From Cephalotus follicularis (Eukaryota; Streptophyta; Magnoliopsida; Oxalidales; Cephalotaceae): 64,000 nucleotides of DNA. The stretch is taken from contig BDDD01000321.1 in NCBI GenBank assembly GCA_001972305.1, positions 124,001 to 188,000 of the forward strand, read 5' to 3'. A program made the position numbers and the translations under genes. The notes beneath the pieces are model-generated. The model was not told where the DNA came from, did not search any database, and saw only the letters and a program-made list of their open reading frames with translations. Positions within the stretch are counted from its first letter, which is position 1. Every line of letters starts with the position of its first letter. Of this stretch, positions 1 to 64,000 are shown in pieces.

Positions 1-2111
1 AATGTCTTCACTTCTTCCTCACGTTCTAAGTGGCTTTCCAAGCCCGTGGTATTACCATCACACTTCCACCCATATCGAGCTTCAGATCTTGATACATCTT
101 GTTAATCACTGGATGTACGGAGAAACTGGAGCGATAGGCTTGCGACCACAGCTCATCCACATCAAACAATTCATAACCATATGATCCATAACCATATGGT
201 TTACAACTGCACAATCCATAACCGTACAATCTGTATCCGTTCAATCTGTAACCATACTATATCCATATCACTGGGTCTCTAAGAACCCAACACATCGCCT
301 ATTATTATTCCACAACTTTAAATAACTCCAATTAGCACTTGATCAATCATATCACATCAGCAGAATAATCAATTGAATACATTTCAACTCTTATAATCTC
401 CCAAAAATCGGGTATGAAGTATTCGTTTACAAGATTATGCCCCCTGCAAAGAAAACACATTTTATATGTCCACACTCCCGAAGGAGAAACCAACAGTCAT
501 AAATGGGCTCAGCCCTCAATAAACCACAATTTAGATCCGAATCATCATTATAATATCTCAAGTAATGAATCCATTAAAATCACTCTTAGGATTTCTCGAA
601 ATTTCGGCATGAAGTATTCGTTTATCGTACTCCATGCCACCTGATAAACCACAGTTTATATGTTTGGGGATCAACCCTCATCTCATCATAATCTATATGC
701 TGGGGGCTCTGCCCACACCATACTACATCACAACTAAATCCAGTATATCATTTGCATGCAGAGGACAATCCTTTCAATACCCTCAATGACGGGTTTGAAC
801 ATATCCAATAACATCATACACATGCAAAGGATAGTCATGTCAAGACCTCAAATGATGGGTCTGATCATATCCAACAATATCATACACCGATCAATTTATG
901 CACTGCCACATGCCGGCATGTCCAATACATCAACACACATTTATATTCTCGCACTGCCACAAGCCGGCAGGTCATATAATGTAAATATACTGTCCATCTA
1001 CATCAACTACCTCATACAACCATAGATAAAAGAATATAGATTCTTACCCTGTACTTGGACTGTCTAATCACTGACGCGTCCACCTGAACCTGAACTTAAA
1101 CCTGACCCACTTCATTTCAATGAAACAGATCAACAGCCGATGGCTGTGTACAATACACATAAGTAATAAATGAGTGTAGAGGTGTAACAGATATATATGT
1201 AATGTCAATCATGTGAGATGCGTACATAGCATAACCAATGTGAACAATGTCATTTCACATTTATACAAGTCATAACACAATACGTCATCAATAACTCTAC
1301 CATATACCATCATCCGGGGCCTTTCGTCCCGTATCAATCCATGATCGTGCTCTATCCATTACATTTCACATCCGTTCATGCTCCATAGCCGTTTACGGTC
1401 TATATTCATTCACAATTCGTATCCGTTTACGGCCCACAGTCGTTTACGGTCAATACCAATTTATAATTCATGTCCGTTACGGCCAACAGCCGTTCACGGT
1501 CCATATCCGTTCACTTTACTAGGAATCTAGAGGCTAACAACATATGTAGTTGTCATTCAGGGGTTGACTAAATACATATACTGTCCCATACCAGGATATA
1601 TAAGTAGTTGGCCGCCCTATCAGTTCGTTCACAATCTATTTCGAGCATCCATGCAATGCCCATCAACTCGATAACAGTCCATTCGATCACCATCCGACCA
1701 ATAACGACCCATTCGATCACTAACCATTCAATAACAGTTCATTTGATCACTAACCGCTCAACGACGGTTCATATGATCACTAACCGCTTAACAACGGTTC
1801 AAACGATCACTATCCGTTCAACAACGGTCCATATGATTGCTAACCGCTCAACAACGGTTCATTCGATCATGATACGATCGATACGATACGATACGATCCA
1901 TGATGATACACTAGCCATTCTCAATGACCATCCATATTCTATTTTGAACAATTACTATTTGATACAGAAAACTTTTTCGACAACACTTACGCCTTTCGGC
2001 CTATTCGATCGACCACTTAGCCATTACGACTTATTCGGTTGGTCACTTGACCATTTCGGACTTCAAAGCCCTCACTGTCACTTCATTCGATGTATCCCGT
2101 AGGATTTCGGG
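1..2111. repeat. AT-rich repeat block, probably retrotransposon-derived
   Basis: No credible gene is visible. The block is made of short, diverged tandem motifs: variants of CCATAACCATATG (about 170-255), CTGCCACAAGCCGGCA (about 900-970) and CCGTTTACGGTC (about 1370-1510), then a 30-bp array. Similar short-motif arrays occur in the LTR at 2599-5908, so this is probably decayed LTR or internal DNA of a related gypsy element. No terminal repeat was found, so the assignment is inference. Confidence 0.45.
1655..1880. repeat. 30-bp tandem repeat, about 7 units
   Basis: The word GATCAC or a close variant recurs at 1685, 1715, 1745, 1775, 1805, 1835 and 1865, an exact 30-bp spacing. A unit reads roughly CATTCGATCACTAACCGCTC followed by AACAACGGTT. 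Because 30 is a multiple of 3, the array stays open in one frame and creates a spurious 164-residue reading frame (1608-2102) with a 10-residue period. This is a minisatellite, not a gene. Confidence 0.85.
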
Positions 2112-2468
2112 AGGTCTGCCTTCCGGGTAATCCATAACAGCAAAGATCTTCTCCAGATCTTGTAACTATCTTTCCGCAATAATCGCATCGAGTTTCCCCT
2201 TAAAACTGGAAGGACTATGCTTCATGAATCTGTCAAGATTCCTTCCAAACTGATTTCCATCATCACGTGCACCATGGCCAGGAGCCATGTGTTGTGGATG
2301 AGCTTGAGCGTACAATCAACGCGTATCCACCATGTTTGCAGCATCCGCAGCCATTTGCTGCTGGAAGTAATCCGCTATACGGCTCATAAGGTTCGTTTTG
2401 TCATTTACTTCCTCAGGAACACTTCCATTAGCGGCTCAAGGCCTTCCGCGTTTTCTCCTTCCATCCAT
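2112..2468 (-). pseudogene. gag remnant of a Ty3/gypsy chromovirus
   Basis: The minus strand downstream of the PBS encodes a recognisable gag start in several frames. A Met-Asp-Gly-Arg-Arg-Lys start at about 2468 is followed by ADYFQQQMAADAANMV, then FMKHSPSSFKGK, then LEKIFAVMDYPE. This is the pattern of plant Tekay-type gag: FxxxxPPxFxGxxDPxxAExWLxxLEKIF. The reading frame has several stops and frame changes and is lost near 2112, where the sequence passes into the repeat block. Non-functional. It belongs to the element whose 5' LTR is 2599-5908. Confidence 0.6.
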
Positions 2469-2580
2469 TTTGTTTCCTATAAGGAAAGATGTCATTGTTC
2501 ATCTCGAGGAAACAATCGTTAATTGCCAAGGAACTTATCCAAGCTAAGAACTTATCCAAGCTAAGCATATAAATGGATAT

Positions 2581-2594
2581 ATGCTCTGATACCA
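2581..2594 (-). other. Primer-binding site (initiator tRNA-Met type)
   Basis: The minus strand reads TGGTATCAGAGCAT, the standard plant primer-binding site complementary to the 3' end of initiator tRNA-Met. It begins 4 bp inside the LTR end at 2599, as expected for a 5' LTR on the minus strand. It fixes the element's orientation. Confidence 0.85.
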
Positions 2595-3468
2595 CTGTTG
2601 TCACACCCCGTTCCCATAACAACAATAATAATGGTAGCAATTAACATAATATCCGGCTTATACAATTTTACGCGGAAATTTAAAACTTTCAAAATGATTA
2701 ATAACTTGCGGAAGCATTTAAATATAAGCCGAATTAAAACGTAACATGCATCCCATACTACATGGTACAACAACAAACATTATCAAAGTTAACTGCCCTC
2801 AAACGGAGCGTGAACAATATTCATCAATACATCGATTCATTTATTACAATGATCCATTAACGTTTCTCAAAGGTAAAAACAACATAAAACTCCATTCGCT
2901 CCACGGAGCTCAACGGTAACAATCTGCTGCATCAACCTGAAATCAATCTGAAATTGTAGGGGGTTAGCCTTTGTCCTCACTCGGCTAAGTATAAATACAG
3001 TTTGGTTTCAATGATAATGCATGTCATGTATGAATGCACAGTGATGCAGTAAGGTATATATAACAGTATATACATATATGTATCTATATATGCATATTCA
3101 CAGTAAAGGTGCAACCCGTTAGGGATACACCAACACAATCACGGTCATGTCCTCAGCGGACCAGTCACAATCATGTCCTCAAAGGACCGAACAAACCATC
3201 AGTTATGCCTCAACGGGCCAACAATCCAGTAATACATGTCACAGCGGACAAACAAACCAATACGGTCAATCATGCGGGGATGCTTCCACTCTGTGTTTAG
3301 CACCCGGCTACTTCCGCTCTGTGTTTAGTAACCGCCACAACAGTCAATCAGTCACATCGGACAAACAATACATCAATCATGTCACATCGGACAAACAATC
3401 CAATTCAAGTTGCTTACACAATAGTGCTTAGCAACCGGTTACTAACACAACAGTGCTTAGTAACCAAA

Positions 3469-3960
3469 AGGGAGTCCCTGGCTACTTACTCAACAGAGCT
3501 TAGTAACCATTGTATGGGAAACCCAAGCTACTTACTTAACAGAGCTTAGTAGCTTCCGTATATGGAATCTTCGGCTACTTACTCAACAGAGCTTAGCAGT
3601 GGAGTTCCTGGCTACTTACTCAATAGAGCTTAGTAACCCAAAAAGGAGTCCCTGGCTACTTACTCAACAGAGATTAGTAACCATTGCATGGGAAACCCTA
3701 GCTACTTACTCAACAGAGCTTAGTAGCTACCATATATGGAATCTCCGGCTACTTACTCAACAGAGCTTAGTAGTGGAGTTCCTGACTACTTACTCAACAG
3801 AGCTTAGCAGCCAAACACAATCAATCAATCCATTACAAGTAATTATTAACAAATATAAGACTCGTAAACAATACATTTCCAAATGTACATCGGTCCTTTT
3901 AAAACGGTGCACAGTCTTGGCTACTTACCCAACAGGGCTTAGATGTCGTCAAAAGTTTCT
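3469..3960. repeat. Higher-order tandem repeat in LTR
   Basis: The core GGCTACTTACTCAACAGAGC followed by TTAGTA recurs about every 55-60 bp. The cores alternate between distinguishable variants (GGAGTCCCT-, GGGAAACCC-, TATGGAATCT- and GTGGAGTTCCT-leading). The same order of variants appears twice, starting near 3470 and near 3645, giving a super-unit of about 178 bp. The array lies in the 3' half of the LTR on the element's own strand. Confidence 0.85.
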
Positions 3961-5500
3961 CAATCCCTTAAAACCACTTTCACAATCCTTTTGGAAAACA
4001 TACATTTCCATATAACAATGAATTAATAAACCATTTATACGCTTCTAAAATGAAGAACATTTTAGAAAACAGGTGATAGCTCAATCAACAATTGTATGCA
4101 ATGCAAACATATGCTCAATAATGCAAACGGGCTCTATTCACGTCAACATGCACCATATAGGCGTTAATGTTCAACCCAGTCACTTAAGCGTCGCCGCTTA
4201 ACTCTTAGAGTCAATGCTTTCAACCAGAAACTTTACGCGTCAACATCTCATCCCTTTGGCGTCGATGCTCTGAGGTAGGAACCTCATGCTTCAACGGCAC
4301 ACATGTCCATTCTCACACACGACGAATCATGGCGTCGACGTTTATCGCGAATCATGACTCATTGTCCGTATAACAATCCATAGCGTCGACGCTTCTTTCC
4401 TAAGCGTCGACGGTTAAGCGAACCAAAACACGGTTCCTTCAACATGCCTCAAAACCAATAAAGTTCAAGCATACAACACATGCAATCCGATCTACAATCA
4501 TTGTAAAACACAATATGCGTGACGGGTTAACTATTCATAGCAACCCTAACACAGTCACACAATCCATAATCCACAGTCCACAATCATTCTACGACACGAT
4601 ATGCATAACAGGTTAACTACTCACAATAACCCTAACACAGTCACACAATTCACAATCCGCAAACCATGCATTTCATCAATGGCATTACAATATTATTGAA
4701 CTCAAACTTGCATGTATAGCTTCCCCTACCTTTGATTCCAAGGTAGGAATCGCAGCAGCAGCAGCACAATCGAGCCGCAGGTTCAATTGCCGAACCTTTC
4801 CCAGAAACCGTTGAACCGAACTCGGTTCTCGCCAATTGATCAATTCCTCAATGCCAAATCCAATTGCCACTCGCACACTGCACATACACAACATTTCCGT
4901 TATGTTCGAGACACAAAACATTTTCGTCGCCGAAACGCCGGCCGGATTCCGACCTACACAACCAGGCGGTGAAACACCCATCAACGGGTTCCACATTGAA
5001 CGGTCTACTCAAAACCGGTCAAGACTCGCCGGGAATCGGCGTCGAACGCCGCGCCACGGCCGGCAGCGAGTTGCGACTCACTGAGTCAACTCGCCGGACC
5101 TCCACAGGTCCGATCACCACCCAAAAACGCCACACATTCACCAGTCCTACACGTCACTGCCCGTGACTCACCAAGACTCGGCGCCAAACGCGTCGTCTCA
5201 GGCGACAGTGAGTCGACTCGCTGAGTCGACTCAGTCAAGCCATTCCGGCCGATTCCGGCCAAATCACGCCTCACCGGTGGTGGAAATGGGTAGAGCGGAC
5301 CTTCTACACCATAACCCACGCCACCCGCGACGCTAACGGCGCCGGGAAACGCTGGGAGGAGGCGCGATAGGGGCGGCAGAGGAGAAGAAAACAGAAGAGA
5401 AAATAGGGGAAGGGGGAAGAGCTTACCGGCGGTAGGCATGCCTGGGTGGTCCGCCGTCCTCTCCCGGTCACGTGGCTGGCTCCGGCGTTGTCTCTAGCGC

Positions 5501-5556
5501 CCTCTCTCACTCTCTCTCCCGCTGTCTCTCCCAGTCTCTCTCTCTCTTTCTCTCGT
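5501..5556. repeat. TC-rich microsatellite
   Basis: An imperfect (TC)n run with interruptions inside the LTR. It produces Arg/Glu- or Leu/Ser-rich spurious reading frames on both strands. Confidence 0.8.
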
Positions 5557-5908
5557 CTGCAGGTACCCCTTCGCACGGGCACGCTATGCACCCGTGTCTC
5601 CCCCTTCTTCCTTTATTATTTTGCTCCCTCCTTAGTATTTTTTTGTAAAATACTATGGTCTGGGTCCCGATTTTTTCGTAAATCGCGACATAAATTATCC
5701 AAATGACCACCAAAATAATCGCAATAAAAATGCGAACATTTGGGCTTTATTGTCACGCATTAAAAATAGGTTTTATTAGCCGTTTTGGGCAACGCAATTA
5801 CGACTTCAACGCGTAATGCCTTTTTATTACTCCGGACTCTATCGATTTTATCACGACTGTACACGCACCAATTTCATAATAATTATTTATGAAATTCGGG
5901 GCGTTACA

Positions 5909-6339
5909 TTAGTCTCTACTAAGACAGGTTATATCACGTATGGATAATATATCATGTAATAAATAGATACAGTCAATCACAAAATTTAGTTAATTATCAT
6001 TCTAAAAACTTTTAAAACTGATAATTTTAGTTAATTCTCAAAGCAAATTACAGAGAATACTTATATTCCTTGTATGTTTTTTGTGAAGTATAAAGGTTGA
6101 GCGTTTTTACTATAAATTTTGTTGTTGTGGTTTTACTTCTTTACTGTGTTTAAATATCATTGTGTGCGAGTCTACTTCACCTATATACAGCGGGTGTTGC
6201 ACAGAATTGGACTGTGATCTAGTGCCAAGCTTTGATTCGGGAAAACTCTATCCGAAGGACTCCCCTTCTAGACACAAAACATTCTCTCTCTCTCCGGATT
6301 CTATTTTGCTTCAACCTCACTACCACAATATTGAGAGAT
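5909..6339. other. 5' flank of the UGT gene
   Basis: AT-rich DNA between the chromovirus LTR and the UGT start codon. It should contain the UGT promoter and 5' untranslated region, cut to at most 430 bp of non-LTR sequence by the adjacent insertion. Apart from the TATA-like word at 6111-6117 no element is recognised. Confidence 0.5.
6111..6117 (+). promoter_or_regulatory. Candidate TATA box for the UGT gene
   Basis: TATAAAT preceded by a T-rich stretch, 223 bp upstream of the chosen start codon. It would place transcription start near 6145. This is sequence resemblance only. Confidence 0.35.
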
Positions 6340-7761
6340 ATGTCAGATTCAGGTGACCTCCACCTCCATCCTCATGTAGCTCTCCTCCCTAGTGCCGGAA
6401 TGGGTCATTTGACCCCCTTCCTTAGACTTGCTGCATCACTTGTCCACCAAAAGTGCAGAGTCACCGTCCTCACAATCCACCCAAGTGTCTCACACGCAGA
6501 GTCTCAGCTCATCTCTCGTTTCTTCTCCGCGTTCCCTCAAGTCACCCAAATGCACTTTCCTCTCCTCCCTGTTGATCCCTCCACTGCAAAGTCTGAGGAT
6601 CCCTTTTGGCTCCAGAGGGATGCTATTCGTCGCTCAGCTTACCTTCTATCCCCTCTGCTCTCCACTCTGTCACCACCTCTCTCTGCTCTCATCTATGACG
6701 AATTCTTGGTTTCCCCTCTCATTCCAATCTCCACAAGTTTGTCTCTCCCTGGCTACACCTTCTTCACATCCTCGGCTAGAATGTGCTGTCTCTTTGCTTC
6801 TTTGTCAACCTCTGTAGCAGACAAAATCAACTCTGGTTCATATCGATTAAGTGACCACCTTGAAATTCAAGTCACCCCTCCAATACCTGTATCCTCAATT
6901 CCTCCACTATTTATGAACCCAAACAGTATCTTGGGCACAATATTAAAGGAAGATAGCCGAGAGGTCATAAAATCAAATGGGATTTTGATCAACACATTTG
7001 AAATGCTAGAACAAGACTCGCTAGATGCACTTAATAAAGGAAGAGTAAGAAAAGGTTTGCCTCCAGTATACGCCATAGGACCTCTAGAACCTTGTGAGTT
7101 TGAGATTGGTGAACGGGGTTTACCATTGAAGTGGCTTAATGATCAACCAGCTGGGTCAGTGGTCTATGTTAGCTTTGGCAGTAGGACAGCAAGCATAATG
7201 GAGCAAATAAGAGAGATAGGGCATGGGTTGGTAGGGAGTGGATATAGATTCATATGGGTGGTGAAGACGAAGGAAGTGGACAGGGATGAAGAAGAGGAAT
7301 TACATGAGGTGCTTGGGCATGAGCTAATGCAAAAGATTCAGGGCAAGGGTTTGGTGGTGAAGCATTGGGTGGACCAAAGTGAGATACTTGGTCACAAGGC
7401 TGTAGGTGGATTTTTGAGTCATTCTGGGTGGAACTCATCAATGGAGGCTGCGTACCACGGCGTGCGCATGCTAGCGTGGCCGCAACATGGGGATCAAAAG
7501 ATAAATGCAGAGGTGGTGGAGATGAGTGGGCTGGGTTTGTGGGTAAGAAGTTGGGGGTGGGGTCACGAGGTGGTGGTCAAAGGAGAGGAGATTGGAGAGA
7601 GAATTAAAGAAATGATGGAGAGTGAGTCGTCGTCGTTGTTGAGAGTGGAAGCTGCACATGTTGGAGAAGAGGCAAGGAAGGCTGTTGGAGTCTGTGGGAG
7701 TTCCGAGACAACTTTGAAAGAGCTCATCCAGGAGTGGAACGACATCAAAGCCTTCGACTGA
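6340..7761 (+). CDS. UDP-glycosyltransferase, UGT708-like (probable flavonoid C-glycosyltransferase)
   Basis: Family 1 (GT1, GT-B fold) cytosolic enzyme of 473 residues transferring sugar from a UDP-sugar to a small acceptor. The N-terminal [17 protein letters not shown], the [14 protein letters not shown] region and the C-terminal domain closely resemble plant UGT708 enzymes, several of which C-glycosylate 2-hydroxyflavanones or flavones; the substrate here is inferred. The catalytic His is His23 and the partnering Asp is Asp120 (IYDEF). The 44-residue PSPG donor-binding box spans Trp343-Gln386 and ends in GDQ. In the box the usual HCGWNS reads HSGWNS (Ser for Cys at 362). The frame is open from 6232, but Met37 (6340) is chosen because family homology starts there and the 36 upstream residues are unlike any UGT. 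There is no intron. The gene is intact but wedged between two retroelements: an LTR ends 431 bp upstream and element 1 begins 109 bp after the stop. Confidence 0.92.
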
Positions 7762-7778
7762 AATGTGTGAAATTCTTA

Positions 7779-7784
7779 AATAAA
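7779..7784 (+). terminator. Candidate poly(A) signal of the UGT gene
   Basis: AATAAA 18 bp after the UGT stop codon. The 3' untranslated region probably ended in what is now the insertion site of element 1 (TSD at 7865-7869). Confidence 0.45.
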
Positions 7785-7869
7785 ACAATTCTATTAGTGT
7801 TGGATATGTCTTGTTCTCTCTTCCATACTTTTTAAAGTGAGAGCAATTAGATACCTAAGAGTTTGTACT

Positions 7870-8769
7870 TGTTGATACAGAAATCATTCTCTCAACAGTA
7901 TCCTACGTGGAGGACTTTTATTTGTTAAGAGAAACGCTTGTCACTGATGCATGTAAGGAAGAAAGTGATCTCGGACACCTGCACAAGTAGCAACAATGGT
8001 GAAGGCCCAGGAGGTTGTTCTCCCGGGGACACTCCGACGCTCAAGTTAGTCAAGTGTAGATGAAATATTGTACTCTCTTTAATGTAAAAATTGCTGACCT
8101 TTGTTCAGTGTGTTGAACTTGTATTTATAGTGGACTTCTGTAATTGAATGAGCGTATGAATCGGATTGATCGTTATCCCCTAGGAAATGCCGAAGATCTC
8201 GGACATTCCCTTATCTCCGCCTGTAATGTAGCTACTTTCCTTTATTGTAGTGATTGACTTGGACTCTATCTCTGTGTTTGGATAAGTACAGATCCCTTGG
8301 AATCTGGTAAAGGTTATCCCCTTATCCCGTAGATAAGGTTGAGATCCTCCATTATAGGGTAGTATTGATTGTGACATGCCTGCCGAGGAAAGTAAGTCTC
8401 TGCTGTGGTTCCGAGGATGGAACAATGTGTAAGGTCATCCGAGGAAGAGATCCTCAGGTTCGGTATACAGGAGACCGTATCTCCTGTTCTCCACCTGCTA
8501 ATTACTATGGGCCGAGGGATTCCTCGGCCATCGCACCATGAAAGTGGCGTTTTGCCTTTGAGTCCGAGGAGTTTCCTCGGACTTGTGGTCTCAGTGTGTT
8601 GTCTTCGAAAAATGGTGGTCCTCGACTCTAGGTCCGAGATGGACGTTCATTGCCATAAGTGTACTCCTCGGTAGGGTCTACTAACAAGCTTCTAGTCTTC
8701 CCTGGACAGCTGGTCAAGTCTGCTGTGGACACGTGTCCTTGTTTTTATAAACCTATTTTTCCTCCATCA
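7870..8769 (-). repeat. LTR of Tat element 1 (900 bp)
   Basis: On the minus strand the LTR runs from TGATGGAGGAAAAA to TCTGTATCAACA. It aligns over its length with the 902-bp LTR at 22619-23520. The TATA-like word (reverse complement of TATTTATAG near 8111-8120) precedes the conserved U5 block. The CCTCGG/CCGAGG word recurs many times in U3. It is followed at 8770 by the polypurine tract, so it is a 3' LTR. Confidence 0.88.
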
Positions 8770-9359
8770 TATGCCCCCCTGGTTCTTGTTCTCTGAGCTT
8801 GGTCAGAGGAGGAGGACCAGAGTTGAGAGCCATGGCCCAGGCAAGCCTCCTATGCAATACTTCTTGGTAGTTCTTGCTTATATAAATTGGCCGAGGACGA
8901 GAGCATTGCCTTTGCGGCTCCTCTGACGCATAACATAGTCTGATTGAGCCGAGAAATAATGCTTGACCCTTGGTCTGCCTTCACTGCCATCAACAGATCT
9001 CGAGTATTGAACCGTTATGATTAGCCTTTAAGTTGCGTATTAAGTACGCTTTACACGTGTCATGCCCAGAGCAATTTCCGCCTCTGCCGTTTCGTTTCCC
9101 GCGCTTGATTTGACGGTCAGACTTCCCACCGTTGGATCTGATATGAGGTGGATGGCTAGGATCCGAGGAAGGGGCCTATAAAACCCTTGGTTCTTCCCAT
9201 AACACAACTTTTACTTCTTCAATCTTACGAACTCACAATACTTTTTCTCCAGAGCCAGTCGAATTTGCAGTATCTCCAGTTTCTTTTCTTCTTCAACTCA
9301 AAATTTTTGGTAAGTTCCTACCACTTTGTGCTTTCCTACACCGTTTTCTTCTTCTTTTA
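8770..9359 (+). promoter_or_regulatory. PPT (minus strand) and antisense-gene promoter region
   Basis: 8770-8780 is the minus-strand polypurine tract (CCAGGGGGGCATA abutting the LTR). The rest is a leader for the antisense gene. It contains a consensus TATAAAA at 9177-9183 after GGATCCGAGGAAGGGGCC, and GGTAAG at about 9309, a possible 5' UTR splice donor. Both features recur at the same relative place in element 2 (TATAAAA 23928-23934). This suggests a genuine promoter reading opposite to the retroelement. Confidence 0.55.
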
Positions 9360-10849
9360 ATGGACAATCAAGAGCTATCTTCTGGATCTTCTTCTTCTTC
9401 TCCTTCCCCCCTGTCCATTGCGCCTCTGGCTATGGTGCTTCCCCCCGCTGAGAGGCCTAGTGATGTAGAAAGTAGCCTAGGGGCTGTGGTGGGTGACCCT
9501 GTTGCACCCACTGCTGAGGGCAATCCTCTGGCCGAGGACTGTGCCTTTGAGTTGAGTAAACTCAATCTGGCCGAGGTCAAAGTTCTTACCAGAAAGTATA
9601 ATCTTCCTCGTGGATTGACCTTTGATATTCCTAGGGATCCTCGGATAATTGCTCAGAGCCGAGAAGGCCTTTTTGTGGTCTTCGAAGCTGCTCTTGCCCA
9701 TGGTCTGAGGGTCCCTGTTCCCTCTTTTGCCATCTCGGTCCTTTTGAACTTTAGTCTTCATCCTTCTCTTCTTCAACCTCAGTCTTGGGGTTTCATGATA
9801 GGCTTTTTAGTTAGATGTATAGAGTCCGAGGTGACAGCTACTGTGAATCTCTTCAAGGAGTTCCATGTCATCTCGGCCACCCCCAAAACAAATGGATATT
9901 TCTTCCTTCTCAACCCCACCCAATCAATAAAAAACTGGAGAAGAAAATACTTCTTAATAAAAAACTTCGAGGGATTCATTCCCTCCCCTTGGTGCACGTC
10001 CTTGGACGTCCCATTTTTAAACAAAAAAGCCCGTCTGTCCTCGGCTGAAAAATCAGGACTTAGCAAGCTCCTGGCTCTTGAGCCAGAAGACGTAAACTCC
10101 ACCGTGTTCGAGGATCGTCTAGTCCAGGCAGGACTTAGTAAACTCCTTGAACATGAATCCTTCTCGGAAGGGTCTGAGGAGGAAGAATCAGAGGAAGAGG
10201 AAGAGCACAATAGTCCTCTGCCCCCGATGTCTGAACAGACTTGTATATCACCTTCGTCTTCTTTGTCTTTTCTATTTGTACTATTTTTAATAACCCTTGT
10301 ATTCTCTGTTCTCTAACTGTGACTTTCCTGTCCTCTTTCAGCCATGGGTCCTCGCCGAGATGTGTCTGCCATCCTCAAGTCTGCTAGTCTGAGGAGGGCC
10401 TCTGATGCTTCTGGGTCGAAGTCCAAGGGAAAAGCCCCAATGACCGAGAAAGCAAGGCCGCCGATCAAGACACCTCCTCCTCCTCCTGCTAGGGTCTCGG
10501 TAACTGTGACCGAGAAGAGGAAGGAGACCCACAAGAGGCCGGCTGACCAGACCCCCTCAACTGAGCGAGCTTCTCTGACAAAGAGGAGCAGGAAAGACAA
10601 GGCTGTAGATGGCTCCGAGAGGGTTCGGGAGGTCGAGGACGTAGCTGCTCTCGGGGCCAGTTCCCAAGATCCCGTAATCGTTCCCCCTTCTCTGCCGGTA
10701 GACCAACTGCTTGATGGGTTGGATTTTGAGAGGCTGAGCTTGAATGATCCTGGAGTCCCTCAACGACTCAGCCGTCTAGTCTTCGTGCCCAGGGAGTTGG
10801 AGTCAAGGCAGGGGTGGACCAATGAAGACTTGTCCACCGTTTGTCTAAT
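9360..10849 (+). pseudogene. Antisense gypsy-type transposon protein, 5' part (exons 1-2), element 1
   Basis: Exon 1 (9360-10242) encodes MDNQELSSG, a Ser-rich stretch, then a PF04195-like domain (putative gypsy-type transposon) with RGLTFDIPRDPR, REGLFVVFEAAL and QSWGFMIGFLVRCIESE, and an acidic Glu-rich tail. A phase-1 intron has GTATAT as donor and TTTCAG as acceptor (10341). It leads to exon 2 (10342-), which starts SMGPRRD and is basic and Pro-rich with a KRSRK-type nuclear-signal-like cluster. Exon 2 is cut at about 10849 by the inversion breakpoint, where an unrelated tail (MPSI, stop) is read. Compared with element 2, eight residues (KSRSGVKK region) are missing near residue 184. The function of this protein family is unknown. 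Confidence 0.7.
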
Positions 10850-12310
10850 GCCGAGCATCTGAGGAAGTACTATCAATAAATTGTAAGATATTTTCAATGA
10901 AAGTTTGAAATTTTTCCAAGATCTATGTTCAACATTATAGTTCCAAGTTTGCAAGGGACCGGAGGTCCAATGTTCAAGTCCTCAAACCTCTGAACAGCCA
11001 CCGATCAGTTCCCTAAGGTCTACTTAAAGCATCTCGGACCACGCTCCCAAGGGGGCACCAAGGTCCAAAGCTTCTTAAGCCTCACGCAGGCTAATTCTCA
11101 AAAAAAAAGAAAATCAACAAGGGTCGAGGTCTCACGCAGACCAGTCAAACGGGCGTTTAAGAGCATCCAAGGATGCACTTACAAAAGCCTCCTTCCGAGG
11201 AGCAAAACAAAAGCCTCCTTCCGAGGAGCAAACAAAAGCCTCCTTCCGAGGAGCATCTATATCCATCAACAAAGACTTCCAAGGAAGCAAGACTCCCAAG
11301 GGAGCAAAGACTGGTTGGCAATACCATGGGAACTTGCCCAACCGGACCAAAAGTCGTGACTTGAGAGGCGAATCCATGGGAACTCGCAACGATCAAGGTC
11401 GTCGGACTGAGCACTTTAATACAAGTGTCTCCAAGTGGACTGAAAGCTCAGCCGACCTGTCCTAGAACATCCTAGGTCAGACGATACTCTCCTCGGCAAA
11501 CCCGTGAGAACTTGTCCGAGCAGACCAAGAACTCAAACTATGAGTATAAGGATATTGTGAAGACTGAGATGCTGTCAAATTAAAGTACTCTCAAAGGTGA
11601 AGGGTCCTACGTGGACTATCAAAATTGTGTGACCTCGCCCACCAAAGGTTAGTGATTTTTGTTAAGTTAAAAGTTCCAAGGAACTATCAGTATACATACA
11701 CGTTCAAAGCTCGAACACGTATGGAGTTGATCACGTCCGAGAAAGCAAGGGCCTGTTCTTTTTTACTCAAGCCCTTTTTGAAGTTATTTGCTTACTTATG
11801 AAAGAAATCCGAGGTCACAACAAGAATAAAATTCCCAAGGGAATCATCAATATTTATATACTTTGATCAAGTGTCCAAGTATTCCGAGAAGACGAAATCC
11901 GAGGAGACAGGGTTCTTTTCATTTATATGTTCGAGTTACTTAAGTTCTGATTGGAGTTAAGTGTTCACTTAGGGCAAAGGTCCGAGATTACTTTGAAGGC
12001 AAAAAATTCCTAAGGGAGTTGTCAATTGAAGATCAAGTCCGAGAAGGCAAAGCCTCCTTTACTTATATACTTGCTAAAGTTACTTAAGTTCTTTTCAAGT
12101 TAAGTGTTCATTCATAGGAGAAGTCAGAGATTACTGCGAAGACAAAAATTCCTAAGGGAATTATCAACAAGCAGAGATAAACCACAACACTTAGTGAACA
12201 AATTTAAATGTGAAGACAGAGGATAAGAAAGGAAATTTTTCATTAATGTTTAAAAAGATTACAAGCAGAAGAAGCCAAAGGCTATTACAAGACAAAAGAA
12301 AAAACAAAAA
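10850..12310 (-). other. Inverted spacer arm of element 1 (integrase end to antisense 3' UTR)
   Basis: Read on the minus strand, this stretch matches element 2 from about 26621 to 27880. The match begins at the last codons of integrase (the NAEHLRKYYK coding site) and covers the intervening non-coding spacer with its repeated TTCCTTGGAA / CCTTCCGAGGAGCA short repeats (three copies at 11189-11251). Nothing here is coding. Its orientation is opposite to the same sequence in element 2 relative to the left LTR. Confidence 0.75.
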
Positions 12311-12626
12311 CTAAGTCTGAGGAGCCCCTTCATGCTCAGAAGGAGGATCATCGCGAGGAGGAGGAGGAAGAAAGAAGGCTTCAGTTGAAGGAAGAGGAGG
12401 ATAACCCACACCAGCAAAGATGTCTTCTGGAGTTGAGGAAGGAGCAAGAGCAGAGGAGTCCACCACAGGATCCGAGGAAGTAGTACCAAGATTTTCACCA
12501 AGAACAACTACCTCAGGAGAAGTAGGAGTTGTCGTCTCGCCCACGGCAGCAGCAGAAGCCTCTTGAGCCAACTTCTCACGGACCTTGTCCTCTGCCTCAT
12601 CAATCCCTTCAGGATAGAAGTCGAAG
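12311..12626 (-). pseudogene. Antisense gene, 3' end (exon 3 C-terminus) fused to LTR U5
   Basis: Minus-strand codons from AFDFYPEGIDEAEDKV to the terminal EGAPQT and stop match the last 110 residues of the antisense protein of element 2. The reading frame continues upstream into the U5 end of the LTR (MEDFYLLRETLVTD), giving a chimeric 119-residue frame. The joint lies at the word GATGC, shared by the LTR (CACTGATGC) and nearly by the gene (AATGC). The chimeric frame is a by-product of the rearrangement. Confidence 0.75.
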
Positions 12627-12712
12627 GCATCAGTGACAAGCGTTTCTCTTAACAAATAAAAGTCCTCCACGTAGGATACTGTTGAGAGAAGGATTTCTGT
12701 ATCAACAGTACT

Positions 12713-13422
12713 GTTTAGTATTTCTGTCTTGTTTCATATTACTTTATTTTCTTTAGTTGTTGTATCTAAATGTTTTTATTTATTTATTTTTGTATGAATA
12801 ACCCTACAATCAAATTATTTCTTGGACATTGTCCAACGTATCCATCCGAAATGTAATAACTCATGCGTTGATGATGGCTCAAGTCGACGAATAGAAGGAT
12901 GTAATACCTCATGCCAACAAAGCTAGATCAAGAATCTCAGTCTGCACGTGGATAGAGTAAGGACTTTGGGAGTGGAACCAGAATGTAAACACCGGTGGCT
13001 GTAAGTGAAGTTGTAAATTGGTTAGTATAAAGTGGCTGGAAGTTAGTTGGCAGGTTGTTCTATGTAAGAGTTACTTACTCCAGAAAGTGTTCAGTGAGCG
13101 TTAGTTACAAAGCCTATAACAGAGTAACTAATGCTTTAAAAAATTGGTGTTGTTTGTTAATAATGCTAGAATTTTGAAGCATGTGGAGGTCAGGTGGTAC
13201 TGTAGACGACAACTCAAGCCTTAAACTTTCTACCCGCAACTTCAAACTAACAGTTATTTATCTATTTCTTGGAGAAATTCTTGTTAGACGAAATGAACCA
13301 ACATTCTTAGCTGGACTAAATAATCAAACATTGAACGACAAGTACATGCATGCCAACTACGACGATAAATTTAATTGTCTAAAAGTTGATGATTTTGATA
13401 CAATTATTTACAGTTTATACAT
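12713..13422. other. Intergenic DNA, nothing recognised
   Basis: AT-rich sequence between the right target duplication of element 1 and the RPL21 fragment. A plus-strand frame at 13181-13477 overlaps the antisense of the RPL21 fragment and has no familiar motif. It was not accepted as a gene. Confidence 0.4.
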
Positions 13423-13578
13423 CTGCCGCTTTGTGCTAATGACTTCACCTCTAGCCTTTGCTTATGCCTTCAGTTGATCATCCTTAATTTTCCTTAGCTT
13501 GAATTCCTCAGTGCACCTTGAAGGTTGTACATGCTTCACACGAACATGAATCCTCTTCCTGATAATTCTGTTGCTCAC
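13423..13578 (-). pseudogene. RPL21: 60S ribosomal protein L21 (eL21) gene fragment
   Basis: Minus-strand translation gives [20 protein letters not shown], then [18 protein letters not shown], a stop, and AKARGEVISTKRQ. This is the conserved central-to-late part of plant cytosolic eL21. A splice acceptor (TTACAG) precedes the first codon, so the fragment was copied from genomic DNA rather than from mRNA. The stop in QLKA*AK (TAA for an expected GAA) and the loss of homology after STKRQ show it is dead. No mobile-element boundary was found around it. Confidence 0.8.
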
Positions 13579-14159
13579 CTGTAATCAAGAATGAGAAAAA
13601 TATTCATCAATGTAAAGTACTAAAATGGCCATTCATGTAGTGACTAGCATGTAAACAATCAACAGAATAAACATAAGCTCAAAAATTCATTACAAGTAAA
13701 AATAATATCCCCTCGTAATACATTCTGAGATATGGATTAAATACTCTACTTAATACAAGAGTGAAAAAAATAAGAGAGATTAATTACAATAGTTTTGTGA
13801 TCATGAAAGTCTAATCCGCAAACCCAAATAACTTAAAACTACAATTATATATCTTCTAAGTACTTGCACAGAGAGCATCAAAGCATATCTACGTGCACAA
13901 ATGCATAAGCATAAAACGAGCTTAACATTAAAATCAAACAAAAGTATATATTTTTTTTATATTTTTTGACCTTGAATAAATCAAAAAAGACCATAAGCTA
14001 GTGAAGTGGTTTATTTGTATCCAAATAAAAGAACAAATCTCCATCAAAACTCAAAAGTAGACAATCAAATCCAACGATATTAAATATAGAACTTCGACCC
14101 TTTAAAGGTAATCACTCTGACCCTACTCTGCGCTATGCGTTAAAGGGCATTATATTTTT
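13579..14159. other. Intergenic AT-rich DNA
   Basis: No open frame, repeat or motif with support. It lies between the RPL21 fragment and the palindrome downstream of the FAR1-like gene. Confidence 0.4.
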
Positions 14160-14194
14160 GGCACGCTCTCAGTTTTAAGACTGAGAGCGGTGCC
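14160..14194. repeat. 35-bp near-perfect palindrome, copy 1
   Basis: GGCACGCTCTCAGTTTTAAG continues as ACTGAGAGCGGTGCC and forms a hairpin. A diverged copy in the same orientation, also preceded by ATTATATTTTTGG, lies at 44260-44294, so the pair brackets the FAR1-like gene and everything inserted in it. A second weaker hairpin (CTCTCAGTT / AACTGAT) follows at 14214-14235. It may be part of a MULE terminus, but no 9-bp target duplication was found. Confidence 0.6.
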
Positions 14195-14461
14195 TGGCTT
14201 GAACACCGTTGTCCTCTCAGTTGCTAGAACTGATCTAGAAGTGGATGGTATGGTTGTGTTCCACTCCCATCCGAGAACCACTGAGACATTGTTTGTTTAC
14301 AAAGGTTTTGTGCTTGTTGGCTTCCTCTACACACGAAACCTGTTGTTTCAAACAAAAATTTGGGAATGATAAACTTCTAAAATGCAAGATAGTACCCAAT
14401 CAAATCAGACACATAATAGTTATAGGTGATTCTATATAAAGCTACAATAAAAGAGTCAAAC

Positions 14462-14539
14462 CTAATAATGTTGACTCGACATTCCTTCCTCTCCTCCGCT
14501 TTCATTAGAGACATCATTCTCCTCGTTGCTCATATGAAT
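14462..14539 (-). pseudogene. FAR1-like gene, last exon
   Basis: After a TTTTAACAG-type acceptor the minus strand reads IHMSNEENDVSNESGGEEGM, then SSQHY and stop. It is in phase with the donor AAG|GTATGA at 14633. The short acidic tail after the zinc knuckle is consistent with FAR1/FRS proteins. This is the 3' end of the broken gene continued at 14633-14958, 17392-17964 and 40146-41510. Confidence 0.5.
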
Positions 14540-14632
14540 CTGTTAAAAAAAAATTAAACTGTGAAGTATGAACAAAGTGACAACTACAGAGATTTGAGAA
14601 ATGAATTTAATAACTACATCAAAGATTTCATA

Positions 14633-14958
14633 CCTTAGCTTTCTTTGGACATGTTGTCATATAATGCCCTTTCTCCAGACATATGGAACACATACGTTTC
14701 TTTTTTTTCCTTCTGACTGTTCGTCTGCCCGGATGGAATTCTTGAAGCAATCTTTGGACGACCCTTGGTTCTCACTACTTGAGAGTCTCGAATGGATATC
14801 CCATGCATGTCAGAAGAAATTACAATAGAACCAACTTCACTGCGAATACCATCAGGAGGCACTGGTTGTCCGTCAAACACAACTCATCAAACTTACTCAT
14901 GAAACCATTCAACCAAGAACGATATTCGTTATATGTGGCAATTGAACTTGATGCTTTA
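14633..14958 (-). pseudogene. FAR1-like gene, C-terminal part with zinc knuckle
   Basis: The minus strand encodes SSSIATYNEYRSWLNGFMSK, then a linker with VVRTKGRPKIASRIPSG. After a one-base slip in an A-run comes CSICLEKGHYMTTCPKK, a CCHC zinc knuckle. The RTKGRPK-(S)R...CCHC order is the standard C-terminus of FAR1-related and MULE transposase proteins. The frameshift at the poly-A run near 14701-14712 makes the copy defective. It is contiguous with 17392-17964 once the solo LTR and one copy of CTTTA are removed. Confidence 0.7.
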
Positions 14959-15616
14959 TGTAACACCCCCGAATAGTGGGAGCCCTTACAGGTCATACTA
15001 CAGAACCTAAACAAAACATACACATAACAAAACTCAACTTTATTCATTTAACGTGGTGGTCTGAAACAAAATCCTTTAACATATAATAGTCCGAAACAAA
15101 ATCTAAAAAATCATAACCAAAGTCATAAACTGAAAAACATAACATTTATCAAAAGTCAGACCCTAACGTGACCATAAGATAACAAAATATAAACGGACCA
15201 ATCTCCTAGATGATCCTTAGACATAGGGTGACATCTCTCTCACAAATTCCCAAAACGCTCCTGAAAACCTGCCGCATGGAAAACAAAACGCGGCTGAGCA
15301 AACCTCAGTAAGGATAAGGAATATAGAACATAGAACGATGATTTAAACAAAACAGGAAGTATCTGAAATTTAAATCAGAAATTTGCAAAATCCGATTTTC
15401 AAAACAATATCTGAAAGCATAATCCGAAAACAAAATCCGAAAGCAAAATCCGATTTCATAAGCAATATGCAAGATTCAAAGCAAAATCTGAATTTCAAAA
15501 CAATATTCGAAACAATATCCAGTTTTCATAATCCGAATCCGAAAAATCATAAATATCCTATTAAATATCATAACTTTGTCCGATATCATAATTCCATAAC
15601 AGAGATCCAAGCCCGA

Positions 15617-15648
<32 letters not shown>

Positions 15649-17391
15649 TAAGTGCAAGGGGTTTGAAGGCCCACATGCTCCGACGGAAAGACGTGTACGG
15701 CACCACATAATCAATCCCAAAATCCGAATCCGATAACAAAATCTAGGGTTAACCCATACGCCTCAATTGACCATATCCTATCACAAGATATAAATAGACG
15801 TCGTAGACTAATCACACCGCTATGGAAGTGTCATGTCCCCGTGCCAAGCATACGAAATGCCTATGGTACCTCCATAGGTAGAAAACAAATATCTCTGTAT
15901 GTCATTATTCCAAGAAAATATTAACATACTTCCTAATGTGAAAGTCATGTTCGTTTAACATACTTCGATAGTGAAAGTCATGTTTGATATCAAAAAAAAA
16001 TCCATATTCTTTCGTAAATGAAATTCATACTCGTTTAGCATACTTCCGACAGTGAAAGTCATACTCAATTTATAAAAATCGAACAAACATATGATAACAA
16101 AATCCGTACATTTTCACCAAGTAAAACAGAATTTATGAATATGTCGACTATTTCTAAAACTGATTTTTCGTATATACGTATTCATTTTCATAGAAAACAT
16201 AAAACATCAAAGTTAAAATAGACGTTTCAAAGATTCCAAAAAGGTAAAGTTCATAATTTTTAGTTGAGAAACGAAGCTGCAGTAAATTTTTATAGTCACT
16301 GATTTCATATGAAAATAGGACATGAGCAGAAATTTTGAACAATGATTTACGTCAAGCAGTTGACAGAATTTTGACACATACAAAACATAACAATTTTAGA
16401 GGACATCCTAACATTTTCAAAACATCCAACCATTCAAATTTTCTTCAAGAAACGAGCAAGATATGAATAAAACACTTTGCTGCAAATTATTAGAAGAAAA
16501 CAGAGCATGGATGCTTTTGAAAAAGAGTGGAATCCTTACCTTACTTTAATCTCCTTCTCTCATTCTCTTAGTCGAATTCTCCTCTTCAAACTCAGCAAAA
16601 ACCAACCTAAACTTAGGCCAAAACTACCCATATATATAGAAAAGACAAACTTGGAGAGCAAACATTGCATAGTGAGTCACCATGACATCACCCATGTCAG
16701 TTGTCAATGTGAGTCACCTCCTAGTTGCCCATGTGATGGAATTCTCCACCAAAACTTGATGCCACATGTCCCTTTCCATCAAAATATCTTAACTCCTTAC
16801 TTCCTTGCTTGACATGTGTCCCTCAAACCATTTAATTCATTTGTAACGAGATAAAACGTTAACTTCTGCAACTAATCTGCAGTCCAAAGCATCGACGCTT
16901 CATATCCAAGCGTCGCCGCTTACGGGTTTGTCCAAGGTTCTTCATCTGATATGCTGGGCAAAGCGCTGACGGTTCTCTTCAAGCGTCGCCGCTTTGGGGT
17001 CTCGTTCAGGTCAAACAAAATGCTTGACTTTGAAGAGCCGAAGCTTACATTTAGAGCGTCGTCGGTTATATCCAAGCGCTGCCGCTTTCGTCGAAGAGTC
17101 GTCTGTCGGGGAAGTTTGTCCAAATTGAAAACGCACTGGTTTTAACCGGCGTTAGAAGGGGTCCAAGTATCGAAGATTTAATGTTCAAAGCGTCGCCGCT
17201 TTCGTAAACCGTCTGCGCTTAACACAGAAATAATTTTATTTATCCATTTACACATTCTAACAATTATCCAAAAGGCCCAAGGCTGGTATCAGTCAGCCCA
17301 AACCATCAAGACCAAAACAAAAAAGACAGACCACTTAACTAAACAAATTAAAAAGCCCGAACATATGAACACAGACAAATGGGGTATTACA
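14959..17391 (-). mobile_element. Solo LTR of a Ty3/gypsy-like element (2.4 kb), TSD CTTTA
   Basis: The ends are TGTAACACCCCC (14959) and GGGGTATTACA (17391), TG...CA with inverted similarity. The 5-bp duplication CTTTA lies at 14954-14958 and 17392-17396. The insertion interrupts the FAR1-like coding frame exactly between HKA and the AAHK side. There are no internal genes, so it is a solo LTR left by recombination. The minus orientation is inferred because the CGACGCTT-like motifs (16886-17215) share strand with those in the 2599-5908 LTR. It contains an (AT)n tract at about 15627-15649 and decayed ATCCGAAA-like repeats at 15370-15560. Confidence 0.88.
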
Positions 17392-17964
17392 CTTTATGTG
17401 CAGCTTTGGTGGCTAATGCTGTAAGACTCCATTCCAGAATTGGAGTTACCGTATTCTCATTTTCTTTGGTTGTAGAAACTCCACTCTCCATTATATACCT
17501 AGCACCGATGGTCCACCTCTTCAGCATATACTATTCGGGGATGATAGTGAGATGTCTCTCATGCATAATCCTTAGGATATGTTTTCAAAAGTATCCATTG
17601 GTCTCAAACTTCGCACATTCACATTTGAGAGTCACACCCTGAGCTTCATCGTACACAATGGTCCACCGTTTCCTCTTATCCTCATCACATAGCCCCACAA
17701 TATATATTGTGGCAGCATCGTGGTCACTCACCATCTCATACCAACAACTCACACTCTCATGAAGCTCCGCCTGAAACAACTTGAGCATTATTGTTGTATA
17801 ACCATCTTCAACTGTTTTCTCAAATGGAAACCTGGTTATTAACTTAGGATTTGAATTCATTGTCCAATAATCCTTCCGTTCTTCTACTTGACGACGTGAC
17901 ATCAATGCTCTATTATATTGTTCAAGAAATTTAGGCAAATGAGTGTTGGAATTCACAAACCCAT
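17392..17964 (-). pseudogene. FAR1-like gene, central part with SWIM region
   Basis: The minus strand encodes FVNSNTHLPKFLEQYNRALM and SRRQVEERKDYWTMN, then FPFEKTVEDGYTTIMLKLFQ. It continues through WTIVYDEAQGVTLKCECAKFE to KHILRIMHERHLTIIPE and KRWTIGARYIME. This is the FAR1/MULE segment running from the end of the transposase domain through the SWIM zinc finger (CxC...CxH). The third SWIM cysteine is replaced by a TGA stop (GYF*KH) and another stop follows IIPE. The upstream end abuts the Copia insertion at its TSD (17960-17964). Confidence 0.8.
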
Positions 17965-18374
17965 TGTTGTGACAAGCAGCGAAGACACAAGATAGCAGCC
18001 AAACAAATAAAACGAAGAACGACACAAAACACAAGATTTACGTGGTTCAATCAATGTGATCTACGTCCACGGGCGAGGGAGAGGAATTCTACTAAATCAA
18101 ATGAAAGAGTTACAAGTTACAAAGATCGAAGAATCGATCACCAAAGAACAAAACTAGTTTCTCTCTCTAATAAAAGCTTACAGCCACTCAAAAACTTAAG
18201 CTTAAACTAAAACTTACTCTATAATTTACATCAAGGAGAATAACATATATATAGGCACACAAAAAAAATCATAATCTGACTAGAAGGAGGAGTCCTACTC
18301 CGACCTGACTAAGGACTAAGGAGTCCTACTCCTACTCGACTTAGGAGTGCCAAAATTCAAGTCATATTTTAACA
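17965..18374 (-). repeat. Copia 3' LTR (410 bp)
   Basis: On the plus strand it runs from TGTTGTGACAAGCAGCG to CATATTTTAACA. The polypurine tract AAGTGGAGATT (minus strand) abuts its inner side at 18375-18385. It is the partner of 39733-40145. Confidence 0.93.
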
Positions 18375-18559
18375 AATCTCCACTTTGGCTTGAATTTTTA
18401 TGTGTCAAGAAGTCGAACACATTCTCCCAACAACTCTAAGCTTACGTGAGCGAACTCGGTGTAAGAAACAAGAGCTGTAACAAAAGAATGATGTTCACTT
18501 CAACAAACTAAACGTGAAATTTCTTCCTCACCTCGCCTCCAAAGCCCCCAAGGGGCACA

Positions 18560-19857
18560 AATCAAACAAGCATGCCAACCAAGTTTAAGAAATGCTTAAA
18601 CTTGTTGGCGGGGACTGGTTTAGTCAACATATCTGTAGGATTGTCAGCAGTACCAACCTTCTTCACTGTAATATTTCTATCAGAGATGGCTTCTCAGATA
18701 AAATGATACCTGGCATCGATATGCTTAGTCCTCTCATGATATACTTGGTTTTTGGTCAAGTATATAGCACTCTGATTGTCGCAGAAGATGGTAGAGCTTG
18801 CTACCTACTGAAGCCCAAGTTCAAGAACAAGATTCCTCAACCAAATAGCTTCCTTAACTGCTTCTGCTACTGCCATGTACTCTACCTCTGTAGTAGACAA
18901 GGCAACTGTCAACTATAAGGTTGACCTCCAACTAATAGCTGAACCCGACAGGGTGAAGATGTACCCAGTTAATGATCTCCTTTTATCGAGGTCACCATCG
19001 TAGTCAGAATCTACAAAGCCCACAACTGTGGTTCTGTTCAAAGCTTTTCTATCAAAGACTAAACCCAAATCCACAGAGCCTCTAAGATACCTAAGTATCC
19101 ACTTCATTTCCTGCCAATGAACCTTTCCCGGACTCGCCCATATATCTGCTCATCACGCCAACTGCTTGAGCAATGTCGGGACGAGTGAAGACCATCGCAT
19201 ACATAATGCTTCCTACTACACTGGAATATGGGACACGCGACATAGCAGACTCCTCGGCCTCTGACTGAGGTGAATGTAGAGCTGAGAGTCTAAAGTGGGA
19301 TGCCAAAGGTGTACTGACAGACTTAGCGTTCTACATGCCAAACCTCTCAAGTACTTTCTCAATATACTTCCTCTGAGAGAGAAATAGCTTCCCTTTCTTC
19401 TTGTCCCTATGAATTTCAATACCTAAAATCTTCTTGGCAGGGCCGAGATCTTTCATCTCAAACTACTCACTGAGCTGTTTCTTCAAAACTAATATCTCTG
19501 ATATATTCTTCGCAGCAATGAGCATGTCATCCATGTATAAGAGGAGATAGACAAAGAAACCATTATCAAGACGTCTGAAGTATACGCAACTGTCGTTGGT
19601 GCTCCTCTGATAATCATGCCCTATCAGAAAACTGTCAAATCTCTTGTACAATTGTCTTGGGGACTGTTTCAAACCATACAAATATTTCTTCAATCTGCAG
19701 ACGTGGTCTTCTCTGCCTTCTACAGAATACCCTTTTGGCTGAACCATGTAAATATTCTCCTCAAGCTCGCTATGCAGAAATGCAGTCTTGACATCAAGCT
19801 GCTTAAGCTCTAAATCATATAGAGCAACCATGGCTAGCAACATACGAATAGATGTAT
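18560..19857 (-). pseudogene. Copia RNase H and second half of reverse transcriptase
   Basis: From the right, the minus strand reads HTSIRMLLAMVALYDLELKQ, LDVKTAFLHSELEENIYMVQ, KKYLYGLKQSPRQLYKRFDS and the catalytic LLYMDDMLIAA (YMDD form). It continues through SVPYSSVVGSIMYAM and FTRPDIAQAVGVMSRYM-like segments to the RNase H region MKWILRYLRG...VDSDYDGDLDKRRSLTGYIF and EYMAVAEAVKEAIWL. The RT was cut by the CACTA at 19858-19860, between VVK and HTSIR. There are frame breaks near 19450, 19330 and 19100. Confidence 0.85.
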
Positions 19858-19884
19858 GTTCACTACTAGAAAAAGACCATTTCC

Positions 19885-20420
19885 CGACCGCCAAAGCGGT
19901 CGGGAAAACCTTAAAAGCGGTCGGCGAAAGGTTTTCCCGACCGCCGCGCCGACCGCAATGACGGCCGCTTATAATTGGGTCACCGATTATAGCCCGACCG
20001 TTTCCCCGACCACCTTTATCATTTACCGACCGTTAAAACGGTCGGTAAGGGATGCAGTTGCTGTTGATCGGTGTCAGAAAATTAATTTTATGAGGGTTTT
20101 ACCGACCGCCCTGGCGGTCGGGGAATGTTGAAAGCGGTCGGGAAATAAAAGAAATTTTTGAAATTAAATTAATTTTATAAGGGTTTCCCGACCGCTCAGG
20201 CGGTCTGGAATGTTTGAAAAGCGGTCGGGAAATAAAAAAAAAATTTTGAAATTTGATAAAATTTATAAAGGTTTCCCAACCGCTCCGGCGGTCGGGAATG
20301 TTTGAAAAGAGATCGGGAAATAAAATAAATTTTTGAAATTTAATTAATTTTTATGAGTTGTTTGCCGACCGCTATAGCGGTCGGGGATTGTTGTAGCGGT
20401 CGAGAATTGTTGTACTGACC
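19885..20420. repeat. CACTA left subterminal repeats
   Basis: Multiple copies of CCGACCGC and GCGGTCGG occur, often paired as short palindromes (for example CCGACCGCTATAGCGGTCGG at 20364-20383). From 20080 a roughly 90-bp unit, GGTTTCCCGACCGCT..GGCGGTCGGGAATGTTTGAAAAGCGGTCGGGAAATAAA with an AT-rich spacer, is repeated about four times. Such arrays are the expected transposase-binding sites of CACTA elements. Confidence 0.88.
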
Positions 20421-20801
20421 ACTCACTAAATCTCTGATCATCATTATGTAATCAGACAAAATTATAGATTTCTGGCTTTTACCCGTGATGAGACATGTTC
20501 ATCACTAGAGAACTAAGCAGTTCCTGTATTCTTCAACAAATATGAGAATCATTTTTTACTATGTTGACTCATGAATTGCGTTTATTCTTTTAAGATCGGA
20601 ATAGCAAGCAAAATAAATCATAACTTCTCTAAAATGGAAAACATATTCATTCTACTTAATGAGCATTTACATATTTTTTTTACAGTGATTAAGATCTTAC
20701 TCATCTGTGTTTATTAAATACGGAGACAAATCAAACAAACTTCACAAGCATTGTATATAATTTTCCTTCCAACTTTATTTAGACAAGTGTTACTTGTACC
20801 A
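20421..20801. other. CACTA interior, nothing recognised
   Basis: AT-rich sequence between the subterminal array and the captured dihydropyrimidinase exons. It may be the captured gene's 3' flank. Confidence 0.35.
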
Positions 20802-21625
20802 TCAAGAATTGGAACGCTTCACTGGAGCTCTGAGCGAGGATAGATACCGAGCATCTGCCTTCTCAATCCCATTAAAAATATAACTGAAGGGAGGCATCTC
20901 TATGTACTTTCCAGAACCAGGAACAACCTTCAGTTCATCATTTTCCCAGACAACTCTTCCACCAGCAATTGTCACTTCAACTTTTCCCTAAGAAAACATA
21001 GCAAAGACTATGAAACAAAACAAAGCATGAGAAGACTAAGGATGTTATGTGTCACACACACACACTCACAGTGGGGGGAGAGAGAGAGAGAGAGTCCAAG
21101 GCACAGGCATCTATTAGAAAGACCTTGATTACATTGAACAAAGCTTAGCAAGGAATGTTTCAATTGCATAGGGTCATGACAAACTCAAGGGTCAAACCAA
21201 GAGTATGTCTTCAAATGACCCATTCGAAAATCCGCGTAAAAATCTTATTTAACCTTAGTAAGAATATATATCTTTTGTTCTCGACACAGGATAAGATCAG
21301 TATTTTAGTGCCTCGTGTGTCTTGGATATTATATTTGCACTATCTTTTACAATGATGAGAGAGAAACCTGCAGAAGTCCAGTCGAAAGGGCAGCTTGTAG
21401 GGCCTTAGCATGTCCAGATGCCCTAATAGGGGGACTCATAACATACCTGAGACATAAGAAGGATGGAAGTTGAATAAACTTAAAATTCTGAAAAGTGTGG
21501 TCAAACACACACACAAATGATAAAAAGGGTGAGGAGTTAAACTTTGCAGCAGTAATGAAGTCAGGATTCCAAAGCTCAGAGTCATCAAGGACTAATCCGG
21601 AGACTACTGGCTCTCCAATAACTTT
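20802..21625 (-). pseudogene. PYD2: Captured dihydropyrimidinase fragment, C-terminal exons
   Basis: Three minus-strand exons with splice signals. 21625-21543 encodes KVIGEPVVSGLVLDDSELWN and PDFITAAK. 21446-21368 encodes YVMSPPIRASGHAKALQAAL and STGLLQ. 20987-20802 encodes GKVEVTIAGGRVVWENDELK, VVPGSGKYIEMPPFSYIFNG and the terminus APVKRSNS with stop. The order and introns match plant dihydropyrimidinase, the second enzyme of pyrimidine catabolism. At least one exon is missing between 21446 and 20987 (the GTDHCAF-type metal-binding region was not found). The N-terminal part is displaced to 34253-34678 by the Tat and hAT insertions. It is a fragment, not a working gene. Confidence 0.85.
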
Positions 21626-21689
21626 CTGTCATGCAGTTTACATACAGAATCAAAGTAAAAGTTATTGTTCTCATCTAAAAGGATAAACA

Positions 21690-22502
21690 CAGTGACGGAT
21701 CCAGGATTTCAATCAGGAGGAGTGAAAAATACTTACAGGACGTAATTTAAAACCATACTCATCATTTGGATTACTAATTCAAAGAAAGCAAATAAAAAAA
21801 ATAGAAAACTTGTGTTTATAAAAACTATCACATGTTACCTATTAAATTTTTCTACAATTGTTTCCGACGATTCTTCATATAATTTTGGAACCGCAGCATA
21901 ATCCCCTCACTGTCAATAGTATTAAATATATGTATGTATATGACAAAACAATCATTTAACTAATCATCTCTCATTCGATTTTGGAACCGACTTTTCACTA
22001 TTTTCTTTGTTGACGAAACTCTTTCAACAAGGACAGCAACAATAGGTAAAGTAAATGCAAGTTTTACAAGCTAATATATGAATGGATAAATGACATCTTT
22101 TTTTAACCTGACTAATTTCTTTGCAAGATCTCCAGTCCCATCATTCAACTCACTAAGTTAGTTAGTAGTGTGCATGTCAATAATATATTTCTGAAGTTGG
22201 TTATCAAGTAACAATATAATAGCTCAATCAAGGAGACATTTGATGGATAAAAATTTGCTTCATTTAAGATCTTGATTTAAGAGAGAAACAACTCCTTGTT
22301 GATTTTCTTGAAACCTTTAAGAATCACATAAAAACTTTGATTATATTTGCCCCAAAACATGATATACTTTCATTTTTATTCTAGTGTTCAGTACGCTTTC
22401 ATTAAGGTTTTAGCTTCTCTTAAAATTTGATATTATATCTAAACTATTTTTTTAAAGGCCAGGGGGGTCAGGTGCCCTGGGCCTTATCTACATCCAGCCC
22501 TG
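21690..22502 (-). mobile_element. hAT transposon fragment/MITE-like element (813 bp), TSD GATAAACA
   Basis: The element begins CAGTGACGGATCCAGG and ends (reverse complement) CAGGGCTGGATGTAG, imperfect hAT termini. The exact 8-bp duplication GATAAACA lies at 21682-21689 and 22503-22510. The minus strand retains decayed hAT dimerisation-domain coding: GDLAKKLV, YXLVKLAFTLPIVAVLVERV and KIVKSRFQNRMRDD, similar to ZMYM1-like/TTF-type hAT proteins. It is an internally deleted, non-autonomous copy inside the captured dihydropyrimidinase DNA. Confidence 0.85.
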
Positions 22503-22618
22503 GATAAACATAAATACCAACAAAAGATTATGTCATTGATAATCTATCTAGTAAAGCCCTTGGTGGATGTACCAAAGACCTGCAAATCCCACTTTCATGA
22601 CGAATTTGGGGGAAGGGG

Positions 22619-23520
22619 TGTTGATACAGAAATCTTTCCTTCAACAGTATCCTACGTGGAGGACTTTTATTTGTATAGAGAAACGCCTGTCACTAATGCC
22701 TTGAGGAAGCTTTTGATCTCGGACACCTGCATAATGTAACAACAATGGTGGAAAGTCCAGGAGGTTGTTCTCCCGGGGACACTCCGACGCTCAAGTTAGA
22801 CAAGATGCAGGTGAAACAATGTACTTTTGAATGTAAAAATTGCTGACCTTTGTTCAGTCTGTTGAACTTGTATTTATAGTGGAGCTTTGTAACTGATAGA
22901 GCGTGTAATTCGGATGTGATCATTATCCCCTAGGGAAATGCCGAGGATCTCGATCATTCCCCTTGATCTCCGCCTATAATGTCGCTGTTTCCTTTGTTGT
23001 AGTTGATTGTGACTCTATCTCCTTGTTTGGATAAGTGCAAATCCCGAGAAATCAGGTGGTGTTAATCCCCTTACCCCATAGATAAGGTTGAGGTCCTCCG
23101 TTTGCATGACTGTAGAGGAAATCAATTATGATTCTGTTGCAGAGGTCATTGTCCTCTTTAGTCCGAGGACAAATGTAGCTTGAGTATGTCCGAGGAGGAG
23201 CTCGATAGTCTCTGTGTAGTGAAGGGAATTTCTCCTGTCCTGCATCTGTTAGATACTTTGGGAAGAGGAAGTCCTCGGCCCTTACACCTTGGATGTGGTC
23301 TTCTGCTTCTAAGTCTGAGGAGCGTCCTCGGACTTGATGTCTCAGTATGTTCTCTTCAAAAATTAATGATCCTCGGCTATAAGTCCGAGAAGGACGTTCT
23401 TTGCCATATGTGTACTCCTCGGCACGGCCTGTTAACTAGCTTCTGATTCCCCATTGACATTTGGTCAAGTCTGCTGTGGACACGTGTCCTTCTTAATATA
23501 AACATATTTTTCCTCCATCA
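22619..23520 (-). repeat. 3' LTR of Tat element 2 (902 bp)
   Basis: On the minus strand it runs from TGATGGAGGAAAAA to TCTGTATCAACA. Its U5 block is nearly identical to those of elements 1 and 4. The partner 5' LTR (32100-32467) lacks the segment corresponding to about 22892-23424. Confidence 0.92.
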
Positions 23521-24134
23521 TATACCCCCCTGGTCCTTGTTCTCTGACCTTGGCCAGAGGAGGAGGATCAGAGTTGAGAGCCGTGGCCCAGGCAAGACTC
23601 CTCTGCAATGCTTCTTGGTAGCTCTTCCTTGCACAAATGGGCTGAGGCTGAGAGTGTTGCCTTTGTCGTTGCTCTGCTTCATACCCTAGTCTACTTGAAC
23701 CGGGGACTAGAGCCTACCCTTTGGTCTTCCATCAATCTTATCAACGGGCCTCGAGTAGTGAACCGTTATGATTATCCTTTAAATTGCGTCTTGAGTACGC
23801 TTCACACGTGGCGAGCGCAGAGCAATTCCCGCCTCTGTCTTTTCATTTCCCGCGCATGATGTGACGATCTGTTTCCCCACCGTTGGATCTGTTTTAAGGT
23901 GGAGGGCCAGGATCCGAGGAGGGGGTCTATAAAAGCTTTTGTTCTCCCCAAAACATAACTTTCGCTTCTTCAACCTTCGGAACTCACAGTGTTTTTGAGA
24001 GCTCAAATCTGCAGTGTCTTCAGTGTCTTTTTCCCAAACCTTCGAATCAAAATCTTTGGTAAGCTTCTACCAACTCTGTGCTTTCCCAGATCATTTTCTT
24101 CTTTTGTGGTTTCTTCTTCTTCATCTTTTATTTC
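23521..24134 (+). promoter_or_regulatory. PPT (minus) and antisense-gene promoter/leader, element 2
   Basis: 23521-23535 holds the minus-strand polypurine tract CCAGGGGGGTATA next to the LTR. In the plus direction, GGATCCGAGGAGGGGGTC precedes TATAAAA at 23928-23934, and a pyrimidine-rich leader follows. GGTAAG near 24058 is conserved with element 1 and could be a 5' UTR splice donor. Conservation of the TATA context in two elements supports a real promoter for the antisense gene. Confidence 0.55.
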
Positions 24135-26620
24135 ATGGCTAGTCAAGAACTGTCCACTGGGTCTTCTTCTTCCTCTTCTTCTTCTTCTCCCTTATCTGTT
24201 GAGCCTTTGGCCATGGTGGTTCCCACCGCTGAAAGGCCACTTGGGGTTGAAGGTAGTCTAGGGGCTGCTGTGGGTGTCCCTGATGCACCCACTGCAGGGG
24301 CCAATCCTCTGCCTGAGGATTGTGTCTTTGGCTTGAGCACTCTCAGCCAAGCCGAGGTCAAAAGGCTTTCAAGAAAGTACAATTTCCCTCGTGGGTTGAC
24401 CTTCAATCTTCCTAAGGATCCTCGGGTAGTCACCGAGAGCCGAGAAGGCCTCTTTGTGGTCTTCGAAGGGGCTCTTTTCCATGGTCTGAGGGTCCCTGTC
24501 CCCTCCTTTGCCATCTCGGTCCTTCTTAGCTTTAGTCTTCATCCTGCACTTCTTCAACCTCAGTCTTGGGGTTTCATGATAGGGTTCCTCGTCAAATGCA
24601 TAGAGTCCGAGGTGGAAGCGACTGTGAATCTCTTCAAAGAGTTTCACGTCATCTCTGCCACCCCCAAAACAATCGGGTATTTTTTCAAGTCCCGTTCTGG
24701 GGTGAAAAAACTTCTTCTCAACCCCACCCAATCTATAAAAAACTGGAGGAGGAAATACTTTTTAATAAAGGACTTTGAAGGGTTTATTCCCTCTCCCTGG
24801 TGTAGCTCCTTGGACGTCAAGTCTTTGAACAAAAAATCTCGTCTGACCTCGGCTGAAAAGATAGGTCTAAGTAAGCTCCTGGCCCTTGAGCCAGAGGATG
24901 TCAACTCCACCATAACTGAGGATCGTCTGGTCCAGGCTGGACTAAGTGTGGTCCTCGGACGGGAATCCTCCTCGGATGGATCCGAGGAGGAAGAATCAGA
25001 GGGAGAGGGAGAGCAAAGTAGTCCTCTGCCCCCAATATCGGAACGAACTTGTATAAAATCTTTGTCTTCTCTGTCTCTTCTATTAATACTGTTTTCACTA
25101 ACCTTTGCATTTTTTGATCTCTGACTCTGACTCTCTTGTCTTCTTTCAGCAATGGCTCCTCGCCGAGATCTTTCTTCTATCATTAGGGCCACTGATCAGA
25201 GGAAGGCCCCTGCACCTACTGGGCCAAAGCCTAAGGCAAAAACTCCTGTGGCCGATAGGCCAAGGCCACAGGTCAACACCCCTTCTCCTCCTCCTTCTGT
25301 TAGGGTGCCCGTGGCCACGACCGAGAAGAGGAAGGAGGGGAGCAAGAGGCCGGCTGACAAAACCCCCTCCACTGAACACGCTCCTCTGACGAAGAGGAGC
25401 AGAAAGGGGAAGGCCGTGGATGGCATCGAGAAGGTGCGGGAGGTCGAGGACGTTGCTGCCCTCGGATCAAGCTCCCGGATCCCATAATCATTCCTCCATC
25501 TCGGGGGGTGGAAGAGCTGCTCAATGAGTTTGAGGGCATGGAGTGCGATCGCTTGAACCTGAGTGGTGCTGGAGTCCCCCCCAGGCACTTAGCCGGCTGG
25601 TCTTCTTCCCCATGGAGGTGGAGGCGAGGCAGAGGTGGTCCAACGAGGAGTTGGTGACCAACTGTCTGAGGAACCACTTAAGGGTGAGTGATCTCTGCCT
25701 TTGTTGCCTTGACTTCTCTTCTATTTCAACTCTTCAAATTTTCTAACACTTTTTTGCTTCTGTGACAGTCTCTGAACGACACTCAACTGCTTGTGGACAA
25801 CTTCTCTGCAGTGGTGGCCAGGGACCGAGAGCTGAGGTCGAGCATGGCCACATTAGAGGAGACTGCTCGCTCGGCCCAAGCTCAGCTGAACGAGGTTCTG
25901 AAAGTTCAGGAGTCCTTGGCCGAGGAGAAGAAGCAAGCAGTTGAGGCCTTAGAGGAGGAGAGGGCCGAGAGGAGGAGGCTCGAGGCCAAGCTAAAACGGG
26001 CCGAGGAGAGAAATGATGATCTGGTGGTCAAGCTTGAGCGGCAGCAAAGGAAAGAGAAGGAGCAGCTGAGGAAGGAACAACGCCAGTCCGTGGCCGACTT
26101 CAAGAACTCGGAGGAGTTCAAGGAGTTGATGAGGTCCTCCGTGGAGGAGTTCAAGAGCTCTGATGAATTCGACGAGGCAGTGTTCTTGGAAGCGGCCGAG
26201 TACTTTCGCCGAGGCTTCTATGCCTGCAGGAATTGGATCGCTTCTCTGAAGCCCAAGTTCCCTCTGGATGAAGTGGTGTATTGTCACTCTGCCAATGCAT
26301 TTGACTTCTACCCAGAGGGGATTGATGTGGTGGAGGACAGGGTCCGTCAGAGGTTGGCGCAAGAGGCCTCATCTACCTTGGTGGAGGATCGGGCAACTCC
26401 CACTTCTCCTGATTTGGTTGTTCTCACCACGGATCCTACTGCTGCTCCCTCCTCGGAACCTGCATTAGACTCCTCAGCTCTTCCTGCATCTTCAACTTCA
26501 GAGGACATCTTCGCTGGTTTGGGCGATCCTCCCCTGCCTTCTGTGGGGGCCTTCTTTGCTCCTCCACCTCCTCCTTCTGAAGATCCTCCAACAGAGCACA
26601 GTGATGCTCCTCAGACTTAG
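24135..26620 (+). pseudogene. Antisense gene of Tat element 2 (PF04195-like, three exons)
   Basis: Exon 1 (24135-25050) starts MASQELSTG, then a Ser run, then the putative gypsy-type transposon domain: RGLTFNLPKDPRVV, LFVVFEGALFHGLRVPVPSF, QSWGFMIGFLVKCIESE, LFKEFHVISATPK and NWRRKYFLIKDFEGFIPSPW. An acidic tail follows. A phase-1 intron (GTATAA...TTTCAG) leads to exon 2 (25150-25683), basic and Pro-rich with KRPADK and KRSRKGK. A second, phase-0 intron (GTGAGT...GACAG) leads to exon 3 (25769-26620), a long Glu/Lys/Arg-rich coiled coil, then AAEYFRRGFYACRNWIASLK, AFDFYPEGID and an acidic, Pro-rich end. One base is missing near 25482 (early stop after GSSSRIP) and the frame shifts again near 25582, so this copy is broken. 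The protein's role is unknown. Confidence 0.72.
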
Positions 26621-27844
26621 TTTTTGCTTTAGCCTTGTAATAGTTTTCTTTTTATCTTCTGTAATCTTTTTGAATATCAATGAAGGAAACTCTTTTCTCA
26701 TTCTCTGATCTTGTCTTTGAGTTTTTCTTCTGTGTTGTGATTGATCTCTGCATACTTGTTCTTGTTATTAATTCCCTTAGGAATTTTTGTCTTCATAGTA
26801 ATCTCTGATTCTTCACACAAATGAGCACTTGACTCCAAAAAATCTTAAGTAACTTAACAAAAATATAAGTAAATGAGGCTTTGCCTTCTTGGACTTCATC
26901 TTCAATTGGCAATTCCCTTAGGAATTTTATTCTTGTTGTGACCTCGGATTCCTCGCATAAATGAGCAACTAACTCCAAAAAGGCTTAAGTGACTTAACAA
27001 AAAGAACAAGCCCTTGTATTCTCGGACTTAATCAATTCCACATGTGTTGAAGCTTTAAGTGTGCTTGAGTATTGATAGTTCCTTGGAACTTTTAAGTTAG
27101 CCCAAATCACTAACCTTGCATGGACGAGGTCACTCAAGCTTTAAGAGTCCTCGTAGGACCCCTAATTTGTAAAAATGCTTAAGTAATTATAAGAAAACTT
27201 TTGCACTCACAGGTTGAATTCTTGGTCTGCTCGGACAAGTTCCCATGGGTTTGCCGAGGAGAGTATCGTCTAACCTAAGATGTTTTAGGGCAGGTCGGCT
27301 GAGCTTTCAGTCCACTTGGAGACACTTGTATTAAAGTGCTCAGTCCAATGAGCTTGATCGTTGCGAGTTCCCATGGATTCGCCTTTCAAGTCACGATTTT
27401 AGGTCTGGTTGGACAAGTTCCTATGGTGTTGTCAACCAGTGTTTGCTCCCTTAGGAGTCTTAGTGCTTCCTTGGAAGTCTTTAGGAGTACTCCTCGGAAG
27501 GAGTCTTTGCTGTTGTATATCGGCGCTCCTTGGAAGGAGTCTTTAGTATGTGCATCCTTGGATGCTCTTGAATGCCTGTTTTACTGGTCTGTCTGAGACC
27601 TCGGCTTGTGTTGGTTTTCCTTTTGAGAATTAGCCTCCGTAAGGCTTAGGGAACCTCGGATTTTTAGGTGCCCCCTTGGGGGCGTAGTCCGAGATGCTTA
27701 ATCTAGAACTGAGGGAACTGATCGGTGGCTGTTCAGAGGTTTGAGGACATGAACATTGGACCTCCGGTCCCTTGCAAACTTGGAACTAGGATGTTGAACA
27801 CAAATCTTGAAAAATTTCAAACTTTCATTGAAAATATCTTACAT
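26621..27844. other. Spacer between antisense gene and integrase, element 2
   Basis: Non-coding. It carries repeated short words built on CCTTGGAA, CTTAGGAATTTT and TTCCTCGGAAGGAGTCTTT, with duplicated segments around 26770-27010 (two copies of a block ending CTCCAAAAA..CTTAAGT.ACTTAACAAAAA). The same spacer is present, inverted, in element 1. Confidence 0.6.
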
Positions 27845-28684
27845 TTATTTATAGTACTTCCTCAGATGCTCGGCATTCCAAGCTCTGGCAATCTCCCTAC
27901 CCCCCAAAGTTTCAAGTTTGAATGTTCCTGGGCGGAGGACCCTTTTGATCTTGTATGGCCCTTCCCAGGTAGGGGCTAGTTTTCCTCTGGTGCCAGTGGG
28001 ATCTGCCACGGCTGAGTTGCGTAGAACTAGATCTCCTTGTCTTAGTGGTCTCGGGCTTAATTTTTTGTTGTAGTAACGACTAACCCTTTGTTGGTAGGCT
28101 GCAACTCTGATTTCAGATTTATCTCTGAGCTCTCCCACAAGGTCGAGGAGGCATCTAAGCCCTTCTTCGTTGTTGTCTTCAGTGAAGTGCACAACTCTTG
28201 GTGATTGCATTCCAACCTCCACTGGTATCATAGCCTCGGCTCCGAAACACAAACTGTAGGGGGATTCTCCTGTTGTAGTCCGAGGAGTGGTTATGTATGC
28301 CCATAACACGCTTGGTAACTCCTCGGTCCACCTTCCTTTGCTGTCTTCTAGGCGCTTTTTCAAGCCCGAGATGATCTCTCTGTTTATCACCTCGGCTTGA
28401 CCATTGCTTTGAGGGTAGGCTACTGAGGCAAGCCTGTGCTCTATTCTCCATTCTCTGCAAAAGTCCCGAAAGGCTTGGCAATCAAACTGCTTGCCATTGT
28501 CGGTGATAATTGTCCTCAGAACTCCAAATCTGCAGATTATTGACTTCCACACAAAACTCTCTGTATTCTTCTCTGTAATCGTGGCCAAAGGTTCTGCCTC
28601 TACCCACTTAGTGAAGTAATCAACTGCTACAATGAGGAACTTTCTCTGGCCTGTTGCCATAGGTAATGGTCCAACGAAGTCCAT
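27845..28684 (-). CDS. Integrase core and C-terminal domain, Tat element 2
   Basis: A 279-residue open frame. It has the retroviral-type integrase core with D (VAVDYFTKWVEAEPL), D (TIITDNGKQFDCQAF) and E (GQAEVINREIISGLKKRL), then GESPYSLCFGAEAMIPVE and a C-terminal segment ending IARAWNAEHLRKYYK. The D-D-E residues are all present. Upstream, a TGA at about 28685 replaces the codon before MDFVGPL, and a one-base loss at about 28793-28800 separates it from the zinc-finger part (HHCC residues around 28740-28800). It is therefore a detached piece of the polyprotein. Confidence 0.88.
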   Translation of the reverse strand: MDFVGPLPMATGQRKFLIVAVDYFTKWVEAEPLATITEKNTESFVWKSIICRFGVLRTIITDNGKQFDCQAFRDFCREWRIEHRLASVAYPQSNGQAEVINREIISGLKKRLEDSKGRWTEELPSVLWAYITTPRTTTGESPYSLCFGAEAMIPVEVGMQSPRVVHFTEDNNEEGLRCLLDLVGELRDKSEIRVAAYQQRVSRYYNKKLSPRPLRQGDLVLRNSAVADPTGTRGKLAPTWEGPYKIKRVLRPGTFKLETLGGREIARAWNAEHLRKYYK

Positions 28685-28791
28685 TCACCACTGCGCGAAG
28701 GGCCACGGGGCCGTTAGTGATGTCAGAGGTTGAGAAGGCCTTCTACTTATGTTGGCGTTCCTCTGACACTTGTCACACTTCTTCACCAAGT

Positions 28792-31047
28792 TTATAGCAT
28801 CTTGATGATGGTTGGCCAGTAGTAACCTTGCCTTAACAGCTTATAAGACAAAGTCCTGCCTCCTGTATGGTTGCCACAAATTCCTTCGTGGACCTCCCTT
28901 AAGGCGTAGTCGGCTTCTGAGGGGTTCAAGCACCTCAGCCAAGGAAATGAGAAAGACCTTTTGTAAAGGATCCCATCTCGGAATTGGAATCTGTTTGCTC
29001 TGTAGACTAGCTTCCTTGCCTCCACGGGGTCCTCCGGTAGGATCCCATCCCTTAGCCAATTAATGAAGGGAGTCATCCAATTTGGCTCCTGAGGGACATC
29101 TATGTCCATTACCTCTGCTTGAGAGATGGTTGGACGATCCAGGTAGTCAACTAGCACCGTTTGATTTTTCTCCAACTCCTCTGCTGTTGCTAGCTTTGAT
29201 AGTTGGTCTGCCCTGACGTTCTCTGCTCTGGGTACTTTAATAATTCTCAAAACTTCAAAGGCTGACTTCATGCCCTGAAAATGGGACAAGTACTTCGTCA
29301 TAAGGTCTTCTCTGGCCTCATACTCCCCATTCGCCAAACCAACCACCAGCTGAGAATCACTTGAGGCTTCAATCCTCTGCACCTCCTGCTGCCTCTCAGG
29401 GGCAAAGTTCCTCTTCTTTTGTCTGATCGGGGGCCTGGCCGGGTTCACACTCAGTTTGTGAACCATTACATTTGAACTGATGCCAGGGACCTCCTCTGCC
29501 GACCACGCAAAAACATCTTTATTATCTCGGAGGAATGTTATTAACTCCTCCTTCTCCACCTCTCCAAGTTGTGAGCCAACTTGGAGTACTCTCTCTGTGT
29601 TGCCCTCTTCCACGGGCACTTGGAGGACGTCTTCTACCGGCTGTGGACGCTCTGGTTCCATGTCTCCTCTGAGCTCCACATTTGCTATGGGGAGAACCTT
29701 GCCCTTCCCCTTATCCGAGATGGCAGTTTTGTAGCATCTCCTCGCCACCTCTTGATCTCCTCTGACTTCCCCCACGCCAAACCTTGTGGGAAACTTCATT
29801 AATAGGTGTCTCGTAGACACTATGGCTTCCAACAAATTCAGACCTGGTCGCCCTATTATCGCATTGTATGGGCTTGAGGTGTCCACCACCAGGAATGTCA
29901 TCTCTACCTGAGTCTGGCGTGGGGCCGTACCTGCAACCACGGACAGGTTGATAGATCCCAGAGGATGGATCGTTTCACCTGTGAAGCCGACCAGTGGGGT
30001 CTTGACAGGCTTCAGTTGGTCGGCTGGTATCCTCAACTGATCAAATGCATGCTTGTACAGGATATCGGTCGAGCTACCACTATCAAGAAGGATTCTCTTC
30101 ATGGTAAAAAGTTCTACCAGAAGAGTAACCACCACTGGATCATCGTGAGGAAGGCGTACTCCCTCATAGTCCGCCTCCGAGAAGGTTATCACCTCCTCAT
30201 CTCCTCCAGTTCTGAGCCTTTTGCTGTGAGGGACTTGTTGCACAGCAAGGGACTGTCTCCCATAGGCCTTTCTCACGTTTGAATGGTCGCCCCCTGACGC
30301 GACCCCACCAGAGATGGTGTGGATGACACCTCTGGGTTGCTGCTGTTGCTGCTCCTCCTGCTGCCGAGGAGCCTCTTCTCTTCTCTGCTCTCTTCTTCCT
30401 TGAGGAGCATCTCTGTCCACATACTTGCGCAGGTGTCCCTTTCTAATCAGATCCTCAATCTGATTCTTCAGCTGCCTGCATTCCTCTGTATCGTGGCCGT
30501 GGTCACGATGATACCGGCAGTACTTCTCCACATTTCTGTTCTCTGCCGGGGTTCTCAGCTTCTCAGGCCATTGAAAAGGGACCTTATCTTGCTCCACAGC
30601 AAGTATCCTTGTCCGCGTGTCCAGAAGGGGGGCAAAGGTGTTGTAAGATGGTGTTGGTACCCCGCCCCTGGATGTGCCCTCTCGCCTGGAGAGCTTATGT
30701 CTGAGGTCTCCCTTGGACAGGTCTGACCTCTCCTTTCTCTTCTCTCTTCTCTCGGGAGCATTTTGTGAAGGCTCCCTTCTCTCCTCCTGATGGCCAGTCC
30801 AGGGTGTCTTTTGCTTCCTGGCCACCATCTCTTCCTCGGTATTGACATACCTCTCTGCCCTTTTCAGCAAGTCTGCCATGTCCTTGGCCGGTTTCTTCAG
30901 TAGAGAGAAGGTGAATTTCGAGTTGCTCCTCAGCCCGTTGTTCAGGGCTGCCAGAGCAAAGGAAGGCTCCAGGTCTTTCACTGTGAGCGATTCCTTGTTA
31001 AACCTGGTGAGGTAATCTCTCAATGATTCATCCTTACCCTGCACCAC
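28792..31047 (-). CDS. Gag-protease-(deleted RT)-RNase H tail polyprotein, Tat element 2
   Basis: A 751-residue open frame with the second half of the gag domain (DYLTRFNKESLTVKDLEPSF), a zinc-knuckle-like CRYHRDHGHDTEEC and an aspartic protease (ILLDSGSSTDILY). At FAPERQQ the frame jumps directly to EVQRIEASSDSQLVVGLANG. In element 4 these two points are about 1.4 kb apart, the interval holding all of RT, the first RNase H and most of the archaeal-type RNase H. The deletion keeps the reading frame. The frame then runs through RADQLSKLATAEELE to the start of the integrase zinc finger (HEGICGNHTGGRTL) and ends by frameshift at WPTIIKML. It cannot reverse-transcribe. Confidence 0.88.
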   Translation of the reverse strand: MVQGKDESLRDYLTRFNKESLTVKDLEPSFALAALNNGLRSNSKFTFSLLKKPAKDMADLLKRAERYVNTEEEMVARKQKTPWTGHQEERREPSQNAPERREKRKERSDLSKGDLRHKLSRREGTSRGGVPTPSYNTFAPLLDTRTRILAVEQDKVPFQWPEKLRTPAENRNVEKYCRYHRDHGHDTEECRQLKNQIEDLIRKGHLRKYVDRDAPQGRREQRREEAPRQQEEQQQQQPRGVIHTISGGVASGGDHSNVRKAYGRQSLAVQQVPHSKRLRTGGDEEVITFSEADYEGVRLPHDDPVVVTLLVELFTMKRILLDSGSSTDILYKHAFDQLRIPADQLKPVKTPLVGFTGETIHPLGSINLSVVAGTAPRQTQVEMTFLVVDTSSPYNAIIGRPGLNLLEAIVSTRHLLMKFPTRFGVGEVRGDQEVARRCYKTAISDKGKGKVLPIANVELRGDMEPERPQPVEDVLQVPVEEGNTERVLQVGSQLGEVEKEELITFLRDNKDVFAWSAEEVPGISSNVMVHKLSVNPARPPIRQKKRNFAPERQQEVQRIEASSDSQLVVGLANGEYEAREDLMTKYLSHFQGMKSAFEVLRIIKVPRAENVRADQLSKLATAEELEKNQTVLVDYLDRPTISQAEVMDIDVPQEPNWMTPFINWLRDGILPEDPVEARKLVYRANRFQFRDGILYKRSFSFPWLRCLNPSEADYALREVHEGICGNHTGGRTLSYKLLRQGYYWPTIIKML

Positions 31048-31133
31048 GTTGATGAGGTGGGTAGAATTTCTCCTCTAGGTGGTGCTGTTGAGGAACTTTG
31101 TGACGAACAGTTCCGTAAACTGGTCAAAGCTCT

Positions 31134-32054
31134 TCACTGAATTCTTGGCCAAGGTGAAATACCATGATTGGGCAGCTCCACTGGGAATCCTCGGCAAAGC
31201 ATGGCGTCCGAGGCCTGATGCATCCACATAGCCTGGATATAGGTGCGTACATGTTGGATGGGATCCGTGGACCCATCGTACTTATCAAGATTTGGGTTTC
31301 GAAACCCACTGGGGACTGGCTCTGCTATGATCTCGGCTGTGAAGGGGTGTGCATTGATGTTTTGCACCTCGGATAGGCGCCCCCCATGCCGTTCCACTCC
31401 TCGGAATCTCCTTTCCAGGTCTGCGAGCCTTCTATCCACTGCTTGCTTTACTTCTTCTATGTTCCTAACCCTGCTAGAAACATGTGATCTCCCAGCTACT
31501 GAGGCTGGGGGATTGACCCTGCTTCCTCGGGCCGTGCAAGCTCTATGTGGAGCGTTGGAACGCACTTGGGCCTCCTCTACTCCCCTGGCCTCCTGCCGAG
31601 GATCCACGTCCATGGCTTGATGCTGAGGGTGCACTCTTCTGGGATCGCTGGGGTGATCCCTAGCAGTCGAGGACTCAGCTCTCTGAGATACATTGATCTC
31701 AGACCTCCTTCCCAGGGGATTGTTGTCCCCTGACCGCCTGAGGAGAGGTTCGTTTCTCCCCGACGGGTTTCGCCTGGCACCTCGGGGGTGCCTTGTCTCC
31801 ACCTCTGGCCTGTGAGGGCCAGAAACTCCTCGGTCCACTGGCTGGGCGGGCCCGACCTGTTGCTGTTGGTTGGCCAAAGTTGTGACCAATAGATCAGTGA
31901 TTCGCTCCATCCCTTGGAGGAGCTGACTGAGTTGCTCCCCTGTAACGGGAGCTTGTTGTTGAGCCACTTCTTGAACGGCTTCCGGTGGAGGAGCCATGAC
32001 CTCCTGTTGCTGGCTACCGGTGGCTCCAACCAGAGTGTTCTTCCTCGGAGGCAT
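31134..32054 (-). pseudogene. Gag N-terminal part, Tat element 2
   Basis: A frame from MPPRKNTLVGATGSQQQEV through a Gln/Arg-rich region to GFRNPNLDKYDGSTDPIQHV and AMLCRGFPVELP. There a frameshift (relative to GFPVTLTGAAQSWYF in element 4) ends the frame. A further TAG at about 31074 (CAG in element 4) separates it from the next frame, which begins MVQGKDESL. Start Met32054 lies 45 bp after the LTR, the same place as the intact gag start of element 4. Confidence 0.85.
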
Positions 32055-32077
32055 GATTGTTAATGACTTTTTATCGC

Positions 32078-32097
32078 GTTTCTCACAGACGGCGCCA
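32078..32097 (-). other. Primer-binding site of Tat element 2
   Basis: The minus strand reads TGGCGCCGTCTGTGAGAAAC, two bases inside the 5' LTR. Element 4 has the same site with one difference (GTGGGAAAC). Confidence 0.85.
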
Positions 32098-32099
32098 AC

Positions 32100-32467
32100 T
32101 GTTGATACAGAAATCTTTCTCTCAATAGTATCCTACGTGGAGGACTTTTATTTGTAGAGAGAAATGCCTGTCACTAATGCCTTGAGGAAGCTTTTGATCT
32201 CGGACACCTGCACAAGGTAACAACAATGGTGGAAAGTCCAGAAGGTTGTTCTCCCGGGGACACTCCGACGCTCAAATTAGACAAGATGCAGGTGAAACAA
32301 TGTACTTTTGAATGTAAAAATTGCTGACCTTTGTTCAGTCTGTTGAACTTGTATTTATAGTGGAGCTTTGTAGGCCTGTTAACTAGCTTCTGATTCCCCA
32401 TTGACATTTGGTCAAGTCTGCTGTGGACACGTGTCCTTCTTAATATAAACATATTTTTCCTCCATCA
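32100..32467 (-). repeat. 5' LTR of Tat element 2, internally deleted (368 bp)
   Basis: It has the same termini as the 902-bp 3' LTR, but GGAGCTTTGTA is joined directly to GGCCTGTTAACTAGC, removing about 533 bp of U3. What remains is U5, the TATA-like region and the outermost about 85 bp of U3. Since paired LTRs are identical at insertion, the deletion arose later. Confidence 0.9.
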
Positions 32468-32472
32468 AGGGG

Positions 32473-34252
32473 TATAGGGGATTTCAGAGCTCTATCCTTG
32501 GATGTGTAACCCAACCCAACCCAACCCAACCATCGATCCTATCTATCCAAAAAAATATAGAAAAAAAAACCAGAGTATTTAGTTAAATATCTTTTTAGAA
32601 TTTAAAAAACAAAGACAAAGAACTTCAATACCATGCACAAATCTAATACATTGATTTCTATAAAGTGGAAACACATGTTGTGGAGTGTTGGTCATTTCAT
32701 TTGTCGTATTTGTGTGCGTGTGTGATTGTGTGTAGTTTTGTTTGCAAGCATGCGTGCGTTTGTTTTTGTGTGTATGTGTGTATTTGTGTTTTTTATAGCT
32801 TTCTTGTCTCAATCGTCTTCCATCAAAAGATAGATAAGACAGAATCAACAAATTCATTATTGCCTTTGTTCCTTTCGTCTCTTCTACTAGACTTGAAGCT
32901 AAAATCAGAAATTAAAACTCATAAGAACCTAATGAGTGCACTTTGGAGCATCCATGCAGCTAAATCAAGGTCAGCATCAAACAGGGAATGCTATCACCTT
33001 TTGGGGCGGGTAGGTAATATGTTTATTAAAGAAAGCAAGAATGGGATGTAACAATGTAACTATCTGTATAGAATAGGTAAACAAAAAAGAAAGAAGGAAA
33101 CAAATCCATGGATATGCATTTGGTTGCAACCAAGACGCAACATTAAAGAAGAACAAATACTTTTTTGCTGAAGCACAGCACATTTTGCCTAGTTGGATTG
33201 ATAATAAAAGCAAACAATGCATATAGACCAATATATTAGAAACCTCAAAACTAAAACCCATCCTTAGTTTGTCATACAATTATTAACCAAAGTTAATGTG
33301 GAACTGAACCCAATTACTCATAGGCATTCATAAAAGAATAATAAAGGAAAGGTGTAGGATCATCAAAACTCTGGCTGTCTCTTGCGACTTTAAATAAACT
33401 AAATGTTTACACATTAAAGTTGTGGAGGCCCATGTTAGAGTTTTCTCTCATATAATTGTTCAATTAACTCTATTACTGATTAAGCTATCATCTATTCTCC
33501 TAGTCTCTGTATTAGTTAGTGAAAGTGCTAATAGTTTCCTTTATACATGTAAAAAATAAAAGGCATCATTATATGTGTATAGATCATATTGTCTACACCA
33601 GTATTCTAAGACAGTAAATTAATACTACTATTTGTTGAAAGATTGTTTTTTTTCTTTGAAAGGCCAACAAAATAAGTTATGCATATCATATGCTTCAAAA
33701 GATAATTATGTGCATCTATTCTCACAATATCTGGAACGATCAATTTGGTTATTGGTCAGCAAATATTACGTACCAATATGGGAAGAAAGTAAAATCGGTA
33801 GAACGCAAAGTCCAAACCTCTTAACTGGACATCTGCTCTGCTGACCTTAGAAGACACTAGGTATAACAAGGACTTCTGAATAGCACATTCATTTAACTGG
33901 TCTCTCATTTATTCTCTATATATCTAAGCAATACATACAAGGCTAGAGTAAGAAACATAGATAGATAAACTACTGGTGCAGGAAATGATATACTAGCTTG
34001 CATTCTTTTGCTGAAAACAAAAGAAAGTTTAGACAAAGTAACAAATTCAATAAATACGATCACAAAACTGCATAAATGCAAGAAATAAACACCAACACCA
34101 TGGCCCTTTACGAAAAAAAAAATCGTATAAGGCATGAAAAAGTGTAAGAGAAAGAAGAAAAAAAAACAACTGATTATGTAACCAAAGAAAACAGATGAGT
34201 GAGAAGACTCAAAAAGCAGGCACTAGAAGTTCGACTAAATGATGACATAATA
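32473..34252. other. CACTA interior between Tat element 2 and dihydropyrimidinase exons
   Basis: Intron-like AT-rich DNA. It includes an (AACCC)n tract at about 32508-32532 and a TG-rich stretch at 32705-32800. I see no coding fragment with confidence. It is probably captured intron sequence of the dihydropyrimidinase gene, possibly with missing exons. Confidence 0.4.
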
Positions 34253-34678
34253 TGTGAATTACCACTAGGGGCCTTGAAAGAGCATGTCCTTCTGGCCCAG
34301 TAATACCAAGTTCAATCATTTTTTTCTGCCCTTCGACTACAGCATCACCATTCTCTGCATGGACCATGGCCAAAGCACCAAGAGATTTGCACCTTTTGAG
34401 TCCTTCTAGTAGGAGGTCGTCACTGACCATTAGTGCCCCCTTGTATGCCATGAAAAATTTGAAAGAGTTGATACCTGCAAGTTGGGAAACAAAAAATGAC
34501 TCTGTTTAGTTCAATAATCAAGAAATATCATCCAATAGGGTAAGATGAAACAGCAGTGGTTACTCCTTAACCATAATATCCATATCCCTTGAAACAACGT
34601 CTTCCCATTTGGTAATAACCATATGGAAACCATAATCCATGCAAGAAACCTTAGCTTTGTTTTGGTAGGCTTGAAAAC
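34253..34678 (-). pseudogene. PYD2: Captured dihydropyrimidinase fragment, central exons
   Basis: Two minus-strand exons. 34678-34558 follows GGCAG and encodes FQAYQNKAKVSCMDYGFHMV and ITKWEDVVSRDMDIMVKE, where a stop (TAA) has replaced the family's continuation. 34474-34253 follows TTGCAG and encodes [40 protein letters not shown] and [20 protein letters not shown], then EGHALSRP. This is the middle of plant dihydropyrimidinase, including the HAENGD metal-binding histidine. The orientation matches the C-terminal exons at 20802-21625, from which it is separated by 12.6 kb that includes the Tat and hAT insertions. Confidence 0.87.
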
Positions 34679-35035
34679 CTGCCATTAGTAATAAGGTGAC
34701 TACACATAAAACAAAAGGTATACACATAAAACAAAATTTTAAAAGCTGATTATTAATATCTTTACGCCCTAACAAATGTAGGCAGCCAAACATAATAAGG
34801 TTTAAACTTGAAGGAGAACTTTGGGGGTACAGTTAGTCATCAAATGAAACTATTCCGACCCGAAAGAGCTGTAAGACTTAAAAAAATCCGAAAGTTAAGC
34901 CATGATAAATGTAATCCCTATAAAAAAAAACTGCTGCGATGTCATATCTGCATAAGTGGGAAGGAGTAAAATTTGGTTTGTAGCCTAAGTAATTCATATA
35001 ATGTCAACATGACACACACAAAATCACACAAACAA
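34679..35035. other. CACTA interior, nothing recognised
   Basis: Intron-like AT-rich DNA between the two captured genes. Confidence 0.35.
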
Positions 35036-35179
35036 CAAAGATGTTAACATTTTCTGCTCAGCGGCTTGGAGCTTTACTGCAAGTCACTGACCAAGGTCTT
35101 CCTTGTTAGAGGAAGAGTGTGAGGGGCTTCTAGGCTTTGGTCGTGCCTTACTTGACAAGTTCTCATAGAATTGTTGCAC
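35036..35179 (-). pseudogene. Captured TCP11-like gene exon
   Basis: The minus strand reads QQFYENLSSKARPKPRSPSH, then SSSNKEDLGQ, a stop, and LAVKLQAAEQKMLTS. The LSSKARPKPRSPS...LGxxLxxKLxAAEQK pattern is that of the N-terminal region of plant T-complex protein 11 (TCP11) family proteins. An AG acceptor precedes the first codon. An in-frame TGA (for an Arg CGA) breaks it. It lies upstream of, and in the same orientation as, the dihydropyrimidinase exons. Confidence 0.65.
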
Positions 35180-36769
35180 TCAAAAGGTATAAAAAGTAAA
35201 TCTTCAATCCAGGCAAAATGATACAGCAATAAAAAAAGAAAAATATTATCAAGAAATCAAAAAATGACTGTAAAAAGATTAATTCTCCATGCATATGTAG
35301 AAGCAAACTTTTACTTGAAGAAAGAGAAAGATACTTATGTGAAAAACAATACCTAAGCGGGGAAACATAACAAAAACTTCAAAAAGAAGGAACACCAATT
35401 ACTACTTTACCTAACACAAAAGCACATTCAAAATAATGATTTCCATAGTTTTACTTAATAAAATACAAAAAGATAGAAACTTTGAGTTTTGAATTTGAAT
35501 ATTTTTAACTTCCCATAAAAGTTAAACACATACCACAAGAAAAAGCCAACCCCAACATACCCTTTTAGCAATTTTCACTTTGCACAGCCTACAAATCCAT
35601 ATCTTAATTAATTTCTATTCACTTAATTTTCTTATAAACCAAAGAAAAAGTTAAATTTATTATTACAAAATTAAAATTTAACAGTAAAAAATTCAACGCT
35701 ACAAGCAAAGGAAAAAAAAGTCTTGAATATATTCTGCTGATTTAATTACTCAAACATACCTAATACTTTACCAAACACAAAATTAGTCAATTAAAATTAA
35801 TTCACCATGAGTTCTTCAAAACCCCAAAAGTCAATTAAACCCAGTCTAAACACAACACAAAACATACCAAATCAGACAAAAAAAAACAGAATACCCATGG
35901 AAACCCTGAACCCTGATATCACTAATCGAAGCCGCTGTCAAAATTCAATACACCACAAGCCAACCAAAATCCAAATTGAACCACCAAATACCCATGGAAA
36001 CCCATAGCAACCGAAGCATCAACAACCACCAAATTGATAGCCCCATCATCAACACAACAGTATAATCAGACAAAAAATAAAAAGCATAGAGAAATGTAGG
36101 ACTGAGATGGAACACACCAAATCAGAAGAAAAAAAAACAGAATACACATACCTCAATTAACCCAAACCAGTAAGCATATTCAAACGCACCCATGAACTGA
36201 ACAAGCACCAATTGATAGCCCCATCATCACACAAATCACTGTCGAATGCTCAACGGCGTCAAATCCACAAACTGTAAAATCCAAACACAACTGTAAAGAA
36301 ATGTAGTCCTGAGATGGAAAAAAGAAAAAAGAAAGAGAGAAAGTCACCTGAGTTCGCAGTCAAAATAAAGGCTGGAGCGCGGCCGGATCTCCACTGATAA
36401 AGGGCAACGACAGAGGTTATAGGAGAGAGAAGGGGGGTTGGGTTTGTTGAAGGATAACGATGACAGCAACCGTAAAATTGAATGCCAGAGGATAATCGAA
36501 GCCTAGAGGATGATCGATGTGGGCATTTGGGTATTTAGGTATATGTGGATCGAGGTCATGGGATTTCGGTTTGGGTTTTGGCAGCTCGATTTTGGTGCGC
36601 CATCGTCGAATCAGAGAGGATGAGGCTGGTCTGACGCGGAGACATTTGCTTCAATGCCAGTTCATCTGGAAATACTAATGCGTCGATAGGAAATAAAGGA
36701 GGAGTCTGCGATAGGAAATAAGGGTACAAATTACAATCCCAATAAATTCGAAATAATAAGAATTAGCAA
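35180..36769. other. CACTA interior, right side
   Basis: AT-rich, with A/C-rich low-complexity DNA at 35790-36010 and a more GC-rich stretch at 36350-36650. On the minus strand the latter could be a captured 5' UTR or first exon (a splice-donor-like GAACTCAG|GTGAC at about 36350). No protein family is recognised. Confidence 0.35.
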
Positions 36770-36990
36770 CCGCTTTAGCGGTCCTTAATTCAAAAAAAAA
36801 GCGATTGCTAAATCAACAATTAATAATATTCGTAATTATTTAATTACCGACCGCTTTTGACGGTCGGTAATTATGGTATTGCGATCGGCGAAGGGTAAGA
36901 TACCATGGTTTTTGCAAAGGACTTATAGCGACCGCCAAGGCGGTCGCTAAAGCGGTCGCCCAAAAAAACGGTCGCTAAATCTCCTATTTC
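36770..36990. repeat. CACTA right subterminal repeats
   Basis: Repeated ACCGCTTTAGCGGTC, CCGACCGC and GCGGTCGCTAAA words, matching the left-end array in kind but with more GCGACCGC variants. They lie directly inside the right terminal repeat. Confidence 0.85.
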
Positions 36991-37001
36991 TAGTAGTGGT
37001 T

Positions 37002-37494
37002 TTACCACTGGAGAGAATACTTCATCGTAGTCGATTCCCTCTTTCTGACTATAACCTTTAGCTACAAGTCTGGCCTTGTCTCTAACATCTTCAACCCCTG
37101 GTATTCCTTCTTTATTCTTAAAGACCCATTTGCATCCAATGGATCTTTTCCCTTTAGGCAGTTCCACCAAATCCCAAGTCTGATTATTGTCTAGAGATTC
37201 CAGTTCTTCAACCATTGCAATAAACCACTTATCTAACTCTGGGCAAGTGACAGCCTCAGTATAGGTAGAGGGTTCCTGAATTACCATATCTTCTGCTATC
37301 GTCAGAGCATAAGCCACCAAGTCAGAATACACATATCTCTTAGGGGGTAGGATCTGCCTCCTTTCTCTGCCAGTAGCTATCTAGTAAGGTTGTTCAACCT
37401 CTTCTGCTCTTGAATCATTATTACTAGTGGTCTGACTCGAAGATACCTTCTGAGTGGTATCGTCTAGAAGCTCCACCTGAAGCTACACCTCATC
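37002..37494 (-). pseudogene. Copia reverse transcriptase, first half
   Basis: Minus-strand frame PSTYTEAVTCPELDKWFIAM, NNQTWDLVELPKGKRSIGCK, WVFKNKEG and RLVAKGYSQKEGIDYDEVFS, then PVVK. This is the Copia RT N-terminal part. It stops at the CACTA right end and resumes at 19857. Stops lie between here and the integrase frame (37380-37495). Confidence 0.88.
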
Positions 37495-39099
37495 CTACTT
37501 ATTCTGATGTTTACCTGCAGACTCAACAACAACCTTCCTCTGATCAAGCATAAGCAATTCATTAAAAGTAACATCCCTACTAATAATGAACTTGGATGAA
37601 CCAAGTTCTTGGCACCATAGACTGTAACCCTTCACCCCATTAGCATAGCCCACAAATAAGCACTTCTTTGCTCTAGGTTCAAGCTTACCATCTTTAACGT
37701 GATAATAAGCAGGGCATCCCAAAACTTTTAAAGTTGAATAGTCACAAGGCTTACTTGACCATACCTCAAACGGAGTCTTGCATTCAATTGATGTTGAAGG
37801 AGAGCGATTCACCAAATAACACGCTGTGTTAATAGCTTCTGCCCAGAAATCCTTTTCCATGTTGGTGTTAGAGAGCATACATCTTGCTTTCTCCAAAAGA
37901 ATTCTATTCATGCGCTCTGCCACCCAATTCTGCTGAAGAGTGTGCCTAACTGTACGGTGTCGTACTATCCCTAAATCTGCGCAGAACTCATTGAACTCAG
38001 CACCACAGAACTCTAGACCATTGTCGGTCCTCAGACGTTTTATCTTTTTTCGAGTCTGATTTTCCACCAGAGCTTTCCACTTCTTGAAGGTTTCAAACAC
38101 ATCACTCTTTCTCTTCAAGAAATAAACCCAGACTTTCCTGGAGAAGTCATCAATAAACGTCACAAAGTATAGAGCACCACCTTTAGATGGAACCTGAGCT
38201 GGTCCCCACAAATCAGAATGAATATAGTCAAGTGTGCCCTTTGTCGAATGTGTACCCGTACTGAATTTTACTCTGGTCTGATTGCCGACTACACAATGTT
38301 CACAAAATTCAAGTGGAGTGGTCTGCTCCCCACACAGTAAACCACGTTTACTCAAAGTTGACAAGCCACGCTCACTCATATGAACCAAACGCATATGCCA
38401 CAGTTTCGTTCTATCATCTTCAGAAACTGAGCTGGATGCGACATTGGCAGATCCCATTATTGTGCTGCCCTGCAAGTGATAAAGATGATTGACCTTGGTA
38501 CCCTTCATCACAACTAGATTGCCTTTCGAGACTTTAAGTACTCGACCTCCACCGGTGTACACAAACCCTATGGAATCCAAGCTGCCCAACGAGATCAAAT
38601 TTTTCTTCAGCTCTAATGTATGCCTAACTTCTGTCAGAGTTCTTACTGCTCCGTCGTGACACTTGATCCGAACAGTACCAATGCCCACTGTCTTGCAGAC
38701 TATGTCATTACCCATCAAAACTGATCCTCCACTAACTGGTTCGTATGTCGTGAACCAGGCTCTGTTTGGGCACATGTGGTATGATGCTCCCGAATCCAAA
38801 ACCCAGATATCCTCTGAAAAACTAACGGCAGAGCACACTGTAAGAACGTTGTCTGACACATCAGACGTATTACCATTTGTAACATTCGTTGAATCAGACT
38901 TCTCACCATGCTGCTTCCCTTTTCTCTTGAGCAAAGGACAATCAGATTTATAATGTCCTCTCTTGTGGCAATAGTAACACTCAACGTTGCTCTTATCCAC
39001 TGCTGGCCTATCCTCTGCAGGCCTGGATTTTGAGCGACTGCTAGATCTGCCTCGAGCAGACTTATCTCTGTTCTTATTGGTCCTTTCGCTGACCATCAA
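37495..39099 (-). CDS. Copia gag-end, protease and integrase polyprotein segment
   Basis: A 534-residue open frame. Residues about 40-54 form a CCHC zinc knuckle (CYYCHKRGHYKSDC). DSGASYHM is the aspartic protease active site. The integrase zinc-binding region has LWHMRLVHMSERGL...CEHC. The core has D (DLWGPAQVPS), D (RLRTDNGLEFCG) and E (LQQNWVAERMNRIL). The end continues to the GKLEPRAKKCLFVGYANGVK region. Canonical HTPQQNG has changed to HTLQQNW. It is out of frame with gag by one step at 39096-39099. Confidence 0.9.
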   Translation of the reverse strand: MMVSERTNKNRDKSARGRSSSRSKSRPAEDRPAVDKSNVECYYCHKRGHYKSDCPLLKRKGKQHGEKSDSTNVTNGNTSDVSDNVLTVCSAVSFSEDIWVLDSGASYHMCPNRAWFTTYEPVSGGSVLMGNDIVCKTVGIGTVRIKCHDGAVRTLTEVRHTLELKKNLISLGSLDSIGFVYTGGGRVLKVSKGNLVVMKGTKVNHLYHLQGSTIMGSANVASSSVSEDDRTKLWHMRLVHMSERGLSTLSKRGLLCGEQTTPLEFCEHCVVGNQTRVKFSTGTHSTKGTLDYIHSDLWGPAQVPSKGGALYFVTFIDDFSRKVWVYFLKRKSDVFETFKKWKALVENQTRKKIKRLRTDNGLEFCGAEFNEFCADLGIVRHRTVRHTLQQNWVAERMNRILLEKARCMLSNTNMEKDFWAEAINTACYLVNRSPSTSIECKTPFEVWSSKPCDYSTLKVLGCPAYYHVKDGKLEPRAKKCLFVGYANGVKGYSLWCQELGSSKFIISRDVTFNELLMLDQRKVVVESAGKHQNK

Positions 39100-39689
39100 A
39101 CCATCTGCATTATCATCAATAGCTTTACCTTCAGCTTCGTCCTGAGCTCAGCAGAGTTCAACAAGGCCTTAACATCCTCTAAAGTTATGGACTCCCGTCC
39201 ATAAAGCATTGAATTCACAAAGTTCTCATAAGAGGCAGGCAAAGAACATAACACAAGCAAGGCTTGGTCTTCATCCTCGAGCTTAATATCTAGATTTTTC
39301 ATATCTAGAACAATTTTATTAAACTCATCCAAGTGTTCTTGAACAGGGGTGAATTCACGCATCTTAAGGGTATAAAGACACTGCTTAAAATATAATCTCG
39401 ACATAAGAGATTTCTTCATGTAGAGACTTTTGAGTTTATTACAGAGACCAACCGTTATTTTTTCATCTGTGACTTCTCTAAGCACCTTGTCATCAAGGGA
39501 CAACTGAATAGCGCTATGTGCCCTCTCATCCATCTCTGATATTTCAGACAGGGTCATATCGTCTGGATAATTCCCATTCAGCGCTCTAACCGTACCCTCT
39601 CTCCTTAATAAAGCCTTCATCTTTATTCTCCATAAAACAAAGTTGTTTTGTCCGTCAAAAGAAGTAATCTGAAACTTGAAGGATGCCAT
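39096..39689 (-). CDS. Copia gag (UBN2-like)
   Basis: From Met at 39689 (MASFKFQITSFDGQNNFVLW, RIKMKALLRREG), a Copia-type gag of about 197 residues with LKSLYMKKSLMSRLYFKQCL, the DEFNKIVLDMKNLDIKLEDED and LLVLCSLPASYENFVNSML motifs. The open frame extends upstream into the LTR, but the conserved start is Met39689, 44 bp inside the 5' LTR. It ends by a frame change before the zinc-knuckle frame. Confidence 0.88.
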   Translation of the reverse strand: MASFKFQITSFDGQNNFVLWRIKMKALLRREGTVRALNGNYPDDMTLSEISEMDERAHSAIQLSLDDKVLREVTDEKITVGLCNKLKSLYMKKSLMSRLYFKQCLYTLKMREFTPVQEHLDEFNKIVLDMKNLDIKLEDEDQALLVLCSLPASYENFVNSMLYGRESITLEDVKALLNSAELRTKLKVKLLMIMQMV

Positions 39690-39732
39690 CACGAAGAACC
39701 TTAGAATCAAATCTAACGCTCTGATACTAGTT

Positions 39733-40145
39733 TGTTGTGACAAGCAGCGAAAACACAAGATAGCAGCCAAACAAATAAAATGAAGAACGGCACAAAACAC
39801 AAGATTTACGTGGTTCGATCAATGTGATCTACATCTACGGGCGAGGAAGAGGAATTCCACTAAATCAAATGAAAGAGTTACAAGTTACAAATATCGAAGA
39901 ATCGATCACCAAAGAACAAAACTTGTTTCTCTCTCTAAAAAAAACTTACAGTCACTCAAAAACTTAAGCTTAAACTAAAACTTACTCTCTAATTTACATC
40001 AAGTGAGAATAACATATATATATAGGCACACAAAAAAAATCCAAATCTGACTAGAAGGAGGAGTCCTACTCCGACTTGACTAAGAACTAAGGAGTACTAC
40101 TCCTACTCGACTTAGGAGTGCCAAAATTCAATTCATATTTTAACA
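39733..40145 (-). repeat. Copia 5' LTR (413 bp)
   Basis: Minus strand TGTTAAAATATG to CTTGTCACAACA. It is followed by a PBS, AACTAGTATCAGAGCG, a variant of the initiator-Met TGGTATCAGAGC. It is the partner of 17965-18374 and is flanked on the outside by CCCAT. Confidence 0.93.
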
Positions 40146-41510
40146 CCCATCAAAACAAGAATTGATGCTTTCACTCCGTCCGCTGGATGTCATACCGGCA
40201 ACAAAAGTATCTTTGAGAAAAGCAGGAACCCAGTGAAGTCGTAAGTCCCACATTTTTTCAAGCCAACTGTCAGCCTGTATACCGTATTTTTCAACCAAAG
40301 CTTGCCATCTTATCTCACTTTTATTCACATTTCTGCCATGAAACCATTTTCTATAATCAATTGAGGACCCACTATTATTATCCCGCATTGCATAAACATT
40401 CTCCACAAGATGCTTATGAATATGCCATGAGCAAAACTGATGTCGAGTATTTGGAAATACTCTCTGGATTGCATTACGCATCGCTCCATCCATATCGGCA
40501 ATAATTGCTCATGGGGCTTTATCTAACATGCAAGATAACCAGTTTTGGACTAACCACTCAAATGTCTCCTCCGTCTCATCTGCTAGCAACGCACATCCAA
40601 AGAGGATAGACTGTCTGTGATGGTTAACCCCAGTAAATAGGGCAAAATGCATCATAAACTTATTTGTTTTATAAGTGACATCAAACACAATAACATCACC
40701 GAAAATAATGTACTCTTCTCTTAACCTTGCATCTGCCCAAAACATAGACCACAAGGTCCCATCACTGTCGTACTCAGTAGCAAAATAGAAATTAGGATCT
40801 AGTCTCATCTGTTTCATGAAATGCATAAAGTACCCTTCCCGCCCAACATTGTTCATCCTATGCTTTCTTAAATGATTGACCACGTGCTCCATATTGATCT
40901 TAGTTATATTACCCTTGTTATTAATGGCTTTTGCAATTACAGATGACCCTATACCATAACTATGAAGTTGTTCCATCAAGTCCTTGGCTGCAGAAATTTT
41001 ATGCGATACATTATGCGAACGGTGCTTTTTTGTTCTCCTTCGAATGTCAAGAGTGTGGCTATGTTCTTCTACAAATCCCGTCAAACCCACTTCTCATGTT
41101 TTTTTCCAATGTACATATAAGCTTGCCATACCACCATCTCTTGTTTCACAACACCGACTTATAACTTCACTTCCGTCCTATTTTTCTTTGTTCTTTGCTC
41201 TCCAACCCGCCTTGTCACATACAAATTTCTTCCATATCAATTCTCCGGTAACCGAAGACTTACTACTCTAGGATCTCCTTATTCCAAATCCTTTGTGCAA
41301 TGCATAACAGTTATAAAAATGATGCACATCATCAAGATTATCAAACTTCTGGTTAAGATAAGTCTTCTCAACAAGCGATTTCCGATCACTTCCCTGGTCA
41401 TTACTCTGCTCAACTAAATGTTCAATGACATCATATCCCCCACCCTCACCAATTTGTGACAAAAAATTGAGAGGGTCACAAGTATACTCATCATTCCCCA
41501 CATCCATCAT
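40146..41510 (-). pseudogene. FAR1-like / MULE transposase, N-terminal half
   Basis: The minus strand starts MMDVGNDEYTCDPLNFLSQI and runs to YNCYALHKGFGIRRS, the entry to the FAR1 DNA-binding domain. That domain is frameshifted between 41090 and 41268 (FVCDKAGWR still visible). Next come EEHSHTLDIRRRTKKHRSHN and the MULE transposase domain: YDSDGTLWSMFWADARLREE, FGDVIVFDVTYKTNKFMMHF and GCALLADETEETFEWLVQNW, then AIIADMDGAMRNAI. A TGA interrupts it before AIIAD. QFCSWHIHKHLVENV to SESINSCFDG follows, and there the Copia element inserted. With the pieces at 17392-17964, 14633-14958 and 14462-14539 the gene would encode about 780 residues, normal for FAR1/FRS proteins. It may be a host FRS gene or a MULE transposase. 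Confidence 0.85.
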
Positions 41511-44259
41511 TCAATAAATCAATTATGTCAATATAAAGTAATTGCATAAAATTAGAAGCCAACTTATGGTATGCTATACGAAAATTACATCACCAAAACC
41601 CTATCAAAAACCAAAAATATATATCAAATAAAAACAACAAAAAAATTAAAATTTAAAATACGAAACAAAATTAAAAAAAAAACGGTTTCAGTTATAAATA
41701 AATAAATCAGTGAACTAAATAAAAAACCACAAAAAACTTGGAAAATAATATCAAATGTCAGTTTTAAGAAATGATGTGAAAGTCCTCTTAACATGTAGAT
41801 TTGTAAATATGGCCAAACTATAGAAGACTATGTGTCAACCTTGCAATTCATTCTATGACAACATACCAAAACATTAGAAAAAATTCACAAGCCATGAAGG
41901 AAGTATGAAATATTACTCTGAATTCACAACCTGGATTCCTAGACATGCTCAACTAAGCAGTATGGAGGGTTTGATATTAAATCCTGACACCAATTGAATA
42001 AATTTGATTTACATGTAAGACTTATCTTCTATAAGTTTTTACTGTACTGAGTCGATGATTTATTTTTTTAATTTATTAACGTACGTCAATATGAAATAAG
42101 AGCCAACTCAGAACCCATAGCCTTGATTTACTGTCAACAATAAAATAGCTTTGTCCAAGTTCCCAAGAAAGAGGCAAGGGAATCATGAGACATTAAAATG
42201 GCTTCCATCAAAGGAGAAACTTACCATGATTAGAATCAGGCATTTCTTGACCCTAGTAGCCAATGTTACCTTAAACAGAATGTAGAAAATTTCAAAGAAA
42301 ATTTTCAGGTTCACAACAAGCATTTGCATACAAAATCTTTCTCTAAGATCAAATAAAGAAAACTAATCGTATGTGTTGAATCGCTGATGCACAATATTAA
42401 AATCTCTCCCAAAGAAAAACTACTAAAAAAATATGTTTATCCAAATATGCTTAATTAGGTCCACACATGTCTAAAGCAATGACAAAACCAAAATGGCACA
42501 CTTAGTAACCACCCTTAAGATCATTAAAATGGTTAGAGTAAATCAAAAGGATTAAGTCGCAGATCAACAAGGATTATAAAACAATATGTGTTCAGATGAT
42601 TATAACTTTGGCTACAGACCTTGAATTGACATGAAACTTACCATTATGAAAACCTGGATAGATGTACTTTATTTTCCATGTTGATCATATTTTGAGAATG
42701 AATAGTTTGATACTTGGAATTCCTGCCTTTGTGAAATGATGCAAACCTGTCCTTGATACTCTTGGGGGCAAATGTTATTTTCTTTTTTTTATTTGTGATA
42801 TTAATGGACAATGATTGTGTAACCTAAGGATATTTTTATTATGCTAAGTTTTATGGACTATATTGATAAAGGGACATTATATTAAATCATTTTAAGATAT
42901 TAGATTTCAATTACTTATAAACATATATGACCTACACGACCTTAACTTGGTCAAAGTAATAGCCCTAAAATTGGACTAATTAGACATAGGAATTTGGGGG
43001 CGTAACAGGTACGCTTGTACAAGTGACTACAACTTTGAAAAAACAACATCAAAATGCCCTGCAAATCAAGGCAGAGGAACAAAGGAATACAAATAATAGT
43101 ACTCATACTAGGAAATTTTTAGGGATGCAAGAAGTAAAGAATTCCAGATTTGATGGAAAATAAAATGCATGATTCCAATCAGCCTCCCTGAGACATTAAA
43201 ATGGCTTCCATCAAATCAAAATCAGCTATAGCTTAAAAATAAAATATTGATGACTAAAACATGTCTACATTGGTGAAAGTATCATAAGAACAGAAAAGAA
43301 AATGAATTGGAAAACACTTTTAAACTTTTTTCCCCTTGATTATTCAGTAACAAAAACAACAATATTTGTTTTACATTTCACTCTCTTTTAATTTCGTTTC
43401 AGCAACTACATAGAGGGAATATTGTAAAGCACATAACTCATAACATCTGGACCGGGATTGAAAAAATTTCACCACTGATACAGCGTGTGGTTCAATTTAA
43501 CAAAAAAAAAAAGAAAAAAGAAGCTTATTTAATGCATCTGCTTAATCTTATCATCAAACAGAAAAAAAGAGCACCACTCAATTGTCCTACCCGATTCTAT
43601 TTTGTTTAGTCAAGTTGTTAATATCTTCAATACCCAGAAATCAAAACAACAAAAAACATAAGATTTAAAGGAGATTTTCTTGCTGCATCACCACTTCTAA
43701 CAGATGCAGCAAACATTATTTTCAGTTTTAACTTAAGATGAGAGAGAGTGATGAACTAAAAACCAAATGCCTTATCAGAGAGAGTGATGAACTAAAAAAC
43801 AAAAAAACATATGAAGATCAAAGAGATTGAAAGCTCTCATAAATTCCCAAATAACAGCCAGAGAATGATTGAACTGATGAATCTCGTGCCCCCTCTATTT
43901 ATAACACACGCAATGGTTGCGTTATTGAACTGGCCGACGAGACCTCCACAAAATCACCCCATATCGAACTATTAAATGCATCAAACTAAACTCATTTAAT
44001 TAGGCAAATAAAATAAACCAACCTTCTTGTAATCGGGTGGGAGAGAGAGTGAAACCGATCGGGATTGGGTTTTTTTAGAGGAAGCAACTGTGTTAGTAGA
44101 CAAGACGTTGCCAATTGTGACACCGTCACCGAAGTTGGAGGGTCGGGCAATAGAGAAGGAGAAAGATCTTCAGGGAGAGAGAGAGAGGGGGGGGCAGCTG
44201 TTTTAGATAATGTGTTAGGGCGTTAATATGTTGACAGCGTTAACTCGAATTATATTTTT
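41511..44259. other. Upstream region of the FAR1-like gene
   Basis: AT-rich, with no protein recognised. The phrase GAGACATTAAAATGGCTTCC is present twice (42188 and 43191), marking a diverged segmental duplication. A 37-bp tandem duplication containing GAGAGAGTGATGAACTAAAA lies at 43741-43800. 44020-44215 is GA-rich and, on the minus strand, could be a 5' UTR exon of the FAR1-like gene. A TAACA-ended, GGGGGCG-bearing sequence ends near 43010 but lacks a partner end. Confidence 0.4.
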
Positions 44260-44294
44260 GGCCCGCTCTCAATTTTAAGACTGAAAGCGGTGCC
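44260..44294. repeat. 35-bp near-palindrome, copy 2
   Basis: GGCCCGCTCTCAATTTTAAG continues as ACTGAAAGCGGTGCC. It differs from copy 1 (14160-14194) at three visible positions and is also preceded by ATTATATTTTTGG. It lies just beyond the presumed promoter of the FAR1-like gene. Confidence 0.6.
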
Positions 44295-44310
44295 TACTTA
44301 AACTTTACCC

Positions 44311-44377
<67 letters not shown>

Positions 44378-44378
44378 T
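44311..44378. repeat. (AT)n(TTTA)n compound microsatellite
   Basis: About 28 bp of AT repeats followed by about ten TTTA units. It ends where element 3 sequence begins. Confidence 0.9.
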
Positions 44379-44394
44379 TGTTGACATTTATATC

Positions 44395-44870
44395 TCAATT
44401 TTATATCTCTAAGGGCGTAATCGTAAATTTTAAAAATTTATGTTTTCAGTCGTTTCATCGTTTCTTTTTTCAAATAGTATAGCTAATCGTTGTAAGTTGT
44501 TTGCACTGATTTCGGGGTGACATTCGCGTTCCGATATCGTTTAGTGCGTTAATTTTTTGTTTTTATGTCTCTATGGGCGTAACCATAAATTTTGAAAATT
44601 CATGTTTTCAGTTGTTTCAACGTTTCTTGTTGCAGACAGTACAAATGAATCGTCGTATGTTGTTTGCCGGTATTTCGGGGTCAAATTAGCGTTCCGAGAT
44701 CGTTTAGTGCGTCAATTTATCGTTTTTATATCTCTAAGGGCGTAATCGTAAATTTTGAAAATTCATGTTTTCAGTCGTTTAACCGTTTCTTTTTGCAGAA
44801 ATGTATAAATGAATCGTCGTAAGTTGTTTGCCGCTATTTCGGGGTCAAATTAGCGTTCCAAGATTGTTTT
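44395..44870. repeat. About 163-bp tandem repeat, three units
   Basis: ATCTCTAAGGGCGTAATCGT and the following AAATTTTGAAAATTCATGTT recur at 44404, 44566 and 44730. Each unit continues through TTTCAGTCGTTT...CGTTTCTT, a GTCGTAAGTTGTTTGC block, TTTCGGGGT and GCGTTCC.AGATCGTTTAGTGCG. Confidence 0.88.
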
Positions 44871-45318
44871 AAAACGAGGTGTCCCAAAGGGACTACCAAG
44901 CTTGGACGATCGAAATTTAAAGACAATTATACAATTCGCACTTTGTTGTCCTAAGGGGACTACTGGGGTTGGGCAGCCAAGTCCAGAGATTGTTATATTG
45001 TTTATACTTCATTGACCTGAGGGGACTACAAAACCTAAGTGGTTAAGTTTATCAAGTTACAGGATTATTATGATTGTTCGCGTACAACTGCCCTAAGGGG
45101 ACGGTGCGGGCCCGGGAGGAGCGCAAGCGCAGCGCGCTAAGTTAGGCTGAGCCCGGGACCAGGGAGCGCGATGCTCCCCAGGTACTTCATGAATTGTTAA
45201 AGCAAGTAAACAAAATAGACAAGTTAAATACAAAAACACTTAGTTGTATTGATAACTCAAAGATTACAATGTTAAGAAGAGAAAATTACAAGGCAAAAAA
45301 CAAAAAGAAAGAGCTAGC
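44871..45318. other. Spacer downstream of the antisense gene, element 3
   Basis: Non-coding. GTCCTAAGGGGACTAC-type words recur four times (44880, 44949, 45014, 45094). The class of short repeats resembles the spacers of elements 1 and 2, though the sequence differs. Confidence 0.5.
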
Positions 45319-47633
45319 CTAGGCCTCGTCCCCCGAGGCTATGTCCACTATCGGAGGGGGTGGGGGAGGGGCATCCTCTTCCATGGGAGGAGGGTCTTCA
45401 GGGCTGAGACCGGGAGGAGGAGCTGGATCACCCCTGGCCGTCTGTGCCGGGGCGGACTCCTCAGCAATGATCCGCGAGAGGGGCGCAACATCGAAGGCTG
45501 CCTCAGCAGATGCATCGTAGGGGACAAGGTCGTGACCGTTGGGCGACCAGTGGGGACCTTGGGCATGACTCTGCTCCTCGTCAAAGGCCCTGAAGACCTC
45601 GTCCTCGGCCTCTTCCACCCCCTCCGGAATGAAGTCGTACTCAGCTACGGAAGGGCCGCAGACGAAGGACTCCAGAGGGAGGTCCGGAAAGCAATCCACC
45701 ATGTTCCTGTAGGTGTAGTACCCCCGGCGAAAGTTGGCTGAGGACTTCTTCAGGACCTCGCGGTTGAAGTCCTCAGAGGTCTTGTAAAGCTCCACTGCCT
45801 GGTCCATTACATCCCGGTACTCCGCCGAGGCCTTGAAGTCCAGGACAGCCCTCTCTGCAGCAGCCCTGGCCCTGGCATCCCCAAGCTCTTGACACTTTGT
45901 CAGCTGGCTGCCCAGAGGCTCGACCCGGTCATCAAGCCCAGCCGCCCGCTCTGCCATAACAATCTTGAGCCCCCTTTCCCTCTGAGCCTCCTGCACGGCT
46001 TTCTCCTTCTCAGCCGCCAGCCTTTCCTGGGCCCCCAGCACCTCCTCCAACTGGGCGCGAGCCGCGGCCAGAGATCTGCCCAGCTCGGTGTTCTCGGCCC
46101 CCAGCTGCTCGTTCAGACTGGACTCCTGGTCAATCTTCTCCATCAAGAGATGGGCGTTGACCATAGCCTATGAAATAGTTAACATGTCAATACAAGCTCA
46201 GCGAAAAAATTTTAAGTTCAAAAAAGACAAGGTTGAAGACAGGTAGGCTTACCCGCCCGCAACACTGGAAGAGGTTGGTCTAGAGCTGGCCGACCGTCCA
46301 CTCCTCCCTAATCCCCGTCTCATAGGGAAACATGGGTGCCCTGCCCAGCTCCGCGGCCACCCCCGGCGTCCTCAAGCACACCCCCGCGGGCCCGAGCCCC
46401 CCCAGAATGTCCCTAACCTGTGCTAGCTCCGCGGTAGGATAGGGGTGGTCAGGGTCGCACAGGCGCTGTTCGACGGCCTCGACCGTGGGGGACTTCCCTC
46501 TATCTGTCCGTGGCCTCTTCGTGGGGCAGCCCAGCTCCCCGTCAGATATAGGCTCCCTGGCAGAGGCGTCCGGGACCTCTCGACCAGCTGCGGCCCCCTC
46601 GGCAGCCCTGGCTTCAGCATCACGAGCGGCCTCAGTGGCGCGCTCCTCCTCAACTGCCCGGGCCCTCGCAGCCCTGGCCTCCCTTTCCTTTGTAGCCAAG
46701 GTCGCCGCGGCCCTGGCCTCCCTGGCCGCTGCCGCCCTCGCCTCCATGGCCTCCCTTTCCTCAGCATCATTGGCCTCCTTGGCCTCCGCAGAAATGGTCT
46801 GGGGCAACCCCTCTAGCCTTGCCCTCGCCTCGGCCTGCCTGGCCGCCCTCCTCTCCGACGCCCTCCGTGACTTCTCCAGGGCCTTTCACCTCCGCTCGGC
46901 GTCCCTCCTTTGCTTCTCAGGGTCCTCAGAGCGGCCCTGCTCGCGCCCAGCCCTCAGCAGGTCCAAAGCAGAGTCCGGGCGTGCCATTCCTGCACAGACG
47001 AAGAAAGGAATAGTTAGAGACATTGAAGAAGTTAGCATATACACAAAAATAGACTATTCCTAGAAGAAGCATAGTACGGCTCTCTCCTTGCGGGGCCGCG
47101 GAGGAAGCAGCTCCGCCATGACTGCCCTGTCCTCTTTCTCCCTGCGCCCCCAGGGGCCCTTCCTCGGCCTCCAGCTCCAGCCTAACCCTGCGGCCCATAG
47201 ACATGCTCAGCCCATGCCTCAGCAGGCGGTCCTCGGACACGACCTTCAGCACGTCCTCCCGTTCAAGGGCCATGAGCCTCCCCAGGTCCGCTGCCTCTTG
47301 CCTGGTCAGGAAAGACCTATGTTTCAGGCGCCCAATGTCCAGTGAATCTGTCCAAGGGCAGGGCATGAAGCCAGGGAGATTCTTGACTAGGAAATACTTC
47401 TCCCTCTAGCGCTTGACTGATTTGGTGTTCTCGGCCAACAGCTTAGGATGACTCACACGCGACTTGAAGTGGAAGCCATGTTTCTTTGGTGTAGAGGCCA
47501 CAGAGTGGAACTCCTTGAACAGCCCGATGGTGGGCGTCGCCCCCGCTTCCAGGCACCGCACGAGGAACCCCATGATAAACCCCCAAGACTGAGCTTGCAA
47601 CATGGAGGGAGTATTTAAAGGCCACCAGGGCGA
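45319..47633 (-). pseudogene. Antisense gene of Tat element 3 (N-terminally truncated)
   Basis: The gene architecture matches element 2. Exon 1 remnant (about 47633-47064) encodes SMLQAQSWGFIMGFLVRCLE, LFKEFHSVASTPKKHGFHFK, EKYFLVKNLPGFMPCPW and a Glu/Gly-rich tail. A phase-1 intron (donor GTACTA, acceptor GTGCAG) precedes exon 2 (46989-46253), which opens RMARPDSALDLLRAG, is extremely Ala/Arg/Glu-rich and contains KRPRTDRGKS. The next intron (GTAAGC...CATAG) precedes exon 3 (46167-45319), a coiled coil followed by FRRGYYTYRNMVDCFPD, EYDFIPEGVEEAED and a Pro/Glu-rich end. About 130 N-terminal residues are replaced by repeats. Stops replace a Trp at 47406-47408, a codon at about 46888 and one at about 46280. 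Despite low identity to element 2, intron phases are conserved. Confidence 0.7.
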
Positions 47634-47699
47634 ATATGGACCGTAGATTCCAGGATCCATCAAGGGTGGAGATCCCCCTGCCAGGTCAGGGGTGGTTAA

Positions 47700-47835
47700 C
47701 GAGGGGACACGCGTAGGTATCGAAACGTCAAGCTTTAAAAGGTCTTGAAGTGACACGCGCAGGTATCGAAACGCCAAGCCTTAAAGGATCTTGAAGGGAC
47801 GTGCGCAGGAATCGAAGCGTCAGGCATTTAAGGAA
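47700..47835. repeat. About 46-bp tandem repeat, three diverged units
   Basis: CGCGTAGGTATCGAAACGTC and its variants recur near 47711, 47756 and 47802, each followed by AAGC.TTAAAGG.TCTTGAAG. The array replaces the expected N-terminal coding region of the antisense gene. Confidence 0.75.
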
Positions 47836-47973
47836 ACCTAAAAATTTACGGCGTAATAATGAGCATTGAGTGAAGGGGGTAGCTCGAGGCGACACCTGTC
47901 GCACCCTACCACGTTGACGGTTGGGGTGGTTTGCTAGACTTGGACCTAGTTCACCCAACACAGGAACCTAAGG

Positions 47974-48570
47974 AGGGGTTCTCAACCCAGCCTCTGCCCT
48001 TCACTTGGTCAGCCCAGGCACGCCCATCGCGTTAGCCCATTAGGGGTCCTCAACCCGGCCTCTGCCCTTCACTTGGTCAGCCCAGGCACGCTCAGCGCGT
48101 CAGCCCATTAGGGGTCCTCAGCCCGGCCTCTGCCCTTCACCTGGTCAGCCCAGGCACGGTCAGCGCGTCAGCCCATTAGGGGTCCTCAGCCCGGCCTCTG
48201 CCCTTCACTTGGTCAGCCCAGGCACGCTCAGCGCGTCAGCCCATTAGGGGTCCTCAGCCGGGCCTCTGCCCTTCACCTGGTCAGCCCAGGCACACCCAGC
48301 GCGTCAACCCATTAGGGGTCCTCAGTCCGGCCTCTGCCCTTCACCTGGTCAGCCCAAGCACGCCCAGTGCGTCAGCCCATTAGGGGTCCTCAGCCCGGCC
48401 TCTGCCCTTCACCTGGTCAGCCCAGGCACAGCGCATCAGCCCAGGAAGGGTCCTCAGCCTGGCCTCTTCCCGTCCCCTGGTCAGCCCAGGCACGCTCAGT
48501 GCGTCAGCCCAGGAGGGGTCCTCAGCCCGGCCTCTTCCCGTCCCCTGGTCAGCCCAGGCAGGTTCCGCTA
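47974..48570. repeat. 68-bp GC-rich minisatellite, about 9 units
   Basis: AGGGGTCCTCAGCCCGGCCT, CTGCCCTTCACCTGGTCAGC, then CCAGGCACGCTCAGCGCGTC and AGCCCATT make one unit. Unit starts at 48043, 48111, 48179, 48247, 48315 and 48383 are exactly 68 bp apart. The last two or three units are variant (CTCTTCCCGTCCCCTGG). It lies between the antisense gene's start region and the PPT. Confidence 0.92.
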
Positions 48571-48650
48571 GCTGACCTGCGGAAGCTCTTCCCCCGGGGA
48601 CCATCCCGATCCCGCTTCTCTAACTCTGCTCCCCCTCCTCTGCCACGGCC

Positions 48651-48675
48651 AGAGGAGCAGGACCAGGGGGGTGTA
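48651..48675 (+). other. Polypurine tract of Tat element 3
   Basis: GAGGAGCAGGACCAGGGGGG followed by TGTA directly abuts the 3' LTR. The CCAGGGGGG core is shared with the PPTs of elements 1 and 2. Confidence 0.85.
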
Positions 48676-49321
48676 TGATATGGGAAAAATTCCTTTTGAA
48701 CCTGATGACACGTGTCAGGGGAGGAGGACAACAGCTGTCCTCCCAAGGAATGGTGGCATTGCCCATGGGTCTTGTCACCAATTAAGGAAAAGGTCTCCCC
48801 CAAACTGTCTGACATGCCACACATGCCAGAAGGCCAGTCTCACACGCCCACGCAGCCACACAACTAGGCTGACACCCCATCACATCAGTGTGAGGGAAGA
48901 GACTAACAAGCCGTCACAGCCCTCCAATCCATTAATGGGCATGCGGCTATTCACACCAAAGGGGGAGGAGACCAAGGGAAATGTCAGGGCCACTGACGTC
49001 CTCCCCCTAGGGGCAGCCACTCCCGATTGGACACTCATCAATCACAGACACTCCTATAAATACCAGTTCAACAGTCAATACAAAGGTCAGCCATTTTTCT
49101 AGCATACAAAGAACCCATTATTCTCTGTACAACAACTAACTTGAGCTTTGGAGTGCCCCCGGGAGAATAACCTCATGGACCTTCTACCACTCTCTCTTAC
49201 TTGTGCAGGGATCAACCACCATTACTCAACACCCTTTCTCGGACAGATTCCAGCGTTTCCTCTAAACAAATCAAACTCTTACATGTGGGGTACTGTTGAC
49301 GGAAGGATTTCTGTATCAACA
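48676..49321 (+). repeat. 3' LTR of Tat element 3 (646 bp)
   Basis: It starts TGATATGGGAAAAATTCC, the same U3 start as element 4, and ends GGATTTCTGTATCAACA. A TATAAATA box lies at about 49055, followed by the conserved CAGTCAATACAAAGGTCAG region. The U5 with CCCCGGGAGAATAACCTCATGG is shorter than in the other copies. Confidence 0.9.
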
Positions 49322-49542
49322 TATATATTTGTCATTTAATCACCACCAACAAAGTCCTTCACTATAATTATATTATGAACTTTCTAAAAAATTTAGTTAA
49401 CTGTTACAGAATCTAGATTTTAAGAAATCAAGGAGAATATGAAGATTTGAAAAGGATAAAAAAAATGGATTAGAAAATGTGAAAAAATTCATCAACATTT
49501 TTATGGTTATGCACAAAGTATCTTTTTTTCTACAAGTTTTGA

Positions 49543-49597
<55 letters not shown>

Positions 49598-52108
49598 GAT
49601 GACTAAATATTTGAAATGTTCTTTTTTATTCTTTTTTTTTTATTTCACTTTAAGATAGTAAGATTTCATTATTTGATGTACGTTGGTTAATTATTCGATG
49701 TATGTTTGTTAAGTTAGATTTTTATTTATTATTGATTTCTTTTATAAAATCTATTATTGATTTTTTTTAATGGGTTATAACCGTGTTAATTTCGAGTTAT
49801 ATGTGTCTTATTGTGATTCATGTAATATATTATATTAAACAGATTATACGGGTGGTATTAGATACGGCACAAAATTCACTATTTTGATAAACGTATTGTG
49901 TTACCTGTTTAATAAACAAGTCGTGTTTATGTTTAAGTATTTAACATGATTAATAAATAGATGATATTCGTGTTTAGTGTCGTAAGAGTGTCACAACACA
50001 AACATGATACGTGAATACGAATTGTCGTCCTTATCAATGGGCTCATATATTACACCTGTAATAGGATTGGGTAAAACAATTGGGCCTATGCGACCTTTTC
50101 AGTTGTTTATTAGCCAGGGTTGATTCCAACATAAGCCCACAACGTGTGGGCTAGGGGACAGATGAACATGATGTACCTATTGCATTTGAAGACATAATAT
50201 TGAATGACTACAATCCAGATTAAAAACCCAGGCCCAACGCAATGACCAACAGGTAATATATATGGTATCAAAAAAGACGAAGTAGAGGTTATTGTAAAAT
50301 TTGACTTGTGATCCAACCCAAAATGACTTTGGGGTTCATGGGTATATTTTTAAAAACTATGAAAAAAGTTAAAAACTTACTATTTAAGATTTTTAGTGTT
50401 CTATTTTTATCTACTTTCAAGTTATGGGATCTAAAGTTCTCTCTACAATTATAAATAAATAAATAAACTCTTTAATTAATCTCTTAAAAAAAACACCAAA
50501 TATGTTTGCTGACCATAATAAAAGGATAGTACCTCAAGTGGTGATTAAGATGGGTAAATAAATACATGGATTAGATAACACACATAAATAAATTAATTTG
50601 TAATTAATATATGTGGTTCCTTTCAAAAGTTTTATGTTCACATTAGTAATTGCCCAAAATTTAATTGGATGATGACAGATCCAGGGGGAGGCCAGCAAGG
50701 GTTTCAACGCCTTTACAAATTTTTGTTTGCACTCTGACCCACCCAAACTGTTTGAGACTCGATCTGTCCATGCATATAAACTATACAAATAGTTGACAAG
50801 TTAATTAGTTAGTTAATTTTGGTTGAAGATACTAAACATCTAGACTAAAATCCTGAGTCAAAGCTCTCGATTGACGTAAAACTTATATGGTGTATGTCAT
50901 TTAACTTTAATTTTTTAATTCGTTTTATTATGGGTTCACATAAACCACACTTCATTTGGATGAAAATAATCGAAAGATAAATCAAGACATAACATTATTG
51001 ATTTTGATTAACTATTTATTATAAAGATTTAGTACCTTTATATACTCGAGAGTCTACGTGTCAAAAATATATATATTATGTCGAGTGGCACATATAGCAA
51101 ATGTAATTAAGAGAATATCATAATATATAGGTATACATATATCTATATTTCAATGTTTATATATTATGTGTTTAAAATTTAATAATTTGAATTGTATATG
51201 TGCTTGGTATAAATAAAAAAAAACCTTTACATATAACAAAAGTTTGAAGTTTGTAGTGGGCCAAAAGTAGAGAAAAGAGTAGACTTCATCCAACTCATCT
51301 AGTAATCCACTAAACTTGGAATAATACAACGGTGTGGAACCTGTGAGTAACTTCAGAGGGATGATCGAATCCGTCAACTTGTAACCGGTTCGGCTACTTC
51401 AACAGTTTTTTTATCGTAAAAATTTTAAAATTTTACAATCCTCGTTAATTCAATCTCATTTCTCAAATTTAAAGATACAACACTTGCCATAAAGCTTATT
51501 TTATTTCGTCAAATGTTATTACCAATATAAATGTTAGCTTTATTTTATATATAATTTTTTTTAGGAGGAGAGAGACTCAGTTAAAAAGTGAAAATGAGAT
51601 TAAATCTCTTGAATGGAGGCGTGAGTTTGGGTTACTTTCCTAATTAGTTATATATTAATTTTTTTATTGTCATAAGTTTATGAAATGATAATTAAATATT
51701 AAGAATATTATTTAGATAATCAAAAAAATAATATTGTTGAATTTTTACGAAATTTTTTATTATTTTATATAATGTATCAAATATTATAAATATTATATAA
51801 TATTATAAAATATATATTTAACAAAGATGATAGACCTCATAGCGTGTGAGCTATTTGGGTATTATATATTCTCTATCAACATCATTAACAAACCCAATAA
51901 AAGAAAACACAGTGGGAGTAGCTCTCTGCACACATCGAGATGAGCAAAAACCACGTATGCCTCAACTGACGTCACCATCATAATCTCCATCATAACTTGT
52001 AAGCAAGCTTTTATCATCAATTTTGTTTTTGCTACAGTTATTCAATTCATATTTATCGTCTTCTTCTTCTTTTTTTTTTTCTTTTTAACTCTGTCCAAGT
52101 AGGAGACT
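49322..52108. other. Intergenic region upstream of PEX14
   Basis: AT-rich, with no coding unit recognised. It contains an (ATT)n microsatellite at 49543-49596. The last few hundred bases should hold the PEX14 promoter. A pyrimidine-rich stretch with a long T run (52053-52086) precedes the start codon and is probably 5' UTR. Confidence 0.5.
49543..49596. repeat. (ATT)n microsatellite, about 18 units
   Basis: An uninterrupted ATT run. Confidence 0.95.
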
Positions 52109-55100
52109 ATGGCTACTCAATCTCCGTCTCCCCCCAATTCGACCCAAGACCAACCACAAAATTCAGGTTTCTTCTCTCTCTCTCTCTGTATTTATTACTC
52201 TCTGTTTGGTTGCTGAACAACTGTTAAACTTGTTTATTTTGTATTGTTTATATGATTTAACTTCTTAAATTATAACTATTTAGTATAATTGCTATTGCAA
52301 TATTATTAGATATATGTTAATTACTATCTTCCTTATTAAGCACTTTACAGGCTTCTTAAATCCCTGTAAACTAGTAATTAATTTTTTCTTTAAAAACTCG
52401 TTCTATGCGACGTTGTGAAGTTCTACAACTCGGAATTTTCATTTCTAACACCCTATATAAAATCTGTAGCTTAAAAAGCAAAAAGCAAAATAGTAATGCT
52501 AGATTTCTCAAGAATTTTATAATTCGTTTGTATAATGACATGTTTGGTAGATGATAACGAGTGCCACGTCGTGCGTTACTGCTCTAAGTAAACACGAAGG
52601 TCCATTACTATGTCACATGTTAATCACCATGTCATCTGTTAATGATTACTAAACATTCGGATGCTTAGGAGGGGTATGGAGAGTTGTTGTTCACTCCAGG
52701 TCTTTTTGAGTGATTACATGACCGAGGTGCTGCACCTCTAGAGTTTTCAAAGTGATACTCATTCTAATCATTTTATATACACACTTGATGGCCTTTTGTA
52801 AATTCAGCTACGGAGCTTGCACAAGCAACAGATGGGGATCAACAGGTTGCCGGGGAAGAAGCTATTAAACAAATTTCTACACCATCTGTGTTTGTGAACT
52901 CTGAACCGGTTCGAGAGGAGCAAGTGCAAAATGCTGTGAAATTCCTTTCTCACCCTAAAGTTAGGGGCTCTCCAATCATTTATAGACGGTCTTTTCTTGA
53001 AAAAAAAGGACTAACAAAGGAGGAGATTGATGAAGCCTTTCGGCGTGTTCCTGTAAGCAAGTTTTCTAATCGGGAAAGCACCTTTACATTTTATGTGAAG
53101 CAGAGATTGGTACTTTTCCCTCTCTGCTTGTTTTACCATGCTGACAGTTTTCAAATTACAGGATCCACCTCCCAGTGCGCAGGCACCCAGTACAAACCAG
53201 GGTAATAGATCTTGGTATTGAATTCAATCTTTTATGTTTGCCCAACATTTTAGTGTGATTTAACGTTTGGCTGATCCTTGCATCACTGATATTTTTATAC
53301 TTGATTTTGATACAAACAGATGGACCGGTGAAGTCATCATCAACAATTCAGCCACATGCCCCAGGACAAACTCTGCAGCCTACAGCAGCTTCTCATGCTG
53401 GTATGATTTCCTCAATGGGTCCTTTAAAACCTGGCCGGTTTCATTGGTATCATGCCGTACTTGCTGTAGGGGTGCTGGCAGTTTCTGGTGCTGGAACAGC
53501 TGTACTGATCAAGGTATGAACAAATTGTCAAGCTATTGAATGAGTTATAAATCTGATACTCTGATATGTCTGCTTCATGATCATATTCTAGTTTCATCAC
53601 TGGTAATGTTCTGTCTTAGTATCTTCTTGCACCCAACTTGACTTTTAGGTAAATGTACTGGCTTCATCTCACATAGTAATATGTTATTCTTGATCACATT
53701 AGTAATCTACATATCCGTTCTTCTAGAATGCTCTTGTCCCTAGGTTGAAGTCTTGGATACGTAAGGTTGTATTGGAAGAAGACAATGCCCTTGTGAAGAA
53801 AATTGACTTAAAACCAAGTTTGGCAGAAGAAGCAGCGGCTGCTGCTAAAGCAGCTGCAGCTGCCGCAGCTGATGTTGCAAGGGCGAGCCAGGAAATGTTA
53901 AATTCAAAAAACACAGGTTGGGTTATGATGAAGTTCCCTTCTTCTTCTTCTTCTTCTTCTCCCAGCTTTTGTTTGACATGTTCAAATAAATTTTTGAAAA
54001 TTTTCCATCTAATTATCGTCATTTTGGGCCTTCTAGTGATTAGCTATAGTTTTTTTTTTTTTTATTTCATTTGTTTCTATATAATCCCTTTTTAAACTTA
54101 TTTATTGCATGCTCTTTGTTTAATCCTTGTCAGAGAAGAGATACTTTGAGGAACTTATGAATCGGCTAGATGTGCAAGTACAGGAAATGAAGTCAATGAC
54201 TCATGCCATTCGGAGATTGGAAGGTACTTATATGTTGATTTCTGCAAGTAAGCCAATATTTGAATGTGTTTTCCATTAAGGGTTGCAATTTTTTATTCAG
54301 AATGGGTTTGGCCTTTTGAGTTGCCTGTAGTGTATCAATTTGAATATTCAATATGTGAAGGGTGTTTTCATAATTCCCAGCATTCCATGCCTGCAAGAAG
54401 GCTTTCATTTGCTGATTTATTGAATGAATTAGGCTATTTTAGGCAAACTGAAACTTTGCAAAGAATCTTTCAGTTTGTTAGTTTGTGGGGTTGGAAGCAT
54501 GGAAAGCTCTTTATGTTAGCCTTCTTCATGCTTATTTGTCAGAACTTATGGAAAGTATTGAAACTGAGATTTTTGCAGAAGATGTCTTACCTGTTGGTTA
54601 CATTAATTGAATTTGTTTCTGTCTAATTGTCAGGAGACCAACATGGAGCCTCAGACACAAGTTTAAAGGTAAAGCTAAAAATAGGCATGTTCTAGGAATG
54701 CTTCACGTGTTTGCTAACTTTTAATGTTCTTGCAGCAACCGTATACCAATGGCAAGGCAGAATTTGACTCACGCTCAGGTTTTTTTTCTGTCACTTAAAG
54801 TCTTTATAGTTCAATCTTTTTTACATATATGAATTCCCTTGTCATATAATTAGATATTCCTATACAGCGAGATCTTCTTCCCCACCAGCATCTGTGGAAC
54901 CTTCTGTCGCACCCCACCCGAAGTCTTATATGGATGTGAGTCTTTTTTTATCCTTCCATTGCTCTCCTGAATAAGTTATTAGTTACAATATTTCATTGTT
55001 CTCATGAATAGAGTCCCATTTCATGTCATTTTAATATGCTTCATTGGGGAAAAAAAGAGTGGCTTGATGAGGATATTGGTGCAACCACATGTTCAGGCAC

Positions 55101-56718
55101 AAAGAATTTTAATTTTCTTGGAGACTAGCACCCTCTTTGGGGATTTATCCTTCTGTTAGTCAATAGGTGTGAGGGGTTAGTGCATGATGAATGACATCAG
55201 TGTGATATTTCCATCTTATTCAATGTATAATTTTTTATTCTAAGAATGTACTTGATCCAGGCCATAAGTCAGAGTTTCTGACAATTGACTGAGTCTGACA
55301 TTCCGGTTGAACCATTGTACCACTGAACGGTTCTTTTTTGATCAATTTCAGAGTAGCTGTATTGCTGGAGATATTCGCAAGTCAAACTGTTAGATCCTAT
55401 TTGTATTATATCACAGTTTTCTCATGATACGTCATATGATTTCAACTAGATATTAAGTTCGCAGATTGCGATGACCTTGTGGGTCTTGATCAGTTCAGAT
55501 TTGATGATCGCTAATTTGCAATGTCAATGCCTTGAGTGGGATTTAAAAAAGTTCTTATTGATTTTATTGTGGAATTGCAGATAATGGCAATGGTACAAAG
55601 AGGGGAGAGACCTCCTAACGTCAGAGTAAACTACCTTCTGTTTAATTATTGAGATTGACTTTTTTATTTAGTTTGCGCTTATTGTACGAGTATGGCTTCA
55701 TCTGCAGGATATAAATGATCTACCTCCTAATCCTAACCAGCAACCATCAAATCCTCGTCTGGCGCCAAGAGCTAAGGTGTGCTTTGTGAAACTCCACCTT
55801 CCTCTGTATTCCATTTTTTTTTGTCCTAATAAAATTCATGTACTGATGGAAACCTCCTCAAAGTAGTTAGCTGTGTGTGAAAAATAAAATTTGCAACAGG
55901 TATATGTTTGGTCTTTGAAGAGCCACAGTAACCTCACCTACCTTGGGATCATGGATTTGGATTCTCTCCGGTTCCCCAATCCTATAGTTTAGGACGAGAT
56001 TAAAGTTTTGTCTTGAGCACAGCACTCAGAAACTGGGGAAATGGAGAGGATCTATTTCCTGGGATCATATCTTTGATTTAGTGCATTTAATTTATTTTTT
56101 ACAGAATTACAATCTGTGTCGTGTGAAATTAAAATGCTCCCAATGTTATGCATATTTGATGATCCGAACATGACTTGGAAATGTTTCATAGTTTCTTCTT
56201 TTGCCCTGTATTTGAGTATCACATCTTCTCCTTGTGAGTAGCCTTGGGAGGGTGGTCATGCCCAAAACAGCTCGAGCCAAGTTTTCCAGTCTCAAGTAAA
56301 CGGGGAAGGCTCAAATTCCATGGTACAAGACAATGGAGTGATGTATCAATTGGATGGTGACAGTTCAGTGCCTTGGTGGCAGCGGAAAAAAGCCCAGATT
56401 ACGGAGATTGAAGATGAGATTAAGGGAGGACCTTACAGTGTGCGAACTAATGCGCAACCAATTCAGAGTTCATGGGTTCCTCCCCAGCCTCCTCCTGTTG
56501 TGATGCCAGAAGCTGCTGAAGCCATTCGGCGGCCAAAACCTTCAGCTCAAAGAGAACAATTTGCCGATCATCAGTCAGTATCTCATCCTCCAGATGCAAG
56601 TGATGAGTTGCAGAGGATCACAAAAATATCCGAATCAGGAGGTGCAGTGGAGATCAACGGCGGGGAGTCAGGGTTGAGCTCCAGCGAGATACAAGAGGAA
56701 CAAAGTACACAACCGTGA
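52109..56718 (+). CDS. PEX14: Peroxin-14 (peroxisomal membrane protein PEX14)
   Basis: PEX14 is the docking protein at the peroxisomal membrane for PEX5/PEX7 carrying matrix proteins. Twelve exons with GT-AG junctions can be placed: 52109-52166, 52808-53052, 53162-53201, 53320-53513, 53727-53916, 54134-54223, 54634-54668, 54736-54778, 54868-54935, 55581-55625, 55708-55776 and 56242-56718. Phases agree throughout and give 517 residues; Arabidopsis PEX14 is of similar size. The conserved N-terminal PEX5-binding helix bundle is residues about 52-101 (VREEQVQNAVKFLSHPKVRG..IIYRRSFLEKKGLTKEEIDEAF). A hydrophobic segment at about 154-179 (HAVLAVGVLAVSGAGTAVLI) is the membrane anchor. Residues about 183-275 are Ala-rich and coiled-coil. 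IMAMVQRGERPPNVRDINDL and VPWWQRKK (403-409) are typical plant PEX14 C-terminal motifs. No defect is seen. Confidence 0.95.
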
Positions 56719-58159
56719 ACTGAAATGTGAATTGATATGTTTTCAGCTTGATCAGAGATACCCAATATATACTTTGTTCGATTACTAAAAGTTACTTGAG
56801 AATGTGTTGGATTGATATGAAACAATCAAATTGATCCTTCTACTTCACTCCAAAACTGGGTAGGAAGTAATCTGGTGCAGTGGACGTACTTTCATAACAT
56901 AATAAAATCTATGATAAAACATTGCTGTGATGTTATCATTGCTGTGATGTTTTATTTGTATGAAAAACCAATTACTTGTAGCCCCCCCGTGTGAAATTTT
57001 TGAGCCTCTCTTCTCATGTTTCGCATGTCACAATAAATTGATGTCTTATTAATTTAAGCTTTGAGGACAACGTGAAAAACGATACATTACTTTAACGTTG
57101 GGAGGTTTACTAAATTGAGTGGGATTTTCGAAGCTGAACACATGTGACTTATCAATACCTTGCACGCAAATGAGAGGTGCACATGACGATGTTTCATTTT
57201 CTTTACTTCCTTTGTTTCGTTGTTTGACCAATACCCTGCTATGTAAATATTTATGTTACTGTGATCTACCCATGTAAGTCTCTGCATCTTGGCTCTCCGT
57301 TTTGATTGACAAACTACTAATTTTAATTAATAAATCATCAAAGGAAATATACTCTAACAACGGCAGTTATATGGAATTTATTCCACCTCAAGTTGAGAAG
57401 GAGAATTGAAAATTCTTTGTAGCTTTTCCCTTGAATATACAATGGCCGTTTTCACCATTTAATGTCAGACTTTGCTATAGACAAAAATATAACATCTTAC
57501 CACTGAAAACAAAACAAAAAGATCAAACTTAATGATTCACAAACCCACTATATTAAGACTACAAGGGTACGTTGACTCTGACTGTTTGGACTTTGGACCT
57601 AACTTGTTTATTATTAACTTATCATATATTATTTGGCTGCTTTTGTTAAACGCATATCAAGCCAAGATAAGGATATGAGTGACATTTGTTTGATCCTAGT
57701 TAGGATGCGGAGCTTCTTGATCAATGTATCAAACAAAATACGACCAAGCATTAGACAATAAACAAAGGAAAGGCCACGCTTGGTATACATACATTTTTAT
57801 GGATTTTACCTAATATATTGCAATAACTTATGTGACTGCTGTAAATTAAAACGTTCCATTGGATTGCCTCATTCTTCTTGTAACACTTCATTATTTTTGT
57901 TGAATGACAAATGAAATTAAGTAATTTGTCTCAATTGAGTGAAAGGAAATTCCCCAAGGAAACAAAATTTAGATTTATTGGAATTTCTCCCATAACAATC
58001 AAACCATTGGAAATCTTCCAATCAAATTAGGTGAAGAAACATAAAACTTGTTTTTCCTCCATCTTCATGGCATACTCATTTCTTTTATGCTTTTTGGTGA
58101 TCCTTGTTAACATATATTTTTTTATGACCCAAAGTATTTTTATTTAACAAATCAATAAT
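56719..58159. other. PEX14 3' UTR and intergenic DNA
   Basis: A candidate poly(A) signal AATAAA lies at 56901-56906, 183 bp after the PEX14 stop. Beyond it the sequence is AT-rich with nothing recognised up to the LTR of element 4. Confidence 0.5.
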
Positions 58160-59182
58160 TGATATGGGAAAAAATTAAGTTAAATTTTAAGCAACACGTG
58201 TCCTCATCACAGAGCTGACAGATGTCCAAACAACAAGCACTGATGAATTAAGGGCAGAGGAAGCCTGTTGATCAATGGAACAGTGGTATAAGGAGGACAT
58301 TTCCTCGGCATAAGTACCGAGGACACCAAAGAAGCAACCCAGCCGAGGAGACCCTCGGCCTCATAACAGGCGATCCATTCCAAGTGACTCCCTAATTAGT
58401 GAAATAGAAGCAGAGGAAGTCAGGGAGTCAAGGGAACAACAACTTAAGGAGGACCTCTCCTCGGCATAAGTGCCGAGGACACTCCCAGTCGTTCCATTCC
58501 CAAGGTATTTTTCCTCAGACAAAGAACCGAAGGCCATCCACTTCGAATACAAGTCTATGGACCGAGAAGACTTCAAAGCCAAGGATCGACTATTTCACTG
58601 GCCTCACAACAGCTCCTCTCCTCGGACACAAAGTCTCCTCATTCACAGAATGAAGATAGGGAGTTAGCCTGAATTCCAGGGATCCTTATCTTCTAAGTAA
58701 AGAAGATAAGGATAACTATCAACAAATATGGAAGATAAAGATAAGGACAGCTACAACAAAGGAAACGAGATAATCAAGGAGATTGAGTCACAATCAACTA
58801 CAAACTAAGGAAAACAGCAAGATCATAGGCGGAGATAAGGGAATGTCCGAGATCCTCGGCATTTCCTAGGGGATAATGATCACATCCGATTTACACGCTC
58901 CATCATTACAAAAATACCACTATAAATACAAGTTCGACATACTGAACAAAGGTCAGCAATTTTTATATTGAAGAGAGTATAATATTTCATCTGCACTTGA
59001 CTAACTTGGGCGTCGGAGTGTCCCCGGGAGAACAACCTCCTGGGCCTTCACCATTGTTGTTACCTTGTGCAGGTGTCCGAGAGCAGTTTCTTCCTTACAG
59101 GCATCAGTGACAAAGTGTTTCTCTTAACAAATCAAAGTCCTCCACGTAGGATACTGTTGAGAGAAGGATTTCTGTATCAACA
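58160..59182 (+). repeat. 5' LTR of Tat element 4 (1,023 bp)
   Basis: It starts TGATATGGGAAAAAATTAAG and ends TCTGTATCAACA. TATAAATA is at 58921-58928. U3 contains a 156-bp tandem duplication (about 58255-58410 and 58411-58565). Each copy carries a hairpin, CCTCGGCATAAGTACCGAGG (58303-58322) and CCTCGGCATAAGTGCCGAGG (58459-58478). U5 carries the conserved CCCCGGGAGAACAACCTCCT block and the 80-bp terminal block shared with both ends of element 1. Confidence 0.92.
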
Positions 59183-59184
59183 GT

Positions 59185-59204
59185 TGGCGCCGTCTGTGGG
59201 AAAC
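59185..59204 (+). other. Primer-binding site of Tat element 4
   Basis: TGGCGCCGTCTGTGGGAAAC, two bases after the LTR end. This is the PBS type commonly seen in plant Tat elements. Confidence 0.88.
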
Positions 59205-59227
59205 GCAGCTAAAAGTCATCAAAAATC

Positions 59228-62200
59228 ATGCCACCAAGGAAGAACACCCAAGTTGGAGCCACTCGCAGCCAGCAAGAAGAGGTTGCAACTCCTCCACCAG
59301 AAGCCGTTCAAATAGCGGCCCAAGATCCTGCTCCCGTTACAGGGGAGCAACTCAACCAATTCCTCCAAGGATTGGAGCGTGTCACAGATCTGTTGGTCAC
59401 AACTTTGGCCAACCAACAACAAGTCGGGCATGCTCAACCAGTTGTCCGAGGAGTATCTGGCCCCCAGAGGCCAGAGGTGGAGACAAGGCACCCACGTGGG
59501 GCCAGGCGAAACCCGCCAAGGGGAGATGAACTTCCCCTTGGGCGGTCAGGGGACAATAATCCCCTGGGAAGGAGAGCTGAGATCAATGCATCTCATAGAG
59601 CAGAGTCCTCGACTGCAAGGGATCATCCCAACGATCACAGGAGAGGACACCCTCAGCACCAGCCTATGGATGTGGATCCTCGACAGCAAGAGAGGGGAGC
59701 AGAGGAGGCGCAAGTACGTTCTAATGCTCCGCGCAGAGCTGGTACTGCCCGAGGAAGTAGGGTCAATCCCCCAGCCTCATTGGCTGGAGGATCACATGTC
59801 TCCAGCAGAGTGAGGAACATTGAAGAGGTGGAGCAGGCAGTGAATAGAAGGTTTGCTGACCTAGAAAGGAGGTTTGGAAGAGCGGAACGGCATGGGGGGC
59901 ACTTGTCCGAGGTGCAAAACATCAATGCACACCCCTTCACGGCCGAGATCACAGCAGAGCCAGTCCCTAGTGGGTTCAGAAACCCAACCCTTGATAAGTA
60001 CGATGGGTCCACGGATCCCATCCAACATGTGCGCACCTACATCCAGGCTATGTGGATGTATCAAGCCTCGGATGTCATGCTTTGCCGAGGATTCCCAGTG
60101 ACCTTAACTGGAGCTGCCCAATCGTGGTATTTTACATTGGCCAAGAATTCAGTGAAGAGCTTCGATCAGTTCACGGAGCTGTTTGTAACGAAGTTCCTCA
60201 ACAGTACAACGCAGAGGAAAAATTCTACCCACCTCATTAACGTGGTGCAGGGTAAGGATGAGACGTTGAGAGACTATCTCACCAGGTTTAACCAAGAATC
60301 TCTTACAGTGAAGGACCTGGAGCCGTCCTTTGCTATAGCAGCCTTGAATAATGGGCTGAGGAGCAACTCCAGATTTGTTTTCTCCCTGCTGAAGAGGCCA
60401 GCAAAGGACATGGCAGAGTTGTTAAAGAGGGCAGAGAGGTATGTTAATGCTGAGGAAGAGATGTTGGCCAGGAAGCAAAAAGCACCTTGGACTGGCCAAC
60501 AGGAGGAGAGAAGGGAGCCTTCACGAAATGCTCCCGAGAGAAGAGAGAAGAGGAAGGAGAGGTCGGACCTGTCCAAGGGAGACCTCAGACACAAGCTTTC
60601 TAGGCGGGAAGAAACATCCAGGGGTGGAGCACCAATACCATTTTACAGTACCTTTGCCCCCCTCCTGGATACGCGTACAAAGATACTTGCAGTGGAACAA
60701 GATAAGGTCCCTTTCCAGTGGCCCGAGAAAATGAGGGCCCCGGCAGAGAACAGAAGTGTAGGAAAGTACTGTCGTTATCATCGTGACCACGGCCACGATA
60801 CAGAGGAGTGTAGGCAACTCAAAAATCAGATTGAGGATCTGATCAGGAAGGGACATCTACGCAAGTATGTTGACAGGGATGCTCCTCAAGGAAGAAGAGA
60901 GCAGAGAAGAGAAGAGGCTCCTCGGCAGCAGGAGGAGCAACAACAGCAACAACCCAGAGGTGTCATTCACACCATCTCTGGGGGGGTCGCGTCTGGGGGC
61001 GACGAATCCAACGCAAGAAAGGCCTATGGGAGACAATCCCTTGCTGTGCAACAAGTTCCTCACAGCAAAAGGCTTAGAACTGGAGGAGATGAGGAGGCAA
61101 TATCCTTCTCGGAGGCGGACTATGAGGGAGTACGTCTTCCTCACGATGATCCAGTGGTGGTTACCCTTCTGGTAGAGCTCTTTACCATGAAGAGGATTCT
61201 CATTGATAATGGCAGCTCAGCCGATATCCTGTATAAGCATGCCTTTGATCAGTTAAGGATTCCGGCCGACCAGCTGAAGCCAGTTAAAACCCCACTGGTT
61301 GGATTTGCAGGTGAGACGATCCATCCTTTGGGATCTATCAACCTGTCAGTGGTTGTAGGCACGGCCCCACGTCAGACTCAGGTCGAGATGACATTCCTGA
61401 TAGTGGACACCCTAAGCCCATACAACGCTATAATAGGGCGACCAGGTCTGAACCTGTTGGAGGCCATAGTATCCACAAGGCACTTATTGATGAAGTTCCC
61501 CACAAGGTTTGGTGTGGGGGAAGTCAGAGGAGATCAAGAGGTGGCGAGGAGATGTTACAAAACAGCCATCACTGATAAGGGTAAAGGCAAGGTCCTTACC
61601 ATAGCAAATGTGGAGCTCAGAGGAGACATGGAACCTGAGCGTCCACAACCAGCAGAAGATATTCTCCAAGTGCCCGTAGATGAGGGCAATGATGAAAAAG
61701 TACTTCAAGTTGGCTCACAACTTGGAGAGGCGGAGAAGGAGGAGTTAATAACATTCCTCCGTGATAATAAGGATGTGTTTGCATGGTCGGCAGAGGAGGT
61801 CCCTGGCATCAGTCCAGATGTGATGGTTCACAAGTTAAGTGTGGATCCAGCCAGGCCACCGATCAGACAGAAGAAGAGGAGCTTTGCCCCTGAGAGGCAA
61901 CAAGCAATAGCCGAGGAGGTGAGCAAGCTGCTACAGGCAGGTTTTATCCGAGAAGTACATTACTCGGACTGGCTAGCAAACCCTGTGTTAGTCAAGAAGG
62001 CCAATGGGAAATGGAGGATGTGCATAGACTTCACAGACCTCAACAAAGCCTGCCCCAAAGATAACTTCCCTCTCCCAAAGATTGATCAGCTGGTGGATGC
62101 AACCTCGGGCTATAGATTATTAAGTTTCTTGGATGCTTATTCGGGGTACAATCAAATCCCAATGTATAGACCGGATGAAGAGAAGACAGCATTCATAACA

Positions 62201-62557
62201 GACCGAGGAATGTATTGCTACAAGGTTATGCCCTTTGGCTTGAAGAATGCAGGGGCTACCTACCAGCGTCTGGTGAACAAGATTTTTGAACCTCAGATTG
62301 AGAAGAACATGGAGGTGTACATAGACGACATGCTCGTCAAAACTCCAGCCAGGAGCCCTCATGTGAAAGACTTGGAGGAGACATTTGAAGTATTGAGGAG
62401 GTATAATATGAAGCTCAATCCATCCAAGTGTACATTCGGGGTCACCTCGGGCAAGTTCCTCGGATTTATGGTCTCTAGCAGAGGAATAGAGGCCAATCCA
62501 GAGAAGATCTCGGCAATACAGAGCATGAGGCAACCTCAAACCATCAGGGATGTGTAG
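59228..62557 (+). CDS. Gag-Pol polyprotein (gag, protease, reverse transcriptase), Tat element 4
   Basis: An 1,109-residue open frame starting MPPRKNTQVGATRSQQEEV, 46 bp after the LTR. A Gln/Arg-rich leader (1-about 240) is followed by the retrotransposon gag domain (about 245-410; GSTDPIQHVRTYIQAMWMY, AQSWYFTLAKNSVKSFDQF). A zinc-knuckle-like CRYHRDHGHDTEEC is at about 513. The aspartic protease active site is near 659 (IDNGSSADILY). RT starts at about 885 (RQQAIAEEVSKLLQAGFIRE) with WRMCIDFTDLNKACPKDNFP, SFLDAYSGYNQIPM, AFITDRGMYCYKVMPFGLKN and catalytic YIDDM at about 1030-1034. It stops at TAG 62555-62557 in the IRDVQRLNG motif (CAG expected), truncating RT before the RNase H. All RT catalytic residues are present. 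Confidence 0.93.
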   Translation: MPPRKNTQVGATRSQQEEVATPPPEAVQIAAQDPAPVTGEQLNQFLQGLERVTDLLVTTLANQQQVGHAQPVVRGVSGPQRPEVETRHPRGARRNPPRGDELPLGRSGDNNPLGRRAEINASHRAESSTARDHPNDHRRGHPQHQPMDVDPRQQERGAEEAQVRSNAPRRAGTARGSRVNPPASLAGGSHVSSRVRNIEEVEQAVNRRFADLERRFGRAERHGGHLSEVQNINAHPFTAEITAEPVPSGFRNPTLDKYDGSTDPIQHVRTYIQAMWMYQASDVMLCRGFPVTLTGAAQSWYFTLAKNSVKSFDQFTELFVTKFLNSTTQRKNSTHLINVVQGKDETLRDYLTRFNQESLTVKDLEPSFAIAALNNGLRSNSRFVFSLLKRPAKDMAELLKRAERYVNAEEEMLARKQKAPWTGQQEERREPSRNAPERREKRKERSDLSKGDLRHKLSRREETSRGGAPIPFYSTFAPLLDTRTKILAVEQDKVPFQWPEKMRAPAENRSVGKYCRYHRDHGHDTEECRQLKNQIEDLIRKGHLRKYVDRDAPQGRREQRREEAPRQQEEQQQQQPRGVIHTISGGVASGGDESNARKAYGRQSLAVQQVPHSKRLRTGGDEEAISFSEADYEGVRLPHDDPVVVTLLVELFTMKRILIDNGSSADILYKHAFDQLRIPADQLKPVKTPLVGFAGETIHPLGSINLSVVVGTAPRQTQVEMTFLIVDTLSPYNAIIGRPGLNLLEAIVSTRHLLMKFPTRFGVGEVRGDQEVARRCYKTAITDKGKGKVLTIANVELRGDMEPERPQPAEDILQVPVDEGNDEKVLQVGSQLGEAEKEELITFLRDNKDVFAWSAEEVPGISPDVMVHKLSVDPARPPIRQKKRSFAPERQQAIAEEVSKLLQAGFIREVHYSDWLANPVLVKKANGKWRMCIDFTDLNKACPKDNFPLPKIDQLVDATSGYRLLSFLDAYSGYNQIPMYRPDEEKTAFITDRGMYCYKVMPFGLKNAGATYQRLVNKIFEPQIEKNMEVYIDDMLVKTPARSPHVKDLEETFEVLRRYNMKLNPSKCTFGVTSGKFLGFMVSSRGIEANPEKISAIQSMRQPQTIRDV

Positions 62558-64000
62558 AGGTTAAATGGGAAGATTGCTGCCCTAAGCAGGTTTGTCTCCA
62601 AGTCGGCAGAGAAGTGCCTTCCCTTCTTTAAAATACTCAGAGATCCCAAGGGATTCTTTGGTCTGACGATTGTCAAGTAGCCTTTGACAAATTAAAGGAG
62701 TATTTGGCTTCTCCTCCTCTGATCTCGAAGCCAAAGGATGGAGAAGACCTGTATTTGTACCTTGCGGCCACCTCGGGCGCAGTGAGTGCGGTGCTAGTCC
62801 GAGAAGAGGACAAAGTACAAAGGCCAGTGTACTATGTGAGCAAGGCCTTAAATGATGCTGAAGGAAGGTACCCAGAGGTGGAGAAGTTTGCCTACGCTCT
62901 GATCATCTCGGCCAGAAAGTTAAGGCCATATTTCCAAGCCCATACAATCAAGGTTCTGACTGACAAACCACTCAAACAAGTTCTTGCCAAGCCTGACACC
63001 TCGGGCAGGCTCATTAAGTGGTCAGTCGAACTAGGCGAGTATGATGTGAAGTTCGAGTCCAGACCAGCAATCAAATCTCAGGTACTGGCAGACTTTGTTG
63101 GAGATAATACACCTACGGAGTGTATGGAGGAGAACCCTTCCGAGAGCGAGAAGGGAATGTGGAAGCTATCAGTGGATGGATCCTCATGCCTCACAGGTAG
63201 TGGGGCAGGATTAGTGTTGACAAGTCCTGATGGCTGGACATTGGAGTATGCTTTGAGGTTCAAATTCAAAGCCACGAATAATGAAGCTGAGTGGGAAGCT
63301 TTGATAGCTGGATTGACGATTGCAAAGCACTTGGAGGTGCAGAGGATTGAAGCCTCAAGTGATTCTCAGCTGGTAGTTGGTTTGGCAAATGGGGAGTATG
63401 AGGCCCGAGAAGAGCTCATGTCAAAGTACTTAGCCCATCTTCAAGGCATGAAGTCAGCCTTCGAAGATTTAAGAATAATAAAGGTACCAAGAGCAGAGAA
63501 TGTTAGAGCAGACCAACTCTCAAAGCTAGCAACGGCAGAGGAGTTGGAGAAAAACCAAACAGTGCTGGTTGACTACCTGGAGCGTCCAACCATCTCTCAG
63601 GCAGAGGTAATGGACATAGATGATCCACAGGAGCCAAATTGGATGACTCCCTTTGTTATTTGGCTAAGGGATGGGATTCTGCCCGAAGACCCAGCAGAGG
63701 CGAGGAAACTAGTTTACAGAGCCAACAGGTTCCAATTCCGAGATGGGATCCTATATAAAAGGTCTTTCTCATTTCCTTGGCTGAGATGTTTAAACCCTTC
63801 AGAGGCCGATTATGCTCTAAGAGAAGTTCATGAAGGAATTTGTGGAAATCACACTGGGGGCAGGACCTTGTCTCACAAGTTGTTAAGGCAAGGCTACTAC
63901 TGGCCAACAATGCATCAAGACGCAATAAATTTAGTGAGGAAATGTGACAAGTGTCAAAGGAATGCCAATATAAGTAGAAGACCTTCTCAACCTCTGACAT
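62558..64000 (+). pseudogene. Pol continuation: RNase H, archaeal-type RNase H, integrase zinc finger
   Basis: It continues from RLNGKIAALSRFVSKSAEKC. A one-base loss at about 62658 (TTTGGTCTGAC for TTTTGGTCTGAC) shifts the frame; the later frame is then open to the window end. RNase H 1 has DLYLYLAATSGAVSAVLVRE, PVYYVSKALNDAEGRYPEVE and the TDKPLKQVLAKPDTSGRLIK segment. The archaeal-type RNase H has KLSVDGSSCLTGSGAGLVLT, NNEAEWEALIAGL and EASSDSQLVVG. ADQLSKLATAEELEKNQTVL follows. The integrase zinc finger has REVHEGICGNHTGGRTLSHK and CDKCQRNANIS (HHCC). Apart from the TAG at 62555 and this shift, no other defect was noticed. Confidence 0.88.

Follow-up and report, generated by a model that had tools for sequence, protein, structure and literature searches.

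Inverted terminal repeats are found in DIRS, Penelope-like elements and TIR DNA transposons, which are not products of an LTR-element integrase. Inverted element parts are also seen in retroviral circles with an inverted segment; in the circles associated with Shoemaker's work of 1980, the junctions reportedly lie at the LTR terminus and are made by integrase. Plant Ty3/gypsy elements of the Retand lineage carry, in the sections of the description considered here, an antisense ORF with a Transposase_28 domain between pol and the 3′ LTR (PMC11963269). Complex LTR insertions attributed to template switching consist of aberrant cDNA from two templates that was inserted once with a 5-bp duplication; they contain three LTRs, of which the internal one is shared, have LTRs as their outer ends and retain the ordinary LTR orientation (Sabot and Schulman, 2007; PMC1950507). 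In HIV-1, two U5 duplexes are bound by one integrase/LEDGF complex; because the donor in the concerted integration assay had U3 and U5 ends, the relevant sections of that report do not show two-U5 integration (PMC3623958). A natural two-U5 insertion in a plant was not found among the matches listed in a literature search, the coverage of which left most subscription journals outside.

The element described here, designated X, occupies positions 7870–12707 of the window, which is the whole 64,000-nt stretch of DNA analyzed, and its outer ends are two outward-facing U5 termini of one Tat/Retand LTR. The terminal segments 7870–7950 and 12627–12707 are complementary at 80 of 81 nt, as the initial annotation had proposed in describing an inverted repeat of about 80 bp, and they form the sole inverted pair of at least 25 nt reported between positions 7000 and 13700. 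The sequence GTACT flanks both ends, with no extra bases between U5 and GTACT. Compared over 82 nt with the LTR of the copy C1974, the right U5 shows no difference and the left U5 shows two. X does not follow the direct-LTR plan, in which the outer ends are a U3 and a U5, and the presence of two outward U5 ends with a GTACT duplication is confirmed. The left arm, in which an LTR, a polypurine tract (PPT), a leader and the antisense gene follow one another, is collinear from 7870 to 10832 with an ordinary element at 22619–32467 (77%), and closer copies extend this collinearity to 10846. The right arm (10847–12631) represents the same side of the element in inverted orientation, comprising the last 33 nt of pol, the spacer and the end of antisense exon 3, after which comes the 83-nt U5; alignment with ordinary copies showed that the order of parts had been read correctly (Table 1). 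X is made only of parts of the kind described for the Retand lineage but, in comparison with the elements treated in the sections considered, is without gag, pol except its last 33 nt, a primer-binding site and a 5′ LTR (PMC11963269). A search for primer-binding sites gave no match in X and two elsewhere in the window. The copy C4484 matches the left arm on the J1 side (10370–10846) at 98.4–98.7% and the right arm on the exon 3 side (11847–12596) at 97.5–99.2%, and both arms appear to fit one subfamily, the C4484 contig ending before it covers 10847–11486.

Table 1. Features of X and its flanks in window coordinates.
Feature	Position	Strand	Basis
Left target-site duplication GTACT	7865..7869	.	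Sequence; GTACT present once at empty sites L031 and L032
Complete LTR (3′ LTR, minus orientation), U5 terminus 7870, U3 terminus 8769	7870..8769	-	98.6% identity over 901 columns to C1974 solo LTR
Polypurine tract (read on minus strand), adjoining U3 as in ordinary copies	8770..8779	-	Sequence; relatives at same position
Putative antisense-gene leader	8780..9359	+	Collinear with ordinary copies
Antisense gene, ORF of putative first exon, Transposase_28 domain PF04195	9360..10316	+	PF04195 above cut-off
Antisense gene, putative second exon, truncated by J1	10344..10846	+	98.7% to C4484 at 10620-10846
Junction J1, second exon to inverted pol end, blunt, no shared base	10846..10847	.	Single copy in assembly
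Final 11 codons of integrase frame, including stop	10847..10879	+	Last 33 nt of pol ORF of element 22619-32467
Spacer between pol and antisense gene, inverted relative to left arm, end approximate	10880..12251	+	Comparison with ordinary copies
26-nt tandem repeats inside spacer	11181-11257		
Antisense gene, end of putative exon 3, inverted relative to left arm, start approximate	12252..12631	-	98% to C4484 over 11894-12631
Junction J2, exon 3/U5, microhomology AAGGCATC	12624..12631	.	8 nt with C4484 U5, 7 nt with C1974; single copy
Right-hand U5 terminus (83 nt), inverted repeat of left one	12625..12707	+	100% to C1974 LTR; 80/81 nt complementary to left arm
Right target-site duplication GTACT	12708..12712	.	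Sequence; single GTACT in empty sites

L031 and L032, which are related loci of the same 1.58-Gb genome, each carry the uninterrupted target with one GTACT, and this confirms the 5-bp duplication at X. Because both loci are empty in this way, X was inserted by one integration using two U5 ends, in agreement with the initial annotation on both the target duplication and the single event, and two independent insertions are rejected. Two further loci, C7 and C1477, were rejected as clear empty sites, since they match the glucosyltransferase end and then diverge beyond it. Some family members carry internal deletions or duplications of flanking sequence (C589, C1262 and C342), which would be consistent with a rearrangement after insertion: inversion or deletion, affecting one ordinary element or a pair in opposite orientation, could have produced the outward-facing U5 pair. 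Such a history is very improbable, because separate insertions would have unrelated duplications (the chance agreement of two 5-mers, given the flank composition of X, is ~0.0013), the breakpoint of an inversion inside a single element would have to coincide exactly with its last base, and comparison with the empty sites reveals a single, clean duplication. The abundance of the Tat family (3171 and 3169 first-look candidates) is likewise what would allow an artefact in which two Tat copies were joined during assembly. Chimeric assembly joins usually lie in long identical repeats, whereas the joins in X share only 0 and 7–8 bases, and the agreement of the duplication and of the empty sites would then be a coincidence; an assembly error is unlikely as the source of X, and its probability is very low. 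The sequence shows that the inserted DNA was either one linear molecule with two U5 ends or two DNAs giving one U5 each, integrated in a concerted manner at GTACT with the 5-bp duplication typical of the family. Outer ends were visible in nine relatives, and all nine pair a U3 with a U5 terminus and are flanked by a 5-bp duplication; X is the one case in which two U5 ends appear to have been accepted by a Tat/Retand element.

The terminal inverted repeats and target duplication of X are also what would be seen if it were one copy of a mobile, TIR-like family with two U5 ends, and a new non-autonomous class had been envisaged at the outset for the case of multiple copies. A search of the 1.58-Gb assembly, in which some stretches read as N, for further copies of both junctions, which had been suggested as a check, returned only this copy, with J1 and J2 each occurring once at up to 3 mismatches. 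Because each junction is single-copy and X gave no primer-binding-site match, the proposal of a new class is rejected for this assembly, and the probability of a mobile family is close to nil. Scans of viral contigs for J1 and J2 gave 0 matches, a scan of viral contigs for the antisense gene yielded 600 stretches that fit the pattern and no relative, and the second exon, used as the query of a protein search, gave 931 candidates and no match. X is further distinguished from DIRS, Penelope-like elements and TIR transposons by its Tat U5 ends, and inspection of it revealed no other enzyme gene. A second round of the process would hardly be open to X, which lacks a detectable primer-binding site and whose sole LTR lies in an orientation in which the promoter would point outward. 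X looks like the accidental, one-off product of a single Tat/Retand retrotransposition event.

The junctions, which had been placed near 10850 and at GATGC, were refined against near-identical copies; J1 now lies exactly between 10846 and 10847 and J2 within 12624–12631. Both are internal, unlike the junctions of the retroviral circles. Two copies considered as carriers of J1, C1177 and C2158, were rejected: their matches begin at query position 121, and both have a tandem pol-end copy with a chance likeness to the left side. J2 joins U5 to exon 3 through 7–8 nt of microhomology, as would be expected of the reverse-transcriptase jump that had been postulated at this point; alternatively, the inverted arm could once have been longer and could have been shortened afterwards by deletion between short direct repeats. 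At J1, no base is held in common with either parent past the break in either direction of synthesis. Since the two junctions share 0 and 7–8 nt, respectively, they seem to have been made by different processes, and the lack of any shared base at J1 mildly favors the end joining of two cDNAs; the joining may have preceded integration, or it may have followed the insertion, by a single intasome, of a U5 end from each of two separate cDNAs. The bluntness of J1 does not exclude template switching, which is possible without homology. No intermediate in the formation of X was visible.

In the strand-switching model of the initial annotation, a minus-strand cDNA growing in the virus-like particle would have abandoned its RNA template near exon 2 and continued on a second minus-strand cDNA as far as the U5 start of the latter, yielding a linear two-U5 DNA open to normal integration. 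This route predicts the anatomy of X, namely outer ends that are minus-strand starts, a single orientation flip and one subfamily in both arms; it must be set against the absence of microhomology at J1 in either synthesis direction. Synthesis to the end of a primed cDNA should also reproduce some tRNA sequence if the primer had not yet been removed, and in X U5 is followed directly by GTACT. Insertions of the template-switch type, with duplications, have been reported in grasses; X differs from them in being inverted and in having two U5 outer ends (PMC1950507). Strand switching is a tentative possibility, with somewhat less than an even chance.

The explanation that we prefer, to which we give about an even chance, is that X comprises two U5-started minus-strand cDNAs of a Tat/Retand element, the distal ends of which were joined head to head. 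Each U5 end would mark the 5′ start of a minus-strand cDNA primed by tRNA. The first cDNA would have undergone a normal first strand transfer and then, still incomplete, halted in exon 2 of the antisense gene, while the second would have copied 83 nt of U5, jumped at AGGCATC into exon 3 of the element RNA and continued to the end of pol. Blunt, head-to-head joining of the two distal ends would then have generated J1; this could have taken place prior to integration, or it could have closed a chromosome break that remained once a single intasome had inserted the ends of two separate cDNAs. A more specific version of the two-cDNA explanation, that a plant intasome can take the U5 ends of two different, unfinished cDNAs and insert both at a single target with a normal duplication, the resulting chromosome break being sealed by end joining, is rather doubtful. 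The HIV-1 complex offers a likeness in that a pair of U5 ends is held by a single integrase assembly; the sections considered show two-U5 binding only, whereas X is a natural plant insertion (PMC3623958). If such use of two cDNAs were true, LTR elements would give rise to TIR-like insertions, and integrase would need no U3/U5 pairing.

X represents a natural insertion with known empty sites, apparently made by an LTR-element integrase acting on two U5 ends. It provides a search rule, an outward U5 pair with a common 5-mer, by which such events could be counted, and their junctions could tell strand switching from two-cDNA integration. It also calls for caution, as inverted LTR ends with a target duplication may be mistaken for a TIR transposon.

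The aberrant Tat/Retand insertion spans 7870–12707 of the window and is closed at each side by the U5 terminus TGTTGATACAG... of one and the same LTR. Both U5 ends are read directly from the insertion's own sequence, and self-comparison bore out the inverted U5 pair of about 80 bp proposed in the initial annotation, as an 81-nt terminal repeat complementary at 80 of 81 positions. The left arm (7870–10832) is collinear with 22619–25653 of an ordinary element in the window (77%), and the right arm (10847–12630) is inverted relative to 27877–26295 of that element and then enters U5. The antisense gene contains a Transposase_28 domain, which is described as characteristic of Retand elements (PMC11963269). 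A protein search with the antisense ORF recovered six proteins, all of them from Cephalotus follicularis, and the neighbouring glucosyltransferase likewise has its best match in that plant (93% over 88% of the query).

GTACT adjoins the insertion immediately outside its left and right ends. When the source genome (1.58 Gb, 9746 contigs; the window is C321:124001–188000) was searched with the left flank, five loci matched, one being the window itself. Two of the other four, in contig C1037 and at C321:119472, represent repeats related to the target and are not allelic to it; they run uninterrupted across the site of insertion, on into right-flank sequence (...AAGAGTTTGTACTGTTTA...), and contain a single GTACT. 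Since the 5-mer is single in the uninterrupted target and doubled around the insertion, the proposed target duplication stands unrefuted by the empty-site comparison. C7 and C1477 were rejected as empty sites, because their matches to the glucosyltransferase end diverge beyond it and no clear empty site is present.

In all nine relatives with both outer ends in view, a U3 end is paired with a U5 end and a duplication of 5 bp is present (see table), a count that depicts normal ends and does not estimate the rarity of the aberrant insertion, and that leaves out fetched copies with a single outer end in view, among them C1649. The relatives in C180, C823, C244 and C6371 were chosen because a further LTR, normally oriented, lies close by.

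Tat relatives with both outer ends in view, and further repeats of the window (positions for C589, C1262 and C342 are not window coordinates)
Feature	Position	Strand	Ends or units	Duplication
Ordinary window element	22619–32467	minus	U5 + U3	AGGGG
C589 relative	1501–6317		U3 + U5	ACCGT
C1262 relative	2328–4804		U3 + U5	CTAAC
C1974 solo LTR			U3 + U5	AGATG
C342 relative	155–2939		U3 + U5	CTTTT
C180 relative			U3 + U5	AAACC
C823 relative			U3 + U5	ATTAT
C244 relative			U3 + U5	GTTTA
C6371 relative			U3 + U5	CTTTT
Diverged Tat U5 end, another element	49252–49321	plus
PPT/U3-like sequence accompanying that U5 end	48617–48690
Tandem array	47906–48649		68-bp units
Tandem array	1637–1876		30-bp units
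Tandem array	19880–20405		units with palindromic GACCGC/GCGGTC

The 5′ LTR of the ordinary window element (32100–32467) lacks about 534 bp present in its 3′ LTR (22619–23520). The 2.5-kb C1262 element has no complete LTR and consists of 304 nt of U3 and 214 nt of U5 together with the spacer–exon 3 region, and the C342 copy is a 2.8-kb deletion derivative. C589 has two copies of the flank TATTCATGGTAGACCGT, one preceding the first LTR and the other situated between exon 3 and the second LTR, apparently through a tandem duplication that followed insertion. In C1649:215000–223693, the terminal CA of the U5 of a complete forward LTR (4545–5448) abuts internal sequence of an inverted LTR (from position 174 of the latter) without any spacer, and PPT and antisense gene come next; the 2 kb on its left matches none of the compared Tat sequences, the two flanks share no 5-mer and the contig stops short of the right end. 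This unusual arrangement may represent a U5 end joined into another cDNA.

Searches for further copies of the internal junction between exon 2 and the inverted pol end (J1) and of that between exon 3 and U5 (J2) found each once. Among the best 40 of 3171 candidates for a 301-base J1 query (42 matches), only the window matches in full; C4484 alone matches just the left side (100% over 147 nt), and the remaining 40 matches cover the right side. Two of these 40, C1177 and C2158, whose matches start 27 nt left of J1, were rejected as carriers, a tandem copy of the pol end being present there. Among the best 40 of 939 candidates for a 233-base J2 query, the whole query is matched by the window alone, none of the other 39 extending past base 154. 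Pattern searches of the assembly (25 and 27 nt, up to three mismatches) likewise returned J1 once and J2 once, and nothing with the reversed control. The insertion is thus single-copy in this assembly as searched, and probably a one-off event. A window search (up to three mismatches) found no 18-nt primer-binding site inside it; the two sites present lie beside the 22619–32467 element and at 59184. Its sole full LTR faces outward, and the insertion is probably not copyable as a unit by the usual route. Given the lack of a primer-binding site, the outward LTR and the single occurrence of both junctions, the suggested new non-autonomous class is rejected for this assembly.

Beyond 10846, exon 2 of ordinary copies reads GAGGAGG, and the pol sequence that starts at 10847 has AGCTTGG in front of it in those copies; no base is common to the two sides at the break, and J1 is therefore blunt. 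At J2, exon 3 and the U5 of C4484 have AAGGCATC in common, or AGGCATC if the C1974 LTR is taken instead. The latter and the left LTR of the insertion agree at 98.6% (901 columns); over 82 nt it matches the right U5 at every position and the left U5 at all but two, one of these two lying at J2, where the present left U5 and exon 3 share just GCATC. C4484 is the closest of the tiled copies on the J1 side of the left arm (98.4–98.7%) and, in the right arm, on the side of exon 3 (97.5–99.2%); its contig ends before covering 10847–11486. Over the rest of the left arm the best tiled copy reaches 86–94% per tile, a range that does not take in the C1974 LTR (98.6%). Alternatively, the right arm may originally have extended further, with a later deletion between the two AAGGCATC copies removing its inner part.

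Minus-strand synthesis is tRNA-primed and starts at the U5 terminus, so two U5 ends imply two minus-strand starts. Two U5 donors integrate in vitro. In HIV-1, a single integrase/LEDGF complex binds two U5 duplexes, but the donor in that paper's integration assay carried a U3 end and a U5 end, which supports the holding of two U5 ends, not their insertion (PMC3623958). Four complex LTR insertions with duplications, attributed to template switching and with a shared internal LTR, are described in grasses (PMC1950507). Among the papers listed by literature searches, which left out most subscription journals, none described a natural insertion in a plant bounded by U5 on both sides. The strand switching first proposed may have made the insertion, and predicts an anatomy identical to that seen. 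End joining is preferred for J1, which lacks homology while J2 has it. Under end joining, a first cDNA would have undergone the normal transfer and extended as far as exon 2, and a second would have jumped out of U5 after 83 nt into exon 3, at the common 7–8 nt, and continued to the pol end; the far ends of the two cDNAs would then have been joined, either ahead of integration or once a single intasome had already inserted two cDNA ends.
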